DNA of 64,000 nucleotides from Natronomonas gomsonensis. Its GTDB lineage: Archaea > Halobacteriota > Halobacteria > Halobacteriales > Haloarculaceae. Of this stretch, positions 1-64,000 are shown one piece after another; the stretch's first letter is position 1, and every line of letters begins with the position of its first letter. The stretch lies in the NCBI RefSeq assembly GCF_013391635.1, contig NZ_JACAWU010000001.1:806001-870000 (forward strand), read 5' to 3'. The notes under the pieces are model-generated. The model ran no database searches. It had not been told where the DNA came from and saw only the letters and a program-made list of their open reading frames with translations. The position numbers were made by a program, and so were the translations under genes.

Positions 1-1
1 G

Positions 2-886
2 CCGGGGAGCGAACGGCTCGAAACGGCCCAAACGCTCGACGTGGGCGTCACCGGGCCGGAGTGCAACGCCGCGGCGGCGGCGGGCCGAGTCGGAGCGGAA
101 CCGGTGTGGCTCTCGCGACTTCCGTCGGGACCGCTCGGTGCTCGCGTCGAGGGCGAACTCCGTGGCCACGGCGTCGAAGTCGTCGCCGACAGCGCCACGG
201 GTCGACAGGGGCTGACGTTCTTCGAGCGCGGCCGCACGCCGCGTCCGGACGCCCGCATCGACGACATCGGGAACGCGGTCGTCGAGGGGCTGACGATGGA
301 TTCGATTCCGACCGACCGCGTGGAGGCCGCCGACACCGCCTACGTCACCGCCGCGACGCCGCGGGCGTCGACGGGGCTGGCCGGTGCGACCGCGAAGTTC
401 CTCAAGACCGCAAGCGACGCGGGCGCGAGGACAGCACTCGGCGTTTTGGACACTCGAGGGTGGCGCGACCTCGACTCCGCACGGGAGACCCTGGAGGGAC
501 TGTTGCCCGCCGTCGACGTGCTGGTCGGCACTGCAGACGCCGTCGAGGCGGTGTTCGACCGGGGCGGCGAACCCTCGAAAGTGACCCACGCGCTGGCGTC
601 GTCCCACGACCTCGAGACGGTGGCGTTGTGTCGGACATCCGACGCCGCAGTGTGGCACGACTCGACGGTTCACGGCTTCGAGCGGCCCGAGGTCGATTCG
701 GTCGACGCGACCGGCGCCGTCGACGCCTTCGCCGGCGCCTTCCTCGCCGGTCTCGACGGCGGAGTCAAGGCTGCATTGCGACGGGGTATCGCCGCCGACG
801 CGCTCGTCAGGACGACGCCCGAGGCGCTGCCGACGTTCTCTAGTGACGAAGTCGAGGCCGTCGCGGAGACGCTCGAACGAACCTAA
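2..886 (+). CDS. PfkB/ribokinase-family sugar kinase, 5' partial
   Basis: The frame is open from the first bases of the window, so the N-terminus lies upstream; a GTG at 41 is possible but would remove the front of the sugar-binding lid. About 295 codons remain. The PfkB signature is near the C-terminus (VDATGAVDAFAGAFLAG), followed by the usual small alanine-rich helix. PfkB kinases transfer phosphate from ATP to a sugar or sugar acid; haloarchaeal relatives include 2-keto-3-deoxygluconate kinase, but substrate is not readable here. The anion-hole motif, normally GAGD, is GAVD, with the catalytic Asp kept. The next gene converges on it with a 3-bp gap, so this is the last gene of its transcript. 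Confidence 0.8.
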   Translation, partial: PGSERLETAQTLDVGVTGPECNAAAAAGRVGAEPVWLSRLPSGPLGARVEGELRGHGVEVVADSATGRQGLTFFERGRTPRPDARIDDIGNAVVEGLTMDSIPTDRVEAADTAYVTAATPRASTGLAGATAKFLKTASDAGARTALGVLDTRGWRDLDSARETLEGLLPAVDVLVGTADAVEAVFDRGGEPSKVTHALASSHDLETVALCRTSDAAVWHDSTVHGFERPEVDSVDATGAVDAFAGAFLAGLDGGVKAALRRGIAADALVRTTPEALPTFSSDEVEAVAETLERT

Positions 887-889
887 TCG

Positions 890-2374
890 TCAGTCGTCGG
901 CGACTTCCAGCCCGCCGGGGGCCTCCACGTCGTCGGGGTCGACGACGCTGTCAGTCCAGGTCCCGCGGAGGAACCACGCGCCGGTGGTCAGCGCCGAGGC
1001 CACGAAGGAGATGGCGACGGCGTACCAGACACCGACGACGCCCCACCCGAGCACGGTCAGGAAGACGAAGGAAAGCGGGATGCGGAACAGCCACAACTCC
1101 TGGACGGAGAGCAACATCGCCGCTCGGGTCGATCCCGATCCCCGGAATCCGCCCAACACGACCTGAAACACGCCGAGGAAGACGTAGGCGGGGCCGGCGA
1201 TGCGGATGTAGGCGGCGCCGTACTCGATGACGGTTCCCGCGGCGGCGTCGCCGGGTGGGAGGAAGACGCCGGTTATCGCTTCGGCGAAGGGGTATGCGGC
1301 CGCGACGAGGACGAAAAAGGCCCCGGCGACGGTCGCACTCGCGAGGAAGACGGCCCGTTTCGCCCGGTCGGTGTGGCCGGCGCCGAGGTTCTGGCCGACG
1401 ACGGTTTCGGTGCCACGGGCGAAGCCGAGTGCCGGCAGGAACAGCAGCGACGCGAGGCGGTTGACGATGCCGTAGGCGGCGACGGCGTCGTCGCCGGCGA
1501 GGGCGATGATAGCCGTCATCGCGGCGATGCCGCCCGAGCGGAGCCCCTGTTCGGCGCCGATGGGAGCTCCCACGTCGAGGATTTTGCGAACGGTCTCCCG
1601 TCGGAGCAGGAAGTCCGAAAGCTCCGGCGAGAGTCCCACGTCGCCGAACAAAAGCAGGTACAGCCCGATTACCGCCGGGAAGAAGCGGGCGACGACGGTG
1701 GCGATAGCCGCGCCCTTGACGCCGTAGCCCTCGAAGCCGGTCAGCGCGAACAGCGTCGTCTGGAGGGACTCGGTTCCCGTCCACGCGAACATCGGGTTGT
1801 CGACGAACCCCAAGACGAGAAACGGGTCCAAGGCGACGTTGAGCGCGACGCTACCGGCCATGAGGTACAGCGGCGTCCTCGTGTCGCCCCACCCGCGCAT
1901 GAGCGCGTCGAAGATGAAGAACCAGAACATGAAGATGACGCCGAGGAAGACGACTCTGGTGTAGTCGGTGGCGTAGGTGTGAGCGGCGGTGCCGGGGGTC
2001 GCACCGACGACGGCGAGCAGATACGGCGCCGAGAGGTAGCCGGCGGCGGCGAAAACTATTGCGACGACGGAGACGAACGAGACGGTCTGTCCGGCGACGT
2101 GGTGTGACTGCCGGAAGTCGCCCGAGCCCTTGTGTTGGGAGACGAGGACGGTCCCGGCGACGGTGAGGCCGCCACCGACGCTCACCATCAGGAAGACGAT
2201 GGCCCACGCGTACGACAGCGCGGCGACGGCGTCGGCGCCCAACTGGCCGACCCAGAAGGTGTCGGCGAGGTTGTAGCCGACCTGCAGGACCTGTGCGGCG
2301 ACGATGGGGGCCGAGAGGACGACGAGCGGCTTGAACAGCTCGCCGTCGGTGACGTTGACTGACCGGTCTCTCAC
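890..2374 (-). CDS. MATE-family multidrug efflux transporter
   Basis: A 494-residue polytopic membrane protein with the length and two-fold repeated 12-helix pattern of MATE (NorM/DinF) exporters, which expel cationic drugs or metabolites using H+ or Na+ gradients. Typical stretches include FKPLVVLSAPIVAAQVLQ at the N-terminus and GWGDTRTPLYLMAGSVALN mid-protein. I chose a GTG start at 2374 that overlaps the stop of the upstream TetR gene (GTGA overlap); the longer open frame upstream is antisense/shadow sequence over the TetR gene. Regulator and pump form one two-gene operon, so the TetR protein very likely represses this exporter. Confidence 0.9.
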   Translation of the reverse strand: MRDRSVNVTDGELFKPLVVLSAPIVAAQVLQVGYNLADTFWVGQLGADAVAALSYAWAIVFLMVSVGGGLTVAGTVLVSQHKGSGDFRQSHHVAGQTVSFVSVVAIVFAAAGYLSAPYLLAVVGATPGTAAHTYATDYTRVVFLGVIFMFWFFIFDALMRGWGDTRTPLYLMAGSVALNVALDPFLVLGFVDNPMFAWTGTESLQTTLFALTGFEGYGVKGAAIATVVARFFPAVIGLYLLLFGDVGLSPELSDFLLRRETVRKILDVGAPIGAEQGLRSGGIAAMTAIIALAGDDAVAAYGIVNRLASLLFLPALGFARGTETVVGQNLGAGHTDRAKRAVFLASATVAGAFFVLVAAAYPFAEAITGVFLPPGDAAAGTVIEYGAAYIRIAGPAYVFLGVFQVVLGGFRGSGSTRAAMLLSVQELWLFRIPLSFVFLTVLGWGVVGVWYAVAISFVASALTTGAWFLRGTWTDSVVDPDDVEAPGGLEVADD

Positions 2375-2958
2375 TCGACCACCAGCCAGCCGTCGACGAG
2401 GTCCTCGACGAGCGAATCGTGGACGGCCTCGATGGCGTCGTCGTCGCCCAGCGTGACCCACCGAATCCGTGCGCCCTGAATCGCCGCGAGCACGTGGGCG
2501 GCGGTCCGACGGGCGTCGACCTCGCGGAACGTACCGTTCTCGATGCCACGCTCGATGACCGCGGTCACGGTCGCGTGTACCTGTGCGTCGTTTTCGGCCA
2601 ACTGCGCCCGGAAGGCGTCGTTGTGCGGCGCCTGCGCTCGGAGCTCCAACAGCGCGGTGTGGAACGCCCGGTGGTCGGCCCGGGTGCGGTCGTCGCCGAA
2701 GCAGAACAGCTCGACCAGATCGACGAGTTGCTCGCGGGAGTCCTCGTCGGACGGCGAGACGCGCTCTTCGAACTTCTCGATGAGGTGTGCCAGAAGCGCG
2801 ACCAGCAGGTCCTCCTTCGTGTCGAAGTGATAGTGCAACAGCGACTTGCTGCAGTCGCACTCGTCGGCGATGTCCTGCATCGTCAGCGAGGCGTACCCGT
2901 GTTCACAGAGGGCTCGATAGGTCGCCTCCATGATTCGGTCACGCGTCTCTTCAACCAT
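2371..2958 (-). CDS. TetR/AcrR-family transcriptional repressor
   Basis: A 195-residue TetR regulator. The N-terminal helix-turn-helix is clear (residues about 25-50: TMQDIADECDCSKSLLHYHF), followed by a helical ligand-binding domain without strong similarity I can name. It is the first gene of an operon with the MATE exporter, overlapping it by 4 bp. An 18-bp perfect palindrome lies 3 bp upstream of the ATG, where a dimer would cover the transcription start, so autorepression and pump repression are likely. The inducer is probably a pump substrate (inference). Confidence 0.92.
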   Translation of the reverse strand: MVEETRDRIMEATYRALCEHGYASLTMQDIADECDCSKSLLHYHFDTKEDLLVALLAHLIEKFEERVSPSDEDSREQLVDLVELFCFGDDRTRADHRAFHTALLELRAQAPHNDAFRAQLAENDAQVHATVTAVIERGIENGTFREVDARRTAAHVLAAIQGARIRWVTLGDDDAIEAVHDSLVEDLVDGWLVVE

Positions 2959-2961
2959 TAT

Positions 2962-2979
2962 TGACTGACTAGTCAGTCA
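2962..2979. promoter_or_regulatory. TetR operator: 18-bp perfect palindrome
   Basis: TGACTGACTAGTCAGTCA reads identically on both strands. It sits just upstream of the TetR ATG (2958), with an ATTAAAG TATA-like box on the minus strand at about 2982-2989. Position and symmetry fit a TetR dimer operator overlapping the start of transcription. Confidence 0.8.
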
Positions 2980-3065
2980 GACACTTTAATGGTTGCGGCT
3001 CACGCCCGGTATCCGCCGCGTTCGGCCCGCAGCGCCCGTGGTAATATGACCCACAAGCGGCCACG

Positions 3066-3073
3066 AAATTTAT
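3066..3073 (+). promoter_or_regulatory. TATA box of surface protein gene 1
   Basis: AAATTTAT lies about 33 bp upstream of the ATG at 3104, consistent with a haloarchaeal promoter giving a leaderless or nearly leaderless mRNA. Confidence 0.5.
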
Positions 3074-3103
3074 GTCGGCCCATGAACTCTCCACCAGTTG
3101 CAA

Positions 3104-4306
3104 ATGAAATTCAGAGCAACACTACTGTCGGCGCTGTTGGTCGTCTCCCTCGTGGGGGCGGCCGCCGCGCCCGCAGCAGCGACTCAGGAAGGCGAGGCCT
3201 ACAGCGGGAGCCACGTCGAGTTCCAGACGCAGAACAGCGCAGTGGCCGGCTATGCGGTCAACGACGCGATTATCGTCGAGAACGTGAGCGTCCAGTCCTC
3301 GGAGGAGGCGCGTAGTCAGGCCGGTCTCGGTGCCGACGCCGGACTGTCGACGGCGACGGAGTTCAGCGGTGCGGGACTCCAACTCGCCTCCCAGACGAGT
3401 CTGAGCGCGACGGTCAGCGTCGAGAGCGGTGCGGAGATGCAGGCCCACGACAACTCCCGGGGTATCTTCCAGGTGCGCGCCAACGATGGCGCTCAGATGG
3501 TCCACGCCAACCTCAGCAGCGACGCGGAGGCCGAATCCGAGAGCGACGAACGGGTCGTCGTGACCAAGGAGGACGGCAGTCAGGGGACGTTCATCGTCGT
3601 CGGCGACGGTGAGGTCGTCGTCAACGAAGAGGGCAACGTCACCGCCGAAGTCGAAGAAGGGAGCCAACTCGTCTACCGACAGTACGACGACGGCGAACGC
3701 TCTGACGACGACGAACAACAAGAGCGGATGATTCAGAACGGCACTGCGACCGCCGAGGTGTTCGTCGAGTCCGCCGCCGAGAGCGGCCAGGACAGTGCCG
3801 ACGACGGCGAGGACAGCGCAGAGGACGGTTCCGACGAGGGTGAAGAGGCCGCCGCGAGCGTCGTCGAGTACGGTCAGGCCACCACCGTCGAGGTGACCAG
3901 CCGAAGCGAGAACACCATCAACATGACCGCCGAGCGCTCCCAGAGCGAGGGGAAGGTCGTCCTCGCGACGGTCTCCGACGAGGCCTTCTCCAGCGCCGAG
4001 GACGTCGAAGTCCTCGTCGACGGTGAGGCCGCCGCACAGGCCGACTCTTACAGCGAAGTCGAACAGGCCGCACAGGGCGGCGACAACTCGGCGTACTACG
4101 TCTCTCAGTCCTCGAGCGCCGAGGCGTTCCGTGCGACCGACGTCGCAATCGGTGTCAACCACTTCTCCGAGCGTGACGTGTCGATGCAGAGCGACGGCGG
4201 AAGCGGCGACGACGGCGGGATGACCGGCGGCGACGGTGCCGGCTTCGGCGTCTTCGCGGCCGTGGCCGCCCTCGGTGCGGCCCTGCTAGCGACCCGCCGA
4301 CTGTAA
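3104..4306 (+). CDS. secreted cell-surface protein with PGF-CTERM-like tail (paralogue 1)
   Basis: A 400-residue acidic exported protein. It has a Sec-type signal peptide (hydrophobic stretch LLSALLVVSLVGAAAAPAAA, cleavage likely after the Ala run), a Ser/Glu/Asp-rich ectodomain with several N-x-S/T glycosylation sequons, an Asp/Glu/Gly linker (residues about 220-255), and a C-terminal GAGFG + hydrophobic helix + ATRRL tail. That tail matches the PGF-CTERM sorting architecture except that the tripeptide is AGF. The start is the ATG at 3104; an in-frame TTG two codons upstream is less likely. No enzymatic domain is visible. The next gene is a close paralogue, so this is a tandem duplication. 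Confidence 0.8.
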   Translation: MKFRATLLSALLVVSLVGAAAAPAAATQEGEAYSGSHVEFQTQNSAVAGYAVNDAIIVENVSVQSSEEARSQAGLGADAGLSTATEFSGAGLQLASQTSLSATVSVESGAEMQAHDNSRGIFQVRANDGAQMVHANLSSDAEAESESDERVVVTKEDGSQGTFIVVGDGEVVVNEEGNVTAEVEEGSQLVYRQYDDGERSDDDEQQERMIQNGTATAEVFVESAAESGQDSADDGEDSAEDGSDEGEEAAASVVEYGQATTVEVTSRSENTINMTAERSQSEGKVVLATVSDEAFSSAEDVEVLVDGEAAAQADSYSEVEQAAQGGDNSAYYVSQSSSAEAFRATDVAIGVNHFSERDVSMQSDGGSGDDGGMTGGDGAGFGVFAAVAALGAALLATRRL

Positions 4307-4338
4307 CGCGGCGTCGAAACGTATCGTTCGGCCAAGAA

Positions 4339-4350
4339 GTTTATTTTTAC
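4339..4350 (+). promoter_or_regulatory. TATA box of surface protein gene 2
   Basis: GTTTATTTTTAC is centred about 27 bp upstream of the ATG at 4370, which predicts a leaderless transcript independent of the upstream paralogue. Confidence 0.65.
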
Positions 4351-4369
4351 GCGGTGATTTCCGCCCGAT

Positions 4370-5590
4370 ATGCGACACAGAGCAGTGTTGCTGTCGGCGC
4401 TTTTAGTCGTCTCCCTCGTGGGGGCGGCTGCTGCGCCCGCAGCGGCACAGTCCACCGACGCGGAAGGTGAAGCGTACGCCGGAAGCCACGTCCAGTTCAA
4501 CACGACCGGCAGCGCCGTCTCGAACTACGCGGTCGGCGATGCGGTTATCGTCGAGAACGTGAGCGTCCAGTCCTCGGAGGAGGCGCGAAGTCAGGCCGGT
4601 CTCGGCCTCGACGTGGGGCTCTCGGCCGCGACTTCGATTGTCGGTTCGGCCGTCGAGACCCGAACCGAGGCCGACGCCAGCGTCCGCCTCGGCTTCGAGA
4701 GCGGCGCGGCGATGCAGGCCCACGACAACGCCCGCGGTATCTTCCAGGTACAGGCCAACGACAGCGCCCAGATGGTGCAGGCGAACCTCTCGAACGACGC
4801 GGAGGCCGAATCCGAGAGCGACGAACGAGTCGTCGTGACGAAAGACGACGGCAACCAGGGGGCGTTCATCGTCGTCGGTGACGGCGAAGTCGTCGTCAAC
4901 GAGGAGGGCAACGTCACGGCCGAAGTCGAGGAGGGAAGTCAACTCGTCTACCGACAGTACGACGGCGATGGTGAGCGCTCCGAGGACGACGACGAGCAGG
5001 AACGGATGATTCAGAACGGCACCGCCACCGCCGAGGTGTACCTCCAGGAGTCGGCGGAGACGGGCGAAGAGGCCGGCGCGGCCACCGCCAGCGTCGTCGA
5101 GTACGGCCAGGACACCGCCATCGAGGTCGAAAGCCAGAGCCGCGAGGAGGTCAACATGACCGTCGAGCGCACCCAGAGCCAAGGGAAGGTCGTGTTGACG
5201 AGCGTCTCGGAGTCCGCCTTCGACAACGCCGAGGACATCGAGGTGTTCGTCGACGGCGAGGCGGCCGCACAGGCCGACTCCTACAGCGAAGTCGAGCAGT
5301 CCGCGATGGAAGGCGACGAACCGCGCTACTACGTCTCTCAGTCGTCGAGCGCCGAAGCGACGGCGAACGTCGCCATCGGTATCGACCACTTCTCGGAACG
5401 CGCGGTGTCGATGCAGAGCGCCCAGGAGGACACATCCACGGCGACTGAATCGGACGCTGCAACCGAAACCGACAGCGCCGACGGAAGCGACACCGCGACC
5501 GAGGAAACCACCGGTGACGGCGCCGGCTTCGGCGCGCTCGCGGCTCTTGCGGCGCTGGGGTCGGCACTCCTCGCCGCCCGCCGGCTGTAA
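4370..5590 (+). CDS. secreted cell-surface protein with PGF-CTERM-like tail (paralogue 2)
   Basis: A 406-residue paralogue of the preceding gene, collinear over most of its length. The signal-peptide core is essentially identical, as are blocks such as SVQSSEEARSQAGLG, AMQAHDN, and IVVGDGEVVVNEEGNVTAEV. The acidic linker is shorter, and a Thr/Asp/Glu-rich stalk (residues about 350-385), typical of O-glycosylated wall-spanning segments, precedes a GAGFG + hydrophobic + AARRL tail. As in paralogue 1, the expected PGF tripeptide is AGF. Function is unknown. It probably presents an unstructured or beta-rich domain on the S-layer surface (inference from architecture only). Confidence 0.8.
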   Translation: MRHRAVLLSALLVVSLVGAAAAPAAAQSTDAEGEAYAGSHVQFNTTGSAVSNYAVGDAVIVENVSVQSSEEARSQAGLGLDVGLSAATSIVGSAVETRTEADASVRLGFESGAAMQAHDNARGIFQVQANDSAQMVQANLSNDAEAESESDERVVVTKDDGNQGAFIVVGDGEVVVNEEGNVTAEVEEGSQLVYRQYDGDGERSEDDDEQERMIQNGTATAEVYLQESAETGEEAGAATASVVEYGQDTAIEVESQSREEVNMTVERTQSQGKVVLTSVSESAFDNAEDIEVFVDGEAAAQADSYSEVEQSAMEGDEPRYYVSQSSSAEATANVAIGIDHFSERAVSMQSAQEDTSTATESDAATETDSADGSDTATEETTGDGAGFGALAALAALGSALLAARRL

Positions 5591-5593
5591 CCT

Positions 5594-5628
5594 CTTAGTT
5601 CGTTAGCACTTTAGCCGGCGAAACTAAG
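5594..5628. repeat. 7-bp inverted repeat overlapping a promoter
   Basis: CTTAGTT (5594-5600) and AACTAAG (5622-5628) form a dyad with a 21-bp spacer between the two surface-protein genes. The right arm overlaps the best TATA-like position for the gene starting at 5652. It could be a weak terminator stem for the upstream gene or an operator. Confidence 0.35.
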
Positions 5629-5651
5629 TGCCGACCTGTTGTTGTAACTGT

Positions 5652-6860
5652 ATGCGAAATACGTTACGTGTTCTCATCGCACTCTCGATGGTGGGATGGC
5701 TCCTCGCCGGTGCGGTCGGCGGGGCGGCCGCTCAATCGGAGTCGCAGGTGACCCTGACCGTGTCGGTCGTCGACCAGGCCGACGCCTCCATCGGCGGTGC
5801 GACCATCACCGCGAGTTGGGAGGGCGGTGAACGGACCGCGACGACGGCGAGCAACGGGCGAGCGTTCGTCGACGTTCCCGAGGACGAGACCGTCGAACTC
5901 GACGTAGAACACGAAGAGTACGTCCGGAACCACCCGCTCGTCATCGAGGAGGCGACCGAGCGCGACGTGACGCTTCGAGTCTCCGAGAAGGGCAACGCGA
6001 CAGTGACGGTGACCGACGCCAGCGACCAGGCGCTTCAGGACACACGCGTCGAGTTCCGACGCGACGGCCAAACCGCCGCGGAGGGGTGGACCGACGAGGA
6101 CGGGACGTTCTCGACGGACACCATCGAACAGGGCGAGTACAGAATCGCCGTCGTCAAGCCCGGCTACTACCGCGAGACGAGTACCGAGGACGTCGGCGTC
6201 GACACGCCAGTGTCGTTCACCCTAGAGCGTGGCAGCGTCAACTTCGAGGTGAGCGTCGTCGACGACCACTTCGAAGAGCCACAGGAACTCGACGACGTTC
6301 GGGTCTCGGTCGCCGCCGAGAACTTCGAGGCGAGCGTCCGCAGTTCCGGCGGCACCGCCTCGCTGTCGGTGCCCGTCAACACACGATACAACGTGACGGT
6401 GAGCAAGGAGGGCTACGTCTCCTCTTCGCGCTCCCTCCGGGTGACCGAAGGCGCCCGCGAAATCGAGATGACGACCCAGCGGGTCCCGACGCTCACCGTC
6501 GAACCGCAGAACACCCGCGTCGTCGTTGGCGAGACGACCCGCGTCAGCGTCCTCAACGCCTACGGCGAACCCGTCGAGGGAGCGACCCTCCAACGGAACA
6601 ACGAGACCGTCGGCGAAACGGACGCTAACGGCGAACTCGTCGTGACCGTCGACTCGGCGGGCGAACAGGAACTCGTCGCGACGAACGGCAGCGTCGAGTC
6701 TGCCCCGGCAATCGTCGAAGGGGTCGACCCCGACGCGACAGAGACGCCGGGGGCCGCGACGGCGACGCCGACGGCCACTGAGGGCGCCGGTCCGGGCTTC
6801 GGAATCGGCGTCGGTATCGCCGCCCTGCTCGCGTTGGGCGTGCTGTTCCGCCGGCGCTGA
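5652..6860 (+). CDS. PGF-CTERM surface protein with repeated carboxypeptidase-regulatory-like domains
   Basis: A 402-residue exported protein starting at the ATG at 5652 (a GTG eight codons upstream would place a Cys-rich stretch before the signal peptide). After the signal peptide come several beta-sandwich repeats of the CarboxypepD-regulatory/PEGA type, each with a pattern like VVDQADASIGGATITA...TASNGRAFVDVPEDETV...VEHEEY. A short Thr/Pro/Ala stalk (TPTATEGAGPGFG) and a C-terminal hydrophobic helix ending FRRR follow. The GPGFG is a true PGF-CTERM signal, so archaeosortase processing and lipid anchoring are expected. It probably binds or spans surface glycans; no catalytic residues are seen. 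Confidence 0.85.
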   Translation: MRNTLRVLIALSMVGWLLAGAVGGAAAQSESQVTLTVSVVDQADASIGGATITASWEGGERTATTASNGRAFVDVPEDETVELDVEHEEYVRNHPLVIEEATERDVTLRVSEKGNATVTVTDASDQALQDTRVEFRRDGQTAAEGWTDEDGTFSTDTIEQGEYRIAVVKPGYYRETSTEDVGVDTPVSFTLERGSVNFEVSVVDDHFEEPQELDDVRVSVAAENFEASVRSSGGTASLSVPVNTRYNVTVSKEGYVSSSRSLRVTEGAREIEMTTQRVPTLTVEPQNTRVVVGETTRVSVLNAYGEPVEGATLQRNNETVGETDANGELVVTVDSAGEQELVATNGSVESAPAIVEGVDPDATETPGAATATPTATEGAGPGFGIGVGIAALLALGVLFRRR

Positions 6861-6879
6861 CCGGCCGTTTCATTTTATC

Positions 6880-6892
6880 GGCTCTGTTGAAA
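6880..6892 (+). repeat. IS6-like terminal inverted repeat, left end
   Basis: GGCTCTGTTGAAA is repeated in inverted orientation at 7495-7507. It resembles IS6-family ends (IS26: GGCACTGTTGCAAA). It is preceded by ATTTTATC, which matches the 8 bp after the right repeat (ATTTCGTC) at 6 of 8 positions, suggesting a decayed target duplication. Confidence 0.5.
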
Positions 6893-6908
6893 CTCTGCCT
6901 GTTAGACA

Positions 6909-7223
6909 CTACTCGCGCCACTTGTGGCCGCACTCGACGCAGGTGAACAGCCGAACCTCGTAGGAGCCGCCCGGCTTCGGCATCATCTCGTAGTAGGCCC
7001 GGTCGCTGTCGCAGTTCTCGGCCGGACAGGGCTCCTGCATCGTCTCGGTGGAGCCTTGGGTTCCGTCGGCTACGGCGGGTGCCCCGTCGTCACGTTGTCC
7101 ATCCTGGGTCGTCATCGCTGCTTCTGCTTGCGAGTCCCGCGGCTCCTCGTTCTCACAGGAGCGACACACCCACGTGTCGCCCTCCGTGTGCATCAGCGAA
7201 CCACACTCCTCACAGAATTGCAT
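6909..7223 (-). CDS. TFS/RpoM-like zinc-ribbon protein lacking the catalytic acidic hairpin
   Basis: A 104-residue relative of archaeal transcription factor S, which resembles TFIIS and RPA12 and normally stimulates transcript cleavage in backtracked RNA polymerase. The N-terminal ribbon uses Cys4, Cys7, Cys20 and Cys23. The C-terminal ribbon has Cys66, Cys71, Cys95 and Cys98 and ends in GHKWRE. Two departures are visible: the first C-terminal knuckle is C-x4-C instead of C-x2-C, and the loop that normally carries the RSADE acidic pair reads MPKPGGS. Cleavage activity is therefore unlikely; an inhibitory or modulatory role is possible. From memory, similar variants occur in other haloarchaea as a second RpoM-like protein. 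The ATG at 7223 has a TATA box 27 bp upstream. Confidence 0.85.
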   Translation of the reverse strand: MQFCEECGSLMHTEGDTWVCRSCENEEPRDSQAEAAMTTQDGQRDDGAPAVADGTQGSTETMQEPCPAENCDSDRAYYEMMPKPGGSYEVRLFTCVECGHKWRE

Positions 7224-7246
7224 ATAACGTAGGAATACACGGTTTC

Positions 7247-7257
7247 GGATATATGTG
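7247..7257 (-). promoter_or_regulatory. TATA box of the TFS-like gene
   Basis: Minus-strand CACATATATCC is centred 27-28 bp upstream of the ATG at 7223, consistent with leaderless transcription. Confidence 0.6.
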
Positions 7258-7491
7258 TTAACTTCCGACTCGTCGTGGCTCTCAGTCAACCGCTCATGCT
7301 GACTGTACTGAGTTGTGCGGGGATACTCGCCGTCGTACGATTACCAGCCGCTCATCGGTATCACGAAACGACACTCTCGGCCGCTGGCCTCGGGATTTCA
7401 GTGGCTCTATTCGGGGATAAGAACACTAGCGGGGTTACCGCGGTAGAGCGGTAGTGTACTTCGCGTTTACTCTCAATCTATCACCTGTTGA

Positions 7492-7507
7492 GGATTTCAA
7501 CAGAGCC
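7492..7507 (-). repeat. IS6-like terminal inverted repeat, right end
   Basis: On the minus strand this reads GGCTCTGTTGAAATCC; its first 13 bases equal the repeat at 6880. With the left copy it would bound a 628-bp segment holding the TFS-like gene. Confidence 0.5.
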
Positions 7508-7533
7508 ATTTCGTCTGGATTCAATAGGTCGGT

Positions 7534-8883
7534 ATGGACGACGCCGACGGCGGCTTGCGGTCGCTTCTCAGGCAGTTCTTCGCGCTCGAAGGCGACGTGC
7601 TCGTCCTCTCCGTTGCGATGTTCGCGTTCAGCCTCGGCTTTCAGATGACGAGTCGGTACGTCCCGCGATACATGTCCGTCCTCGGGGCGGGTGCGGTCGC
7701 AATCGGCCTGTTCGGCACGTTCGGCAATCTCGTCTCGGCGGTGTACCCGTATCCGGGCGGGGCGCTCTCGGACCGCATCGGCTCTCGATTCGCGTTGACG
7801 CTGTTCGGACTGGCCTCGACGGCCGGCTTTCTCGTGTGGCTGTTCGCCGACTCCTTCGGCACGCTCACCGTTCCGGCGGTCGGGACGACCGTCGACCTCG
7901 CCGGCTACCGAATCGTCGTCGGCTGGCTTGAGCCCGCAGTGCTCCCGGTCGGCATCTTCCTCGGGCTCGTCTTCGCGCAGGCGTGGAAATCACTCGGCTT
8001 GGGCGCGACGTTCGCCATCGTCAAGCAGGCCGTCGCCCCCGACCAGTTGGCGACGGGGTTTGCCAGCACCGAGACGTTCCGACGGCTGGCGTTCCTGCTC
8101 GGCCCGCTTCTGGCGGCGGGCGTCCTCACAGTCTTCGCCTTCGAGACCGGCTTTCGCGTCATCCTTGCGGTCGCGGCGGCGTTCGGACTGGCCGCGACGC
8201 TCCTCCAGTACGTCCTCTATGACGCCTCCGATGACACGCTGGGGAAGTCCTTCGGCGGCGTCTCGACGGTCCTCGAGGACCTCCGGTCGATGCCCGAGGA
8301 ACTCCGACCGCTGTTGGTCGGCGACACCCTCGTCCGCTTCGCCAACGGGATGGTGTACGTGTTCTTCGTCATCGTCGTCACGGAGTTCCTCGAAGTCGGC
8401 GCCACGCTCCCTGCCGTCGGCCGCCTGTCGCCCGACGCCTACTTCGGCGTCCTGTTGGCAGTCGAGATGGCCGTCGCATTGCTGGTGATGGTGCCCGTCT
8501 CGCGGCTCTCCCGGCGGGTCGGCCTCAAACCCGTCGTCGCATTGGGCTTCGCAGTCTACGCCGTCTTTCCCGTCTTGCTCATCTACGCGCCGCCGAACGC
8601 CGCCGTTCTCGCGGCGCTGTTCGCGTTCTCGGGGCTGCGATTTGCGGGGCTGCCGGCGCACAAGGCGCTCGTCGTCGGACCGGCCGAGGCCGGCAGCGGC
8701 GGCCGCGTGACGGGGACGTACTACCTCCTCAGAAACGTCCTCGTCGTTCCCTCTGCGGCCATCGGCGGCGCTATCTACGCGTTCTCGCCGGAAGCTGCCT
8801 TCGCGACCGCAACCGCGGTCGGCCTCGCCGGCCTCGCTCTCTTTCTCGCCTTCGGCGAGGAGTTCGAGGAAGCGGTGGCCTAA
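7534..8883 (+). CDS. MFS transporter
   Basis: A 449-residue polytopic membrane protein with the 12-helix major facilitator layout. The N-terminal half carries the loop 2-3 type motif (GGALSDRIGSR), and a longer soluble loop (residues about 230-265) separates the two halves, as usual. The substrate is not recognisable. It stands alone, with a convergent small membrane protein overlapping its last 4 bp. The ATG at 7534 gives a short N-tail before the first helix. Confidence 0.85.
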   Translation: MDDADGGLRSLLRQFFALEGDVLVLSVAMFAFSLGFQMTSRYVPRYMSVLGAGAVAIGLFGTFGNLVSAVYPYPGGALSDRIGSRFALTLFGLASTAGFLVWLFADSFGTLTVPAVGTTVDLAGYRIVVGWLEPAVLPVGIFLGLVFAQAWKSLGLGATFAIVKQAVAPDQLATGFASTETFRRLAFLLGPLLAAGVLTVFAFETGFRVILAVAAAFGLAATLLQYVLYDASDDTLGKSFGGVSTVLEDLRSMPEELRPLLVGDTLVRFANGMVYVFFVIVVTEFLEVGATLPAVGRLSPDAYFGVLLAVEMAVALLVMVPVSRLSRRVGLKPVVALGFAVYAVFPVLLIYAPPNAAVLAALFAFSGLRFAGLPAHKALVVGPAEAGSGGRVTGTYYLLRNVLVVPSAAIGGAIYAFSPEAAFATATAVGLAGLALFLAFGEEFEEAVA

Positions 8884-9068
8884 GCGGTGCGGAACTCGCC
8901 GTGTTTGACACCCAACCCGAACGCCAGCAGGCCGAAGACGACCATCGACGGCGCGACCATCATGAGCGTCGTCCGAAGCGGCATCATGCCGCCACCGACG
9001 AGGCCGGCGACGCCGACGACGATGACCGCGAGCAGTACGCCGAGACTAACCGGAAGGCTGAATTTCAT
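8880..9068 (-). CDS. small two-helix membrane protein, haloarchaeal
   Basis: A 62-residue protein with two hydrophobic segments (residues about 5-27 and 33-53) and a short polar tail ending KHGEFRTA. It looks like the conserved small membrane proteins scattered through haloarchaeal genomes; I cannot assign a function. Its stop overlaps the end of the convergent MFS gene by 4 bp. Confidence 0.6.
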   Translation of the reverse strand: MKFSLPVSLGVLLAVIVVGVAGLVGGGMMPLRTTLMMVAPSMVVFGLLAFGLGVKHGEFRTA

Positions 9069-9115
9069 GCTCGTCGCTACGGGTGTAGGGCCAATAATAC
9101 GCTCGAATCCGGTGA

Positions 9116-9877
9116 TTAACTCACCGAGAAGCCGCCGTCGACGACGAGTCCGTGACCCGTGACGAAGGAGGCCTCGTCGGACAGCAGGAAGGAGATGGCG
9201 TCGGCGACCTCTTCGGGTTCCCCAAGCCGTTTCAGGGGGTACTGCTGGGCGGCCTGCTGTTTTGCCGCCTCGGGGTCGTCCTTCGAGTCGAAGTACTGGT
9301 TACCCAGCGGCGTCTCGATGAAGCCCGGACAGACGGCGTTGGCGCGGACGCCCTTCGACCCCGCCTCGGCGGCGACCGCGCGGGTCAGGTTCAGAACCGC
9401 GCCCTTCGTCAGCGAGTAGACGGCCTGCTTCGGCAGGCCGAGGAAGGAGGCGAGGGAGCCGACGTTGACGATGGCGCCCGCTTCCTGTTCCTTGAAGTGC
9501 GGCAGCGCCGCCTGACAGCCGTACCAGACGCCGCGTAGGTTCACGTCCATCACGTAGTCGAACATCGTGTCGGTGACGTCCTCGGTGTACGCCGGTGGGT
9601 GGCCGACGCCGGCGTTGTTGACCAGCGCGTCCAGTCCGTACTCCTCGACCGCCGTGTCGACGACCGCCTCGAACTCCTCGGCGTCGGTCACGTCGAGTTC
9701 GTGGAAGACGGCCTCGCCACCCGCCTCCTCGACGGCATCGACGGTCTGCTTGCCGCCGTCCTCGTTGATGTCCGTCGCCACGACGAACCCGCCCTCTTCG
9801 GCGACCGAAACCGCGGTCGCCCGACCGATTCCCGAACCGGCGCCAGTGATGAACACCGTATCGTTCTCGAAGCGCAT
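9116..9877 (-). CDS. SDR-family oxidoreductase
   Basis: A 253-residue short-chain dehydrogenase. It has the NAD(P)-binding TGAGSGIGRA near residue 10, an Asp at the end of the second strand (ATDINEDGG) suggesting NAD+ preference, NNAG near residue 90, the catalytic YSLTK, and a closing GHGLVVDGG. The ATG at 9877 was chosen because the longer open frame adds 34 residues with no family match. The substrate is unknown. It is monocistronic and diverges from the glycerophosphodiesterase at 9973. Confidence 0.88.
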   Translation of the reverse strand: MRFENDTVFITGAGSGIGRATAVSVAEEGGFVVATDINEDGGKQTVDAVEEAGGEAVFHELDVTDAEEFEAVVDTAVEEYGLDALVNNAGVGHPPAYTEDVTDTMFDYVMDVNLRGVWYGCQAALPHFKEQEAGAIVNVGSLASFLGLPKQAVYSLTKGAVLNLTRAVAAEAGSKGVRANAVCPGFIETPLGNQYFDSKDDPEAAKQQAAQQYPLKRLGEPEEVADAISFLLSDEASFVTGHGLVVDGGFSVS

Positions 9878-9972
9878 ACTCGTACGATGGTAGCACTCAA
9901 CATAAACCCTCGCTAACGGACGACCGTTCGTCGTCGGCGTACCTTCTTGACGACGGCGGGTGACTACCGGAT

Positions 9973-10794
9973 ATGTCACCCGACCCGCGCGTCATCGCCC
10001 ACCGGGGGTTCGGCGGGGCGTTTCCGGAGAACACCGTCGGTGCCGCCCTCGCGGCGGCGACACACCCGCGCTGTGACGGCGTCGAAATCGACCTCCACGC
10101 CACCGCCGACGGCGACCCCGTCGTCTTCCACGACACCCGCCTCGGCCAGCGGAACGACGGGTCGCCGGGACTGACCGACGCCGAGGGCGTCGTCTGGGAG
10201 ACGCCCACCGAGACGGTCACGAGCGCCGAAGTCCTCGACAGCGGGTGGACCGTCCCGCCCTTCGAAGACGTACTCGCGGCGCTTCCCGACGGCACTTCCC
10301 TGACTGTCGAGTTGAAGAACCCCGGTACGCCGAACGTCCGGCCCGGCGCACACCTCACGCCGACGGAGCTAGAGGCCGCCCGAGAACACTGGGTCCCGTT
10401 CGTCGAGCGCGTCGTCGACTCGATTGCCGAGACGGACACCGACCTCGACGTGCGGTTGGCCTCCTTCTGTGAGGCCGCCGTCGCCGTCGCGTCCGAGTAC
10501 GACCACGAGACGGCGCCCATCTGTGTCGCCGCCAACGCCGAGACGACCCTGGGGTTCGCCGTCGAACACGGCTGTGATGGGATTCACGCGGGTAGCGACG
10601 CCCTCGTCGGCGAGTTTCGCGGTTCGCCGCCCGCCTTCGACCTCGTGGGAGCAGGTCACGACGCAGGCCTCGAAGTCGCCGGCTGGACCGCGGAGACGTG
10701 GCACGACGCCCAGCGGTTCGCCGAGGCAGGTGTCGACGCCATCACGGCCGACTACCCCTCGTTACTGCTCGCCACCAGCACTGAGACGGCCTGA
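9973..10794 (+). CDS. glycerophosphodiester phosphodiesterase
   Basis: A 273-residue GDPD-family TIM-barrel enzyme that hydrolyses glycerophosphodiesters to glycerol phosphate and an alcohol. Family residues are present: His10-Arg11-Gly12, Glu38/Asp40/His42 in VEIDLH, FHD at about 52-54, and a Glu-Leu-Lys near residue 115 (VELKNPG). There is no signal peptide, so a cytoplasmic role in phospholipid turnover is likely. Its 3' end abuts the convergent hypothetical gene (stop at 10795). Confidence 0.9.
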   Translation: MSPDPRVIAHRGFGGAFPENTVGAALAAATHPRCDGVEIDLHATADGDPVVFHDTRLGQRNDGSPGLTDAEGVVWETPTETVTSAEVLDSGWTVPPFEDVLAALPDGTSLTVELKNPGTPNVRPGAHLTPTELEAAREHWVPFVERVVDSIAETDTDLDVRLASFCEAAVAVASEYDHETAPICVAANAETTLGFAVEHGCDGIHAGSDALVGEFRGSPPAFDLVGAGHDAGLEVAGWTAETWHDAQRFAEAGVDAITADYPSLLLATSTETA

Positions 10795-11193
10795 CTACAG
10801 GCCGCGGTGTTCGACGGTCAGGGCCTCCGGGAGTGTGCCCGCCCGTTCGTAGGGGTCGACATCGAACGTCCGGAGCGTCGCGACGAGGCGGCCCTCCGAG
10901 ATGGTCGCTCGCAGGACGACGCCGACCGACGTGACGACGACGTAGGGGGGTTCGGCGACCGGTCGGGCCGGCAGGTCGTAGCCGGCGTGTGAGAGACTCT
11001 CCGCCCACGCGCCGACGAGCGCCTCCAGTGCGTCGGCCTCCCGCAGAACGGTTCGGAACGGCGGGACGACGCGCTGGCGGTCCGTCGTCGCGCCGCCGTC
11101 GAACGACGCTGCAACCGCGTCGGCGCAGTCGAACACCGTCTCGAGTGTCGGGCGGTGGGCGTCGAGCAATCGGCGGCGAAGGCGCTCGGTCAC
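10795..11193 (-). CDS. conserved haloarchaeal hypothetical protein
   Basis: A 132-residue acidic soluble protein of no family I recognise. It is helical in the N-terminal two thirds (FDCADAVAASFDGG, LEALVGAWAESLSHAGY), then has a beta-like stretch (YVVVTSVGVVLRATI). I chose the GTG at 11193 because it overlaps the stop of the upstream gene as GTGA, the usual sign of translational coupling; the longer frame upstream is shadow sequence. Confidence 0.65.
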   Translation of the reverse strand: MTERLRRRLLDAHRPTLETVFDCADAVAASFDGGATTDRQRVVPPFRTVLREADALEALVGAWAESLSHAGYDLPARPVAEPPYVVVTSVGVVLRATISEGRLVATLRTFDVDPYERAGTLPEALTVEHRGL

Positions 11194-11588
11194 CGCGCGG
11201 ACTCGGCGTCGGCGTCCCACGCCGGCACCGTCGCCGGCGGGTCGTCGGCTGGCTCTCGCGTCGAGAGGACGAGCGTCGAGAAGTCGGTCTCGGAGATGTT
11301 GTCGTTGTCGAGCGCTCGGAGCCACCCCGCACGGAGTTCCCACTCGCCGTGGAAGCCGCCGTCGGTGTCGAAGGCCCAGAAGTGACAGTTCCGCGGCTCC
11401 CACCCCTCGCCGTGGGCGTCGACCACCTCGACACAGACGTTGCCGATGTCGTTCTGTACGAGGCCGTCGGCGGCCGTCTCGTACTCGACGTGGACGGTGT
11501 CGTCCTCGCGGGCGCCCCGTTCGACGTAGACGCCGAGGCTCATCAGGTTCTCCGCCAATCGGTCGACGATGTCGGGGGCCCCTGGCAT
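11190..11588 (-). CDS. conserved haloarchaeal hypothetical protein
   Basis: A 132-residue protein, by coincidence the same length as its downstream partner but not similar in sequence. It has mixed alpha/beta character with an aromatic core (EPRNCHFWAFDTDGGFHGEW) and an acidic, Pro/Ala-rich tail. The start is the ATG at 11588 (MPGAPDIVDRL). It is the first gene of a two-gene operon with the preceding feature, coupled by a 4-bp overlap. The function is unknown. Confidence 0.65.
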   Translation of the reverse strand: MPGAPDIVDRLAENLMSLGVYVERGAREDDTVHVEYETAADGLVQNDIGNVCVEVVDAHGEGWEPRNCHFWAFDTDGGFHGEWELRAGWLRALDNDNISETDFSTLVLSTREPADDPPATVPAWDADAESAR

Positions 11589-11625
11589 ACCAGTTCCTTC
11601 GTGCCGAGCGAAAAGAAGGTGCCGC

Positions 11626-12042
11626 CTACACCGGGTCCGGCGGGTCGTCCTGGAAGGCGACGACGGCATCGCGGAACGCCTCGGGAACCCGCGTCGGCGC
11701 GCCCGACTCGTCGACGGCGACGTGGACGACGCTTCCCTCTGCCAGCACTTCGCCGTCGCGGCGACACTCGTAGTCGAATTCGATGCTCGATTCCGTGATG
11801 GCGTCGACCCGAATCGCGTTCTGGAGGGTGTCGGCGAACTCCGCTGGCTTGCGGTAATCGAGGTCGACGTGGACGACGTGGACGTCCCAGTCGGCCGCCT
11901 CGAGTTCCTCGTAGGGGTACCCCACCGCCGAGAGGTACGCCGTCACCGTCTCGTCCTGAAACGTGACGTAGTTGCCGTAGAAGACGATGCCCTGTGCGTC
12001 GGTCTCCTCGAATCGAACCGTGTTCTCGAACACCTCGTGCAT
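11626..12042 (-). CDS. hotdog-fold acyl-CoA thioesterase (4-HBT/YbgC type)
   Basis: A 138-residue thioesterase. The active-site signature DAQGIVFYGNYVTFQDE near residues 15-31 is the YbgC/4-hydroxybenzoyl-CoA thioesterase type, with the catalytic Asp in DAQG. It should hydrolyse acyl-CoA to free acid and CoA in the cytoplasm; chain length is unknown. The gene stands alone between the hypothetical pair and the PIN-ATPase gene. Confidence 0.88.
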   Translation of the reverse strand: MHEVFENTVRFEETDAQGIVFYGNYVTFQDETVTAYLSAVGYPYEELEAADWDVHVVHVDLDYRKPAEFADTLQNAIRVDAITESSIEFDYECRRDGEVLAEGSVVHVAVDESGAPTRVPEAFRDAVVAFQDDPPDPV

Positions 12043-12111
12043 GCGCCGAGAGGGGCGGGGTTCGGGCTTAAACCTGTCCCAGGAGGGGACGACTGGCGCC
12101 GGCGCCGGCCG

Positions 12112-13959
12112 TTACTGCGGGACGACCGTGATTCGGTTGCCGCGGTCGATGGCCTCCTCCAGTTCCTCGGCGATGGCCGACCCGCGAGAGACCTGAATCT
12201 CACCGCCCCGGGAGACCGTCGCGGTGAAGAGATACTCGCCGTCGGCACGGATTTCGACGGTCTCGCCCTGGTGGGCACCGAGCGGGATGACGACGTGACG
12301 GTTGGTCACTTCGGGGGTGACGACCTCGCCGGCGTGGCCGGACCCGCCTCCGCCGCCCGCGCTGACGGACTTCCCGCCGGGTTTGTCCTCGAAGGTGCGC
12401 ACGTCGATGTCGATGCCGAGGCGGTCCTCGATTTGAGAGATACGACCGCCACCCTTGCCGATGACGTACGAGATGTCGTCGTCTTCGACCCAGACGATAG
12501 CCCCGCTCGAGCCCGTTACCTCGACTTCGACGTGGCCGCGGGCGACCGACCGAATCTCGCGTTCGATTTCCTGTTTGGCGACACGCTCGATACCGGATTC
12601 GGCCTCTCCCTCCCCTGCACCGTCGAGGGGCACGGTGACGACCTGTCGGTTGAACGTATAAATCTCGTAGGCGGGTTCGCCCGTCTCCCAGTCCTCGATG
12701 ACGATGACGGGTCGGGCGAGGTCCTCCTCGACGAGGCCGTGGGGGACCTTCACCTCGGTCTTCACGTCGTAGACGGTGTGGACCTGCCCGGCCTCGATGT
12801 AGACGACGGTGTCGACGACCTGCGGAATCATCCCCAACTCGACGCGGCCGACCAGCCGCTGGAGGGCGTCGATGGCCCGCGTCGCGTGGACGACGCCTAT
12901 CATGCCGACGCCCGCGAGTCGCATGTCGGCGAACGTCTCGAAGTCCGACGTTTTTCGGACCTCGTCGTAGATGGTGTAGTCCGGCCGGACCATCAAAAGC
13001 GAGTCGGCTGTGTTGGCCATCGACCCGCCCAACTCGGTGTACTGGGTGATTTCCGGGCCGACCTGCAGGTCCCGCGGTTTCTCCATCGTCTTGACAGCGA
13101 AGCCGGAGTCGTTGAGGAACTCCGCGACGGCCTGGGCGAACGTCGACTTCCCGGCGCCCGGTGCCCCGGAGATGAGTACGCCACGCTGGCGTTCGGTGAA
13201 CCGCTCTCGGAGGTCGTCGGCCTTGTCGTAGTCGTCGAGGTCGGTCTTGACGATGGGTCGGACCGCCGTCACCTCGATGGCGTCGGAGAAGGGCGGTTGG
13301 GCCACCGCGATGCGCATATCCCGAAACTGGACGATGTCCATCCCCGGATGGGACAGCTCGATGAACCCCTCCGAGGAGGCGCGTGCGGACTCGATGACGT
13401 CGGCGGCGTACTCCCGCATCGTCGCCTCGTCCAACACCTCGTCGCCGATTTTCTCGTACACCATCTCACCGATGGAGCCGCGTTTCGCCATCGGCCGAAC
13501 GCCGGTCTTCAGGTGGACCGACATGGTCTTCTCGTCGAGGAACTGCTCGATAGCGAGGGTGTCGACGTCCCGCTCGCGCGGTTCGACGTACTCGACGGCC
13601 AGCCCTTTCGCCTTCGCGACCTCGCTTTGGACCACGTCGCTGGTCAGCAGCGTCGCGTCGTGTTCGGCCGCCAAATCGCGAATGAGGGCGTCGATTTCGC
13701 CCTCGCCGGCTTCGCGTTTCTCGACGGCGTCGGGGCGGCGACCGACGTACTCGACGGTAATCGTCCCCTCGTCGGCGAGGTCCGCGAGTCGCTGGAGCTC
13801 TTCGAGTCCCTCCCAGCCGCTGTCGCGGCCGTCGTTGGCCTGAGCCTCCAACTCGCCGACGACAGCCTCCGCGATGTAGACGGTGCCGTCGAAGCCGCCG
13901 TCGACGCGCTCCGACACGCGGCCGTCGATGACCGCGCTCGTGTCCGGCAGAATATCCAT
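12112..13959 (-). CDS. PIN domain - ATPase - KH domain protein (archaeal COG1855 type)
   Basis: A 615-residue multidomain protein conserved in archaea. It has an N-terminal PIN nuclease domain (acidic residues Asp6, Asp12, Glu36), a PilT/secretion-type ATPase domain with Walker A GAPGAGKST at 265-273 and a Walker B-like TIYDEV near 330, then a KH RNA-binding domain (YVIGKGGGRISQIEDRLG, about residues 485-510) and a basic-acidic beta-rich tail resembling a TRAM-like module. This suggests ATP-dependent handling or cleavage of RNA; the exact role is not established. The ATG at 13959 starts the PIN domain directly. Confidence 0.9.
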   Translation of the reverse strand: MDILPDTSAVIDGRVSERVDGGFDGTVYIAEAVVGELEAQANDGRDSGWEGLEELQRLADLADEGTITVEYVGRRPDAVEKREAGEGEIDALIRDLAAEHDATLLTSDVVQSEVAKAKGLAVEYVEPRERDVDTLAIEQFLDEKTMSVHLKTGVRPMAKRGSIGEMVYEKIGDEVLDEATMREYAADVIESARASSEGFIELSHPGMDIVQFRDMRIAVAQPPFSDAIEVTAVRPIVKTDLDDYDKADDLRERFTERQRGVLISGAPGAGKSTFAQAVAEFLNDSGFAVKTMEKPRDLQVGPEITQYTELGGSMANTADSLLMVRPDYTIYDEVRKTSDFETFADMRLAGVGMIGVVHATRAIDALQRLVGRVELGMIPQVVDTVVYIEAGQVHTVYDVKTEVKVPHGLVEEDLARPVIVIEDWETGEPAYEIYTFNRQVVTVPLDGAGEGEAESGIERVAKQEIEREIRSVARGHVEVEVTGSSGAIVWVEDDDISYVIGKGGGRISQIEDRLGIDIDVRTFEDKPGGKSVSAGGGGGSGHAGEVVTPEVTNRHVVIPLGAHQGETVEIRADGEYLFTATVSRGGEIQVSRGSAIAEELEEAIDRGNRITVVPQ

Positions 13960-14051
13960 GCCGGAACTCCGTGACCGAGGCGTATAAACGCGGTGATGGC
14001 CGCTGAAACGGACGAAGCACTTACAATCGCCTCCCCCAACAGAGGGCGTGG

Positions 14052-14474
14052 ATGGGCATGGACGACGCAACGCAACGCGACCTGAAACGGCGGTGTCGGG
14101 AAACGTTCGGGAAGGAACTCCGCCTGGCGTTCTGGTACTCCCTCGGCGCGAGCGTCGACTACGGCATCGTTCGGTTCCGCCGCGACATCCGCCAGCGGTA
14201 CGCCGACGCCGACGAGGCACGCGTCGTCGCCGCCAACGTCGTCACGGACATGCGGACGAGCGAACCGGAACTGTATCACGACCAACTCCGGGAGGTCGGT
14301 GCGTTACAGTCGACGGTCCACGTCTTCGAGGAGGCCGTCGTCCTCCACGTCGGCCACGAACACACCGGCATCGTCGTCAGTTACGACGCCGACCAATCCG
14401 TCGACCTCGTCGATTTCACCCGATTCTGCAAGGAGTGGCTCCGGGAGGTGGCCGAGGACAGCACCCACCACTGA
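14052..14474 (+). CDS. conserved haloarchaeal hypothetical protein
   Basis: A 140-residue acidic soluble protein with a helical N-terminal half (RRCRETFGKELRLAFWYS) and a beta-rich C-terminal half (VHVFEEAVVLHVGHEHTGI). The type is common in haloarchaea, but I cannot name a function. The start at 14052 (MGMDD) or the ATG two codons later are both possible. It diverges from the PIN-ATPase gene and precedes the first AT-rich island. Confidence 0.65.
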   Translation: MGMDDATQRDLKRRCRETFGKELRLAFWYSLGASVDYGIVRFRRDIRQRYADADEARVVAANVVTDMRTSEPELYHDQLREVGALQSTVHVFEEAVVLHVGHEHTGIVVSYDADQSVDLVDFTRFCKEWLREVAEDSTHH

Positions 14475-14854
14475 GAGGTCGGTTTTCACGTTCGGAGGCT
14501 CGCCCCGCGACCAGCAATAGCGTTGTGCTTAGAAACAACGCCTATCGATTGGGCGATTCGATAAATATTGGAAAAATAGATATAACAAATATATTTACTT
14601 TTGGAACCTGCGGACTTTTAGTATATAAATATTCTGCAGAAATTCTGTTTAAAATATACAAAATGGCTACAGTGGTCTAAAATAAAGATAATTTTATGGT
14701 TATTAGTTGAATTTAGAAATTATCTTTCACAGCTCAAATACTATGATGGATGGTATATCTCTTAAATATACTTTATTTGTTACTTTTGTCCGCCCGCCTT
14801 GGTGTCGATTGCCGGTACCTCAACCTTGGTTACAATCAACACAGTCGGTTGGGT
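14475..14854. other. 380-bp AT-rich intergenic island
   Basis: From about 14520 to 14800 base composition flips to strongly AT-rich against a GC-rich background. It starts with two short hairpin-forming dyads: GCGTTGT/ACAACGC (14520-14526 and 14535-14541) and TATCGA/TCGATA (14543-14548 and 14558-14563). Several TATA-like words follow. No credible ORF, transposase remnant or tRNA is seen. The dyads may terminate the upstream gene. Confidence 0.6.
14520..14541 (+). terminator. possible stem-loop after the 14052 gene
   Basis: A 7-bp perfect stem (GCGTTGT / ACAACGC) with an 8-nt loop lies 46 bp after the stop codon. There is no clean U-tract directly behind it, so a terminator role is only tentative. 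Confidence 0.3.
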
Positions 14855-15589
14855 ATGCGGTATGTCAGATTCCGGGACCCAGCCGGTGCCGTACGCCGCG
14901 GGACGTGGACCGACGCAGACGAGATTCGATTCGGCGGCGAGCGCTACACGTCCGACGAAGTGGACGTGCTGGCGCCCTCGGAGCCGTCGAAAATCGTCTG
15001 TGTCGGCCTCAACTACGCGGGCCACGCCGAGGAACTCGGCAAGGAACCCCCCGACCGTCCGCGGATGTTCTTCAAACCACCGAACACGGTGTCGAGCCAC
15101 GGCGCTACGGTCACGCTGCCGACCGACAAGGACCGAATCGAGTACGAGGCCGAACTCGCCGTCGTCATCGGCCAACAGTGCCGGAACGTCGACGAGAGCG
15201 AGGCGATGGACGTCGTCGAGGGGTACACCTGCATGAACGACCTCTCGAATCGCGACGACCAACACGTCGAACAGAACTACGTCCGCGGGAAGGGGTTCGA
15301 CGGCGCCGCCCCCCTCGGTCCGGTCGTCGTGAGTCCGGACGCAGTCCCCGACGACGCCTTCGTCCGAACGCGGGTCAACGGCGAGCGGAAACAGGACGGG
15401 TCGCTGTCGGAACTCATCTTCTCCGTGCCGGAACTCATCGCCGAGATTACGGCCTACATCACCCTCGAAGCCGGCGACGTGGTTTCGACGGGGACGCCGA
15501 AGGGCGTGGGACCCTTGGCTGACGGCGACGAGGTCGAAATAGAAATCGAAGGTATCGGCACGTTACAGCACTCCGTCCGGATTCCGTAG
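14855..15589 (+). CDS. fumarylacetoacetate hydrolase (FAH) family protein
   Basis: A 244-residue FAH-fold enzyme. Family marks include KIVCVGLNYAGHAEE, the metal-binding YEAELAVVIG, MNDLSNRDDQ, GKGFDGAAPLGP and STGTPKGVGP near the end. Members hydrolyse or decarboxylate beta-diketo or 2-oxo acids (fumarylpyruvate, oxaloacetate, 2-hydroxyhepta-2,4-diene-1,7-dioate), using Mg2+ or Mn2+. The ATG at 14855 is chosen; 35 extra upstream codons come from the AT-rich island and are hydrophobic shadow. It may contribute to ring-cleavage product degradation (inference). Confidence 0.88.
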   Translation: MRYVRFRDPAGAVRRGTWTDADEIRFGGERYTSDEVDVLAPSEPSKIVCVGLNYAGHAEELGKEPPDRPRMFFKPPNTVSSHGATVTLPTDKDRIEYEAELAVVIGQQCRNVDESEAMDVVEGYTCMNDLSNRDDQHVEQNYVRGKGFDGAAPLGPVVVSPDAVPDDAFVRTRVNGERKQDGSLSELIFSVPELIAEITAYITLEAGDVVSTGTPKGVGPLADGDEVEIEIEGIGTLQHSVRIP

Positions 15590-15590
15590 T

Positions 15591-16130
15591 CTACTCTTCG
15601 TTCGGCGTCCAGCCGACGAACTCGCCCTCCAACGGAACGTCGAGCGCATCGAGGAACCGCGCCGTCGCGAGGTAGTGCGTCGCGAGCTGTGTCGCCCCGA
15701 CGATAGTCGCGTCGTCGACGTGTTCGGCCAGTTGGGCGTGAGTCGCGTCGTCGACGTCGCCTTCGGCGACGGCCCGAACGTACCGGATGAGCGCCTCCCG
15801 GCGGTCGTCGAAGTGCTCGAAGTCCTCGGCGGCAATCGCCTCGATGTCCTCGTCGGGAACGCCGAGGTTCCGCGCGATAGGGACGTGTTGGTTCCACTCG
15901 TATTCGGCGTCGAGGGCGCGGGCGACCGAGAGGATACACCGTTCGAGGTCGTCGCCGTCGAGGCCGCCGTCCTGCCACAGCGTCGTCCCGTAGCGCATGT
16001 ACGACTGGAGCACGTCGGGGTTGTTCGCCATCGCACAGAGGAGGTTGATCTCTCCCATCGCGTCCTCGCTGAGGAGGTACTGATAGTCGTCCGGCAACTC
16101 CGCCTGTTCGAGTAGTGGCACGCGAGCCAT
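15591..16130 (-). CDS. carboxymuconolactone decarboxylase/AhpD-like protein
   Basis: A 179-residue all-helical protein of the CMD/AhpD superfamily. The characteristic EWNQH lies near residue 90 in the conserved helix pair, followed by RYVRAVAEGDV. The redox CxxC of AhpD is absent, so a peroxidase-reductase role is unlikely; a decarboxylase-like or unknown role remains. It converges on the FAH gene with a 1-bp gap and diverges from the peroxiredoxin gene. Confidence 0.8.
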   Translation of the reverse strand: MARVPLLEQAELPDDYQYLLSEDAMGEINLLCAMANNPDVLQSYMRYGTTLWQDGGLDGDDLERCILSVARALDAEYEWNQHVPIARNLGVPDEDIEAIAAEDFEHFDDRREALIRYVRAVAEGDVDDATHAQLAEHVDDATIVGATQLATHYLATARFLDALDVPLEGEFVGWTPNEE

Positions 16131-16184
16131 ACCGAACCGAGACGCCCACACCTAAAGAAGCCCCCGACGACGGCAGTCTACGCC

Positions 16185-16194
16185 AATACTTATC
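16185..16194 (+). promoter_or_regulatory. TATA box of the peroxiredoxin gene
   Basis: AATACTTATC is centred about 28 bp upstream of the ATG at 16218. Confidence 0.55.
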
Positions 16195-16217
16195 ACGACC
16201 CACCCGAACGACGGCGT

Positions 16218-16706
16218 ATGGTCACTGTCGGCGAGCAGGCACCCCAGTTCACGGCCCCGAAAGCCGGCGGGGCGGCGTACGACGATATCGAACCGCTGTC
16301 GCTCTCGGAGGCGCTCGAAAACGGCCCCGTCGTGTTGGCGTTCTACCCCGCGGCGTTCACGAGCGGCTGTACCGAAGAGATGTGCACCTTCCGGGACTAC
16401 TACGACGACTTCGCGGCGCTCGATGCGACGGTGTACGGCATCAGCGTCGATTTACCGTTCGCACAGAACGTCTGGATTCGAGAACACGACCTCGGCTTTC
16501 CGATGCTGTCGGACTGGGACCACGAACTCGTCGACAGCTACGACGTGGCCCTCGAGAGCGGCCACGGGATGGAACTCGCCGAGCGGAGCGTGTTCGTCGT
16601 CGACGAGTCCGGCACGGTCGTCTACCGGTGGGTCCGCGACGGCGACAATCCCGACTTCGAGACCCTCGTCGCCGACGTTCGGGCCGCGATAGACGCCGAG
16701 ACGTAG
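16218..16706 (+). CDS. peroxiredoxin (AhpC/BCP type)
   Basis: A 162-residue thioredoxin-fold peroxidase that reduces H2O2 and organic hydroperoxides. The peroxidatic Cys51 sits in FYPAAFTSGCTEEMCTFRD, with a second Cys56 in the same helix as in atypical 2-Cys/BCP enzymes. It is cytoplasmic, alone on its transcript, and divergent from the CMD-like gene, whose superfamily can also serve peroxide defence, though that neighbour lacks the redox cysteines. Confidence 0.9.
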   Translation: MVTVGEQAPQFTAPKAGGAAYDDIEPLSLSEALENGPVVLAFYPAAFTSGCTEEMCTFRDYYDDFAALDATVYGISVDLPFAQNVWIREHDLGFPMLSDWDHELVDSYDVALESGHGMELAERSVFVVDESGTVVYRWVRDGDNPDFETLVADVRAAIDAET

Positions 16707-16754
16707 CGCGGCCTCCAGTAGAACTAAGCCCGAGTGCGGTCCACTTTCGGGGTA

Positions 16755-17972
16755 ATGACGCAACGAGAAGCGTTACCGCTCTCCGATATTTCGGTCGTCG
16801 AGTTGGGGAACATCGTCTCCGCGCCGTTCGCCAGCCTGCTGCTCGCCGATTTGGGCGCCGACGTGGTGAAAGTCGAACGCCCCGGCTCCGGCGACATCAT
16901 GCGCAACGCGGGCGAAAGCGGCGAAGCCGTCGTCAACGCGTTCAACCGGAACAAACGCTCGATTGCGCTCGATTTACAGAGCGATCGCGGCCGGACGGCC
17001 TACCACGACCTCGCCGAGGCGGCCGACGTGGTCATCGAGAACCTCGGCCCGGGCGTCGCAGACCGTCTCGGAATCGGCTACGACGACCTCAGCGAACTGA
17101 ACGCTGGCCTCGTCTACCTCTCCATCAAGGGGTTCCAGCCCGGCCCCTACGGCGACCGCCCCGGGATGGACATGGTCGCCGAAGCGATGTCCGGCCTCGC
17201 CGCCATGACCGGCCGGCCCGGCGACGGCCCGGTCCGCGTCGGCACCTCCATCGCCGACATCGGGTCGGCACTGTACGGCGTCATCGGCGTTCTCACCGCC
17301 CTTCGGGAACGGGAGCGAACGGGCGAGGGCCAGTTCGTCGACGCCACCCTGTTCGAGTCCGCCGCCCAGTGGATGGGCTACTGGGCGACGTACGCCGACA
17401 TGACCGGTCACGACCACCCGCCGCTCGGCTCCTCACACCCCGCCTTCTCGCTGTACGACGTCTTCGAGACCGACGAATCGGACCGCTGGGTCTTCGTCGG
17501 CGTCACCACCGACCGCCACTGGCCGGCGTTCTGTGAGGCTGTCGACCGACCGGACCTGCTGGCCGACGAGCGTTTCGAGACGCCCGCCTCCCGACTGGAC
17601 CACAAATCGGAACTCACCGAGGCGGCCGCCGAGGAACTCGCCGACTGGAACCGCGAGGACCTCGTCGACGCGTTGCTGGACGCGGGTATTCCGGCCGCCC
17701 CCGTCAACGAGCCCTCCGAGTTGCTGGAGGACGACCACCTCAGAGAAACCGGCATGCTCGTCGACTTCGAGGGCGACCACGGGGGCGAGCGAAAGCGACT
17801 CCGGACGGTCAAGACGCCGCTGTCCGGCGACCGAATCGAAACCGAACAGCGTCTCGACGCGCCCCGTCTCGGCGAACACAGTCGCGACGTGCTGAGCGAG
17901 TTCGGCTACGACGACGCCGACATCGATTCGCTCCTCGAAGACGGCGTCATCGAACTGCCGGACGAACGCTAA
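16755..17972 (+). CDS. class III (CaiB/BaiF) CoA-transferase
   Basis: A 405-residue family III CoA-transferase that moves CoA between carboxylic acids through an aspartyl-CoA intermediate. The N-terminal LGNIVSAPFASLLLADLGADVVKVE motif region and the catalytic Asp in RPGMDMVAEAMSG (near residue 145) are intact. Family III enzymes handle carnitine, oxalate, succinate/mesaconate, aromatic acids and more; specificity is not readable. The start is the ATG at 16755. A malate/lactate dehydrogenase homologue lies 42 bp downstream on the same strand. Confidence 0.9.
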   Translation: MTQREALPLSDISVVELGNIVSAPFASLLLADLGADVVKVERPGSGDIMRNAGESGEAVVNAFNRNKRSIALDLQSDRGRTAYHDLAEAADVVIENLGPGVADRLGIGYDDLSELNAGLVYLSIKGFQPGPYGDRPGMDMVAEAMSGLAAMTGRPGDGPVRVGTSIADIGSALYGVIGVLTALRERERTGEGQFVDATLFESAAQWMGYWATYADMTGHDHPPLGSSHPAFSLYDVFETDESDRWVFVGVTTDRHWPAFCEAVDRPDLLADERFETPASRLDHKSELTEAAAEELADWNREDLVDALLDAGIPAAPVNEPSELLEDDHLRETGMLVDFEGDHGGERKRLRTVKTPLSGDRIETEQRLDAPRLGEHSRDVLSEFGYDDADIDSLLEDGVIELPDER

Positions 17973-18014
17973 CGCGGCACGTAGCTTCAAGTGGATGTCT
18001 CACCCGGTATTGGT

Positions 18015-18968
18015 ATGGACGTCCTCGTCGTCGGTGGCGGAGGGACCGTCGGGTCCACCGTCGCCTACACGCTGTCCGTACAGGACCCCGAAACGACCGT
18101 CACGCTCGTCGATTCCGACGCCGACACTGCGGAGGGCCACGCTATCGACGTTCGCCACTCGACGCGTCACGTCGCCCACGGCCTCGGCCGCCCCGACTTC
18201 GGCCCCGAGGGACCCGGCACCGTCCGCGCCGCCGCGGCGTCGCCGTCGCTCGTCGAGGCGGCCGACTGCGTGGTCGTCACCGCCAGCGCGCCGCGAGGCG
18301 AGGGCGGCGATGCCCGCGGCGGCCGACTGACGTTCCTCGAACGGAACCTCGAAATCGCCGACGAAATTGCGGGGTGGCTCGGTGAGGCCGCCCCGACGCC
18401 CGTCGTCGTCGTCTCCAACCCCGTCGACCGCATCACCCACCGCCTGTACCGTCGGACGGGGTGGCCCCGGCGACACTTCCTCGGCTACTCGCTGTCGGAG
18501 ACGGCTCGCATCGCCGACGAAATCGCCCGCCGAACCGACGCTCCGCCGCGAGAGGTGTACTGTCCAATCGTCGGCGAACACGGCGAACACGTCGTCCCCC
18601 TGTTCTCGCGGGCGACCGTCGGCGGCGACTCCGTCGACTTCTCGGAAGCCGAACGCGAGGCCATCGTCGAGTACGTCCGCGACGTGCCCTACGACGTACT
18701 GAAACTCCGCGGCGCCAGGGACTCCTCGCGGTGGGTCACCGCTCGCGGCGTCGCGGCTATCGTCCGCCGACTCGAAGATGGCCGCGCCGAGGCGCCGGCG
18801 TGTCTCTCGACGCCGCTGGATGGCGAGTACGGTTTCGAAGACGTCTCGTTGAGCGTGCCGGTCGAACTCGATGCCGAGGGCGTCGGCGAAATCGTCGAGT
18901 GGGACCTCGCTGACGAGGAACGGGCGGCTTTCGAGGCGGCCTACAGCGCGGTCAAGACCGTCGAGTAG
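18015..18968 (+). CDS. malate/lactate dehydrogenase homologue
   Basis: A 317-residue NAD(P)-dependent 2-hydroxyacid dehydrogenase of the LDH/MDH family. It shows GGGGTVGSTVA at 7-17, TASAPRG with Arg94, SNPVDRITH near 134-142, and catalytic His189 in GEHGEH. Part of the substrate loop (GDARGGRL) differs from the canonical malate motif, so the substrate may be a related 2-hydroxy acid. It probably shares a transcript with the class III CoA-transferase upstream. Confidence 0.85.
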   Translation: MDVLVVGGGGTVGSTVAYTLSVQDPETTVTLVDSDADTAEGHAIDVRHSTRHVAHGLGRPDFGPEGPGTVRAAAASPSLVEAADCVVVTASAPRGEGGDARGGRLTFLERNLEIADEIAGWLGEAAPTPVVVVSNPVDRITHRLYRRTGWPRRHFLGYSLSETARIADEIARRTDAPPREVYCPIVGEHGEHVVPLFSRATVGGDSVDFSEAEREAIVEYVRDVPYDVLKLRGARDSSRWVTARGVAAIVRRLEDGRAEAPACLSTPLDGEYGFEDVSLSVPVELDAEGVGEIVEWDLADEERAAFEAAYSAVKTVE

Positions 18969-18970
18969 CG

Positions 18971-19936
18971 TCAGACCGTCACGACCAGTTTACCGACGAA
19001 ACTGTCCTCCAGAATCGCGCGGTGCATCTCGGCGGCCTCGTCGAGTTCGTAGCGGTGGTGGATTCGGGGGTCGAGGTCGTCACGGGCAACGAGCTTCAAC
19101 ACCGACGACAGCGGCTCGGCAATCCGCGGCGTGTCGGGCCGCGAGGCGAGGTTCGACATGTTCATCATGTGCAGCGAGAGGTTCTTCCCGCGGCCTTCGC
19201 GCGTTCCCTCGAAGGGGCCGTCCTCGCCGGCGTACTGGACGATGCGGCCGCCGAAGGCGGCGATGTCGATGTCGAAGCCGAGGTACTCGCCGATTCGGTG
19301 GTCGAGAACGACGTCTGTCGGCCGGTCGACCGCTCCCCGGAGGTCGGGGTCGTCGTATCTGAGGACGGTGTCGGCGCCGAACTCCCTGGCGGCGCGTTCG
19401 GCGTCTTCGGAGCCGACCGTCGTCATCGTGTCGGCGCCGAGCGCCGCCGACAACTGCACCGCGAGGTGGCCGACGCCGCCGGTCCCGCCGTGGACGAAGC
19501 AGGTCTCGGCCGGCTCCAACCCGGCGTGGTCGACGAGCGCTCGCCACGCCGTCACGCCGGCGAGTGCGGCTGCGGCGCCGGCTTCGAACGACACCGCTTC
19601 GGGCAGCGTCGCGACGATGTCGGTCGGAACCACGACGTACTCGGCGAAGGAGCCCTGCTGGAAGCGGTCGGTGTGGAGGCCCGTACCGCACACGCGGTCG
19701 CCGACTTCGAAGGCGGTCACGTCGTCGCCGACCGCTTCGACGACGCCCGCGAAGTCCGACCCCGTCGTCTTCGGGAGGTGTTTCGGCCCCCACTTCCGCC
19801 GTTTGGCGTCGGTCGGGTTGATGCTGGCCGCCCGGACGGCGACCAGCAGTTCGTCGTCGTTCGGCCTCGGTCGGTCGATGTCTTCGAGTCGAAGTACCGA
19901 CGGGTCGCCCGCTTCGTGGTATCGAACTGCTCGCAT
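18971..19936 (-). CDS. quinone oxidoreductase-like MDR protein
   Basis: A 321-residue medium-chain dehydrogenase/reductase without the zinc ligands of alcohol dehydrogenases. The Rossmann motif is HGGTGGVGHLAVQLSAALGA, with NADPH-type binding likely. It is probably a zeta-crystallin-like reductase acting on quinones or activated double bonds. It starts at the ATG 19936 (MRAVRYHEAG, a classic start for the family) and is convergent with the preceding gene. Confidence 0.88.
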   Translation of the reverse strand: MRAVRYHEAGDPSVLRLEDIDRPRPNDDELLVAVRAASINPTDAKRRKWGPKHLPKTTGSDFAGVVEAVGDDVTAFEVGDRVCGTGLHTDRFQQGSFAEYVVVPTDIVATLPEAVSFEAGAAAALAGVTAWRALVDHAGLEPAETCFVHGGTGGVGHLAVQLSAALGADTMTTVGSEDAERAAREFGADTVLRYDDPDLRGAVDRPTDVVLDHRIGEYLGFDIDIAAFGGRIVQYAGEDGPFEGTREGRGKNLSLHMMNMSNLASRPDTPRIAEPLSSVLKLVARDDLDPRIHHRYELDEAAEMHRAILEDSFVGKLVVTV

Positions 19937-19984
19937 ACCTCCAGAGGCGGCCGCCGGACGCATAGGTGTTGCTCCCCCGGCGGG

Positions 19985-21190
19985 CTATCGGTCCGGGATA
20001 CGGAGGCTGAGAAGCGAGACCGCCGCCGCGACGACGGCCAACACGAGGAACCCCTCGTCGAAGAACCCGCGGTCGGCGAAGGCGCCGAACAGGAGTGGAC
20101 TCGCCGCGCCCAGTCCCATGTAGACGGTTCGAATCGCGCCCAGTCCCGTCCCGCGCATGTCCCGCGGCAGCGCCGCCGTGATGTACGATAGCGTCACCGT
20201 CGCCTGCCCGAGCAGGCTGCTCAACACCGCGGTTGCAGCGACGACGGCCCAGAACGACTGGACGAACGACACGGCGACCATGCCGACGGCGGTCAGCCCC
20301 ATGAGCACCGGGAGGATGCGGTTGAGGCCGATGCGGTCGTAGGCGTTGCCCGACAGCGGCTGGACGAGGATGCCGGTCGCGAAGAACAGCGCGAACAGTC
20401 CCGCAGCGGTCGACGGTGAGAACTCCTTGACCTCTATGAGATACGTCGGATAGAAGCCGGTGAACGCCTGCCAGATGCTGTATCCGAGGATTTGCAGGAG
20501 GCCGACCAACAGAATCGCCGGCCGCGAAATTTCCTCGAAGATGTAGCGTGCGGCGTCGACGGAGATGCTGTCGATGGCGCTTTCGTCGTCGGCCGCCCGC
20601 TCGGGAACGAACAGCCAGAGACTGACACCCACGAGCGCGAACAGGGGGACGGCGATGCCGAAGCCGAGTTGCCACGCGATGGCGGCGGCGACGACGCCCG
20701 CGATAGCCGGCATGACGACGTTGCCAGCCTCGCCGGCGGCCATCGTCACTCCGATGGCCGAGCCGTCCTTGTCGGGGTATATCTCTGAGAGGGCAGTGAA
20801 CCGCGAGACGCCGTACAGCGCCGTCCCGAGGCCGAACAGCGTCGTCGCGCCGAACAGTATCGGCGCCGAGGTGGCCGCCGCGACGAAGGCGATGGTGACC
20901 GCCGAGATGACCGTACTGATGACGAGGATGCGCCGTTCGCCGAACTTGTCGGCGAGGATGCCGCCCGGCAGCTGTCCGACGGCGTAGGCCATCCACAGCA
21001 GGCTCAACAGGAACCCCGCGGCCGTGAGGCTCAGGCCGTAGGCCTCCCGAAGGTTCGGCAACAACACGGGGTAGGTGAGACGGACGCCCATCGAGAGGAA
21101 CCACCCGCCGGCGATGGCGACGAGCGTCCGACTCCGGCCGTCGTTCCAGACGGCACGCACTCTCTCTTCGACCGTTGCTGTGTCTCCCAC
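19985..21190 (-). CDS. MFS transporter
   Basis: A 401-residue major facilitator with 12 predicted helices. The first helix has GGWFLSMGVRLTYPVLLP and the loop 2-3 motif is GGILADKFGERR. I chose the GTG at 21190 (VGDTATVEERV) because a TATA-like TTATAAT lies about 45 bp upstream and an ATG further up would precede that box. The substrate is unknown. It diverges from the amidase gene. Confidence 0.8.
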   Translation of the reverse strand: MGDTATVEERVRAVWNDGRSRTLVAIAGGWFLSMGVRLTYPVLLPNLREAYGLSLTAAGFLLSLLWMAYAVGQLPGGILADKFGERRILVISTVISAVTIAFVAAATSAPILFGATTLFGLGTALYGVSRFTALSEIYPDKDGSAIGVTMAAGEAGNVVMPAIAGVVAAAIAWQLGFGIAVPLFALVGVSLWLFVPERAADDESAIDSISVDAARYIFEEISRPAILLVGLLQILGYSIWQAFTGFYPTYLIEVKEFSPSTAAGLFALFFATGILVQPLSGNAYDRIGLNRILPVLMGLTAVGMVAVSFVQSFWAVVAATAVLSSLLGQATVTLSYITAALPRDMRGTGLGAIRTVYMGLGAASPLLFGAFADRGFFDEGFLVLAVVAAAVSLLSLRIPDR

Positions 21191-21313
21191 GGCTGATGAC
21201 TCCGTCCTACACGTTTCCGGAGTCGGGTGATTATAACTCCTGAGGGGGAGCATGTTGCCGGTACTTCTTCGCGCGTCCGAGGGTTTATCGCCCTCTGCGT
21301 CGGTTGCTACCGC

Positions 21314-22744
21314 ATGGACGCCGAGCAACGCCTCGAGACGCTCATCGACGAGTTCGGTCTCTCGGCCGACGAGGAGACGAAAGCCGCGACGCTTCGCTAC
21401 GCCGAGGAGTTGGCGTCGTACACGGACCGGTGGGACCGCTCGCGGGCGGTCGAACCACGGGGCCACTGGGCCGACGACGAGTACAACGCGCTCCTCGACA
21501 TCTACGACGAACCGCGGCGGCGACGCGAGGACGGCCCGCTGTCGGGACTGTCGTTCGTCCTGAAGGACAACATCGCCGCCGAGGGACTGCGAATGACCTG
21601 TGGCTCGCAATCCTTCGAGACAGTCTCGGCGGCCGACGCGACGGTCGTCGACCGCTTGCTCGACGCCGGCGGCAGTGTTCTCGGGAAGGCCAACATGGAC
21701 GCCTTCGCCTTCGGTCCCGGCGGCCTGTGGAGCGAACGCGGACGGGTCCGGAACCCCATCGATGCCGAGCGGATTCCGGGCGGCACCTCCAGCGGCTGTG
21801 GTGTCGCCGTCGCTTCGGGGTTGGCCGATGCCGCCCTTGGTTCGGATACGGGCGGTAGCGTCCGGTCGCCGGCGGCCTGCTGTGGCGTCGTCGGCATCAA
21901 GCCGACCCACGGACTCGTCTCCCGGTACGGCTTCGTCGAGAACGTCCCCTCAGCCGACACCATCGGTCCGCTGGCCCGCGACGTGGAAACCGCCGCCCGC
22001 GTCCTCGAAGCGATTCGCGGCCCCGACGTTCGGGACCCGACGACCAGCGCCGTCGAACTGCCGCCGCTGGACCGCGACATCGAGGAGTTCGATGCGCTCC
22101 GAATCGGCGTCCTCGACCTCGCTCCGCACGGCGTCTCCGAGGCCGTCGTCGAGGCTATCGACGACTTCGCGGCCGACCTCGACGACGAACCCGAGGTATT
22201 CGTCGGGTCGGTCGACCTCGATATGGAGGACATCGAGGAGGCGTACTCGGTCATCTCCGGGGCGGAGTTCGCGTGGCTGCTCCGGCAGGCCTTCGCCCAG
22301 CGCGGCGGCGTGCCGACCCTTCCGGAGATGGCCGGCCGCATCGACGGCTCGCTGTTCACCGACCACGTCGCCGAACGGCTGCTCCCGGGGGCCTATCTGG
22401 ACGCCGCGACCGATGGTCGGGCCTACGCGCTCGCCCAACAGCAGGTCGTCGCGTTCAAGCGGGCTCTCGCCGAGCGATTCGAGCGATTCGACGTGCTTCT
22501 CACGCCGACGCTGCGGACGCTGCCGCCGAAACCCGACCAACTGCGGAACTCCGAGGGCGGCTTCAAATACACCATCGCCAAGCAGTTCAGCCTCGCGGGG
22601 ATTCCGGCGGTGTCGGTCCCCTTCGCCGAACGGGAGGGCCTGCCGGTGAGCGCCCAACTGCTCGCCCCGCAGTTCGAAGACCGGACCGCAATTCGGGCCG
22701 CACGACTCGTCGAGACCCTCGGCGAGTGGTCTCACGAACAGTGA
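21314..22744 (+). CDS. amidase signature family enzyme
   Basis: A 476-residue amidase-signature hydrolase. The Ser-cisSer-Lys triad is visible: Lys84 in FVLKDNIAAEG, Ser159/160 in GGTSSGCGVA and Ser182 in GSDTGGSVRSPAA. Such enzymes hydrolyse carboxamides to acid and ammonia. GatA subunits share the signature, but no gatB/gatC neighbours are seen, so a free-standing amidase is the better reading. A small split-barrel flavoprotein gene converges on it. Confidence 0.85.
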   Translation: MDAEQRLETLIDEFGLSADEETKAATLRYAEELASYTDRWDRSRAVEPRGHWADDEYNALLDIYDEPRRRREDGPLSGLSFVLKDNIAAEGLRMTCGSQSFETVSAADATVVDRLLDAGGSVLGKANMDAFAFGPGGLWSERGRVRNPIDAERIPGGTSSGCGVAVASGLADAALGSDTGGSVRSPAACCGVVGIKPTHGLVSRYGFVENVPSADTIGPLARDVETAARVLEAIRGPDVRDPTTSAVELPPLDRDIEEFDALRIGVLDLAPHGVSEAVVEAIDDFAADLDDEPEVFVGSVDLDMEDIEEAYSVISGAEFAWLLRQAFAQRGGVPTLPEMAGRIDGSLFTDHVAERLLPGAYLDAATDGRAYALAQQQVVAFKRALAERFERFDVLLTPTLRTLPPKPDQLRNSEGGFKYTIAKQFSLAGIPAVSVPFAEREGLPVSAQLLAPQFEDRTAIRAARLVETLGEWSHEQ

Positions 22745-22756
22745 GGAAGATACCGC

Positions 22757-23293
22757 TCAGTCGTCGTCGGGTGCCGCCGCGCCCATATCGTCGGGCAGGC
22801 CGTACCTGAACGGCATTCCATCCGGCGCGTCCTCGTCGGCCAACCGCGAGGCGTCGAGTTTCCGGTTGTCCCACGTGACGGTGTGGACCGGTTCGATGTC
22901 GAACCAAATCCAGCCGTCGCGTTTGGCGTACACCTTCTTGACCACGTCGGGAATCTCGCCGTCGTAGAACCGCTCGACCCACGCGTCTTCCAGTTTCGAG
23001 CGTTTCTCGGCGTCGGTGACGACCGTCGCGTAGCCGTGGACGAAGACGCCCCGAAGCGAGGTGTAGCTCTCGCCGTCGTCCAGCGTGAGTCCCACCCGGT
23101 TGTCGTGGAAGACGTTCTTGCTCTTGCGCTGGCTCGGGTGGGTGAGCACGTAGAAGTGGCCGTCGTCCAGTCGAGCGAAGCCCACCGGCGCGACGTGGGG
23201 CCAGCCGTTTTCGGAACCCGTCGCCAGATACAGCGTTCGCTGGTCGTCGAGAAACGCCTCCAACTCCTCGTCGTCCATGTTCATCCCTCGCAT
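22757..23293 (-). CDS. pyridoxamine 5'-phosphate oxidase-like split-barrel flavoprotein
   Basis: A 178-residue protein of the FMN/F420-binding split beta-barrel superfamily. The N-terminal DDQRTLYLATGSENGWPHV, followed by HPSQRKSKNVFHDNRVG, is typical of the PNPOx-like group. It probably binds FMN, F420 or haem and acts as a small redox enzyme. Starts at 23293, 23284 or 23278 are all ATG; a TTTGTAC box about 30 bp upstream favours 23293. Confidence 0.8.
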   Translation of the reverse strand: MRGMNMDDEELEAFLDDQRTLYLATGSENGWPHVAPVGFARLDDGHFYVLTHPSQRKSKNVFHDNRVGLTLDDGESYTSLRGVFVHGYATVVTDAEKRSKLEDAWVERFYDGEIPDVVKKVYAKRDGWIWFDIEPVHTVTWDNRKLDASRLADEDAPDGMPFRYGLPDDMGAAAPDDD

Positions 23294-23345
23294 ACGACTC
23301 CGTGAGTGGCGGTCGTACAAAGAGGTATCCGTAGGGTGGCGGGGC

Positions 23346-24749
23346 CTACTCGCTGACGAACTCGGCCGCGTTCTCGCCGGCGATTTTCCCGAACACCGCG
23401 GCGTTCGTCAGCCCCGTTCCGCCGGGGTAGTTGTTGTAGAAGAGGCCGCCGGTGGAGTTGCCCGCGGCGAACAGTCCCGGAATGACCGTATCCGTCGTGT
23501 CGAGCACCTCCGCTTCCGGCGTGATGCCGACGCCGCCGAAGGCGAAGGTCATCCCGCCGGTGACGGGGTAGCCGGTGTACGGCGGGTCGTCCAGCGGGAG
23601 CGCCCAATTGGACTTCGGCGGGGTCACGTCGGTCGCCTCGTTGCCGTCGAGGCTGTTCGCTTCGTAGCGCTCGAAGGCGTCGTCCTCGCAGGCCTCGTTG
23701 TACGCCTCGACGGTCTCGACGGCGCGGTCGACGTCCTCGATGCCGAGGCGGTTCGCGAGCGCCTCGATGGAGTCGGCGGTCATCGACCGCGAGGGACCCA
23801 TGTGCGCCACGTCGTCGACGACTTTCGAGTCGACGATGATGAACGCCTCGTGGTAGGGCTGTTCGAAGATGCGGCGGCCGAACTTCGCGTAGGTGTGAGC
23901 GCGGGCGTCCTCGCCCTCGTCGACGAAGCGCTCGCCGTCGTGGTTGACGATGAGGCCGTACTGGTAGCCGTCGATGCGGGTGATGCCACCCTCCACGTCC
24001 GGCGACCCGGCGTCGATGAGCGCCATGTGGGCGTCGCCCCACTCGCCGTCGGATTTGGCGCCGACGTCCATCGCGGCCTCGATGGCCTCGCCGGTGTTGT
24101 ACCGGCTGCCGCGGACCTTCATGTTACCGTAGCCGGGGCCGTAATATCTGGTCCGTTTCTCCTTGCTGGAGCCGTAATCGCCCGCCGCGAGGACGACGGC
24201 GTCGCCCTCGAAGCGGACGCGGGAGCCCTCGAGGAACCCTTCGACGCCGGTGACGGTGCCGTCGTCGTCCCGGACGAGGTCCTGTGCTTCCGCACGATAG
24301 TAGATGTCGGCACCCTCCGATTCGAGGATGTCTATCAGTTCCGTCACCATGTCGGCGCCGTGGAGCCAGACGCGCCCGGCGGTGTACCCGGAGTGTGGCG
24401 CCTGATACTCCCATTCGAGCCCCTTGTGGGTCAGCCACTCGAAGGTCTCGGCGGCCTCCCGGGTCACCGTCTTCGCGAGGTCCTCGTCGGCGCGGTAGTT
24501 GGTGACCTTCATGATGTCGGAGTAGAAGTCCGAGGCCGTGTAGTCGGGGACGTTGAACTCGACGTCGAGGTCGATGTCGGCCGTCGGGATGCGGAACGAT
24601 TCGGTGAACTGCGTGTGGCCGCCGCGGTGTTCTTCCGGTGCCTTCTCCAGTATCGCCACGTCGGTGTCCTCCTCGGCGAGACGGAGGCCGGCGGCGAGAC
24701 CGGCGATACCACAGCCGACCACGACCACGTCGTACTCTTTGTGCTGCAT
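23346..24749 (-). CDS. FAD-dependent dehydrogenase, tricarballylate dehydrogenase (TcuA)-like
   Basis: A 467-residue flavoprotein of the fumarate reductase/succinate dehydrogenase family. The N-terminal dinucleotide motif is VVVVGCGIAGLAAGLRLAEE, followed by GGHTQFTESFR, a region resembling TcuA-type proteins, and a C-terminal GGMTFAFGGVGITPEAEVL and PGLFAAGNSTGG. TcuA oxidises tricarballylate to cis-aconitate; the actual substrate here could be another di- or tricarboxylate or a ketosteroid-like compound. It diverges from an SdhA paralogue across a 122-bp shared promoter region. Confidence 0.82.
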   Translation of the reverse strand: MQHKEYDVVVVGCGIAGLAAGLRLAEEDTDVAILEKAPEEHRGGHTQFTESFRIPTADIDLDVEFNVPDYTASDFYSDIMKVTNYRADEDLAKTVTREAAETFEWLTHKGLEWEYQAPHSGYTAGRVWLHGADMVTELIDILESEGADIYYRAEAQDLVRDDDGTVTGVEGFLEGSRVRFEGDAVVLAAGDYGSSKEKRTRYYGPGYGNMKVRGSRYNTGEAIEAAMDVGAKSDGEWGDAHMALIDAGSPDVEGGITRIDGYQYGLIVNHDGERFVDEGEDARAHTYAKFGRRIFEQPYHEAFIIVDSKVVDDVAHMGPSRSMTADSIEALANRLGIEDVDRAVETVEAYNEACEDDAFERYEANSLDGNEATDVTPPKSNWALPLDDPPYTGYPVTGGMTFAFGGVGITPEAEVLDTTDTVIPGLFAAGNSTGGLFYNNYPGGTGLTNAAVFGKIAGENAAEFVSE

Positions 24750-24837
24750 GGGCTGGTAACTCTACTTCCAACTCCACGAGACGACATAAGGAGATTACTA
24801 TCGCGGTCGGTGTCTCCCCTACTCGCCGCAGGACCGT

Positions 24838-24847
24838 ACGTTAAAGT
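24838..24847 (+). promoter_or_regulatory. TATA box of the SdhA-like gene
   Basis: TACGTTAAAG is centred about 29 bp upstream of the ATG at 24872. Confidence 0.5.
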
Positions 24848-24848
24848 C

Positions 24849-24871
24849 GTGTGGTTGCCAAGGAACCACAC
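24849..24871. promoter_or_regulatory. operator-like dyad abutting the SdhA-like start
   Basis: GTGTGGTT (24849-24856) and AACCACAC (24864-24871) form a perfect 8-bp dyad with a 7-bp spacer. It fills the space between the TATA box and the ATG, where a repressor would block initiation, or where the first bases of the mRNA could pair. Confidence 0.6.
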
Positions 24872-26701
24872 ATGATTTCCCACGACGTAGTGGTCGTCGG
24901 CGGCGGCGGCGCCGGTCTCCGTGCGGCCATCGCGGCCCACGAGGCCGGCGCGGACGTCGCCATCGTCTCGAAGTTGCATCCGGTTCGGTCCCACACCGGC
25001 GCGGCGGAGGGCGGCATCAACGTCTCGCTACACGACGACGACTCCGACGAACTGCACGCCTACGACACGATGAAGGGGTCGGACTACCTCGGCGATGCTC
25101 CCGCTATCGAGACGCTGGCTCGCGACACTCCCGAGGAAGTCATCCAACTCGAACACTGGGGGATGACCTTCTCGCGGGACGACGACGGCGGCATCGCCCA
25201 GCGGTATCTCGCCGGCCACTCCGCGCCGCGGACGACCTACGCCGGCGCCGAGACGGGCCATCACCTCCTGCACACGATGTACGAGCAGGTCGTCAAACGC
25301 GGCATCGAAGTGTACGAGGAACGGTACGTCCTGGAGTTGGCCGTCAGTGGCGAGGCCGACTCCGAGGACCGGGCGTGTCACGGCGTCGTCGCCTACGACA
25401 TCAAATCCGGCGACATCGAAGGGTTTCACGCCCGAAACGGCGTCGTCCTCGCGACGGGCGGCCTCGGGCAGGTGTACAACCACACGACGAACGCCGTCGC
25501 CAACACCGGCGACGGCCCGGCGATGGCCTACCGCGCCGGCGTGCCGCTGGAGGACATGGAGTTCATCCAGTTCCACCCGACGACGCTCCCCTCGACGGGG
25601 GTGCTCATCTCCGAGGGCGTCCGCGGGGAGGGCGGCATCCTCTACAACAGCGAGGGCGAGCGGTTCATGTTCGAGTACGGCTACGCGAGCAACGCCGGCG
25701 AACTCGCCTCTCGCGACGTGGTTTCGCGGGCGGAACTCCTCGAAGTACAGGGCGGTCGCGGTATCGACGACGAGTACGTCCACCTCGATATGCGCCACCT
25801 CGGCGAGGAGCGCATCAACGACCGCCTCGAGAACATCGTCCACCTCGCGAAGGATTTCGAGGGCGTCGACCCCGTCGAAGAACCGATGCCGGTCAAGCCC
25901 GGCCAGCACTTCGCGATGGGCGGCATCGAAACCGACGAGAACGGCCAGACGTGTATCGGCGGCCTCTACGCCGCCGGCGAGTGCGCCTGCGTCTCCGTCC
26001 ACGGTTCGAACCGTCTCGGCGGCAACGCCCTCCCCGAACTCATCGTCTTCGGCGCGCGAGCGGGCCGCCACGCCGCCTCGGGTGACCGCCGGCCGGCGGA
26101 GATTCCCACTGGCGTCGGCGCCCGGACGGAAACCGGCACCGTCGACGCCGCGGTCTCGCTCGGCCAACCGGACGGTGCGAGCGTCGCGACCGACGGCAGC
26201 ACCGACGCTGCCGCAACCCCCGAAGCGGTCATCGAACGCGCCGTCTCGACCGCTCGCACTCGCGTCGAGGGGTTACTCGAACGCGACGGCACCAACCACG
26301 CCGAAATCCGGGCGGACCTACAGGACGCGATGGAGGAACACGTCAACGTCTTCCGGAACCGCGAGGGGCTTCTCGAGACGCTGGAGACGATTCGGGAGTG
26401 CCGAGAGCGCTACCGGAACGTCGCTGTCGCCGACCCCTCGCGGACGTTCAACACCGACCTCATCCACACCATCGAGACGCGCAACCTCATCGATGTGGCC
26501 GAAACCATCACCCTCGGCGCGCTCGTCCGCGAGGAGTTCCGCGGCGCCCACTGGCGGCAGGAACACCAGGCACGCGACGACGAGGCGTGGCTCAAACACA
26601 CGCTGATTGCCTGGAACGACGGCTCTCCCGAGTTGTACTTCAGCGACGTGCTGTTGGACGGCGACATTCAGACGTACGAACCGAAAGTGCGGAGTTACTG
26701 A
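24872..26701 (+). CDS. succinate dehydrogenase/fumarate reductase flavoprotein subunit paralogue
   Basis: A 609-residue SdhA/FrdA-type flavoprotein. It has VVVVGGGGAGLRAAIAA at the N-terminus, the histidyl-FAD motif RSHTGAAEGGIN, the active-site segment HPTTLPSTGVLISEGVRGEG, HGSNRLGGNALPELIVFGAR and a complete C-terminal capping domain. It is full length and plausibly active, but no iron-sulfur (SdhB) or membrane-anchor genes lie nearby, unlike the respiratory complex. Candidates are a soluble fumarate reductase-like or aspartate oxidase-like enzyme. It converges on the CoA-transferase gene with a 7-bp overlap. Confidence 0.85.
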   Translation: MISHDVVVVGGGGAGLRAAIAAHEAGADVAIVSKLHPVRSHTGAAEGGINVSLHDDDSDELHAYDTMKGSDYLGDAPAIETLARDTPEEVIQLEHWGMTFSRDDDGGIAQRYLAGHSAPRTTYAGAETGHHLLHTMYEQVVKRGIEVYEERYVLELAVSGEADSEDRACHGVVAYDIKSGDIEGFHARNGVVLATGGLGQVYNHTTNAVANTGDGPAMAYRAGVPLEDMEFIQFHPTTLPSTGVLISEGVRGEGGILYNSEGERFMFEYGYASNAGELASRDVVSRAELLEVQGGRGIDDEYVHLDMRHLGEERINDRLENIVHLAKDFEGVDPVEEPMPVKPGQHFAMGGIETDENGQTCIGGLYAAGECACVSVHGSNRLGGNALPELIVFGARAGRHAASGDRRPAEIPTGVGARTETGTVDAAVSLGQPDGASVATDGSTDAAATPEAVIERAVSTARTRVEGLLERDGTNHAEIRADLQDAMEEHVNVFRNREGLLETLETIRECRERYRNVAVADPSRTFNTDLIHTIETRNLIDVAETITLGALVREEFRGAHWRQEHQARDDEAWLKHTLIAWNDGSPELYFSDVLLDGDIQTYEPKVRSY

Positions 26702-28167
26702 ACGTCGAACCCGTCCGGCCACTCGACCGCCCGCTGGAGGTCGTGGGGGATGTGACCGCCCTGCTCTTTTGCGGCCTCGAAGTACTCCCACAGCGCCGGC
26801 TCGAACGAGGGGTGGGCGCAGTTCTCGATGATTTCCTCGGCGCGTTCGACCGGCGAGGTGCCCCGGAGGTCGGCGACGCCCTGTTCGGTGACGACGACGT
26901 CGAGGTCGTGTTCCGTGTGGTCGACGTGGAAGGCCATCGGAACGATGCGTGATATCTCGCCGCCCTTCAGCGTCGAGGGGAGCGCACACACCGACACGAG
27001 GGAGTTGCGGTTGAAGTCGCCCGACCCGCCGACGCCGTTGATGGCCTTCGACCCGCGGACGTGCGTGGAGTTGGCGTGACCGTAGATGTCGACCTCGATG
27101 GCGCTGTTGACGCCGACGACGCCGAACTGGTTGATGAGGCGAGCGTCGTTGGACACGTCGGTTGGCCGCAACACGATGTCTTCGGCGTAGCCCGAAACGT
27201 CCTCAAACAGTCGCTGTTGGCCCTCGTCGGTGAGCGCGAGCGTCGTCGCGCTGGCACACTCCAGTCGGCCCGCATCGAGCATGTCCAGCAGGCCGTCCTG
27301 AATCACCTCGCCGAAGTAAATCACGTCCCGGCCGGCGAAATCGAGGTCGATGAGTTCGCCCATCAACGCGTTCCCGAGGCTGCCGACGCCGAACTGGAGG
27401 TACAGTTCATCCTCGAAGACGGGCGTTCGCTCCATCTCCTCGGCGAGGAAGGACCCGAAGTTCCGGGCGATGGCCTTGTCGTCGTCGGTCGGGTCACGGA
27501 ACGTGTACGTCGAATCGGGTCGGTCGGTCTCGACGACGGCGAGGAGTTTCCCGGGGTCGAAACGGACCTTCGCGTCGCCGATGCGGCCGTCCGGCTCGGA
27601 CAGCGGAATCGGCTCGCGGTCCGGCGGCGCGTCGGGGCGGTACACGTCGTGGACTGCCTGCAGTTCGAGCGGTTGATTGTGGTTGACCTCGACGATGAGT
27701 TCGTCGGCGGCATCGACGAAGGCGGGGGTCTGACCGATGGATGTGGAGGGAATCAGCCAGTCCTCGCCGACGGCGACGGCTTCGACGATGGCCACGTCGG
27801 GGTCGACCAACCCTCCGTACTGCACCTCGTCGCCCAGCGAGGAGACGTTGCGGTCGCTGAAGGCGATTTCGTTGCTGTTGACCTTCTCGCGGGCCTCCGG
27901 CGTCGACTGATACGGGTACCGCCGGGCGATGGCGTCGGCCTCGACGAGGGCGGTGTCGATTTCCTCGCCGACGCTGCCGCCGCTGACGACCGTGAGTTCG
28001 AGGTCACGCCCCGAGTCGGCCAGCGCCAGCGGCAGGGCTTTCGGGTAGCCGACGCTCCCGAACCCGCTGACGAGGACGACCGCGTCGTCGGAAACGAGGT
28101 CGACCGCGTCGTCGGCCTCGGCCATCGGCAACTCGCCCGCGTAGCGCTCGGTGACGCGGTCGCTCAT
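26695..28167 (-). CDS. acetyl-CoA hydrolase/transferase family CoA-transferase
   Basis: A 490-residue enzyme of the Cat1/ScpC/AarC type, which exchanges CoA between acetyl- or succinyl-CoA and another acid through a glutamyl-CoA intermediate. Typical segments are VLVSGFGSVGYPKALPLAL, GVGSLGNALMGELIDLD, FGEVIQDGLLDML, the glycine-rich NGVGGSGDFNRNS and the C-terminal VVTEQGVADLRG. The ATG at 28167 overlaps the MaoC stop (ATGA), so it is translationally coupled as the last gene of the ALDH - TPP enzyme - MaoC - CoA-transferase operon. Confidence 0.88.
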   Translation of the reverse strand: MSDRVTERYAGELPMAEADDAVDLVSDDAVVLVSGFGSVGYPKALPLALADSGRDLELTVVSGGSVGEEIDTALVEADAIARRYPYQSTPEAREKVNSNEIAFSDRNVSSLGDEVQYGGLVDPDVAIVEAVAVGEDWLIPSTSIGQTPAFVDAADELIVEVNHNQPLELQAVHDVYRPDAPPDREPIPLSEPDGRIGDAKVRFDPGKLLAVVETDRPDSTYTFRDPTDDDKAIARNFGSFLAEEMERTPVFEDELYLQFGVGSLGNALMGELIDLDFAGRDVIYFGEVIQDGLLDMLDAGRLECASATTLALTDEGQQRLFEDVSGYAEDIVLRPTDVSNDARLINQFGVVGVNSAIEVDIYGHANSTHVRGSKAINGVGGSGDFNRNSLVSVCALPSTLKGGEISRIVPMAFHVDHTEHDLDVVVTEQGVADLRGTSPVERAEEIIENCAHPSFEPALWEYFEAAKEQGGHIPHDLQRAVEWPDGFDVQ

Positions 28168-28721
28168 TCTAGGTCCTCCGGTTGGGTGCCGATGCCCTCG
28201 GGCCAGCCGGTCGGTTGGGCTGCCGTCGGTTGGGCGTGTTCGCGTTTTAGCACCATCGGCGTTCGCTCCAAGGACAACACCAACTCGTCGTCCTGATTGT
28301 ACGCTCGGAGTTCGGTCGTGACGATACCGACGTGGTCCCGCGAACTGCTCTCGCGTTTCTCCGTCACTTCGCTTTCGACGAAGATGGTGTCGCCGTGGAA
28401 GACGGGGCCGTGGTGGCGCACCTCGTCGTATCCGAGGTTGGCGGTGGCGTTCGCGCTCACGTCGATGACGCTCATGCCGACCGCCAAGGCGATGACGAAC
28501 GTGCCGTTGACGAGGCGTTCGCCGAACTCCGTCTCGGCGGCGTAGGCCTCGTTGAAGTGCATCGGATTGGTGTTCATCGTCACGTTCGTGAACCACACGT
28601 CGTCGGTCTCGGTGACCGTCCGTCCGTAGGGGTGCTTGTAGATGTCGCCGACCGAGAAGTCCTCGTAGTAGCGCCCTTCCCAGCCCTGTACCAGTCGTCG
28701 TTGGGTGTCTTGTTCAGCCAT
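28164..28721 (-). CDS. MaoC-family (R)-enoyl-CoA hydratase-like protein
   Basis: A 185-residue single hotdog protein with the hydratase-2 motif region NPMHFNEAYAAETEFGERLVNG, where an Asp is usual and Asn is seen at one catalytic position (the Asp/His pair is N-P-M-H here). It resembles the short MaoC proteins tied to itaconyl-CoA or mesaconyl-CoA hydration but is much shorter than double-domain mesaconyl-CoA hydratase. A role in hydrating a 2-enoyl-CoA made by the coupled CoA-transferase is likely. Confidence 0.82.
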   Translation of the reverse strand: MAEQDTQRRLVQGWEGRYYEDFSVGDIYKHPYGRTVTETDDVWFTNVTMNTNPMHFNEAYAAETEFGERLVNGTFVIALAVGMSVIDVSANATANLGYDEVRHHGPVFHGDTIFVESEVTEKRESSSRDHVGIVTTELRAYNQDDELVLSLERTPMVLKREHAQPTAAQPTGWPEGIGTQPEDLE

Positions 28722-28827
28722 GGGTTGTCGTGTGCGTCTCCGTCGCCGCGTGCCGCGTCGCGGTCGTCGCGTGTTCCGTCACGGTTGTCGGTGTGTGTTT
28801 CCGTCGAACCGTAAATAAACGTGCGGG

Positions 28828-30468
28828 TCAGTACGGCGGGAATCCCGGCCGGGAGACCTCGGGAATCGTCCGTGCGTCGAGGACGAGCGGCACCTCGGGG
28901 TCGGAGTCGAGGAACTCCTCGACGACGTCGAGGTCCTCCGGCGAGCGAACGACCGCACCCTCGGCGCCGAACCCTTCGGCGACTTTCACGAAGTCGGCGC
29001 TGTCGTACGTACTCGCGGTCTCCCGCTCGTAAATCATGTTCTGGCGGTGTCGGATGATGCCGTAACTCCGGTCGTTGAGTATCGCGACGATGACCGGCAG
29101 ACCGAGTCGGACACCGGTCTCTATCTCCTGTATCACTTGCAGCAGCGCGCCGTCGCCGGTGTAACAGACGACCGTCTTCTCGGGGGCGGTCGCCTGTGCG
29201 CCCAGAGCGGCCGGCAGGGAGTAGCCCATCGTCCCGAAGTTGCCGTTGACGAGCATCGTTCCGTCCTCGCCGATGTCGTGGAAGACCGCGGGGAATCCGG
29301 TGTTGTTGCCCGAATCGACGGTTACGATGGCGTCGTCGGGGACGCGTTTCGAGAGTTCGACGGTGAACTCGCCGGGGTCGATTTCGTCGGGTCGCTGCTC
29401 GAAGCCGTCGGCCCACGGGAACGGCGCCTCGGCGATGGTCTCCTCGACCGCTGCCGCGCGGTCGGGGTTCGCCTCGATTCGGTCGGTCAGCGCCTCGACG
29501 GCACGGCGAGCGTCGGCAACCATGCCGACGGTCGGGATTTGGTGTGTGGCTATCGACTCCTCGTCGATGTCGATTTGAATCACGTCGGCGTCGGCGTACA
29601 ACTCGCCGTAGCGGGTCGTCTTCCCGGAGAGTCGTGCGCCGACGATGACCGCCACGTCGGCGTCCCACAGCAGTTCGTCGTTGGCCGGCGACATGAACGT
29701 CCCCGAGATGCCCGACACGAAGGGGTGAGACTCCGACAGGACGCCGCGGCCGAAGTACGTCGTCGCGATTGGCGCGCCGATTTTCTCGGCGAACTCCGCC
29801 AGCGCGTCGCCGGCGTTCGAGCGCATCGCGCCGCCACCGGCCAACACGACGGGGTGGTCGGCGTCGGCGAGCAGGTCGACGGCCTCGTCCAGTCGGTTCT
29901 CGTCGGGCGCGATACGCTGGCGTGGCCGGGGCACCGGCGTGTACTCGGTTTCGGGGGCGGGCGCTTCCTGTACGTCGGTCGGCACCTCGACGATGACGGG
30001 CCCGCTTCGGGTTCGCGCGCGGTCGAACGCTCGCGAGAGCACTTCAGGAATCGTCTCGGCGGTCTCGATGCGCGTCTGATACGTCGAAATCGGCTTCGAG
30101 AACGCGGGGTGGTCGAGATACTGCAGGGAGGTCTCCCGGCCGGCGATACCGGTGTCGCCCACGAGGACGACGATGGGCACGTTGTCGCGGTCGGCGGCGG
30201 CGATGCCCGTCGCGCCGTTCGTGAGGCCGGGGCCGTGCGTGAGCGTACACACCGCGACGCCGTGACGGGTTCGGGCGTGGCCGTCGGCCATCGAGACGGC
30301 GGCCTGCTCGTGGCGGGCCTGCTTGAACGTGAGGTCGCTCTCGTTGAGGCTGTCGATGAGGTGGGCGTTACCCTCGCCGATGATGCCGAACACCGAGTCG
30401 ACGCCCTCCGCCGAAACGGCGTCGAGGACGTAGCTACTGCCGGTGGCTTCCGGGCCGGATTCTACCAT
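28828..30468 (-). CDS. thiamine diphosphate-dependent 2-oxo acid decarboxylase/acetolactate synthase-like enzyme
   Basis: A 546-residue ThDP enzyme with the three usual domains. The catalytic Glu is in QARHEQAAVSMADGHAR (near residue 52); the cofactor motif GDGALLQVIQEIETG...AILND is near residue 440. The family covers acetolactate synthase, benzoylformate and oxalyl-CoA decarboxylases and sulfoacetaldehyde acetyltransferase. No regulatory small subunit gene is adjacent, which argues against biosynthetic acetolactate synthase. Placed directly after an aldehyde dehydrogenase gene, decarboxylation of a 2-oxo acid to an aldehyde is the simplest reading. Confidence 0.85.
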   Translation of the reverse strand: MVESGPEATGSSYVLDAVSAEGVDSVFGIIGEGNAHLIDSLNESDLTFKQARHEQAAVSMADGHARTRHGVAVCTLTHGPGLTNGATGIAAADRDNVPIVVLVGDTGIAGRETSLQYLDHPAFSKPISTYQTRIETAETIPEVLSRAFDRARTRSGPVIVEVPTDVQEAPAPETEYTPVPRPRQRIAPDENRLDEAVDLLADADHPVVLAGGGAMRSNAGDALAEFAEKIGAPIATTYFGRGVLSESHPFVSGISGTFMSPANDELLWDADVAVIVGARLSGKTTRYGELYADADVIQIDIDEESIATHQIPTVGMVADARRAVEALTDRIEANPDRAAAVEETIAEAPFPWADGFEQRPDEIDPGEFTVELSKRVPDDAIVTVDSGNNTGFPAVFHDIGEDGTMLVNGNFGTMGYSLPAALGAQATAPEKTVVCYTGDGALLQVIQEIETGVRLGLPVIVAILNDRSYGIIRHRQNMIYERETASTYDSADFVKVAEGFGAEGAVVRSPEDLDVVEEFLDSDPEVPLVLDARTIPEVSRPGFPPY

Positions 30469-30510
30469 ACCTCCCCCGAAGTGACGTGTCCCCGTTATCG
30501 TTTCGGTCGG

Positions 30511-32004
30511 TTAGCCGAGTTTGAACGGGTCGTCGACGGAGCCGGATTCGTCGACCCAGACGGTCTTCGTCCGGCGGTACTCCTCGATGCCCTCTTTGCC
30601 GTTCTCCCGACCGAGACCGCTGTCCTTGTAGCCGCCGAAGGGTGCGTTGTACGACAGCGTCCGGTACTCGTTTATCCAGACCGTGCCGGCCTCGACTCGG
30701 TTGGCAAAGCGGCGGGCCTGCCGCATGTCCTCGGTCCAGACGCCGGCCGCCAGTCCGAAGTCGGTGTCGTTTGCGAGTTCGATGACCTCCGCCTCCTCGG
30801 AGAAGGTGATGACGCTGGCGACGGGGCCGAAGATCTCCTCGCGAGCGACGGTCATCTCGTTGTCCACGTCGGTCAGAATCGTCGGCTGGAGGAAGCACTC
30901 ACCCGGCAAGTCATCGGGCTGCTCGCCGCCGAAGGCCAGCGTCGCACCCTCTTCGACGCCGGTCTCGATGTAGGACACGTCGGTCTCCCACTGGTCGCGG
31001 AAGGCGACCGGTCCCATCTCCGTTTCCGGGTCCAGCGGATCGCCCAACTCGATGGCTTCGGCCCGACTCGTGAAGCGGTCGACGAACTCGTCGTGAACGT
31101 CCTCGTGGACGAACACGCGCGAGCCGGCGAGACAGGTCTGGCCCGTCGCCGCGAAGATGCCCTTGATGACGCCGTTGATGGCGTTGTCGAGGTCCGCGCT
31201 CGGGAAGACGACGTTGGGGCTCTTCCCGCCCAACTCCAGTGAGGCGGGAATCAGCGCCTCGCCGGCGGCCTTGCCGATGTGTCGGCCGACGCCGGTGGAG
31301 CCGGTGAAGGCGAGTTTGTCCACGTCGTCGTGGGTGATGAGCGCCTCGCCGGCCGTCGACCCGCCGCCGGTGACGACGTTGTAGACGCCCGCCGGCAGGC
31401 CGGCCTCCTCGTGGAGCAACTCCGCGAACCGCAGCGCGCTCACCGGCGTGTAGGAACTCGGCTTGTGGACGAAGGTACAGCCGGCGGCGAGCGCCGGCGC
31501 GAGTTTGAACACGGTCAACAGCAGCGGGGAGTTCCACGGCGTTATCGCGCCGACGACGCCGCGTGGCTCCTCGCGGACGTAGGTGAACATCTCCCCGCCT
31601 TTGCTCTCGACGGGAATCGTCCGCCCCTCGTGGGTTCGACACTGGCTGGCGTAGTAGCGGAACCACTCGCCGAGGCCGCCCATCTGGGAACTCATCTCCC
31701 GAATCAGTTTACCGTTCTGTCGGGTCTCAAGTTCCGCGAGTTCCTCGGCGTGGTCGTCGATGGTGTCGGCGATGTCGTGGAGTATCGACGCCCGCTCGCT
31801 CGGCAACAACCCTCGCCACTCGTCGGATTCGAAGGCCGACCGCGCCGAGGTGACCGCCCGGTCGATGTCGGCGTCGGTGCCGTCCGGAACCGTCGCCCAC
31901 ACCGACCCGTCGTAGGGAAACGACACCTCGATGCGCTCGTCGCTCTCGGAGGCCGTGTACTCGCCGTCGATGAACTGTTCGTACTCTGTGGGTTGGTCTG
32001 CCAT
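30511..32004 (-). CDS. NAD(P)-dependent aldehyde dehydrogenase
   Basis: A 497-residue ALDH-superfamily enzyme. It shows TPWNSPLLLTVFKLAPALAAG, the cofactor-binding FTGSTGVGRHIG, catalytic Glu in LELGGKSPNVVFP and the nucleophilic Cys in TGQTCLAGSRVFVHED. It converts an aldehyde to the carboxylate. It heads the minus-strand operon, 42 bp ahead of the ThDP enzyme, and diverges from the RraA-type gene across a promoter region that carries CCGTTCCG repeats. Confidence 0.92.
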   Translation of the reverse strand: MADQPTEYEQFIDGEYTASESDERIEVSFPYDGSVWATVPDGTDADIDRAVTSARSAFESDEWRGLLPSERASILHDIADTIDDHAEELAELETRQNGKLIREMSSQMGGLGEWFRYYASQCRTHEGRTIPVESKGGEMFTYVREEPRGVVGAITPWNSPLLLTVFKLAPALAAGCTFVHKPSSYTPVSALRFAELLHEEAGLPAGVYNVVTGGGSTAGEALITHDDVDKLAFTGSTGVGRHIGKAAGEALIPASLELGGKSPNVVFPSADLDNAINGVIKGIFAATGQTCLAGSRVFVHEDVHDEFVDRFTSRAEAIELGDPLDPETEMGPVAFRDQWETDVSYIETGVEEGATLAFGGEQPDDLPGECFLQPTILTDVDNEMTVAREEIFGPVASVITFSEEAEVIELANDTDFGLAAGVWTEDMRQARRFANRVEAGTVWINEYRTLSYNAPFGGYKDSGLGRENGKEGIEEYRRTKTVWVDESGSVDDPFKLG

Positions 32005-32009
32005 ACCGT

Positions 32010-32065
32010 CCGTTCCGGTCGAGCGATGATAGGTGTTTTCACCGTTCCGTCATCGGTCGGAACGG
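32010..32065. promoter_or_regulatory. repeated CCGTTCCG operator in a divergent promoter
   Basis: CCGTTCCG occurs at 32010-32017 and 32042-32049 and, inverted (CGGAACGG), at 32058-32065. The last two form a perfect 8-bp dyad with an 8-bp spacer; the first abuts the ALDH start side. Three copies within 56 bp between divergent genes suggest shared control by one regulator. Confidence 0.6.
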
Positions 32066-32081
32066 CCACGCGACGAGGGAT

Positions 32082-32091
32082 ACCTATAAGC
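32082..32091 (+). promoter_or_regulatory. TATA box of the RraA-type gene
   Basis: ACCTATAAGC is centred about 28 bp upstream of the ATG at 32115, predicting a leaderless mRNA. Confidence 0.6.
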
Positions 32092-32114
32092 CGCCGCACG
32101 CAACAGACGAGTAC

Positions 32115-32753
32115 ATGGCATCGAGTATCACGGACGTGTACAGCATGTTCGACACCAGCATCGTCTCCGACGCTTTGGACAAACACGACATCGACGGCGT
32201 CATCACCGGCCTGCCGCCGGCGGCGCCCGACCAGACGACGGTCGGCCGCGCCCACACGATGCGCTTCGAGTTGGTCGACGACCCCGGCGAGCGGACGAAC
32301 TTTCCCTACGCGATGTTGAACGAACTCCGCGAGGACCGCGTCCTCGTCATCGACGGCGTCGGCCCCGACATCTCCTGTTGGGGTGGCAACGCCTCCCGAC
32401 TGGCCGAGAACGCCGGCGTCGCCGGCATGGTCATCGACGGTGGCTACCGCGACATCCCGGAGATTCGTGAGGGGTCGTTCCCGGTGTTCGCCCGCCAGCC
32501 GACGCCGAAATCCGGCCAGCGTCGCCTCACCGTCGAGGCAGTCGGCGAACCGCTGGATATCGACGGCGTGACGGTGAACCCCGACGACCTCATCGTCGCC
32601 GACGCGACGGGCGTCGTCGTCGTCCCCGCCGAACAGGCCGCCGAGGTCGCCGAAACCGCCGAGGCGACGCTCCGCGAGGAGCTACTCGTCGAGCGAAAAA
32701 TCGAAACCGGGGCGACGGTCGCCGACCTCCAGGGCGACGACCACGAGTTCTAG
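32115..32753 (+). CDS. RraA-family aldolase (4-hydroxy-4-methyl-2-oxoglutarate/4-carboxy-4-hydroxy-2-oxoadipate aldolase type)
   Basis: A 212-residue RraA-fold protein. The divalent-metal/pyruvate site motif is present (ISCWGGNASRLAENAGVAG; GGYRD with Arg112-Asp113). Catalytic members cleave 4-hydroxy-2-oxo acids to pyruvate and a second oxo acid and also decarboxylate oxaloacetate; true RraA is an RNase E inhibitor and not expected here. It diverges from the ALDH operon and overlaps the convergent class III CoA-transferase by 4 bp at a CTAG. Confidence 0.85.
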   Translation: MASSITDVYSMFDTSIVSDALDKHDIDGVITGLPPAAPDQTTVGRAHTMRFELVDDPGERTNFPYAMLNELREDRVLVIDGVGPDISCWGGNASRLAENAGVAGMVIDGGYRDIPEIREGSFPVFARQPTPKSGQRRLTVEAVGEPLDIDGVTVNPDDLIVADATGVVVVPAEQAAEVAETAEATLREELLVERKIETGATVADLQGDDHEF

Positions 32754-33937
32754 AAGACGCCCTTCTCTTTCAGTTCCTCGTACTCCGCCTCGGAGTAGCC
32801 GAGGCGCTCACACATCACCTTCCGGGTGTCTCGCCCCTTCGTCGGCGACGGTTCGATGTCGGGGAGCTCCGACCCCGAGAACCGAATCGGGATGCCGGGC
32901 ACCGATATCTCGCCGTAGTCGGGGTGGTCGATTTCGTTTATCATCTGTCGCTCCTTGAGGTGGGGGTCGTCGGCGACCTCGTCGAGTTCCTTGACCGGGC
33001 CGCAGGGGACGCCGGCGTCGAGCAGGATTTCCTCGATGTCGTCGCGCTTGCGCTCGATGGTCCACTGCTCGACCAGTTCGTCGACTTCGTCGAGGTGGTT
33101 CGACCGTTTGACGTTGCTCTCGAATCGAGGGTCGTCCTTCAAATCCTCCCGGCCGATGACCTCCAGAAGCGAGTGCCAGTGCTGGTCGGTGACGCCGAAG
33201 ATGGCGATGTAGCCGTCGGCGGTCTCGTAGACGTTGTAGGGGCTTTGGGCGAGCCCGCTGTGGCGGTTGCCGGTCCGCGGCGGCACGTCGTCGTCGTTGA
33301 AGTGCGCCGCCATCGGCGACATCAGCGTCGGGAACACCGAATCGTGCATGCTCACCTCGACGAACTGGCCCTCGCCGGTCAACTCCCGTTCGTACAGCGC
33401 GCCGAGGATGCCAGCAAGCAGGTGGATGCCGCCCATGAAGTCGCCGACGGCGATGCCGGCTTTCGTCGGCGGCCCGTCCGGAAAGCCCGTCACGTCCATC
33501 ACGCCGCTGATGGCCTGAATCGTGAGGTCCATCGCGGGGTACTCGTTGTAGGGGCCCTCCTCGCCGAAGCCGCTGCTGTGGGCGTAGATGAGTTCCGGGT
33601 TTATCTCCGAGAGTTCCTCGTAGCCGAGGCCGAGGCGCTCCATCGCTCCGACCGAGAAGTTCTCGACGAGGATGTCGGCGTCCTCGATCAACTCCTCGAA
33701 GATTTCCTTTCCCTCCTCGGTCTTGAGGTTGAGTGTCATTCCCTCCTTGTTGGAGTTGAGCATCACGAACTCCGGGGCCTCGCCGTCGTCGACGCGGGCC
33801 CGAAGCGGTTCGCCGTGTGGCGGTTCGATCTTCGTGACGTCCGCACCCATATAGGAAAGCAACAGAGAGCAGTAGGGGCCGTTGTATATCTGCCCGAGGT
33901 CGACTACGTCGATGCCGTCCAGTAACTGGTCGCTCAT
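32750..33937 (-). CDS. class III (CaiB/BaiF) CoA-transferase
   Basis: A 395-residue family III CoA-transferase, a second one in the window and clearly diverged from the first. The N-terminal motif is VVDLGQIYNGPYCSLLLSYM, and the catalytic Asp is in NEYPAMDLTIQAISG. The start is the ATG at 33937, with a TATA-like CTTAATAG about 25 bp upstream; the longer frame is antisense to the next gene. It probably activates a dicarboxylate or hydroxy acid with succinyl- or acetyl-CoA as donor (inference). It diverges from the UGSC-associated gene at 34038. Confidence 0.9.
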   Translation of the reverse strand: MSDQLLDGIDVVDLGQIYNGPYCSLLLSYMGADVTKIEPPHGEPLRARVDDGEAPEFVMLNSNKEGMTLNLKTEEGKEIFEELIEDADILVENFSVGAMERLGLGYEELSEINPELIYAHSSGFGEEGPYNEYPAMDLTIQAISGVMDVTGFPDGPPTKAGIAVGDFMGGIHLLAGILGALYERELTGEGQFVEVSMHDSVFPTLMSPMAAHFNDDDVPPRTGNRHSGLAQSPYNVYETADGYIAIFGVTDQHWHSLLEVIGREDLKDDPRFESNVKRSNHLDEVDELVEQWTIERKRDDIEEILLDAGVPCGPVKELDEVADDPHLKERQMINEIDHPDYGEISVPGIPIRFSGSELPDIEPSPTKGRDTRKVMCERLGYSEAEYEELKEKGVF

Positions 33938-34037
33938 ACCTTCGAAGGGGGTAGTGAATCTATTAAGCTTTTGCCGTGGCTTCGCTCGCCGAGGGAGTGG
34001 CGGAACAGGTATGGGCCGTCGGGTGCACGGTGTGTGT

Positions 34038-35036
34038 ATGGCTACCGTTCCTTCTCCGGACGGGCTACCGGTCGTCGACCCCACGCGCGAGCGCGTCGAG
34101 CGGTTCCTCGAAGCCGCCGATGTCGCAGGCGAGGACCGCCTCGGTCCCTTCCCGTTGAGCGAGCGGTCGGCGACGATGGAGACCCTCGCGGCGAACGCGG
34201 TGATGGCCGGCTGTGAGGCGTCGTCCTTCCCGGTGGTGTTGGCCGCCCTCGAAGCGTCGCTGGAGCCCGAATTCAATCTCTACGGGACGCTCGCGACGAC
34301 GGAGCCACACTGGCCGATGGTCGTCGTCAACGGACCGATAGTCGAGGAACTCGACATCAACGGCGGTGCCAACGCCTTCGGTCAGGGGTCGAAAGCAAAC
34401 GCGACCATCGGGCGGGCGCTCACCTTCGTCTACATGAACGTCGCCGGCGCGACGCCGGGGCCGACCGATAAGGCGACCCACGGCGGGCCACACAAGTTCG
34501 GATTGTGTGTCGCCGAGAACGAAGCCGAGAGTCCGTGGGAACCGTTGGGCGTCGAGCGTGGCTTCGAGGAAGACGATAGCACCGTCACGGTGTTGACGAC
34601 CGAGGCGCCGCACAACATCAACGACCACGTCGCCGACAGCGCTGCTGGCGTCCTCACGACGGCCGCAAACAGCATGGCCGTCCTCGGGGCGAACACGACG
34701 TATCTCTCCGAGCGGGCCGAACCGTGTCTCGCGCTGTCGCCGGAGCACGCGGCGACTATCGCTCGTGACGGCTACTCGAAAGACGACGTCAAGCGGTTCG
34801 TCTACGACCACGCACGGGTTCCACACGAGGAACTCCGCGACCAGGGAATGTACGACACCCGCGACGGAAGCCGACCGCGGCACGTCCCGGCATCGGAACT
34901 CGACGACGACGCCGGCGTCCCCATCTGTCGTTCGCCGGAGGCCCCCGTCGTCTTCGTCGCCGGCGGCGCGGGGCGACACTCGCTTTTCCTGTCCTCGTTC
35001 GGCGACAGTCGGTCCGTGACCTGCCGGATTCGATAG
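34038..35036 (+). CDS. UGSC-associated protein of unknown function, copy A
   Basis: A 332-residue soluble protein of no functional family I can name. It is a close paralogue of the gene at 35699 (same length, no visible gaps over the first 200 residues). Strongly conserved blocks are AANAVMAGCEAS (Cys59), NGPIVEELDINGGANA, NATIGRALTFVYMN, and GPHKFGLCVAENEAESPWEP (Cys157), followed by HNINDHVADSAAGVLTTAA. From memory, bacterial proteins with these blocks sit next to or are joined with UGSC-motif proteins. There is no signal peptide. The start is the ATG at 34038. The C-terminal 40 residues differ most between copies. Confidence 0.8.
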   Translation: MATVPSPDGLPVVDPTRERVERFLEAADVAGEDRLGPFPLSERSATMETLAANAVMAGCEASSFPVVLAALEASLEPEFNLYGTLATTEPHWPMVVVNGPIVEELDINGGANAFGQGSKANATIGRALTFVYMNVAGATPGPTDKATHGGPHKFGLCVAENEAESPWEPLGVERGFEEDDSTVTVLTTEAPHNINDHVADSAAGVLTTAANSMAVLGANTTYLSERAEPCLALSPEHAATIARDGYSKDDVKRFVYDHARVPHEELRDQGMYDTRDGSRPRHVPASELDDDAGVPICRSPEAPVVFVAGGAGRHSLFLSSFGDSRSVTCRIR

Positions 35037-35056
35037 CCCCTGCCCCCCGTGCTAGG

Positions 35057-35068
35057 CAAATTTTATTG
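35057..35068 (+). promoter_or_regulatory. TATA box of the UGSC gene
   Basis: CAAATTTTATTG is centred about 29 bp upstream of the ATG at 35093, so the UGSC gene and copy B have their own promoter separate from copy A. Confidence 0.65.
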
Positions 35069-35092
35069 CCCGTGAATGGAGATAGGTAACGG

Positions 35093-35698
35093 ATGACAGA
35101 CCAAGACGAAGAGATTCTCAACCCCTTTGCCGACGAAGTCGAGGCGAAAGGCACCGTACTGGCCGACCGACTGTCGACCGTCGGCGACGCCCGAATCGGG
35201 CTGTTCTCGAACACGAAGAAGAACGCCGACCACTTCCTGCGAGAGGTCGGCGAGCGACTCGAAGCCGACCACGCTGCCGAAGTGTCCGAGGTCGTCTACA
35301 AGGACGTGGCGACGAGTGCGGCCGACGAAGCCGTCTACGAGGAGTTGCGGGAATACGACGCGGTCCTCATCGCCTACGGCGACTGTGGCTCCTGTTCGTC
35401 GTGGACGATGCACGACGCCTTCCAACTCGAGGAGGCCGGCGTCCCGACCGTCGTCTTCTGCACCGAGGAGTTCACCACCCTGTGTCAGTACGAAGCCGAA
35501 AATCAGGGCGTTCCCGGCCTGCCAATCGTCGAAATCGAACACCCGATCGCTGACCTCTCCCCGGAAGCGGTCGCGAGTGACCGCGTCACCGACGACATCC
35601 TCACGGCGGTCACCGAGGCGCTGACCAACGACGCAGGGGAGCTGCTGGACCTGTACAAGGGCAAATACACCGACGCGGCATCGAGCGAACTGGCCTGA
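35093..35698 (+). CDS. UGSC-family protein, cysteine (CGSC) form
   Basis: A 201-residue protein of the UGSC (seleno)protein family. The family motif appears as Cys98-Gly-Ser-Cys101 in AYGDCGSCSSWTMHD, with TGT codons at both cysteine positions instead of UGA. Around it is a Rossmann-like alpha/beta layout (ARIGLFSNTKKN, YDAVLIAYGDCGSCSS, GVPTVVFCTEEF). The CxxC-like pair suggests redox or thiol chemistry; the substrate is unknown. Its stop codon (35696-35698) directly abuts the ATG of copy B, so the two are translationally coupled. Confidence 0.85.
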   Translation: MTDQDEEILNPFADEVEAKGTVLADRLSTVGDARIGLFSNTKKNADHFLREVGERLEADHAAEVSEVVYKDVATSAADEAVYEELREYDAVLIAYGDCGSCSSWTMHDAFQLEEAGVPTVVFCTEEFTTLCQYEAENQGVPGLPIVEIEHPIADLSPEAVASDRVTDDILTAVTEALTNDAGELLDLYKGKYTDAASSELA

Positions 35699-36697
35699 AT
35701 GTCCGAGATAGATTCACCCGACGGACTCCCTATCGTCCAACCCACCCGCAAGCGAGTCGAGGCGTTTCTCGATTCGGTTGACCGCGACCCATCCGAGACT
35801 GTCGGGGAGGTCCCGCCTGCCTACCGGAGTGTCTCGGTGCAGAAGGCGGCTGCCAACGCGGTGATGGCCGGCTGTGAGGCGTCGTACTTCCCGGTGGTGC
35901 TGGCGGCGCTGGAGGCGACGCTGGAACCCGAGTTCAACCTCTACGGTGCCCTGGCGACCACCCACCCCTGTTGGCCCGCCGTCATCGTCAACGGGCCGAT
36001 AGTCGAGGAACTCGACATCAACGGCGGCGCGAACGCCTACGGCCAGGGGTCGAAACCCAACGCGACCATCGGGCGGGCGCTCACCTTCGTCTACATGAAC
36101 ATCGGCGGCGCCGTCCCCGGACAGGGTGACAAGGCGACCCACGGTGGCCCACACAAGTTCGGCCTGTGTGTCGCCGAGAACGAAGCCGAGAGTCCGTGGG
36201 AGCCGCTGCACGTCGAACGCGGCTTCGACGAAGACGAAAGCGCCGTCACCGTCGTCGCCTCGGAGTCACCGCACAACATCAACGACCACGTCGCCGACAG
36301 CGCTGCCGGCGTCCTCACGACGGCGGCCCACACGATGGCGACGGTCGGAACGAACCTCGCGTACCTCAACGAGCGGGGCGAACCGCACCTCGTGTTGTCG
36401 CCGGAGCACGCGGCGACTATCGCCCGCGACGGCTGGTCGAAAGACGACGTCAAGCGGTTCATCCACGACCACGCCCGGATCCCGATGTCGGAGCTCCGCG
36501 ACCAGGGGATGTTCGACGAGGCCGGCGGCGGCTGGCCGACCCACTCCCAGGGACTCCGGGAGTACCAGAAAGTCGGTCTCGCGGCCAACCCCGAGAACGT
36601 CCTCGTGACCGTCACCGGCGGCGCGGGACGACACTCACTGTTCCACCCGAGTTTCGGCGACACTGAATCGGTGACGAAGGCGATTCCCGAACGCTGA
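35699..36697 (+). CDS. UGSC-associated protein of unknown function, copy B
   Basis: A 332-residue paralogue of the protein at 34038; similarity extends to the DNA level over long stretches (for example the codons for NAVMAGCEAS and GPIVEELDINGG). Cys59 and Cys157 are kept. It starts one base after the UGSC stop codon, an arrangement that usually means the two products work in one complex or reaction. The function is not recognised. A universal stress protein gene follows after 43 bp with its own TATA box. Confidence 0.8.
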   Translation: MSEIDSPDGLPIVQPTRKRVEAFLDSVDRDPSETVGEVPPAYRSVSVQKAAANAVMAGCEASYFPVVLAALEATLEPEFNLYGALATTHPCWPAVIVNGPIVEELDINGGANAYGQGSKPNATIGRALTFVYMNIGGAVPGQGDKATHGGPHKFGLCVAENEAESPWEPLHVERGFDEDESAVTVVASESPHNINDHVADSAAGVLTTAAHTMATVGTNLAYLNERGEPHLVLSPEHAATIARDGWSKDDVKRFIHDHARIPMSELRDQGMFDEAGGGWPTHSQGLREYQKVGLAANPENVLVTVTGGAGRHSLFHPSFGDTESVTKAIPER

Positions 36698-36707
36698 CCG
36701 CGGGTAT

Positions 36708-36719
36708 ACTTTTATATCG
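36708..36719 (+). promoter_or_regulatory. TATA box of the universal stress protein gene
   Basis: ACTTTTATATCG is centred about 27 bp upstream of the ATG at 36741. Confidence 0.6.
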
Positions 36720-36740
36720 CTGGCCTCACTCCGTTGAGGT

Positions 36741-37160
36741 ATGTTCACAGTGATACTGGCGACTGATGGTCACGAAGAGCGCGTGATGGCCCAGGCGGAG
36801 GCCGTCGCGAACTACCCCTGTGCGAGCGAGGAGATCGAAGTGGTCGTCATCAACGTCGCAAAGGAGATTCAAAGCGACGAAGGCGGGAAAATCAACATCG
36901 AGGAGTACGCCGACATGCCCGAGAGCGCAGAGAGCGCACTGTCGTTCTTCGAGTCGGAGGGCATCGCCGCCGAAGCCCAACAGCGAAGCGGCGACCCCGC
37001 CGAAGAACTCGTCCGGGCGACCCGAGAACTGGACGCAGACCAGATCGTCCTCGGCGGCCGTCGGCGCAGTCCCGTCGGGAAAGCCGTCTTCGGTAGCGTC
37101 GTTCAGGACGTCATCCTCGAAGCCGACTGTCCGGTCACGACGATTAACGGCCCGAAGTAA
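36741..37160 (+). CDS. universal stress protein (UspA family)
   Basis: A 139-residue UspA-fold protein. The ATP-binding signature is present near the C-terminus (GGRRRSPVGKAVFGSVVQDV). It converges on the TRAP permease gene 57 bp away. UspA proteins next to TRAP carriers are a known arrangement; TeaD of Halomonas, linked to the TeaABC ectoine TRAP system, is the model case. A role in modulating this carrier is therefore a reasonable inference. Confidence 0.88.
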   Translation: MFTVILATDGHEERVMAQAEAVANYPCASEEIEVVVINVAKEIQSDEGGKINIEEYADMPESAESALSFFESEGIAAEAQQRSGDPAEELVRATRELDADQIVLGGRRRSPVGKAVFGSVVQDVILEADCPVTTINGPK

Positions 37161-37216
37161 CGCGGGACTGACGACTGTTCTCGGAGCGATTCGAAAACGG
37201 AAACCCGAGTACCGAG

Positions 37217-39304
37217 CTACTGCAGCACTTTCGTGACGTATCGTCGGACGCCGTCGAAGGTGCCTCGCTGGAAGAACATCCCGACAGCGACGACGATGAG
37301 CGCTGCGCGAATGAGTTGGTCGGCGACCGGAATCAGGGGGGCAAACAGGATGCCGGCGCCGACCAATCCGATGCCGATTCTGAATGGCCAACTGAGGTCG
37401 CCGTTGAGGTAGTTGATGCTCGCGATGGACAGACACACCATCCCGAGGAACAGCACCGGGAACAGCATCGCCGTCTCGGGGAACGACCAGTACATGATGG
37501 CGTCGTTGATGACGAACACGTACGGGAGCAAGAACAGCGGCATCCCGAGAATGAGCGACTTCCCGGCGACGCGCCAGAAGTTCCCCTTCGATATTTCGGC
37601 GGTGATGATACAGGCGATGGCGACCGGCGGCGTAATCGCCGAGAGGATGGCGAAGTAGAACACGAAGAAGTGCGCCGTCTCCAGGCGGATACCGAGGTTC
37701 ACCAGCGCGGGTGCGATGAGCAACACGGCGACGATGTACGCCGCGACGGTCGGCATCCCGAGCCCGAAGAGGATGGCTGCGAACATCGCGAAGAACAACA
37801 GCAGGGCCAACTCGCCGCCCGACAGCGAAATCAGGCTCTGGGCGAGCGTCTGGGTAAAGCCCGTCTGATTCAACACGCCGACGAAGATGGCGATGACCGC
37901 GACGGCCATCGTAATCGGCGCCGCGTTGCTGATGCCCAGTCGGCACCCCTCGATGGTGTTCTCGACGAAGTTCCTGACTGCGTTCTTCTTGTCGTCCTCG
38001 AAGTACAGTCCCTGTGCGAGCGCGACGGGGAATATCGCAAGCGTCGAGAAGAACCCGGCGTACACCGGGTCGTACTGGAGAACGACTAGCGTGTACACGA
38101 GGATGGACACCGGTATCCAGAGGTACATCCCTTTAATGAGCGAACTGAGGAACGACGCCTGACTCGCTTCCGCGAGCACCGACACGTCGCTCGGCGCGCT
38201 CGCCGTCCCCATCGAAATGTCCTCGATGGTCCTGTCTTCGTCTTCGGGCTCGTCTTCCTCACTGCCGCTCCCGACGTCTTCGAGGTTGGTCAGCCCGGCG
38301 CCTTCCTTCAGCGTAATCATGTGGACTGCCACGGCGATGGTGCCGTAGAACAGCAGCGCCGGCAACAGCCCGATGGTGATGATGTGGAGGTAACTCGTCC
38401 CCGTGATTTCCGCCATGACGAACGCCGCCGCGCCCATGATGGGCGGCATAATCTGTCCGCCGCTGGAAGAGACGGATTCGATGGCCGCGGCGGTTTCGTT
38501 GCTGATGCCCTGGTCCTTCATCAGCGGAATCGTGAACGCGCCCGTCGTCGCGGCGTTTGCGGCCGCACTCCCGTTGACCGACCCCATGGCGACGCTCGTG
38601 ACGACCGCCGTCTGGGTGATGCCGGATTTGACGTAACTCCCGACCTTCGCCCCGATTCTGACGAAGTAGTCCATCGCGCCGTAGGCTTCGAGGAACGCCG
38701 CGAAAATGATGAAAATCACGATGTAGGTCGCGGCGACCTGTACGAGGGTGTCGTAGACGCCCGCGAACTCGACGGTCTGTGAGGTGACGAGCCGACGGAA
38801 CCCGATGCCGCCGTGGCGGAGTATCGACGGGAAGTACGGCCCCGCGAGCGCATAGATGATACCGACGACACCGACCGCAGGTAGAATGTTCCCGAAGGCC
38901 CGGCGTGACTGGTCGATGATGAGGAGCAGAAGCAGGATGCCGACGTAGAAATCAACGTTGGAGTATACCCCGATGGAGAAGATCGCCAGCCGCTCGTAGT
39001 TCATCCACAGATAGATGGCGATCCCGGCGGACCCGACGAGTTCGACCGGCAAGATGAGGTAGTTATCGAGTACCTTGAGCCAGCCGTCCTCCCGAGTGAC
39101 CTGCGGGTCGAACGACACCGCGACGATAGCGACCATCATGAACCCGAGGTGGATGACCAGATGCAGTTGCATCTCGATGCCGTAACTCTCGGCGAACCAC
39201 AGGTGATAGATGACTCCGGCTATCCCGAGGAGAACTAAAAATATGTACTTGGCTGTTAGCAACGGTTCCTCTGTGTTTAGCCAGGCTGGTCGGGAAGTTT
39301 CCAT
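37217..39304 (-). CDS. TRAP transporter, fused small and large permease (DctQM type)
   Basis: A 695-residue multi-spanning membrane protein of the fused 4TM/12TM TRAP permease family, the form usually paired with TAXI-type binding proteins. The DctM-like core includes VNGSAAANAATTGAFTIP and a second conserved half with FGLGMPTVAAYIVAVLLIAP; an acidic loop (about residues 360-395) connects two halves. It imports organic acids with Na+. The start is the ATG at 39304 (METSRPAWLN), with minus-strand TATA AATATATC about 35 bp upstream. The TAXI lipoprotein gene lies 1 kb away on the other strand. Confidence 0.92.
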   Translation of the reverse strand: METSRPAWLNTEEPLLTAKYIFLVLLGIAGVIYHLWFAESYGIEMQLHLVIHLGFMMVAIVAVSFDPQVTREDGWLKVLDNYLILPVELVGSAGIAIYLWMNYERLAIFSIGVYSNVDFYVGILLLLLIIDQSRRAFGNILPAVGVVGIIYALAGPYFPSILRHGGIGFRRLVTSQTVEFAGVYDTLVQVAATYIVIFIIFAAFLEAYGAMDYFVRIGAKVGSYVKSGITQTAVVTSVAMGSVNGSAAANAATTGAFTIPLMKDQGISNETAAAIESVSSSGGQIMPPIMGAAAFVMAEITGTSYLHIITIGLLPALLFYGTIAVAVHMITLKEGAGLTNLEDVGSGSEEDEPEDEDRTIEDISMGTASAPSDVSVLAEASQASFLSSLIKGMYLWIPVSILVYTLVVLQYDPVYAGFFSTLAIFPVALAQGLYFEDDKKNAVRNFVENTIEGCRLGISNAAPITMAVAVIAIFVGVLNQTGFTQTLAQSLISLSGGELALLLFFAMFAAILFGLGMPTVAAYIVAVLLIAPALVNLGIRLETAHFFVFYFAILSAITPPVAIACIITAEISKGNFWRVAGKSLILGMPLFLLPYVFVINDAIMYWSFPETAMLFPVLFLGMVCLSIASINYLNGDLSWPFRIGIGLVGAGILFAPLIPVADQLIRAALIVVAVGMFFQRGTFDGVRRYVTKVLQ

Positions 39305-39490
39305 GGCGTGTGTTAATGAGTAACTGGAACGGGTGATATATTTGTCGGGAACTCTCAGACGGAGAACACAAATGCCGTCGTCGGGCGATTTTATCGGGTT
39401 CAAGTCCGGACGAGGTTATTTGCGCTTCGGGATGGATGGCTCAGAAGGCGAGACCACGCCGTATGTCGTTCCGTGGTACCGTGCCGCGAA

Positions 39491-39500
39491 GACTTATGAC
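39491..39500 (+). promoter_or_regulatory. TATA box of the SDR gene at 39524
   Basis: GACTTATGAC is centred about 28 bp upstream of the ATG. A GGTACC word lies 13 bp further upstream. Confidence 0.45.
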
Positions 39501-39523
39501 GACACCCCGGGTACAACGGCTGT

Positions 39524-40270
39524 ATGCAATTGAACCTGGACGGCAATGCAGCGTTAGTCATCGCATCGAGCAGCGGTCTCGGGAAGGCGTCGGCGGCCTC
39601 CCTTGCGGAGTCGGGCGTCGACGTGGTCATCAACGGCCGCGACGAGGAGCGCCTCGAGTCGGCCGTCGAGGAACTACGGGAGACGGCAACGGGACGAGTC
39701 GTCGGCTGTGCGGGCGATATGACCGACGCCGACGACATCGCTCGGCTGGTCGAGACAACCGTCGAGGAGTTCGGCCGCCTCGACCATCTCGTCACTAGCG
39801 CTGGCGGCCCGACGCGGTACGCCTTCGCCGAAACCGAGGACGACGACTGGTACTACGCCTACGACATGCTCGTGATGAGCGTCGTCCGGGCGGTTCGGGA
39901 GGCGATGCCGCACCTCATCGAAGCGGAGGGCACCATCGTCAACATCACCTCGATGGTCACGAAGGAGGCCTCGGGAGCGAACGTCCTGTCGAGTTCGGTC
40001 CGGATGTGCGTCCAGGGGTTGGCGAAGGTGCTTTCGGAGGAACTGGCGCCCGAGGTTCGAGTGAACTCCGTCCTGCCGGGGCTGTACTACACGCCCCGAC
40101 GCCACGACGCGGGGGAGGCCGGCGTCGACCTATCGGACGTGCCGCTCGACCGGATGGGGGAGGCCCGAGAACTCGGCGACGTGGTCGCGTTTCTCTCCTC
40201 GGGGTACTCCAGTTACCTCACGGGGGCAGCCATCCCCATCGACGGGGGCGCGCTCAACTCGACGCTGTAA
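39524..40270 (+). CDS. SDR-family protein with substituted catalytic motif
   Basis: A 248-residue short-chain dehydrogenase. The cofactor motif is ASSSGLGKASAASLAESG, with TSAGG for NNAG. Where SDR enzymes carry Tyr-x3-Lys this one has NVLSSSVRMCVQGLAK, with Ser and Arg in place of Tyr and Lys. I know of a divergent SDR subgroup with this type of substitution, so it may be an active reductase with altered chemistry. It sits between TRAP permease and TAXI genes, so its product probably acts on the imported compound. Confidence 0.85.
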   Translation: MQLNLDGNAALVIASSSGLGKASAASLAESGVDVVINGRDEERLESAVEELRETATGRVVGCAGDMTDADDIARLVETTVEEFGRLDHLVTSAGGPTRYAFAETEDDDWYYAYDMLVMSVVRAVREAMPHLIEAEGTIVNITSMVTKEASGANVLSSSVRMCVQGLAKVLSEELAPEVRVNSVLPGLYYTPRRHDAGEAGVDLSDVPLDRMGEARELGDVVAFLSSGYSSYLTGAAIPIDGGALNSTL

Positions 40271-40289
40271 AAACGCCACACAACTCGCC

Positions 40290-40299
40290 GGGGTACCCC
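40290..40299. promoter_or_regulatory. 10-bp palindrome upstream of the TAXI promoter
   Basis: GGGGTACCCC lies just upstream of the TATA box, at the BRE side, where a regulator could act. A related core, TTTGGGTACCAAA, occurs at 47230-47242 ahead of the acyl-CoA dehydrogenase gene. Confidence 0.35.
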
Positions 40300-40302
40300 A
40301 GT

Positions 40303-40315
40303 CTTTATATAATAC
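40303..40315 (+). promoter_or_regulatory. TATA box of the TAXI lipoprotein gene
   Basis: CTTTATATAATAC is a strong TATA box, 22 bp before the ATG at 40331 and 28 bp before the ATG at 40337, so the latter may be the true leaderless start. Confidence 0.65.
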
Positions 40316-40330
40316 TGTCTCTATGTATCG

Positions 40331-41494
40331 ATGAGCATGGTAGATAGCAACAAATTCGACCGGCGGTCAGTCATTAAAACAGTCGGTGCCGGAGCAACCG
40401 CGGGGATGCTCGGCCTCGCCGGCTGTTCGGGCAACGGCGGCGGCAACGGCAACGGGAACGGAAATGGCAACGGTAACGGCAATGGTGGTGGAAACGGCGA
40501 CGGCAATGGCGACGGCAACGGCGGCGGCAGCGAGTCGGTGTCTTGGACCATCGGTACCAGCGGTGAGGAGACGGCGACCCACGCCTCCGGTGTCGCGTTC
40601 TCCTCGGTGATGAACGAGAACTCCGACCTCATCGAGATGAGCGCCCAGACGACGGGTGGTACCACGGCCAACAACCGTCTCATCGATCAGGGTGAGATCG
40701 ACATCGCCCAGTCGACGCACAACCTGCTGTGGCGTGCCAACCGCGACGCCGGCCCGTACGCCGACCCGCCGATCGAGAAGACCATCTGTCAGACGTTCTC
40801 CTACATGACGCTGGACATCTTCCTCGTCAAGCGGCAGGAGGCCTCCGACCTCGAGGGCGTCACTCAGGTCGCGGACCTCCCGGAAGGGACCAGCATTTCC
40901 TTCGGCCCGCGTGGGACCAGTGCGTGGGACGCGGCCAACGACGGTCTGAGTATCCTCGGCGTCGATGACTCCCGGGAGTACTTCGACGTGAGTACGATGG
41001 GGCTCGGCGACCAAGCCGACGCGATGAACGACGGCCGAATCGACGTCTGTACCTGTTACACCGCGAACCAGGAGACCCTCATCGGCTGGATTCAGCAACT
41101 CGACGCCCAAGTCGACGTCGACGTCCTCGAATGGGGCATCTCCGCCGACGATGCCTCCAGTGCTGACGTGCCCGTCTCCGTCGCCGAAGTGCCGGGCGAC
41201 ACGTGGAATCAGGAAATCACCCACGACCCCTACACGGCCCTGCCGCTGGGGTACACGACGGCCATCCCCGCGGATATCTCCGATGACCTCGTCTACGAGT
41301 ACACGAAGGTCCTCATGGAGAACGTCCAACCCGTCCGCGACGCCAGCGCGGTTCTCTCGCGACACGGTCCCGACTTCGCGACGGAGTGGCTCCAGCCGGA
41401 CGGCGTCCCCGTCCACCCCGGCGCCGAACAGTACTACAAGGACAACGACATGTGGGACGAGAATCTCACCACCCTCGACGAGTTCGAAGGCTGA
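40331..41494 (+). CDS. TAXI-family TRAP transporter substrate-binding lipoprotein
   Basis: A 387-residue exported binding protein. The N-terminus has a Tat motif (RRSVIK at 11-16), a hydrophobic h-region and a lipobox LAGC with Cys32, as in most haloarchaeal lipoproteins. A Gly/Asn/Asp linker (residues about 33-70) follows, then the periplasmic-type domain with WTIGTSGEETATHASGV and FGPRGTSAWDAANDG, typical of TAXI proteins. It delivers an organic acid to the fused TRAP permease at 37217. It has its own strong promoter and a T6 terminator. Confidence 0.92.
   Translation: MSMVDSNKFDRRSVIKTVGAGATAGMLGLAGCSGNGGGNGNGNGNGNGNGNGGGNGDGNGDGNGGGSESVSWTIGTSGEETATHASGVAFSSVMNENSDLIEMSAQTTGGTTANNRLIDQGEIDIAQSTHNLLWRANRDAGPYADPPIEKTICQTFSYMTLDIFLVKRQEASDLEGVTQVADLPEGTSISFGPRGTSAWDAANDGLSILGVDDSREYFDVSTMGLGDQADAMNDGRIDVCTCYTANQETLIGWIQQLDAQVDVDVLEWGISADDASSADVPVSVAEVPGDTWNQEITHDPYTALPLGYTTAIPADISDDLVYEYTKVLMENVQPVRDASAVLSRHGPDFATEWLQPDGVPVHPGAEQYYKDNDMWDENLTTLDEFEG
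40432..40540 (+). repeat. Gly/Asn-coding simple repeat
   Basis: A run of GGCAAC/GGTAAC/GGAAAC codon pairs encodes the Gly-Asn/Gly-Asp linker behind the lipobox. Such tracts form flexible spacers at the haloarchaeal surface and are prone to length variation. Confidence 0.6.
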
Positions 41495-41524
41495 GTCCGC
41501 GACTGTTCGACGCGTAGCAACCCG

Positions 41525-41530
41525 TTTTTT
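41525..41530 (+). terminator. oligo-T terminator of the TAXI gene
   Basis: T6 within CCCGTTTTTTGA, 31 bp after the stop codon, fits the U-rich termination signals of archaea. Confidence 0.5.
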
Positions 41531-41587
41531 GATAGCTACTCCCGCAGCGACCGGTGAGTTATTGTACCTGACTCTCTACGTGTGCGT

Positions 41588-42304
41588 ATGGCTCACACAG
41601 CAGTAGTCACCGGTGGGAGCGGCGGTATCGGACGCGCAACCGTCGAAGAACTCGCCGAGGACCACGACGTGGTCGTCCACTATTTCAGCGACGAGGCCGG
41701 TGCCGAGGCGGCCGTCGAGGCGGCCACCGACGCAGGCAGCGAGGCAATCGCGGTCCAGGCCGACGTGAGCGACCGCGAGTCGGTCGCCGACCTCTTCGCG
41801 GAAGCGCGCTCGGTGTTCGGCGGCGTCGACACCCTCATCAACAACGCGGCCGCGCCGCCGGAGTCGGGGTTCGAATCCCGCAGCGCCGAGAGCATCGACC
41901 GGATGGTCAGGGTGAACGTCAACGGTGTCATGTACTGCGCCCAGGAGGTCGTCGAGGGGATGACTGACCGTGGCTACGGCCGCATCGTCAACGTCGCCTC
42001 GACGGCCGGCCTCCACGGCAGCCCCTCCGACCCCGTCTACGGCGCGACGAAGGCAGCCGTCGCCGGCTTCACGCGCTCGCTGGCGAAGGCCTACACCGCG
42101 GACGGTATCCTGACGAACGCGGTGGCGCCGTCTGTGACCGACACGCCCCTGCTCTCGAAACAGCGCCGCGAGGAGGCCGCCGAACTGTTCCCCCAGAACC
42201 GCATCGCCGACCCCTCGGAGGTCGCCGACGCGATTCGGTTCCTCGTCTCGAACTCCTACGATTCCGGAAAGGTCATCGAGATCGCGGGCGGCCGGTATCT
42301 CTGA
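41588..42304 (+). CDS. SDR-family oxidoreductase (FabG-like)
   Basis: A 238-residue short-chain dehydrogenase with a full set of motifs: TGGSGGIGRA near residue 10, NNAA, and the catalytic Tyr-x3-Lys in YGATKAAVAGF. It is a 3-oxoacyl reductase or sugar/alcohol dehydrogenase type; the substrate is unknown. The ATG at 41588 gives the standard start close to the first strand. An ALDH gene follows 42 bp downstream on the same strand, so an alcohol-to-aldehyde-to-acid sequence is possible. Confidence 0.88.
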   Translation: MAHTAVVTGGSGGIGRATVEELAEDHDVVVHYFSDEAGAEAAVEAATDAGSEAIAVQADVSDRESVADLFAEARSVFGGVDTLINNAAAPPESGFESRSAESIDRMVRVNVNGVMYCAQEVVEGMTDRGYGRIVNVASTAGLHGSPSDPVYGATKAAVAGFTRSLAKAYTADGILTNAVAPSVTDTPLLSKQRREEAAELFPQNRIADPSEVADAIRFLVSNSYDSGKVIEIAGGRYL

Positions 42305-42346
42305 CGGTGCGAAAGGTTGATTCTCCTGCCGGGCAACCGGTAGCAC

Positions 42347-43810
42347 ATGACTGGTCATAGCACGAGCACCGTCCAGCAGTTCGAGTTGTTCATCGACGGC
42401 GAATCCGTTCCGGCTGCTTCTGGCGAGACGATACCGATAATCGACTCCGCGACCGAGGAGGCCTTCGCCGAAGTCGCCGCCGGCGGCGCCGACGACATCG
42501 ACCGCGCTGTCACCGCCGCCGAGGCGTCGACGACCGAGTGGCTCGGGATGTCGCCGCCGGAGCGCGGGCGCGTCCTCAATCGGGCGGCAGCGCTGATTCG
42601 GGAGAACAAGGACTCACTCGCGGAGTTGCTGACGCGGGAGAACGGCAAACCCATCTCGCAGGCCCGCACCGAAATCGAGGTCGGCGCACGCTACTTCGAG
42701 TACTACGCCGGCGCGACCGACAAGATTCAGGGCGAGACGATTCCGCTCGGCCGGGAGTACGTCGACTTCACCATCCGAGAGCCGCTCGGCGTCACCGGCC
42801 ACATCGTCCCGTGGAACTTCCCGGTGTCGCTGTTCGCCCGGAGCGTCGCACCGTCGTTGGCCGCCGGCAACGCCGTCGTCGTGAAATCCGCCGAGCAGAC
42901 GCCGCTGACCTCCGTCGAACTCGGGAAACTGCTCGACGAGGCGGGCGTCCCCGACGGCACCATCAACGTCGTCCCCGGCTACGGCGCCGACGCCGGCGCC
43001 GCACTGACGACCCACGCCGGAGTCAACGCAATCGCCTTCACCGGGTCGGTCCCGACCGGCAAAGAAGTCGCCGCGACCGCCGCGCGCCAACTGAAACACG
43101 TCCACATCGAGGCCGGTGGGAAGAACCCCAACGTCGTCTTCCCCGACGCCGACCTCGACGACGCCATCGAGGGGACGCTGATCTCGATTTTCACCCGGAA
43201 CGCTGGACAGGTGTGTTCGGCCGGCGACCGCCTGCTCGTCCACGAGGACATCCACGAGGAGTTCCTCGACCGACTCGTCGACGCCGTCGAGGACCTGACT
43301 ATGGGTCCGGGTCTGGAGGACCCCGACGTGGGCGCGTTGGTCTCCGAAGAGCAGTACGAGAAGGTCCGCAGCTACGTCGAAGTCGGCAAACAGGAACTCG
43401 GCGAACCGGTCGTCGACGGCGTGCCCGACGACGCCGACGAGACGACCGGCTACTTCGTCGGCCCGACGATTTTCGACGGCGCGAACAACGACCTCCGCAT
43501 CGCGCGCGAGGAGATTTTCGGGCCGGTGCTCGCGGTGATTCCGTTCTCGACGGAGGAAGAAGCACTCGAAATCGCCAACGACAGCGACTACGGGCTGTCG
43601 GCGGGCATCTTCACGAACGACCTCGAACGTGCCCACCGCTTCGCCCGTGACGTCGTCGCCGGGCAGGTGTACGTCAACGAGTGGTTCGCCGGCGGCGTCG
43701 AGACGCCCTTCGGCGGCCACCGCGACAGCGGCTTCGGCCGCGAGAAGGGACTGGAGGCACTCGACCAGTTCACCACCACGAAGAACGTCTGTCTCAGTAT
43801 CGGCGAGTAA
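42347..43810 (+). CDS. NAD(P)-dependent aldehyde dehydrogenase
   Basis: A 487-residue ALDH-superfamily enzyme. It has VPWNFPVSLFARSVAPSLAAG, FTGSVPTGKEVA, catalytic Glu in IEAGGKNPNVVFP and the nucleophilic Cys in NAGQVCSAGDRLLVHED. It closes with ETPFGGHRDSGFGREKG. It probably shares a transcript with the SDR at 41588. It converges on an enoyl-CoA hydratase gene. Confidence 0.92.
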   Translation: MTGHSTSTVQQFELFIDGESVPAASGETIPIIDSATEEAFAEVAAGGADDIDRAVTAAEASTTEWLGMSPPERGRVLNRAAALIRENKDSLAELLTRENGKPISQARTEIEVGARYFEYYAGATDKIQGETIPLGREYVDFTIREPLGVTGHIVPWNFPVSLFARSVAPSLAAGNAVVVKSAEQTPLTSVELGKLLDEAGVPDGTINVVPGYGADAGAALTTHAGVNAIAFTGSVPTGKEVAATAARQLKHVHIEAGGKNPNVVFPDADLDDAIEGTLISIFTRNAGQVCSAGDRLLVHEDIHEEFLDRLVDAVEDLTMGPGLEDPDVGALVSEEQYEKVRSYVEVGKQELGEPVVDGVPDDADETTGYFVGPTIFDGANNDLRIAREEIFGPVLAVIPFSTEEEALEIANDSDYGLSAGIFTNDLERAHRFARDVVAGQVYVNEWFAGGVETPFGGHRDSGFGREKGLEALDQFTTTKNVCLSIGE

Positions 43811-43816
43811 CGCAGC

Positions 43817-44593
43817 TTATCGGTTTTTGTACTCCGGTTCTCTGTCTTCGAGGAAGGCGTTCGCTCCCTCCTTCTGGTCGTCGGTGCCGAACAGGAACGC
43901 CCCGGCGAGACGCTCGTACTCCAGTCCCGCGTCGATGTCGAGGCTGCGCCGGATGGACTCCTTGGCGAGGCGCTGGGCGACCGGCGCCTTCGAGGCGAGG
44001 TCCTCGGCCATCGCGCGGACTTCGTCGTCGAACTCCTCGTCGGTGTAGACGTGGTTCGCGAGGCCGATTTCCTTCGCGTAGTCGGCGTCGATGATGCGGC
44101 CGGTGAGGATGAGTTCGCTGGCGATGCCCGCTCCGACGACCTGGACGAGTCGCTGGGTGCCGCCGCCGGCGGGGATGACGCCGATACCGACCTCCGGGAG
44201 GCCGAACTTCGCGTCCTCGGTCGCCAGTCGGATGTCGCAAGCCAGCGCGATTTCGGTGCCGCCGCCGAGGGCGTAGCCGTCGACCGCCGCGATGGTCGGC
44301 TTGTGGAGGTCGGCGACGTAGTTGTACAGCCCCTGGGCGTACTTCTCGGCGTACTCCATGCCGTCCATGTGGTCGAACTCGGCGAAGGAGTCGATGTCGC
44401 CGCCGGCGATGAACGAGCCGTCGCCGGCGCCCCGAAGCACGATTGCACGCACCTCGTCGTCTTCGCCGACCTCTTCGAAGGCCTCGTACAGCGCCTTCCG
44501 GGTCGGGATGTCCATCGCGTTGCGCTTCTCCGGTCGGTTGACGGTCACGGTCGCGATGCTGTCGTCTCGGTCGATGAGCACTCTGTCTGCCAT
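43817..44593 (-). CDS. enoyl-CoA hydratase/isomerase family protein
   Basis: A 258-residue crotonase-fold protein. The oxyanion-hole region is AIVLRGAGDGSFIAGGDIDSF, and the catalytic helix/loop has GYALGGGTEIALACDIRLAT and GLPEVGIGVIPAGGGTQRL, keeping a Glu at both usual catalytic positions. It should hydrate 2-enoyl-CoA. It diverges from an MFS carrier gene and lies near an acyl-CoA dehydrogenase gene, the preceding step in beta-oxidation. Confidence 0.9.
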   Translation of the reverse strand: MADRVLIDRDDSIATVTVNRPEKRNAMDIPTRKALYEAFEEVGEDDEVRAIVLRGAGDGSFIAGGDIDSFAEFDHMDGMEYAEKYAQGLYNYVADLHKPTIAAVDGYALGGGTEIALACDIRLATEDAKFGLPEVGIGVIPAGGGTQRLVQVVGAGIASELILTGRIIDADYAKEIGLANHVYTDEEFDDEVRAMAEDLASKAPVAQRLAKESIRRSLDIDAGLEYERLAGAFLFGTDDQKEGANAFLEDREPEYKNR

Positions 44594-44652
44594 CGTCCGA
44601 TAATTGCGGTACGGCCATATAATTCTTCGTTAGCACTCCCCACGCGAAGGGG

Positions 44653-44662
44653 AATTTATTTC
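44653..44662 (+). promoter_or_regulatory. TATA box of the MFS gene at 44692
   Basis: AATTTATTTC lies about 33 bp upstream of the ATG. A short dyad, TCCCC/GGGGA (44637-44653), sits at its upstream edge. Confidence 0.5.
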
Positions 44663-44691
44663 TCCTCACGCTCGCCTTCTCTCAGTACTCG

Positions 44692-45897
44692 ATGAAACCC
44701 CGTTGGCAGACGCTGTGGATAATGTTCGCCATCCAAGTCGTCGGCAGCCTCACCTTCCTCACGCTCACCGTCCTGACGCCGTTCGTCAAGAGCGACTTCG
44801 GCGTCACGACGACCGAAATCGGCCTCCTCGTGACGCTTCTGTACGCCGGTTACTTCTCGTCGGTCACCACCGGTGGCATCGTCACCGACTACGCCGGTGA
44901 ACGGTTCGCCCTCGGCGTGGGACTGGCGCTCATCGGTTCGATTTCACTGCTGTTGAGCGTCCTCCCGACGTTCTGGACGGTCGCGGGGGGTGCCTACGTC
45001 GTCGGATTGGGGTACGGAACCGTTCCCTCGGGGACCAACAAGGGCATATTCGATTGGTTCCCGACCGACCAGCGTACCATCGGCATCAGCATCAAACAGA
45101 CCGGCGTGATGCTCGGTGGCGCCGCGGGTGCAGCGTTCCTGCCCGCAATCGCGTCCGTGTTCGGGTGGCGAACCGCCGTCCGGGTCGTCGCGGTGACGAC
45201 GATACTGATGCTCGGAGCCATCTATCTGTACTCGCCGAAGACGGAACCGTCCGGGCGACGTGTGCCGTCGGCGACGCGCGTTCTCGACCAGCATCGACGA
45301 ATACTCCGGCTCGCGGCGACCCGGGACGTCTTCCCGTTCTTGGTCAGCGGCGTGCTGTTCGGTGCGACGCAGTTCACGCTGATGGCCTACATCGTCCTGT
45401 ATCTCACCGAGAGCCTGCTTCTCGCGCCGGCTATCGCGGGGCTGGTGTACACGGGGATGCAACTGATGGGGATGGGGTCGCGAATCGGCTTCGGATTCCT
45501 GACTGACTCCTATTTCGTGGGGAACAAACACCTCGTCCTCGCCGGTATCGGCATCGTCGGCTTCGTGTTTTATCTCCCGCTGTTGGTTCTCTCGCCGGAG
45601 ACGGAGTTCTCGCTGGCGCTGGTCGTGTTGCTCTGTGTCGGTGCCGTCTCGCTGGGGTACAACGGCGTGTACCTCACGATGGCGAGTGAGGTTATGGACG
45701 GCGACGAAGCGGGCACGGGAACGGCCATCGGTGTTGCGGCCATCATGATCGGCGCGGTCGTCTCACCGCCCATCGTCGGCGTGGCAATCGACGCGACGGG
45801 CGGGTACGGCCTCCCGCTGGCGACGCTCGGGCCCGTGACGCTGTTGGCTGGTATCGCGGCGTTCTTCGGCGTCGAGGGCGGGGACGAAGCGGCCTAA
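44692..45897 (+). CDS. MFS transporter (organic acid type likely)
   Basis: A 401-residue major facilitator with 12 helices, beginning directly with the first helix (LWIMFAIQVVGSLTFLTL). The loop 2-3 region is GGIVTDYAGERFALG. It lies between enoyl-CoA hydratase and acyl-CoA dehydrogenase genes, so uptake or export of the catabolised acid is likely. It is the third MFS gene in the window and is not obviously related to the other two. Confidence 0.85.
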   Translation: MKPRWQTLWIMFAIQVVGSLTFLTLTVLTPFVKSDFGVTTTEIGLLVTLLYAGYFSSVTTGGIVTDYAGERFALGVGLALIGSISLLLSVLPTFWTVAGGAYVVGLGYGTVPSGTNKGIFDWFPTDQRTIGISIKQTGVMLGGAAGAAFLPAIASVFGWRTAVRVVAVTTILMLGAIYLYSPKTEPSGRRVPSATRVLDQHRRILRLAATRDVFPFLVSGVLFGATQFTLMAYIVLYLTESLLLAPAIAGLVYTGMQLMGMGSRIGFGFLTDSYFVGNKHLVLAGIGIVGFVFYLPLLVLSPETEFSLALVVLLCVGAVSLGYNGVYLTMASEVMDGDEAGTGTAIGVAAIMIGAVVSPPIVGVAIDATGGYGLPLATLGPVTLLAGIAAFFGVEGGDEAA

Positions 45898-45913
45898 AAT
45901 AGGGGGCGAGCGG

Positions 45914-47185
45914 TCAGTTCAGCGGGAGCGGGTCGGGATCTTCGTACCCCTTCAGCAGGTTCCGGGCGATGGTCTTCAGTTGGACCTCGGAGGGACCTTC
46001 ACCGATGCGGCGCACACGGGACTCCCGGAGCCACCGCTCGAGTGGGAGGTCGCCGTCGACGCCGGCGCCGCCGTGAATCTGGACCATCCGGTCCAGGACC
46101 GTCCACAGCGTCTCCGTCGTCTGGTACTTCGTGATGGAGGCCGCATGCCGGATGTCCTCGCCGTCGTCGAAGCGCTGGGCGGCGTGGTACACGGAGTACT
46201 TTGCGGCCTGGTAATCGACGGCGGACTTCGCGATTTTCCACTGGATGGCCTGCTTGTCGGCGAGTTTCTCCTCGCCGACGACGCGGTCGTTGGCCCAGTC
46301 GATGCCCATCCGGATGGACTGGTCGATGGGGCCAAGCGAGTTCGCGGCGTACAGCACGCGTGACTCCCCGAGACACTGTTTTGCGATGCCGAGGCCGCCG
46401 CCGACCTCGCCGAGGACGTTCTCGTCGGGCACGCGCACGTCGTTGAGCCGCACCTCGAAGGGGTACTCCGGCCGGATGACCGGCATCGACCGCATCGAGA
46501 CGCCGTCGCTGTCGGAGGGGACGAGGAACGACGTGATGCCGTGGTCGTTGATGTCGTCGTCTTTCGGCTCGGTACGGGCAAAGAGGATGATGAAGTCGGA
46601 GTCGCCCGCCCACGAGATGTAGTGTTTCGTGCCGTTGATGACCCACTCGTCGCCGTCCTTCTCGGCGCGCGTCTCCATGCCGCGGGGGTCGGACCCGGCG
46701 GCGGGTTCGGTGAGGCCGAAACAGCTCTGTTTCTCGCCGTCGATACACGGCTGGAAGAACTCCTCGATTTGGTACTCGTCTGCGTTTTCGAGGTACGCCG
46801 CCGGCTCACCGACGGTCAGTCCCGGCCCGAGTTCGATGACGCCGAGGCCGGCCTGATACAATCCCATCCGGTGTTTCGACAGCTCTTCGAGGACGACACA
46901 CCGCTCGACGAGGCTGAGGCCGCCACCGCCGTACTCCTCGGGGACGCCCATCGCCCAGAAGCCGGATTCCTTGGCCTTCTCACGGAGGCGCTTCCGGTCC
47001 TCCTCGGGAATCTTGATGGGGTGAGGACGAACGTTGTCCGTGAGTTCGGGATTCTCGGGGTCGAGGTCGTGGTATCGCTCGATTTCGTCCGGCAGGTCGT
47101 TGAGGATCGGTCGGAACTCCTCGTCGACGAACCGCCGAACCTCCCGGCGAAGCATCTTCGTTGCGTTAGAGAATTCTAGCTCCAT
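45914..47185 (-). CDS. acyl-CoA dehydrogenase
   Basis: A 423-residue FAD-dependent acyl-CoA dehydrogenase. Signature segments are CFGLTEPAAGSDPRGMET, WVINGTKHYISWAGD and the C-terminal RIGEGPSEVQLKTIARNLL. It forms the 2,3-double bond of an acyl-CoA and passes electrons to ETF. The gene is downstream of the IclR regulator on the same strand (107 bp gap), with a TTTGGGTACCAAA dyad in the gap. Substrate chain type is not readable. Confidence 0.92.
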   Translation of the reverse strand: MELEFSNATKMLRREVRRFVDEEFRPILNDLPDEIERYHDLDPENPELTDNVRPHPIKIPEEDRKRLREKAKESGFWAMGVPEEYGGGGLSLVERCVVLEELSKHRMGLYQAGLGVIELGPGLTVGEPAAYLENADEYQIEEFFQPCIDGEKQSCFGLTEPAAGSDPRGMETRAEKDGDEWVINGTKHYISWAGDSDFIILFARTEPKDDDINDHGITSFLVPSDSDGVSMRSMPVIRPEYPFEVRLNDVRVPDENVLGEVGGGLGIAKQCLGESRVLYAANSLGPIDQSIRMGIDWANDRVVGEEKLADKQAIQWKIAKSAVDYQAAKYSVYHAAQRFDDGEDIRHAASITKYQTTETLWTVLDRMVQIHGGAGVDGDLPLERWLRESRVRRIGEGPSEVQLKTIARNLLKGYEDPDPLPLN

Positions 47186-47292
47186 GCGTCTGCTACCGGG
47201 AGAGTGTAGGCGGAAATCCGATGTAAGTGTTTGGGTACCAAAGCCCAGCGGGACGGGACTCCGATTCGGGGTGGGTTGCCCCGGGCGTTCGG

Positions 47293-48066
47293 CTACTGGT
47301 AGACGATATCGAGTTCGATTTCGTTGCAGACGCCGAGGATGTTCTCGGGTAACTCCTTGGTGAACTGTTCGCCGTGCATCCGGTGGGCGGGCCCGGAGAC
47401 GCTTATCGCGCCGACGACGGTGCCGTCCGGTTCCCGTACGGGAGCCGCCGCAGCACGCAGTCCCTCGATGTGTTCCTCATAGTTGAACGCGTAGCCTCGT
47501 TCTCTGACCTCCGCCAACTCCTCGAAGAGGGCGTCCTCGTCGGTGATAGTGTTCTCTGCCAGCTCCGGGAGCCCCTTTTCGTCGATGATTCGCTCGACTT
47601 CTTCGCGGTCGGTGAACGCCAGAATGGACTTCCCGGCGGCCGTGGCGTGAAGCATGTGTCGGCGGCGTCCGAGCCTGCTACCGGTGCTGACGGCGTGTTC
47701 GCCCTCGGCGATGCGGACGTAGACGCAGTCGCCGTGTTCACTGATGACGAACTGGACGCGCTCGCCGGTGCTCTTGGCGAGGGCCTCGATGCGGGGTTCG
47801 ACCATCCCGTACACCTCGTTGCGGTACTTGACGTGCTCGCCGAGGTCGAGAAACCGGAAGCCGAGCTGGTACGTTTCGTCCTCCTTGACGATGTAGCCGG
47901 CGTTTTCGAGGGTTTCGAGGTGGCTGTGGACGGTGCTCTTCGGCCAGTCGAGTTCGTTCGCGAGCTGGGTCACCCGGGCGCCCTCGAAGTCCTTCAGCAA
48001 CTCGAGGATGCGAAGCGTCTTCCTGACCGCCCCGACCTCGTTTCCGCGTGTGCGGTGTTTTGCCAT
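47293..48066 (-). CDS. IclR-family transcriptional regulator
   Basis: A 257-residue IclR regulator. The winged HTH is at residues about 12-65 (ARVTQLANELDWPKSTVHSHL), and the C-terminal GAF-like effector domain begins near 80. IclR proteins sense small organic acids and often control neighbouring catabolic operons. The ATG at 48066 is followed upstream by a TATA-like box and a GTTCACC-ATC-GGTGAAC palindrome, suggesting autoregulation. It diverges from the beta-keto acid cleavage operon, the probable target. Confidence 0.92.
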   Translation of the reverse strand: MAKHRTRGNEVGAVRKTLRILELLKDFEGARVTQLANELDWPKSTVHSHLETLENAGYIVKEDETYQLGFRFLDLGEHVKYRNEVYGMVEPRIEALAKSTGERVQFVISEHGDCVYVRIAEGEHAVSTGSRLGRRRHMLHATAAGKSILAFTDREEVERIIDEKGLPELAENTITDEDALFEELAEVRERGYAFNYEEHIEGLRAAAAPVREPDGTVVGAISVSGPAHRMHGEQFTKELPENILGVCNEIELDIVYQ

Positions 48067-48095
48067 GTCCCCCCTTTCGTCCCGAAGCAAATAAA

Positions 48096-48112
48096 GTTCA
48101 CCATCGGTGAAC
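48096..48112. promoter_or_regulatory. 17-bp palindrome at the IclR promoter
   Basis: GTTCACC-ATC-GGTGAAC has perfect 7-bp arms. It sits 30-46 bp upstream of the IclR ATG, next to the minus-strand TATA-like CTTTATTTGC (48087-48096), where binding could control transcription of the regulator gene. Confidence 0.65.
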
Positions 48113-48172
48113 GACCGACGTGATATTTGCCTGTACTGTCCGCACCCGTGCGCCCCGAACCGGGCCTCTCGA

Positions 48173-48194
48173 ATAACAACACTATGTTTGTTAT
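48173..48194. promoter_or_regulatory. operator dyad 1 (ATAACAA-N8-TTGTTAT)
   Basis: ATAACAA (48173-48179), 8-bp spacer, TTGTTAT (48188-48194). It is repeated with the same arms and spacer 32 bp downstream, and the two copies are themselves arranged as a larger imperfect palindrome. Confidence 0.7.
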
Positions 48195-48204
48195 GCCCAC
48201 CAAC

Positions 48205-48226
48205 ATAACAAACATAATATTGTTAT
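48205..48226. promoter_or_regulatory. operator dyad 2 (ATAACAA-N8-TTGTTAT)
   Basis: ATAACAA (48205-48211), 8-bp spacer, TTGTTAT (48220-48226). The 32-bp offset from dyad 1 is close to three DNA turns, which would place two bound dimers on the same face. Confidence 0.7.
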
Positions 48227-48341
48227 CGAAATGCGCACGGACCGTCGATTCCGTGGGCCTCGAACGGACGATATCCGTTCATTAATACTGAATAAGTGTG
48301 TTGGGCGTTCACATCTCCTCGAAGTTCTCCTGACCGGAACG

Positions 48342-48349
48342 CTTATTCG
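48342..48349 (+). promoter_or_regulatory. TATA-like box of the cleavage-enzyme gene
   Basis: CTTATTCG is centred about 27 bp upstream of the ATG at 48372. It lies about 120 bp downstream of the tandem dyads. Confidence 0.4.
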
Positions 48350-48371
48350 GCCATGTGTGTCACTCTACCTC

Positions 48372-49307
48372 ATGAGGAAGCTCGATAAAGCGATAGTAAC
48401 GTGTGCAGTGACGGGTGCCATCCACGTGCCGACCATGTCGCCACACCTGCCGATAACCCCAGACGAAATCGTCGAGGAGGCGGTCGGGGCCGCCGAGGCG
48501 GGCGCCAGCATCGTCCACCTTCACGTCCGGGACCCCGAAAACGGCGAACCGACCTCGGACCTCGAGCTGTTCCGTGAGGTGGCCGAGCGCGTCAAGGACC
48601 GCTGTGACGCCGTCGTCCAGCCGACGACCGGCGGCGCGCCGACGATGACCGTCGAGGAGCGAACCGCCGTCGTCCCCGAACTGGAACCCGAGATGGCCTC
48701 CTGTAACATGGGGTCGATAAACTTCGGGCTCTACCCCATCCTCGACGCCTTCGAGGAGTTCAAATACGAATGGGAGACGGAGTATCTCGAGGGGACTCGG
48801 GACCTCATCTTCCCGAACTCCTTCGAATCCCTCGAAACGATTCTGCCGATGTTCGAATCACACGGCACGAAGCCGGAACTGGAGTGTTACGACGTGGGGC
48901 ACCTCTACAACGCCAAGCACTTCGTCGACCGCGGCATCCTCGAGACGCCCATCCACATCCAGTTCGTGATGGGGATTCACGGCGGCATCAGCGCCGACCA
49001 CGACCACCTGCTGCACCTGGTCGACACCGCCGAGAAACTGTTCGGGGACGAGTTCTCGTTTTCGGTCATCGGCGCCGGCCGCATGCAGATGGCCCTCGGC
49101 ACCACGGCGGTCAGCATGGGTGGACACGCCCGCGTCGGCCTCGAAGACAGCCTCTACATCCGGAAGGGCGAACTCGCGGAGAGCAACGCCCAGCAGGTCG
49201 AAAAGATGGTCGATTTGACCAAAGAGGTAACCGGCCGCGAAATTGCCTCCCCCGACGAAGTCCGGTCGTTCCTCGACTTGAAGGGACAGGAGAACGTCGC
49301 GTTCTGA
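48372..49307 (+). CDS. beta-keto acid cleavage enzyme (BKACE, DUF849 family)
   Basis: A 311-residue TIM-barrel enzyme of the 3-keto-5-aminohexanoate cleavage enzyme family. These Zn-dependent enzymes condense a beta-keto acid with acetyl-CoA, yielding acetoacetate and a new acyl-CoA. Zn ligands His49 and His51 are in IVHLHVRDP, the entry region is CAVTGAIHVPTMSPHLP, and VQPTTGG and GGHARVGLEDSLY are intact. The ATG at 48372 is chosen over a 47-residue extension reading through the promoter. An SDR and a PaaI thioesterase follow on the same strand; together they mirror the carnitine-type sequence dehydrogenase, cleavage, thioesterase. Confidence 0.9.
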   Translation: MRKLDKAIVTCAVTGAIHVPTMSPHLPITPDEIVEEAVGAAEAGASIVHLHVRDPENGEPTSDLELFREVAERVKDRCDAVVQPTTGGAPTMTVEERTAVVPELEPEMASCNMGSINFGLYPILDAFEEFKYEWETEYLEGTRDLIFPNSFESLETILPMFESHGTKPELECYDVGHLYNAKHFVDRGILETPIHIQFVMGIHGGISADHDHLLHLVDTAEKLFGDEFSFSVIGAGRMQMALGTTAVSMGGHARVGLEDSLYIRKGELAESNAQQVEKMVDLTKEVTGREIASPDEVRSFLDLKGQENVAF

Positions 49308-49349
49308 CCCCTACAGTTAAGCACACACCGAATCTATCCACGCTTCAGC

Positions 49350-50123
49350 ATGTCTGACAACAAGTTCACCGTCGATGGCTCGAGTGCTATCGTCACCGGT
49401 GCGTCGAGCGGTATCGGCCGACGAATCGCCGAGGGGTTCGCCGCCCAAGGCGTCGACACGACCATCTGCTCCCGCGAACAGGACAACGTCGACCCCGTCG
49501 CCGAGGAAATCAACGACGGCGACAGTCCGGGGAGGGTTCTCCCAATCGAGTGTGACGTTCGCGACCGCGACTCCGTCGAGGCGATGGTCGAGACCACCGT
49601 CGAGGAGTTCGGCGGCCTCGATGTCCTCGTGAACAACGCAGGCGCCGTCTTCAAATGCGATTTCAACGACCTCAGCGAGAACGGCTGGAAGACCATCGTC
49701 GACATCAACCTCCACGGCGTGTTCAACTGCACCCACGCCGCCCGCGAGGCGCTCCAGGACGGCGGCGGGTCGGTCGTCAACATCTCCAGCGTCCGGAGCC
49801 AGGAGGCCGCCCCTCACGAAACCCACTACGGTGCCGCGAAAGCCGGCGTCAACAACCTCACGAAGTCACTGGCGAGCGAGTGGGCCTCGGAGGGCGTCCG
49901 CGTCAACTGCGTCGCGCCGGGCTTTATCGCCACGCCCGGTGCGGTCACCGCCGGCGACACCGACCCCGCCGACATCGACCGCTCGGAGGTAGACCGAAAG
50001 ACCGGAACGACGGCCGAAATCGCCGACGTCGTCGAGTTCCTCGCCAGTCCGGCGGCGTCGTTCATCGACGGGGAGATCCTGACCGTCCGGGGCGTTCCAC
50101 CGCACTCCGAGGACCCGAAGTAA
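49350..50123 (+). CDS. SDR-family oxidoreductase
   Basis: A 257-residue short-chain dehydrogenase with TGASSGIGRRIAEGF, NNAG and the catalytic YGAAK. It ends in the usual GEILTVRGVPPH. Its position between the BKACE gene (42 bp upstream) and the thioesterase gene (3 bp downstream) suggests it oxidises a 3-hydroxy acid to the 3-keto acid consumed by BKACE. Confidence 0.88.
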   Translation: MSDNKFTVDGSSAIVTGASSGIGRRIAEGFAAQGVDTTICSREQDNVDPVAEEINDGDSPGRVLPIECDVRDRDSVEAMVETTVEEFGGLDVLVNNAGAVFKCDFNDLSENGWKTIVDINLHGVFNCTHAAREALQDGGGSVVNISSVRSQEAAPHETHYGAAKAGVNNLTKSLASEWASEGVRVNCVAPGFIATPGAVTAGDTDPADIDRSEVDRKTGTTAEIADVVEFLASPAASFIDGEILTVRGVPPHSEDPK

Positions 50124-50126
50124 GCC

Positions 50127-50561
50127 ATGACGAACGCACCCGAGACGGCCTCCGAGCGAGTCGTCGCCGAGACCGGCCTGCTGTCGTGGCTCGGCGTCTT
50201 CATCGAGTCCGAATCGGAGGGCCGCGCCGTACTCGGTCTGCCCCACCGCGCGGAACTCACGAATCCCAACGGCGATACGCTCCACGGAGGCGTCCTCGCG
50301 ACGCTGCTGGACAACGCCGCCGGCACCGCGCTCCGGACGGTGCTCGAAGACCCCGAGACGGCGCTCTACGCCACGACGGAGATGAACCTCTCGTATCTCC
50401 GACCGGCGACCGGCGACCTGCGGGCGGAAGCCCGCGTCCGGCGTCACGGGCGCTCGCTCGTCGTCATCGAGTGCGATATCGACTCCGAGCGCGACCCCGG
50501 CGAGTGGACCACCGTCGCCGTCGGCCGCGCCTCCTACTACGTCGACGAAAGCGGGACGTGA
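50127..50561 (+). CDS. PaaI-family hotdog thioesterase
   Basis: A 144-residue hotdog thioesterase. The PaaI signature NPNGDTLHGGVLATLLDNAAG contains the conserved Asn/His-Gly-Gly region and a catalytic Asp on the following helix. It should release free acids from CoA thioesters, plausibly the acyl-CoA made by BKACE. It is separated by 3 bp from the SDR stop and converges on the PanE-like gene with a 1-bp gap. Confidence 0.88.
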   Translation: MTNAPETASERVVAETGLLSWLGVFIESESEGRAVLGLPHRAELTNPNGDTLHGGVLATLLDNAAGTALRTVLEDPETALYATTEMNLSYLRPATGDLRAEARVRRHGRSLVVIECDIDSERDPGEWTTVAVGRASYYVDESGT

Positions 50562-50562
50562 A

Positions 50563-51477
50563 TCAGTCGAGGTAGCTCTTCTCTAGGGCTCGAACGAGGT
50601 TCGTCGCGAGTTCGTTCACCGGTACGTCGATACCCTCCTCGTGGGCGATGTCGACGATAGCACCGTTCACGTCGTCTATTTCGGTCTTCCGTTCGGCCCG
50701 GACGTCTTGCAGCATACTGGAGTAGTGGGAGTGTGACTCCTCGCAAGTGGTGACGACCTCTTCCATCGGGTCGTCCATCGGGATGTCGATGCCGCGGCGC
50801 TCGGCGACGGCCTCGGCCTCGGCGACGATTTGCTCCATCAATTTGCGCGTCTCCGGCGTCGCGATGAGTTCGCCGTTCGAGAGGTGTGTCAACGCCGCCA
50901 GTGGCTTGATGGGGAGGCTCATCAGCTGTTTGGCCCAGATGTACGCTCGCGGGTCCTCGACCACCTCGACGGGGAAGCCCCCGTCTTCGAGGGCCTCTCC
51001 GATTCGACGGGCGCCCGCGTCGTTCGTCCCGCCGAACGTCGAGGGGCCACTTGACGTCACGCGAACGTATCCCGGCTTCTCGGCGACGGCGCCCTGATAC
51101 GTCACGCCCGCGAAGGCGCGGTCCGTTCCGACAACATCGAGCAGTCGGTCGTAGTGTCTGAGACCGTTCTGTAGCGACAGCAGGTCAGTTTCGGGGCCGA
51201 TGCAGGCGGCGTGTTCGGCAAGCGCCGCCTCGGTCTGGTGGGATTTGACGAAGACGATAACGAGGTCGACGGGGCCGACTTCGCTCGCGTCGGTCGTCGC
51301 TGCGACGGCGATGTCGGTCGTCTCGCCGTCCTCGCTTTCGATCGTCAAGCCGTCCTCGTTCAACCGGTCGACGTACGACTGTCGGTAGTGCAGGAGGTGG
51401 ACGTCGTGACCGCTCTCGGTGAGGCGGCCGCCGAACAGACAGCCGAGGGCGCCGGCGCCGATGACCGCGATGTTCAC
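50563..51477 (-). CDS. ketopantoate reductase (ApbA/PanE) family protein
   Basis: A 304-residue NADPH-dependent reductase. The N-terminal Rossmann motif is VNIAVIGAGALGCLFGGRLTESG, the central VIVFVKSHQTEAAL and LQNGLRHYDRLL are typical, and the C-terminal helical domain has catalytic-Lys-like KQLMSLPIKPLAALT. The start is a GTG at 51477, directly before the first strand. True PanE makes pantoate for CoA; in this catabolic setting it may instead reduce another 2-oxo acid. Confidence 0.85.
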   Translation of the reverse strand: MNIAVIGAGALGCLFGGRLTESGHDVHLLHYRQSYVDRLNEDGLTIESEDGETTDIAVAATTDASEVGPVDLVIVFVKSHQTEAALAEHAACIGPETDLLSLQNGLRHYDRLLDVVGTDRAFAGVTYQGAVAEKPGYVRVTSSGPSTFGGTNDAGARRIGEALEDGGFPVEVVEDPRAYIWAKQLMSLPIKPLAALTHLSNGELIATPETRKLMEQIVAEAEAVAERRGIDIPMDDPMEEVVTTCEESHSHYSSMLQDVRAERKTEIDDVNGAIVDIAHEEGIDVPVNELATNLVRALEKSYLD

Positions 51478-51608
51478 GGATATCGACCCCCAGGGACGGT
51501 CGCACGTTGGTTCATACGCGTTCGTCGCGTGCTGTGCATAAATAAGTTGAGCGCCGCGTGCCCGTCGTGAAACGGAACTGACCTGTCCCAGAGGGCTTAA
51601 TACTCGTG

Positions 51609-51620
51609 GCAAATATACAC
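51609..51620 (+). promoter_or_regulatory. TATA box of the DUF6282 gene
   Basis: GCAAATATACAC is centred about 25 bp upstream of the ATG at 51639, which supports that start over the in-frame GTG at 51606. Confidence 0.6.
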
Positions 51621-51638
51621 ATACCCCGAGGACAACAG

Positions 51639-52535
51639 ATGGTAACTCAGCACCCCGTCGCCGGCGCGTGGGACACACACGTCCACGCAGGACCGGACGT
51701 AACCGACAGAAAGCACGACATCGTGGAACTCGCCCGACGCGCCGCCGATGCCGGCATGGGTGGGTTAGTTCTCAAGAACCACCATGCCCCGACGACGATG
51801 GCCGCGACGCTCGTCGAGCAGGCCTGTGACTCCGATATCCGACTCGCTTCGACGGTCGTCCTGAACCGCTCGGTCGGGGGCATCAACATCGACGCCGTCG
51901 TCGCCGCCGCGAAGATGGGTGCCAGTCGCGTCGAACTCCCGACGATGACCGCCAAACGGAACATGCTCGAACAGGGCGAACCGAAAACCATCGACCTGCT
52001 GAACGGGAACGACGAACTGAAAGACGGCGTCTGGTCGGTGCTTACCGAGACGATAAACGACGGGATGGTCGTCGGGACGGGTCACATCGGCGTCGAGGAA
52101 GTCGAGGCCGTCGTCGACGCAGTCACGGAGGTCGACGGCGAGGTCATCGTGACGCATCCGGAGTTCCACGCCGCCCGCGACGGCGTCGGCCTCACGCCCG
52201 AACGGCAGGCGCGACTGGCCCGCGATGGGGTGTACTTCGAACGCTGCTCCATCGTGACCGACGAGACCGTCCGCGAGTTGTTCCTCCCTGATGCCCCCGA
52301 GGCGGCCCACGAGGCATTCGCCGACGGCGCGATGTTCGAAGGAATCGTCGCCGGCATCGAAGCGACCGGCCCCGAACACAACTTGCTGTCGACGGACTAC
52401 GGCCAACCCGGTCGGATGTCGCCGCCGGACGCGCTGGCGGCGTTCCACGCCGACCTCGAATCCGCCGGCATCCCGCGTGCCGACATCGAGCAGATGGCGC
52501 GGGACAACCCCGAAACCATCTTCGGAGGTGCCTGA
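51639..52535 (+). CDS. DUF6282-type amidohydrolase-like protein
   Basis: A 298-residue protein with a metal-dependent hydrolase layout: DTHVHAGPD near residue 13 (HxH), KNHHAPT, GTGHIGVEEV, VTHPEF and STDYGQPG near the end, the usual positions of barrel metal ligands. I recognise it as DUF6282-like; no member function is known to me. It may open a lactone or hydrolyse an amide in this pathway. The LLM gene follows 2 bp after its stop with a Shine-Dalgarno inside the 3' end, so the two are coupled. Confidence 0.8.
   Translation: MVTQHPVAGAWDTHVHAGPDVTDRKHDIVELARRAADAGMGGLVLKNHHAPTTMAATLVEQACDSDIRLASTVVLNRSVGGINIDAVVAAAKMGASRVELPTMTAKRNMLEQGEPKTIDLLNGNDELKDGVWSVLTETINDGMVVGTGHIGVEEVEAVVDAVTEVDGEVIVTHPEFHAARDGVGLTPERQARLARDGVYFERCSIVTDETVRELFLPDAPEAAHEAFADGAMFEGIVAGIEATGPEHNLLSTDYGQPGRMSPPDALAAFHADLESAGIPRADIEQMARDNPETIFGGA
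52524..52530 (+). promoter_or_regulatory. Shine-Dalgarno site for the LLM gene
   Basis: GGAGGTG lies 7 bases before the GTG at 52538, inside the last codons of the DUF6282 gene. It supports the GTG start and translational coupling. Confidence 0.6.
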
Positions 52536-52537
52536 CC

Positions 52538-53536
52538 GTGGACGTCAGCCTGATGGGGCTGACCCAACATCCGGGTGACCGCGACCCCGAGCGGTGTCTC
52601 GCGGAGTTGCTCGAACAGGCTCGAATCGCCGACGGAAACAGCTTCGAGGGGCTGTTCGTCGGCGAACACCACTTCACCGACGACATCTACTTCGACAACT
52701 TCCAGACGCTGGCCCGCCTCGCTGCGGAGTTCGACGGCGACGTCCGCGTCGGGACGAGCGTCTGTCTGTTGCCGCTGCACAACCCCGCGTTGGTCGCCGA
52801 GCGCGTCGCCACGCTCGACGTGATCTCGGGCGGCAACGTCGTCTTCGGTGCCGCCGCAGGCTACCGCGACGCCGAGTTCGACACCGTCGGCGTCGACAAG
52901 GCCGAACGCGCTGGCCGCGTCACCGAAGGCGTCGAGATCCTCCGGGCGCTGTGGTCCGAAGACGACGTCTCCTACGACGGCGAGCACTACGCCTTCGAGG
53001 ACGTGACGCTCCGTCCCCGGCCGGTACAGGAGTCGGGGCCGCCGATATGGCTCGGCGGGTCGGCACCCTCGGCCGTCCGACGCGCCGCCGCCCTCGGCGA
53101 CGCGTGGCTCATCGACCCCGTCTCGCCCGTCTCGAAACTGAAGAAGGCCGTCGGGCTCTACGAGCGCGAACTCACCGAGGAGCCGTCCTGTCGGCCGATT
53201 CGACGCGACGTGTACGTCGCCGAGACGACCGAAAAAGCCATCGACACCGCCGCGCCGTACATCCTCGACAAGTTCGACTCGCTGTCGGAGTGGGGCGTCA
53301 TCGACGACGACGGCGAGGATTTGAGCAGACGGGAGCGCTTCGACCGGGTCAGCGAGGGCCGCTATCTCATCGGCACGCCCGACGAGGTGGTCGCCGAACT
53401 GGAGGAACTCAACGAGACGCTCGGCGTCGACCACCTCGTCGCCCGCGTCCAGTGGCCCGGAATGGACCACGAACGCGCCGTCGACGCAATCGAACTGCTC
53501 GGAGAGGAGGTAATCCCGCGCGTCGCCGACCTGTGA
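52538..53536 (+). CDS. LLM-class flavin-dependent oxidoreductase
   Basis: A 332-residue luciferase-like TIM-barrel flavoprotein (FMN or F420). Typical segments are FEGLFVGEHHF, GTSVCLLPLHNPALVAERVA, GAAAGYRDAEFD, PPIWLGGSAPSAVRRAAALGD and a C-terminal GTPDEVVAELEE. FMN-type members are monooxygenases that need a separate flavin reductase; one is encoded at 56257. F420-type members are dehydrogenases or reductases, also possible in haloarchaea. A GTG start with strong Shine-Dalgarno is used. Confidence 0.88.
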   Translation: MDVSLMGLTQHPGDRDPERCLAELLEQARIADGNSFEGLFVGEHHFTDDIYFDNFQTLARLAAEFDGDVRVGTSVCLLPLHNPALVAERVATLDVISGGNVVFGAAAGYRDAEFDTVGVDKAERAGRVTEGVEILRALWSEDDVSYDGEHYAFEDVTLRPRPVQESGPPIWLGGSAPSAVRRAAALGDAWLIDPVSPVSKLKKAVGLYERELTEEPSCRPIRRDVYVAETTEKAIDTAAPYILDKFDSLSEWGVIDDDGEDLSRRERFDRVSEGRYLIGTPDEVVAELEELNETLGVDHLVARVQWPGMDHERAVDAIELLGEEVIPRVADL

Positions 53537-53546
53537 TTCGGGACAA

Positions 53547-53555
53547 GGTATAAGG
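53547..53555 (+). promoter_or_regulatory. TATA box of the CitE-like gene
   Basis: GGTATAAGG is centred 27 bp upstream of the ATG at 53578, so this gene can be transcribed separately from the DUF6282-LLM pair. Confidence 0.6.
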
Positions 53556-53577
53556 ACTCCTCCGACGAGTTCGATAC

Positions 53578-54528
53578 ATGGAACCCGCTCGCTCAGTGCT
53601 GTTCATCCCCGGGAATCGTGAGGGTTGGGTCGAGAGCGCCCACGAGAACGACGCCGACGTCATCATCCTCGATTTGGAGGACTCGGTCCCGCCCGAAGAG
53701 AAGGAGGCCGCCCGCGACATCGTCGCCGAACACCTCCCGAAACTCCACGCCGAGGGCCAACGCGTCCACGTCCGCGTCAACGCCCACCCCAACGCAAGCG
53801 AGGGCTTCGCCGAACACGATTTCGAGGCCATCGCCTGTGAGGAACTGGAGGCGATAACCGTCCCGAAGGTCAGAGAGCCGAACGACATCGAACGGCTCGA
53901 CACCGTGTTGACCCACATCGAGCGCCGGGAGGGGCTGGAGGTCGGCGGCATCGAGTTGACCGTCAGCGTCGAAACCGCCCAAGCGATGCGGCAGGTGTAC
54001 GAACTCTGTACGGCCGCCGACCGCGTCGGCACCATCGGCTGTGGCGCCGTGAAAGGCACCGACACGAACCGCGCGCTCGGCTTCGAGTGGACCGGCCCCG
54101 GACGGGAGGGACTGGAGACGCTGCACCTCCGCGAACAGGCGCTGATGGACGCCCGCGCCGCCGAAATCGAGTTCCCGCTCGCCGGCACGTACGTCGACGT
54201 CGGCGACATCGAGGGGCTCCGGAAGGACATGCAGTTCTCCCGGGAGATGGGCTACACCGGTTACCTCGTCATCCATCCCTCCCACGTCGAACACGCCAAC
54301 GAAATCTTCCTGCCCGACGCCGACACCGTCGAGTACTGGGTCGGCGCGATGGAGGCGCTACTGGAGGCGGAAAACGAGGGCAAAAGCGCCGTCCGTTACG
54401 AGGGCGACATGATAGACATCGCCAACATCGAGACCGCCCGCCGCTACATCGAGTACGCTGAGGCGTTCGCCGACGATCTCGATGTCGACTTCGCTGGCGT
54501 CGACTTCTCGGAACTACGCCCCGAATAA
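53578..54528 (+). CDS. HpcH/HpaI aldolase/CitE-like lyase
   Basis: A 316-residue TIM-barrel lyase of the CitE family, which includes citrate lyase beta subunit, malyl-CoA/citramalyl-CoA lyases and thioesterases. The N-terminal PGNREGWVESAHENDADV and DLEDSVPPEEKEAAR (Glu34, Asp35) plus RVNAH match. No citrate lyase alpha or acyl-carrier genes are present, so cleavage of a CoA thioester such as malyl-, citramalyl- or another 3-hydroxyacyl-CoA is more likely. It fits downstream of CoA-transferase and MaoC hydratase steps encoded elsewhere in the window. Confidence 0.88.
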   Translation: MEPARSVLFIPGNREGWVESAHENDADVIILDLEDSVPPEEKEAARDIVAEHLPKLHAEGQRVHVRVNAHPNASEGFAEHDFEAIACEELEAITVPKVREPNDIERLDTVLTHIERREGLEVGGIELTVSVETAQAMRQVYELCTAADRVGTIGCGAVKGTDTNRALGFEWTGPGREGLETLHLREQALMDARAAEIEFPLAGTYVDVGDIEGLRKDMQFSREMGYTGYLVIHPSHVEHANEIFLPDADTVEYWVGAMEALLEAENEGKSAVRYEGDMIDIANIETARRYIEYAEAFADDLDVDFAGVDFSELRPE

Positions 54529-54549
54529 GACGACAAAAAACACCCGACC

Positions 54550-55323
54550 ATGACAGACCACTTCGCAGACTCGACGACTGCCCACGACCAGAAGCGACGG
54601 TCGCTGAGCCCGTATCTCAAGTTCGTCCGGAACCTCGACCCCGAGACGAGCCTCGAGACGCGCATCGAACACATCGCCTACGACGCCTTCGAGGACGGCA
54701 TCGACTGGCTCGTCGACGCCCTGGGAGACGCCGACGTCTCCACCGGCGTCTCCGTGCCGGCGATACACCTCGAAGACGAGGCCGTCCGTGACGGCGTCGG
54801 TCGACTCCTCGAGTCGGGCGCCGAGGCCGTCGTCCACGGCTACCGACACACCTCCTACATGGAGACGCCCTACGAGACGGTCGACGAGGAACTGACGGCC
54901 ATCATCGAGTGCTTCGAGGCGGACCTCGGCGCCCGGCCGACCGGCTTTCACATCCCGTTCATGCGATGCAGTTCCGGGACCGTCCAAGCCGCCGAAGAAC
55001 ACGGCATCGAGTGGATAGTCGGCGCCGAACCGTCCGGCGTCGACACCTCGATTACGTTCCTCCAGCCCGAATCGCCCTACGATCTCCAGTTGTTCGAGCG
55101 GGGCCACGACGGGCCGGCGGTCACTGACCGGATGGCGGAGGCGGCCGATGACGCGGCGTTGCTGCTGTGTCACCCGAACATCCACGCCGTCCACGACGCA
55201 CGCGAGTCGCTCGCGTCGTTCCTCGAAGCGGAGTCGTTCGCCAACCCGAGCGCCGTCGCGGCCGGTGATACTGACCGACCGGGGCTGCTCCTCGATTTGT
55301 TCCCGCCGTTTCAGGTGCGATGA
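54550..55323 (+). CDS. polysaccharide deacetylase (NodB) family protein
   Basis: A 257-residue NodB-homology protein without signal peptide. The metal-binding His pair is His96 and His100 in VVHGYRHTSY; GFHIPFM and SAVAAGDTD-like downstream parts complete the fold. Cytoplasmic NodB-fold enzymes can be amidohydrolases such as PuuE allantoinase, so an amide- or imide-hydrolysing role in a nitrogen-compound pathway is as likely as glycan deacetylation. Its stop overlaps the ATG of the DJ-1 gene (ATGA). Confidence 0.8.
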   Translation: MTDHFADSTTAHDQKRRSLSPYLKFVRNLDPETSLETRIEHIAYDAFEDGIDWLVDALGDADVSTGVSVPAIHLEDEAVRDGVGRLLESGAEAVVHGYRHTSYMETPYETVDEELTAIIECFEADLGARPTGFHIPFMRCSSGTVQAAEEHGIEWIVGAEPSGVDTSITFLQPESPYDLQLFERGHDGPAVTDRMAEAADDAALLLCHPNIHAVHDARESLASFLEAESFANPSAVAAGDTDRPGLLLDLFPPFQVR

Positions 55324-55904
55324 CGGTGCGAATCGCGTTCGTCGTCTACGACGGCCTCACGGCGCTCGACTTCGTCGGTGCCTACGACCCCATCACGCGG
55401 GTCGGGACGATGGGCTTTCGGGAGGACATCGAGTGGGAGGTCTGTGGCCTCTCGCCGACGGTGACGGCGACGGGTGGGCTCACCTTCGAGACGACTGTGA
55501 CCGACGAACCGCTCGACGGCTACGACGCCGTCGTCGTCCCCGGCGGCATCGGCACGGCGCTCCCCGACGACGGCCACCCGGTCGTGTCGTGGCTCCGAAC
55601 CGCCGCAGACTGCCGGTACAAACTCTCGGTGTGTACGGGCTCGCTGCTGTTGGCTGCCGCTGGCCTCCTCGACGGTCGTCGGGCAACGACTCACCCGAGC
55701 GCCTACGAGGCGCTCGCCGAACGCGCTGCGGTAACCGAACGGCGCGTCGTCCGCGACGGCGACGTGATAACCGGCGGCGGCGTGAGTTCGGCGCTCGACG
55801 TGGGACTGTACTTCGCGGAACTGCTCACCGACGCCGGCACGCGTGACCACATCGCCGAGCAGATGGACTACCCACACTACCGCGACGACACCGGCGTCTC
55901 GTAG
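55320..55904 (+). CDS. DJ-1/PfpI-family protein
   Basis: A 194-residue class I glutamine-amidotransferase-like protein. The nucleophile-elbow Cys105 is in LSVCTGSLLLAAAGLL, followed by GRRATTHPSAYEAL. This subgroup includes isonitrile hydratase and the N-terminal domain of AraC-type regulators; here no DNA-binding domain is attached. It is translationally coupled to the NodB-type gene by a 4-bp overlap. Confidence 0.85.
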   Translation: MTVRIAFVVYDGLTALDFVGAYDPITRVGTMGFREDIEWEVCGLSPTVTATGGLTFETTVTDEPLDGYDAVVVPGGIGTALPDDGHPVVSWLRTAADCRYKLSVCTGSLLLAAAGLLDGRRATTHPSAYEALAERAAVTERRVVRDGDVITGGGVSSALDVGLYFAELLTDAGTRDHIAEQMDYPHYRDDTGVS

Positions 55905-55910
55905 GCACGA

Positions 55911-56150
55911 CTACGCTCCGTCGATGAACCGCCGGGTGACGTACCGCTGGAGGTACATGCCGGCAGCGCCGGTTACGAGCAACACCGCGCTGACGAGATA
56001 CGCCGTCGAAACCGACCCCAGCCCTCGCTCGACGAGTCGCTCCGGGAAGACGAATCCGTAGAGGCCGGCCATGAGCAGGAAGCCGGCGACGAAGCCGGCG
56101 AGGATGACCGCCACCCGGGCGCCGCGACGGAGCGTTTCGGAACTGACCAT
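55911..56150 (-). CDS. small two-helix membrane protein
   Basis: A 79-residue protein with two hydrophobic helices (residues about 12-34 and 46-66), a basic tail (QRYVTRRF) and no recognised domain. Codon use and the clean helix pair suggest a real gene. It is convergent with the DJ-1 gene and divergent from the flavin reductase. Confidence 0.6.
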   Translation of the reverse strand: MVSSETLRRGARVAVILAGFVAGFLLMAGLYGFVFPERLVERGLGSVSTAYLVSAVLLVTGAAGMYLQRYVTRRFIDGA

Positions 56151-56220
56151 ACGACGTTACTGGTCGCCGACCCGGTTAATTATACCGCTCGAACAGTTCC
56201 GTAACTATCCTCGTTATCAA

Positions 56221-56230
56221 CATATTTATG
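56221..56230 (+). promoter_or_regulatory. TATA box of the flavin reductase gene
   Basis: CATATTTATG is centred about 31 bp upstream of the ATG at 56257, predicting a leaderless transcript. Confidence 0.6.
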
Positions 56231-56256
56231 TGTTCGTGCGGGATGCATCGGTAGTA

Positions 56257-56850
56257 ATGCAGGAGTTTCCAGTCCGCGACATCGACACGCGAGTGAGCAG
56301 CCGTATCGTCAAATCCGCCGTCACGCCCCGCCCAATCGGCTGGATTTCCACGACGAGCAGCGACGGCGTCGACAACCTCGCGCCGTTCAGTTGCTACAAC
56401 TACATCAGTTCCGACTACCCGACCGTGATGTTCAGTTCGAAGGTACACGAGGACGGCGAACAGAAGGACACGGCCCGAAACGTCGCCGTCAACGGCGAGT
56501 TCGTCGTCAACGTGGTGACCGAGGACCTCGCCGAGCGCATGGACCGGACGTCGGCGGAGTTGCCGCCGGAGGAAAGCGAGTTCGACTTCGCGGAACTCGA
56601 CCGCGCGGAGTCGACCCACGTCACGCCCCCGCGGGTCGCCGACGCCCTCATCAGCATGGAGTGTACGGCCATCGAGTCGCTGGACATCCACGACCGCGGG
56701 GTGTTCTTCGGCGAAGTCGAGACGTTCCACATCGCCGACGAGGTGCTCGAAGACGGCAAAGTCGAGATGGACCACCTCGACACCGTCGGCCGCCTCGGCG
56801 GCCCCTACTACACCAGCGTCAACCGGATGGAGATGACCCGGGAGTTCTGA
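56257..56850 (+). CDS. flavin reductase-like protein (DIM6/NTAB family)
   Basis: A 197-residue split-barrel flavoprotein with the family opening SAVTPRPIGWISTTSSDGVDNLAPFS and NGEFVVNVV. It probably reduces FMN with NAD(P)H, feeding a two-component monooxygenase; the LLM protein at 52538 is the obvious local partner. The start is the ATG at 56257 on a leaderless transcript; open sequence further upstream is not conserved-looking. Confidence 0.85.
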   Translation: MQEFPVRDIDTRVSSRIVKSAVTPRPIGWISTTSSDGVDNLAPFSCYNYISSDYPTVMFSSKVHEDGEQKDTARNVAVNGEFVVNVVTEDLAERMDRTSAELPPEESEFDFAELDRAESTHVTPPRVADALISMECTAIESLDIHDRGVFFGEVETFHIADEVLEDGKVEMDHLDTVGRLGGPYYTSVNRMEMTREF

Positions 56851-56853
56851 CGT

Positions 56854-57633
56854 CTATCGCCCCTCGAAAGACGGGTCGCGGGATTCGAGAAACGCCGCCA
56901 TGGCTTCCGTCTGGTCGTAGGTGTCGAAACACGCGGCGATGGTTTCGAGGCTGGTGTCGACCCCCGACTCGACGCCGTTGGAGCGCAATCCACGGAACAC
57001 CCGCGTCTGCATCTGGACGACGAGCGGGCTCTTTTCGGCGAGACGACCCACAAGGGCGTCGATTCGCGCCTCGTACTCCCCGGGCGCGACGGCGTCGTTG
57101 ACCAGTCCGATGTCTTCGGCCTCGGTTCCCGATATCACCTCGCCGGTGTAGACGAGTTCCTTCGCCTTCTGGAGGCCGACGAGTCGAACGAGGAGGCCGC
57201 CCTGAATCCCGGTGACGAGGCCGATGTCGATTTCCGGTAGTCCAAGACTCGCCTCCTCGGTTGCCAGTCGGAAGTCACACGACATCGCCAACTCCAGTCC
57301 GGCGCCGAGGGCGTACTCGCCACAGCAACACACCGTGACGGCGTCGAGGTTCCGCACGGCGTCCATCATCCCGTGGAGGTCCGTCATGACTCGCCGGGCC
57401 TCGGTCGTCGAGAGGTCCTTCACCTCGTCGAGCGGGATGCCGGCGGTCAGTCCTCCCTCGCCGCCGTCGTCCGTGCCCCGAATCACCAGCACCGACACGT
57501 CTGAGGGAACGTCCTCGACCGTCTCCCGAATCGCCGCGATGGTGTCGGTTCCGAAGAGGTTCAGTTCGCCGCCGTCGATGCGGAGCGTCGCCGCGTGGTC
57601 GTAGTCGTCTCTGCGTGTGAGCGTGACTGCCAT
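56854..57633 (-). CDS. enoyl-CoA hydratase/isomerase family protein
   Basis: A 259-residue crotonase-fold protein, the second in the window. It keeps EYALGAGLELAMSCDFRLAT and GLPEIDIGLVTGIQGGLL, but the first oxyanion-hole segment (VLVIRGTDDGGEGGLTAG) is longer than usual. It is a hydratase, isomerase or ring-opening hydrolase type. It converges on the flavin reductase gene and follows the MaoC gene on the same strand (40 bp). Confidence 0.85.
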   Translation of the reverse strand: MAVTLTRRDDYDHAATLRIDGGELNLFGTDTIAAIRETVEDVPSDVSVLVIRGTDDGGEGGLTAGIPLDEVKDLSTTEARRVMTDLHGMMDAVRNLDAVTVCCCGEYALGAGLELAMSCDFRLATEEASLGLPEIDIGLVTGIQGGLLVRLVGLQKAKELVYTGEVISGTEAEDIGLVNDAVAPGEYEARIDALVGRLAEKSPLVVQMQTRVFRGLRSNGVESGVDTSLETIAACFDTYDQTEAMAAFLESRDPSFEGR

Positions 57634-57673
57634 ACCGCACGAACGACGCCTCGGGAAATGAACCTTCGGGCGG

Positions 57674-58153
57674 TCACTCGGGGTCGAAATCCGGCGAGAA
57701 CGGCACCAGCGAGTGGTGGTCGTTGACCATCACGAGGTCGCCGTCCTGATTCCGCAGTTCCTCGTTGATGGTGATGAGTCCCCGACGCCGCCCCGCCTCG
57801 CGGTCCTTCTCCCGTATTCGCTTGTCGACGACTTCGACCTCCAGGTGGAGCGTATCGCCCGGGTAGGCGGGGTTGACGAATCGCATCCCGTCGCGGCCGT
57901 AGGCCACCGGCGTCTCGTAGTCCCACCCCGGTACGTCGCCCCACAGCGCACTGGAGATGACGATGAGTACCGTGTTCTGGACGAGCAGGTCGTCGAACTC
58001 TGTCGTTTCGACGTGTTCGCGGTCGACGTGCATCCGTTCGCCGGCGCCGTAGCCGACCGCCCGGAAGATGTCCGTCTCGGTTACCGTTCGGCCGCCGTTC
58101 GAGCGGCTCGAGTCTCCGATTTCGAAGTCGTCGAAGTATCGCTTCAGTTCCAT
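57674..58153 (-). CDS. MaoC-family hotdog protein
   Basis: A 159-residue single-hotdog MaoC-like protein. It opens with KRYFDDFEIGDSSRSNGGRTVTETDIF and has GERMHVDREHVETTEF where the hydratase-2 motif lies; the catalytic His is kept in MHVD. It probably hydrates or dehydrates an acyl-CoA. It is upstream of the second enoyl-CoA hydratase gene on the same strand, with the large FAD/Fe-S gene upstream in turn, which suggests a three-gene operon. Confidence 0.82.
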   Translation of the reverse strand: MELKRYFDDFEIGDSSRSNGGRTVTETDIFRAVGYGAGERMHVDREHVETTEFDDLLVQNTVLIVISSALWGDVPGWDYETPVAYGRDGMRFVNPAYPGDTLHLEVEVVDKRIREKDREAGRRRGLITINEELRNQDGDLVMVNDHHSLVPFSPDFDPE

Positions 58154-58195
58154 CGAACAGTACTCGCCGGTTCGGATAATAAACCCAGCGCCGAC

Positions 58196-61100
58196 TCAGG
58201 CGAGCGCGTCGGCGAGTTTCTCGACGGGGTGGGTGGGCGATTCCTCGTCGAGTTGGGTCCGACAGGAGGTGCCCGGCGCGACGACCGATTCGCCGTCGCT
58301 CGATTCGAGTTGGTCGCGGAGGAGGTCCGCGATGGCCTGACTCATCGAGTAGTGTTCGGCCTCGTAGCCGAACGACCCGGCCATCCCACAGCACGTCGAG
58401 TCAATGGGGTTGACGGCGTAGCCGGCCCGCCGAAGCACGCCGACGGCGTGGTGGTCCTTCTTCGTCGCCTTCTGGTGGCAGTGGCCGTGATAGGAGAGTG
58501 GTTCTGCCGCCTCGGTGTCGAACGCGAGGCGTTCGTCCAACCGGAACCGGTCGAGGTACTCACAGACGCCGTAGGCGTTGGCCGCGATTCGCTCGACGTC
58601 CTCGCCCGACAGCAAATCGAGGTAATCCGACTGGAACATGACGGCGTCGGACGGTTCGACGACCACCACGTCCCACCCATCTTCGACCATCGGCGCGAGC
58701 GTTTCGACGTTCGCTCGGGCGTCCTCGCGGGCCTTCTCGACGAACCCCTTCGACAGCGGCGGCCGGCCGCTTCCCGGCAGGCCGTCGGGGACGGTGACGT
58801 GGACGCCGGCAGCCTCCAGCACCTCGATTGCGGCCTTCCCCACGGAGGGGTCGTTGTAGTTCGTGTAGGTGTCGGGGAAGACGACTGCACGGCGGTCGGC
58901 GTCGGCCTCGGAGACCGTGGCACCGCCGCGGGCTTCGAACCACTCGACGAGGGACTCATTCGCAAAGGTCGGCACGTCCCGTTCGCTCGCGATGCCGAGG
59001 GTCTTCTCGGTGAGGAAACCGGCCCCGGGAAGCGAGGCGGCGGCGTTGGCCAGTGGCGCGAAGCGACTCCCGAGCGCCGACAGCCGGTCGATGTTGGCGA
59101 AGACGCGGTCGCGGAGGCTCGTGCCGTCGCGCTGGTGTTTCTCGTGGAGGACTTCGGTGCGGAGCTTCGCCATGTCGACCTCGCTGGGGCAATCGCGGGC
59201 ACACCCCTTACAGCCGATACAGAGGTCGAGCACCTCCTCGGTGAACTCATCGGAGAACAGCTCTTCTTCGGGAAGGCCGCCGCTCATCGCCTGCCGGAGC
59301 ATGTTCGCCCGGCCGCGGGTCGACTGTATCTCCTCGTGGGCTGCGCGGTAGGTGGGACACATCACGCCTCCGGTGGTCGATTGCTCGCCGCGACAGCCGC
59401 CACAGCCGTGACACAGTTCGACCATCCCCTGAAAACCGTTGTCGTTGTCCCAGTTCAACTCGGGGCTGAAGCCGGATTCGAACCCGTAGTCGGGGTCGAA
59501 CCGGAGGTTCTCGGTCAGGTCGTGGTCGCCACAGACGTTGCCCGGGTTCAGCGTCCAGTTGGGGTCGTAGGCGGTCTTGAGCTCACGGAACGCGGACCAC
59601 AGTTCCTCGCCGTACAGTTTCCGGTTCCACTGGGTTCGGGCGCGGCCGTCGCCGTGTTCCCCCGAGACGCTCCCGCCGTATTTGACGACCAAATCGGTCA
59701 CCCGCTCGGCGATGGCCTCGAAGGCCTCCAGCCCCTCGACGCTCTTGGTGTTCACGAGCGGCCGGATGTGCAACACGCCGGGGCCGGCGTGGGCGTAGTA
59801 ACTGGCGTAGGTGTCGTAGTCGTCGAGAATCTCCTGTACGTCGGCGACGTACTCCGGGAGGTTTCGCGCCGGGACGGCGGTGTCCTCGATGTAGGCGATG
59901 TGTTTCTCGTCCGTCGTCCGGCCGAGTAAAATCGGCAAGCCGGACTTCCGCATCTTCCAGAACTTCGCGCGAGTGTCGGCGTCGTGGGCCTCCATCGCCG
60001 CGGCGGCGCGGTGGTCGGCGTCTGTCCGAACGCCCTCGTCGGTGGGGTCGGCCTCGCTGTCGGCGCCGGGTACTCGGTCTGCCAGCAGGTCCGCGACCTG
60101 TCGTCGCCCCTCGGCGTCGTCGTCGGCGTAGAACTCCACGAGCAACACCGAATCGGTGCCCTCCGGAAGCATCCCGACCACGTCGGCGAACTCGGCGGTG
60201 TCCCGTGCCAATCCGAGCAACACGTCGTCCATCACTTCGACGGCGGCGGGGTCGTGTTCGAGGATGGGTTCGACGTCGGCCAGCGCATCGAGGAGGCCGT
60301 CGTAGGTGAGCAGGGCGACGGCCTTCGTGTTCGGAATCGACTCCAGCGAGACGGTCGCCTCGGTGACGATTGCGAGGGTGCCCTCGCTGCCGGCGAGCAA
60401 GCGTGCGAGGTTGACGGTCGCGTCGTCGGTGATTTCGCTGTCGCCGTCTCGGGCTTCCTCGACGAGTCGGTCGAAGTTGTACCCCGAGACGTTGCGCTTC
60501 AGTTCCGGATAGCGGCTGTCGACTTCCTCGGCGTGGTCGTCGAGGACGGCGAGGACGCCGGCGTAGATTCGCGGCCGGAGGTCTTCGCTGTCGGCGTCGG
60601 CGGCGTCGCGCAGTTCGCCGACGGTCACGTCGCCGAAGCGGGTCACGGTGCCGTCGGCCAACACCGCCTCGACCGACTCGATGTAGGCGTCGGTCTTCCC
60701 GTAGACAAGGGAGTGTGCGCCCGTCGAGTTGTTGCCGATGGCGCCGCCGAGGACGGACTTGTCGCCCCACGCTGGGTCGGGGGCGAACTTCAGGTTCTCG
60801 GATTCCAGCGCCTCGTTGAGCTTTCCGAGCGTGATGCCGGGCTGTGCCGTCACGCGTCGGCTGTCGGCATCGACATCGAGCAGCGCGTCCATGTGTTTGC
60901 TACAGTCGAGGACGACGGCGTCGTTGACGCTCTGGCCTGCGAGGCTGGTGCCGCCGCCGCGTGGCAACACCGCGATGTCGTTTCGGTCGCAGTAGGCGAC
61001 GACCGCCGCCACGTCGTCGGTCGAGGTGGGGTAGACGACGCCGACCGGCCGCACCTCGTAGGCGCTGGCGTCGGTGGCGTACAGCGTCCGCGTGTAGTCG

Positions 61101-61231
61101 TCGAGGCGAACCTCGCCGTCGACGAGCGACGACAGCGTCGCCGCCAGTTCGGGGCGTTCGACGTCGTCGGACTGATAGTCGTAGGCCGAACTCCGAGTCG
61201 AGGGGTCCGAATGCGTGTGCTGAGAAGCCAT
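58196..61231 (-). CDS. FAD-linked oxidase/Fe-S/CCG-domain fusion (D-lactate or glycolate dehydrogenase type)
   Basis: A 1011-residue fusion. The N-terminal half is a PCMH-type FAD oxidase (PRGGGTSLAGQSVNDAVVLD; GAIGNNSTGAHSLVYGKTD). Then come two cysteine clusters for 4Fe-4S centres (LCHGCGGCRGEQ..CPTYR and CIGCKGCARDCPSEV), and a C-terminal CCG/heterodisulfide-type domain with CCGMAGSFGYEAEH. It oxidises a 2-hydroxy acid such as D-lactate, glycolate or 2-hydroxyglutarate and feeds the respiratory chain. Only one CCG motif is intact; the preceding segment (VVFPDTYTNYNDPS) lacks its cysteines. The ATG at 61231 is used. Confidence 0.9.
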   Translation of the reverse strand: MASQHTHSDPSTRSSAYDYQSDDVERPELAATLSSLVDGEVRLDDYTRTLYATDASAYEVRPVGVVYPTSTDDVAAVVAYCDRNDIAVLPRGGGTSLAGQSVNDAVVLDCSKHMDALLDVDADSRRVTAQPGITLGKLNEALESENLKFAPDPAWGDKSVLGGAIGNNSTGAHSLVYGKTDAYIESVEAVLADGTVTRFGDVTVGELRDAADADSEDLRPRIYAGVLAVLDDHAEEVDSRYPELKRNVSGYNFDRLVEEARDGDSEITDDATVNLARLLAGSEGTLAIVTEATVSLESIPNTKAVALLTYDGLLDALADVEPILEHDPAAVEVMDDVLLGLARDTAEFADVVGMLPEGTDSVLLVEFYADDDAEGRRQVADLLADRVPGADSEADPTDEGVRTDADHRAAAAMEAHDADTRAKFWKMRKSGLPILLGRTTDEKHIAYIEDTAVPARNLPEYVADVQEILDDYDTYASYYAHAGPGVLHIRPLVNTKSVEGLEAFEAIAERVTDLVVKYGGSVSGEHGDGRARTQWNRKLYGEELWSAFRELKTAYDPNWTLNPGNVCGDHDLTENLRFDPDYGFESGFSPELNWDNDNGFQGMVELCHGCGGCRGEQSTTGGVMCPTYRAAHEEIQSTRGRANMLRQAMSGGLPEEELFSDEFTEEVLDLCIGCKGCARDCPSEVDMAKLRTEVLHEKHQRDGTSLRDRVFANIDRLSALGSRFAPLANAAASLPGAGFLTEKTLGIASERDVPTFANESLVEWFEARGGATVSEADADRRAVVFPDTYTNYNDPSVGKAAIEVLEAAGVHVTVPDGLPGSGRPPLSKGFVEKAREDARANVETLAPMVEDGWDVVVVEPSDAVMFQSDYLDLLSGEDVERIAANAYGVCEYLDRFRLDERLAFDTEAAEPLSYHGHCHQKATKKDHHAVGVLRRAGYAVNPIDSTCCGMAGSFGYEAEHYSMSQAIADLLRDQLESSDGESVVAPGTSCRTQLDEESPTHPVEKLADALA

Positions 61232-61581
61232 TATCTGGGTTCGGATTGTCGTGTCCGTTGCTCGACCCCGCCGGGGTGGGTCCGACCCGTTCGCGTCCTG
61301 TCTATCGTTTCATGCGGTGTCGAGCGCATCGCTATCGGGTTCTCCCTCGAAGCAATTATAGGTTTACCCCGGCCGGAGCATTCGGTAGCCGACCACCGTG
61401 GACGCCGCGGGAAAGATTTATAGTGAAATACGGGCCATTTCATCATGTAACACAATACCAAGCCCTCCGGGTCAGGGTGGAATCGGCTGTCCCGCCAACG
61501 GAGGGTGTCGTAGTCACACGCCGCGGGGTCGAACCGACGACGGACGAGGAGACCACTCCACGACACACTCGATAGTCCCTC
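61232..61581. other. 350-bp divergent intergenic region
   Basis: The region is non-coding in any frame I can support. It contains a plus-strand TATA-like AGATTTATAG (61414-61423) followed by a 6-bp dyad TGAAAT/ATTTCA, and a second AATTATAGG box near 61352. The TATA box is about 160 bp from the next ATG, so a long leader or an unannotated short RNA is possible. Confidence 0.5.
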
Positions 61582-62412
61582 ATGATGGACCGCACGACCA
61601 CTCCGGAAGCGCCGTTCGAGGCGATGCAGCGGTGGCTCCGCATCGAACGCCGACAGACCGCCGCCGAACTGTCGGCGTTCGATGCGTTCATCGACCGACT
61701 CCAGGACGTTCCGACGGGTCGCGTGGCGTCGTCGTCGGGGCCATCGGCGTTGACTGAACGGTCCTCGGGAGGTGGGCTCGCGTCCGTCAGAGAGGCGTAC
61801 CGCTCGACGGTGATGGACGTGCCACACTACGAGGAGGAGTACGGCAACGACTTCGCGGCGGACGTAACCGAGGAGTTCGGGTCGACTATCGCGACGATAC
61901 TCGAACGCGGCGGCCCCCTCGACGTACAGACGAAGCGAACGCTCCTCGCGCTCGCGGTGGACTCGCGGTCGCGTCGGGTGACACTCCTCGACATCATCGA
62001 TGCCGAGCGTGAATCCATCGAGGTGGCCGCCGAGTGCCTCCAGCCCATCGCCGAGGAACTGGACACAATGGCGGACGTGGAGTTTCGGGCCGAATCCTTC
62101 GGCTCGCTCGACGCCCATCGCGCCCGAATCGATACGCTAGTCGACCGGTGCGACGCCGCCGCCGAGAGCAGACAGAACGACCTCCGTCAACACCGAACCA
62201 CGGCCGCGCTGTCGGAGAGTATCGCCGCCGTCCCTCTATACCTGTATCAGGGGCTCGAGTCGACGTTCCCGATCCTCTCCTTTATTGCTGCTCTCGGCGA
62301 CCGAATCGACGCGATCCGATCGGACATCAGCCACGCGGCGAGCCATTACGAGGCCGACCGGGACTCGTATCTCGCGGGCGACACCGACACTCGCGGGCGA
62401 ACTGAATCCTGA
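61582..62412 (+). CDS. haloarchaeal DUF7260-like protein
   Basis: A 276-residue mostly helical acidic protein, common in haloarchaea and, from memory, assigned to DUF7260. The typical stretch SVREAYRSTVMDVPHYEEEYG is present. A hydrophobic run (AAVPLYLYQGLESTFPILSFIAA) is too short and charged at the ends to be a sure membrane helix. The function is unknown. It has no coherent link to the catabolic genes. Confidence 0.65.
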   Translation: MMDRTTTPEAPFEAMQRWLRIERRQTAAELSAFDAFIDRLQDVPTGRVASSSGPSALTERSSGGGLASVREAYRSTVMDVPHYEEEYGNDFAADVTEEFGSTIATILERGGPLDVQTKRTLLALAVDSRSRRVTLLDIIDAERESIEVAAECLQPIAEELDTMADVEFRAESFGSLDAHRARIDTLVDRCDAAAESRQNDLRQHRTTAALSESIAAVPLYLYQGLESTFPILSFIAALGDRIDAIRSDISHAASHYEADRDSYLAGDTDTRGRTES

Positions 62413-62423
62413 TCCGATACCAA

Positions 62424-62447
62424 ATACATATGGAAATTTATATGTAT
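62424..62447 (+). terminator. possible AT-rich stem-loop after the DUF7260-like gene
   Basis: An 8-bp perfect stem with an 8-nt loop lies 11 bp after the stop codon. Its AT-only stem is weak, so it may equally be a protein-binding site. Confidence 0.3.
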
Positions 62448-62769
62448 GCAAGTATTATACTACCTACTATTCTCAGTTTTTCGTATAGTCATAATCCGAA
62501 ATAGAGCGGTGTTTTAGCGTACGAAAGCGTGATAAATAGCACTTCAAACTATAGGCTGGCAAATTTATTTTTCAATAAAAATTAGCGCTCGACTGAATAT
62601 TATACTTGAACTTCGGACAAAACACGAACGAAAATATTGGGCTAGGGTAGAAAAAGAGTAATGTTATCAATTTTGTCAATCCTATATTTTTTATTACTAT
62701 TAACCAAAACTATCAGAAGTTCTATGTTACAATTGGGCCTCCCCGAAACTCAAGCCGTCGCCGCTCGTC

Positions 62770-62777
62770 GGGAGGGG
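62770..62777 (+). promoter_or_regulatory. strong Shine-Dalgarno of the M20 peptidase gene
   Basis: GGAGGGGT sits directly upstream of the ATG at 62779. It is unusual in this window, where most transcripts look leaderless, and it implies a 5' leader reaching into the AT-rich island. Confidence 0.55.
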
Positions 62778-62778
62778 T

Positions 62779-63855
62779 ATGGACGCCACGGAACTGACCC
62801 GGCGACTCGTCGAGACGTCGAGTCACGAAGACGAATCCGCGGTTGGTGATGTCCTCACGGCGTGGCTCCGTGACCACACCGACGCGGCAGTCGAACGCGA
62901 CGGTTCCGGGAACGTCATCGCCAGACGAAACGTCGGTTCGGGGCCGTCGCTCGCGCTCGTCGGCCACCACGACGTGGTGCCGCCGGACGAGAGCCAACTC
63001 GTCGACGGAGAGTACGTCGTCGAGGAACGCGACGGCCGGCTCTACGGCCGCGGCAGCGCCGACATGAAGGGGAGTCTCGCGGCTGCGATGGTCGCCTTCG
63101 CGGAGGCCGACCCCGTAGGCGAACTAGTCTTCGCGTCCTTCGTCGGGGAGGAACAGGGCGGCGTCGGCTGTCGGGCGGCCATCGAGGAGGGGTTCGCGCC
63201 CGACTACGCCGTCGTCGGCGAGGGGTCGACCGGCTACTCCGCTGCCGGAGTTACGGACGTGGCCGTCGCCCACAAGGGTCGTCGCGGGTCGACGATTACC
63301 GCGGCGGGGACCGCCGCCCACGCCAGCGAACCCGAATCCGGCGAGAACGCCATCTACCGCGCTACCGACGCCGTCGATGTGGTCCGGACCCTCGACGCAC
63401 CCGGAACGGATGTGTTGGGCCACCGTCTGGAGGGCAGCGTCGTCGTCACCGAAATCGACGGCGGCAGCGCGTGGAACGTCGTCCCCGAGCGCTGTACCGT
63501 CACCGTCGACGAGCGAACCGTTCCCGGCGAGCGCGCTGCGCTCGGGGACGTGGAATCAATCGACGGCGTCTCCTGGGCCGTCGAGCAGGACCTCCCGCCG
63601 ATGGCCTGCGACGATGCCGACTTCGCCCTGGCGGTTCTCGATGCCGCCGACGCCGCCCAATCGGAGTCGCCCGAGCAGGTGGTCAAACCCCACGCCACCG
63701 ACGCCGGCTGGCTCGCCGAGGCGGGTACCACCTGCGTCGTCTGTGGGGCGGCCGAACCCGGCGAGGCCCACACTGCCGACGAGAGCGTCTCGCTGGCGGT
63801 CGTCGAGCGGTGTGCCGACGTGTACCGGCGCGTCGCGGAGACGCCGCTCGAGTGA
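62779..63855 (+). CDS. M20-family metallopeptidase/deacylase
   Basis: A 358-residue dizinc hydrolase of the ArgE/DapE/CPG2 family. Metal-ligand motifs are ALVGHHDVVPPD, GRGSADMKGSLAAAM and GEEQGGVGC; a dimerisation domain (residues about 165-265) and the closing His (GEAHTADESVSL) complete it. It removes acyl groups from N-acyl amino acids or cleaves small peptides. The substrate is not readable; a succinyl-diaminopimelate desuccinylase-like role is possible. Confidence 0.88.
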   Translation: MDATELTRRLVETSSHEDESAVGDVLTAWLRDHTDAAVERDGSGNVIARRNVGSGPSLALVGHHDVVPPDESQLVDGEYVVEERDGRLYGRGSADMKGSLAAAMVAFAEADPVGELVFASFVGEEQGGVGCRAAIEEGFAPDYAVVGEGSTGYSAAGVTDVAVAHKGRRGSTITAAGTAAHASEPESGENAIYRATDAVDVVRTLDAPGTDVLGHRLEGSVVVTEIDGGSAWNVVPERCTVTVDERTVPGERAALGDVESIDGVSWAVEQDLPPMACDDADFALAVLDAADAAQSESPEQVVKPHATDAGWLAEAGTTCVVCGAAEPGEAHTADESVSLAVVERCADVYRRVAETPLE

Positions 63856-63916
63856 TGGCTCCCGCCGCCTGAGAACTCGCGATAGGCTCTTTTCGGCGTG
63901 TGTCGTATCTGTATGC

Positions 63917-64000
63917 ATGGCACTCAGACTGCTCCTCGCGTTCCTCGGGCTGCTCGAAGTAGCGTTCCCGAAACCGCTCGTCGACTTCTGGATGAACCTC
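63917..64000 (+). CDS. membrane protein, 3' partial
   Basis: The last 84 bases encode the first 28 residues of a hydrophobic protein (MALRLLLAFLGLLEVAFPKP) that continues past the window. One N-terminal membrane helix is visible, which is too little to assign a family. It starts 61 bp after the M20 peptidase stop. Confidence 0.5.
   Translation, partial: MALRLLLAFLGLLEVAFPKPLVDFWMNL

Follow-up and report, generated by a model that had tools for sequence, protein, structure and literature searches.

A recurrent UGSC-partner gene pair with a candidate reductase role, found in a cysteine form in a haloarchaeon

Genes for a UGSC family protein and a 332-residue partner recur together in bacteria and archaea, and profile comparisons place UGSC, at the superfamily level, with the selenocysteine (Sec)-bearing domain of GrdB and PrdB-like proteins. 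We consider the chances slightly better than even that the two proteins form a two-subunit, thioredoxin-recycled reductase of a small imported organic acid, with the partner binding the substrate. UGSC, the half with the active site, looks akin to the selenoproteins found in glycine reductase and proline reductase, and the pair thereby acquires a first testable function. A second subunit, a GrdB/PrdB-type active site and a thioredoxin reductase would together turn an uncharacterized selenoprotein into an assayable reaction class. Moreover, standard expression hosts can produce the cysteine forms with no need for Sec, and the usual obstacle to work on selenoenzymes is thereby removed.

In ocean-sampling data UGSC ranks among the major selenoprotein families, and a fusion of the UGSC domain to a conserved domain termed Unknown_1 was in print in 2008 (PMC2398784). 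The original prediction regarded UGSC as a named family without an assigned reaction, and the published passages that we located likewise give neither a reaction nor a defined partner gene. To the published family we add a specific partner, its Cys59 and the GrdB/PrdB relationship. That relationship, the finding that most relatives use Sec and the linkage to thioredoxin reductase also extend the original prediction, from which they were absent.

The UGSC-partner pair and its cysteines

The window, the whole 64,000-nucleotide stretch of DNA analyzed here, encodes on its forward strand partner copy A (34038-35036, 332 aa; Cys59 codon at 34212-34214), a Cys-form UGSC family protein (35093-35698, 201 aa) and partner copy B (35699-36697, 332 aa; Cys59 codon at 35873-35875). 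These three genes are real and were correctly placed. The UGSC protein scores 171.4 bits against NF041046 (cut-off 125) and 162.9 bits against PF24696 (cut-off 25), both over the curated cut-offs, which bears out its family assignment; it is the sole match to the family in the genome of the window strain. Its Cys98-Gly-Ser-Cys101 motif is encoded by the codons TGT GGC TCC TGT (35384-35395, forward strand).

The original prediction held that UGSC and its partner form one enzyme and proposed a search for a recurrent neighborhood, which we carried out. In the best 80 of 586 genome loci, UGSC lies within 1 kb of 85 of 97 partner genes; at 20 of 21 plasmid loci it is beside or fused to the partner (21 of 24 records were counted, with three Neorhizobium records, H21-H23, left out); and the partner is present at 23 of 30 loci picked through UGSC alone, the other seven being judged within 1.5 kb. 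The 12 partner genes from the best 80 of 586 loci with no UGSC within 1 kb comprise two that begin less than 50 bases from a contig edge (L048 and L052), four with UGSC 1.3-2.9 kb upstream (L034, L058, L061 and L087), one whose 4.2 kb contig carries no UGSC (L029), and five shorter Poribacteria genes without UGSC (L091, L093, L095, L097 and L099). Since the pair recurs in both bacteria and archaea and natural fusions of the two proteins occur, the one-enzyme proposal is, as far as gene pairing goes, well founded. Searches of the partner against Pfam, NCBIfam and the PDB, the last also queried with a profile made from the partner alignment, returned no family above cut-off and no enzyme match. 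Neither of the outcomes named in advance as refuting the prediction, a lack of recurrent neighborhood or a confident unrelated enzyme match, was thus obtained.

Copies A and B are identical at 230 of 331 positions (69%, E 5e-170) and align without gaps over their first 200 residues, with Cys59 and Cys157 present in both, just as had been noticed at the outset. Across the partner family, Cys59 is nearly universal (78/78 in one alignment and 122 of 123 readable sequences in a wider set), a Neorhizobium fusion being without it. Cys157, by comparison, is found in 68/78 and 101/125, and its proposed standing as a core residue does not hold.

At position 98 of UGSC, 85 of 107 matches carry an in-frame TGA (Sec), 18 carry Cys and four carry neither. 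In an alignment of 78 sequences (matches of more than 100 bits, with mutual identity below 80%), every sequence has C or U at this position; Met, Gly and other weak forms fall outside these 78 rows as a result of this selection. In two UGSC fusions position 98 is Met, and some members thus do something else or are degenerate. Cys-type genes, drawn mostly from a plasmid collection, were found in haloarchaea, Arthrobacter and Roseovarius. The window archaeon thus has the Cys version of a two-protein system whose Sec version prevails among the relatives found.

A thioredoxin reductase (TrxR)-like gene lies within 5 kb of nine of the 18 Cys-type UGSC genes versus one of the 85 Sec-type genes (Fisher p 1.8e-7). 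Five of the nine loci in this count had also supplied the sequences for the TrxR-like profile, and two sets of relatives are among the nine. When five of the nine TrxR-like genes were scanned, three were over the TIGR01292 cut-off and two (L187 and L191) were below it. Arthrobacter carries trxB-trxA-partner-UGSC as one run. Half of the Cys-type loci have no TrxR-like gene within 5 kb, and no TrxR-like match was found within the window.

These observations bear on what kind of chemistry the pair might perform. It is possible, though we think it unlikely, that UGSC is a non-redox enzyme (a lyase, isomerase or hydrolase) that uses Cys/Sec98 as nucleophile or acid-base group and the thioredoxin genes simply keep position 98 reduced. 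The trxB-trxA-partner-UGSC run and the fact that 85 of 107 matches have kept Sec argue against such an enzyme, and the similarities that might have suggested one are either missing, as for Asp/Glu racemases, or too weak for reliance, as for fumarase.

For the thioredoxin-recycled reductase that we favor, a mechanism can be outlined. UGSC would be a stand-alone, Rossmann-like version of the Sec-bearing domain of GrdB and PrdB, in which Cys98, replaced by Sec in most of the relatives found, would begin a helix that follows a strand and act as the nucleophile. The partner would bind the substrate and supply the nearly invariant Cys59. Once Cys/Sec98 has attacked, the resulting bond might be resolved by Cys101, or by Cys59 where Cys101 is missing, and thioredoxin together with a TrxR-like flavoprotein would restore the thiols. 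The reaction itself would be a reduction or reductive cleavage of a small organic acid. In the haloarchaeal window, one Cys-type UGSC may serve both partner copies.

The haloarchaeal locus and its neighbors

The UGSC stop codon (35696-35698) directly abuts the start of copy B. An A-UGSC-B arrangement arose at least twice in haloarchaea, with a separate origin in the Halosolutus/Halostagnicola line, and values of dN/dS of 0.07-0.09 for A, UGSC and B indicate that both partner copies are under purifying selection. Selection and repeated origin fit the proposal that duplication provides an alternative or heteromeric partner, a fit that does not in itself show a heteromer. The two flanking copies could instead be redundant, with B a mere dose copy, and other haloarchaea such as Natrinema do keep single-partner UGSC loci. 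We regard redundancy as quite improbable: the split between A and B is older than that between the window strain and Halalkalicoccus, dN/dS for both copies is below 0.1, and the arrangement evolved independently in the Halosolutus/Halostagnicola line.

A putative TATA element, TTTTATT (35061-35067, forward strand), lies 25 bases before the UGSC ATG. The sequence that begins with GTGCTAGGCAAAT and runs up to the ATG is largely conserved upstream of UGSC in Halalkalicoccus jeotgali, with one base differing inside the TATA element. TTTWWW is over-represented window-wide (42 occurrences versus a mean of 16 in shuffles). A promoter for the UGSC gene is plausible, short of proof. A sigma-70 scan found nothing, as expected since the host is an archaeon.

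The cassette may sit inside a catabolic island of importer, CoA-transferase and C-C lyase genes. Downstream are genes for a universal stress protein (Usp; 36741-37160, forward; PF00582), a TRAP transporter fused permease (37217-39403, reverse; TIGR02123) and a TAXI family TRAP solute-binding protein (40331-41494, forward; TIGR02122), whose identities are confirmed by family matches. Upstream are a CaiB/BaiF-type CoA-transferase (32750-33937, reverse; PF02515), a candidate for a later step, and an RraA-like aldolase family gene (32115-32753, forward; PF03737). Farther downstream, on the forward strand, lie a beta-keto acid cleavage enzyme (48231-49307; PF05853; 458 bits against NF053538, cut-off 430) and a group encoding a DUF6282 protein, an LLM oxidoreductase and a CoA ester lyase (51606-54528), kin of genes that flank UGSC in Halorientalis. 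TRAP/TAXI genes also adjoin the cassette in H. jeotgali, which makes import of the substrate, as originally suggested, plausible. Usp, offered earlier as functional evidence, is not supported in that role: a related gene is present at none of the best 80 of 586 genome loci and at three of 21 plasmid loci.

More broadly, neighborhoods differ from locus to locus, and genes that continue a run with the pair on one strand are few. Such variety would suit a detoxifying or carrier thiol protein that binds metals or electrophiles, with the partner as acceptor and no catabolic substrate. We find this highly improbable given that solute-binding proteins and catabolic genes recur at the loci, that TTT binding proteins occur at 31 and CaiB at 17 of the best 80 of 586 genome loci (20 seed proteins were used over 101 loci), and that the 11 scored copies in single genomes look like substrate diversification. 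With TTT binding proteins and CaiB as the commonest neighboring genes, no substrate can be named from the neighbors. A sulfonate link was considered through genes annotated as phosphosulfolactate synthase in Arthrobacter and Natrinema zhouii, and was rejected when these did not recur; the Arthrobacter seed matched one of 21 plasmid loci (its own) and none of the best 80 of 586 genome loci.

Relationship to known systems

Compared by profile, UGSC and the GrdB Sec domain match at 93.8% over 89 columns, with Sec on Sec (the E-value being that of a single comparison rather than a database search), and UGSC and PrdB-like proteins match at 62.8%, again with Sec on Sec, using an alignment that omits three of 15 genes (L123, L125 and L136). 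Cys98 of the window protein aligns with the selenocysteine of GrdB. With the motif masked, the matches are 59.2% for GrdB, 61.7% for PrdB-like proteins and 71.5% for both combined, and two half alignments give 93.6/94.1% and 48.6/76.1%, respectively; none of 39 other families exceeds 6.4%, and no reversed profile exceeds 0.6%. With the Pfam E-value limit set to 1, UGSC still had no PF07355 row, and sequence searches returned no solved relative for GrdB, UGSC or the partner. Membership of UGSC in the Asp/Glu racemase superfamily was rejected (1.0-1.2% against two PF01177 alignments of 9 and 6 sequences).

That UGSC has a thioredoxin fold, as its CxxC/UxxC motif and a printed statement in PMC2398784 would have it, is the least credible reading: the AlphaFold model (pLDDT 94.7) is alternating beta/alpha and Rossmann-like, the profiles point to GrdB/PrdB, and no thioredoxin is among the 50 matches listed by each of two structure aligners, an absence that excludes nothing.

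The published UGSC/Unknown_1 fusion (PMC2398784) is like the natural UGSC-partner fusions in joining a UGSC domain to a conserved one, and Unknown_1 is a possible counterpart of the 332-residue partner.

The partner also has a weak fold match, too weak to use and with no sequence match, to the alpha domain of class I fumarase. The cluster of class I fumarase is held by three Cys ligands; because the partner has only one nearly invariant Cys, it has no obvious three-Cys cluster site.

GrdB (PF07355) and UGSC have in common the E-x-x-G-I/V-P and H-x-x-G segments, whereas UGSC is without the N-terminal part of GrdB and without a GrdE-type partner. The UxxCxxC motif is named in PMC13188914; its third Cys is absent from UGSC, which has Trp at position 104 in 69 of 78 aligned sequences and reads CGSCSSWT in the window. 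GrdE was rejected as an ancestor of the partner (0.4% against five GrdE-type sequences), and A and B have no PF09338 row.

With confidence well short of even, we entertain a broader possibility: UGSC and its partner may constitute a large unrecognized selenol/thiol reductive branch, sister to the glycine and proline reductases as a third lineage, in which a new 332-aa substrate-binding subunit replaces the pyruvoyl-type one. This branch would act on many imported organic acids, extend to aerobes and halophiles, have multiplied to 11 or more copies in single genomes, and include both a heteromeric Cys-form A-UGSC-B in haloarchaea and a selenoprotein in Mcr-bearing Halobacteriota archaea.

D-proline reductase, in which the Sec-bearing PrdB acts together with a second subunit, PrdA, was compared here through the PrdB-like genes of PF07355. 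The partner of UGSC belongs to no named family. PrdB, like UGSC, has a short Sec domain.

UGSC and its partner as a gene pair

On the forward strand of the window, the UGSC gene (35093-35698) lies between partner copies A (34038-35036) and B (35699-36697), which share 69% identity over 331 aligned positions. UGSC exceeds the curated cut-offs of both NF041046 and PF24696; for the two partner copies, no Pfam or NCBIfam model reaches its cut-off. Across the 3.4-Mb genome, this UGSC is the single match to its family, and A and B are the sole matches to B. PDB searches, whether started from B or from the family profile, found no relative of the partner. Its structure model is confident (pLDDT 94.4), and Foldseek (top match, class I fumarase, 1.3e-3) and VIA (Z of at most 5.4) likewise returned no clear solved relative. 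The partner is most safely described as a subunit, not a known enzyme.

We scanned genome contigs with the partner alignment and kept the best 80 of 586 loci. Partner genes scoring above 100 bits number 97 in these loci, and 85 of them have UGSC within 1 kb on the same strand (76 upstream, 9 downstream). Among plasmid loci, UGSC adjoins or is fused to the partner in 20 of 21, the exception being Haladaptatus. The reverse test started from 30 loci that the UGSC family model, used by itself, had picked in genomes sampled across a class; in 23 of them, a partner lay within 1.5 kb of UGSC. The two families go together. Sporomusa, Vibrio, Variovorax boronicumulans and Neorhizobium carry fusions in which UGSC precedes the partner; against a cut-off of 25 bits, the UGSC portion reaches a weak 28.3 in Sporomusa and falls slightly short at 24.9 in Vibrio. 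A fusion of UGSC to a domain called "Unknown_1", which may be this partner, was already in print in 2008 (excerpts of PMC2398784).

Several variants accompany this pattern. The UGSC-partner fusions of Sporomusa and Vibrio (loci L018:9281-11005 and L019:9323-11008; motifs GDMGTS and ADMGTS) carry Met in place of Cys/Sec98 and retain Cys59, and genes for aconitase X and DUF126 lie near both. The Neorhizobium galegae fusion (L200, L020) has a GHCSTC motif and Ala for Cys59, followed by a thioredoxin reductase (TrxR)-like match; its reading frame is broken in strain VafX2 (L020). In Poribacteria (L091, L093, L095, L097, L099), the partner is shorter (~260 profile positions) and its locus lacks UGSC. 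One UGSC followed by two partners also occurs outside haloarchaea, in Chloroflexi (L034:7432-10990).

An accessory cassette in a catabolic island

The cassette is accessory. The partner is present in 5 of 392 genomes sampled across the phylum, is absent from the three congeneric genomes listed, and appears in 24 records of the plasmid collection; the Halalkalicoccus jeotgali plasmid that carries the cassette is conjugative by PLSDB typing. A phylogeny of 23 partner sequences pairs window A with H. jeotgali A and window B with H. jeotgali B (support 100 each); in it, the Halorientalis copies are sisters (support 73) and those of Halosolutus and Halostagnicola form a separate, distant clade. These groupings indicate that the A-UGSC-B arrangement arose at least twice. 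Between the window and H. jeotgali, dN/dS is 0.092 for A, 0.094 for UGSC and 0.072 for B.

Gene order in H. jeotgali is CoA-transferase, A, UGSC, B, Usp, TRAP permease, SDR, TAXI protein and ALDH. The window, in which SDR and ALDH were identified by eye, has the same order (CoA-transferase, 32750-33937) plus one extra SDR-like gene ahead of ALDH. In Halorientalis and Haladaptatus, the cassette lies beside genes for BKACE, a ketopantoate reductase-like protein, DUF6282, LLM, CoA-transferase and CoA ester lyase; all of these except the CoA-transferase are found at 48231-54528 of the window, where BKACE exceeds the cut-off of NF053538 (3,5-dioxohexanoate:acetyl-CoA acetone transferase). The island is one of organic-acid catabolism and does not name the UGSC substrate. 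About 9 kb from the cassette, an FAD-dependent dehydrogenase (23346-24749) matches the TcuA (tricarballylate dehydrogenase) model NF006130 at 444.6 bits (cut-off 369). In Arthrobacter and Natrinema zhouii, genes annotated as phosphosulfolactate synthase lie close to UGSC pairs (L190:5641-6429, L186:3808-4275); they did not recur at the other loci searched.

Selenocysteine in UGSC

Sec is the commoner state of UGSC among the hits examined: of 107 hits from 101 loci (the best 80 of 586 genome loci and 21 plasmid loci), 85 have TGA at position 98, 18 have Cys there, and 4 differ (two fusions with Met, one with Gly, one unreadable). Residues following Sec98 are GSC (69), GGC (7), GAC (6) or GSS (3). 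By these counts, Cys101 is replaceable and position 98 is nearly always Sec or Cys. Cys59 of the partner is retained in 122 of 123 readable sequences, with Ala in the remaining one, from Neorhizobium; Cys157 is retained in 101 of 125.

One Chloroflexi class, that of metagenome-assembled genome G392, has UGSC in 94 of 294 genomes, with at least 11 copies in each of five (G392, G426, G432, G449, G450). Among the matches listed in those five, UGSC carries TGA, a large selenoprotein expansion. None of the papers listed in a literature search for selenoproteins in SAR202/Dehalococcoidia uses the word selenoprotein. Sec-type pairs also occur in metagenome-assembled records titled Bordetella parapertussis (L069, L076, L078, L096, L106), titles that look like automatic mislabels. 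On a Paracoccus ferrooxidans plasmid, selB (L192:12323-14098) lies ~3.3 kb from the partner gene, and the annotation splits the UGSC stretch into two small hypothetical genes. Three genomes carry GrdB-like genes that are full-length and contain an in-frame TGA (L109, L110, L111, L122, L130, with L137-L141); a PF09338 (GrdE-type) gene directly adjoins four of five.

Two Mcr-bearing genomes of one family in the same phylum as the window (Halobacteriota), G208 and G218 (L009, 681-1280; L005, L021, L022, L172-L174, L179), encode UGSC with TGA at position 98, and each has two mcrA-type genes. Both also have a tRNA-Sec gene that reads TCA at the anticodon and scores above the gathering score of 47 (76.5 bits in G208, 75.6 in G218). 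Its nine acceptor pairs and four T-stem pairs are the 9/4 form of archaeal tRNA-Sec (excerpts of PMC9499178). SepSecS matches at 412 bits in G218 and in two pieces (238 and 214 bits) in G208; this model also matches in 4 of 14 control genomes and is therefore non-specific alone. Contamination is unlikely for the G218 UGSC, because the same 19.5-kb stretch holds archaeal EF-1 alpha, EF-2, S7, S12 and RNA polymerase A'' (by eye). A 2026 review, in its available portions, confines archaeal Sec to Methanococcales, Methanopyrales and Asgard archaea (PMC13188914). Sec use in G208 and G218, as predicted from their genomes, falls outside those lineages; an earlier report may exist.

Thioredoxin linkage and a proposed mechanism

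In Arthrobacter, trxB, trxA, partner and UGSC form one run, in which trxA overlaps the partner start by four bases and trxB, trxA and UGSC pass NCBIfam cut-offs. TrxR-like genes were found within 5 kb of half the Cys-type UGSC genes (9 of 18) and of 1 among 85 of Sec type (Fisher p 1.8e-7). In this comparison, five of the nine loci counted had themselves supplied the search profile, the nine contain two groups of related loci (two Neorhizobium; Halosolutus and Halostagnicola), and most Cys-type genes derive from the plasmid set. Two of five TrxR-like genes scanned score below the curated cut-off, and the window has no TrxR-like match.

The available portions of the UGSC literature (selenoproteome surveys, reviews, a tRNA-Sec method) do not give its reaction. 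We propose, as the most likely mechanism, that Cys/Sec98 would attack a substrate held by the partner, that Cys101 or Cys59 would resolve the product of this attack, and that thioredoxin could recycle the UGSC and partner thiols. Not all pairs need follow this chemistry, given the Met98 members and the Neorhizobium member lacking Cys59. Profile homology and gene linkage are established; the chemistry we infer by analogy with glycine and proline reductases, in which the Sec subunit participates in cleavage of an alpha-carbon bond and is regenerated by dithiols. The chemistry of these two enzymes is outlined in the available portions of PMC13188914.
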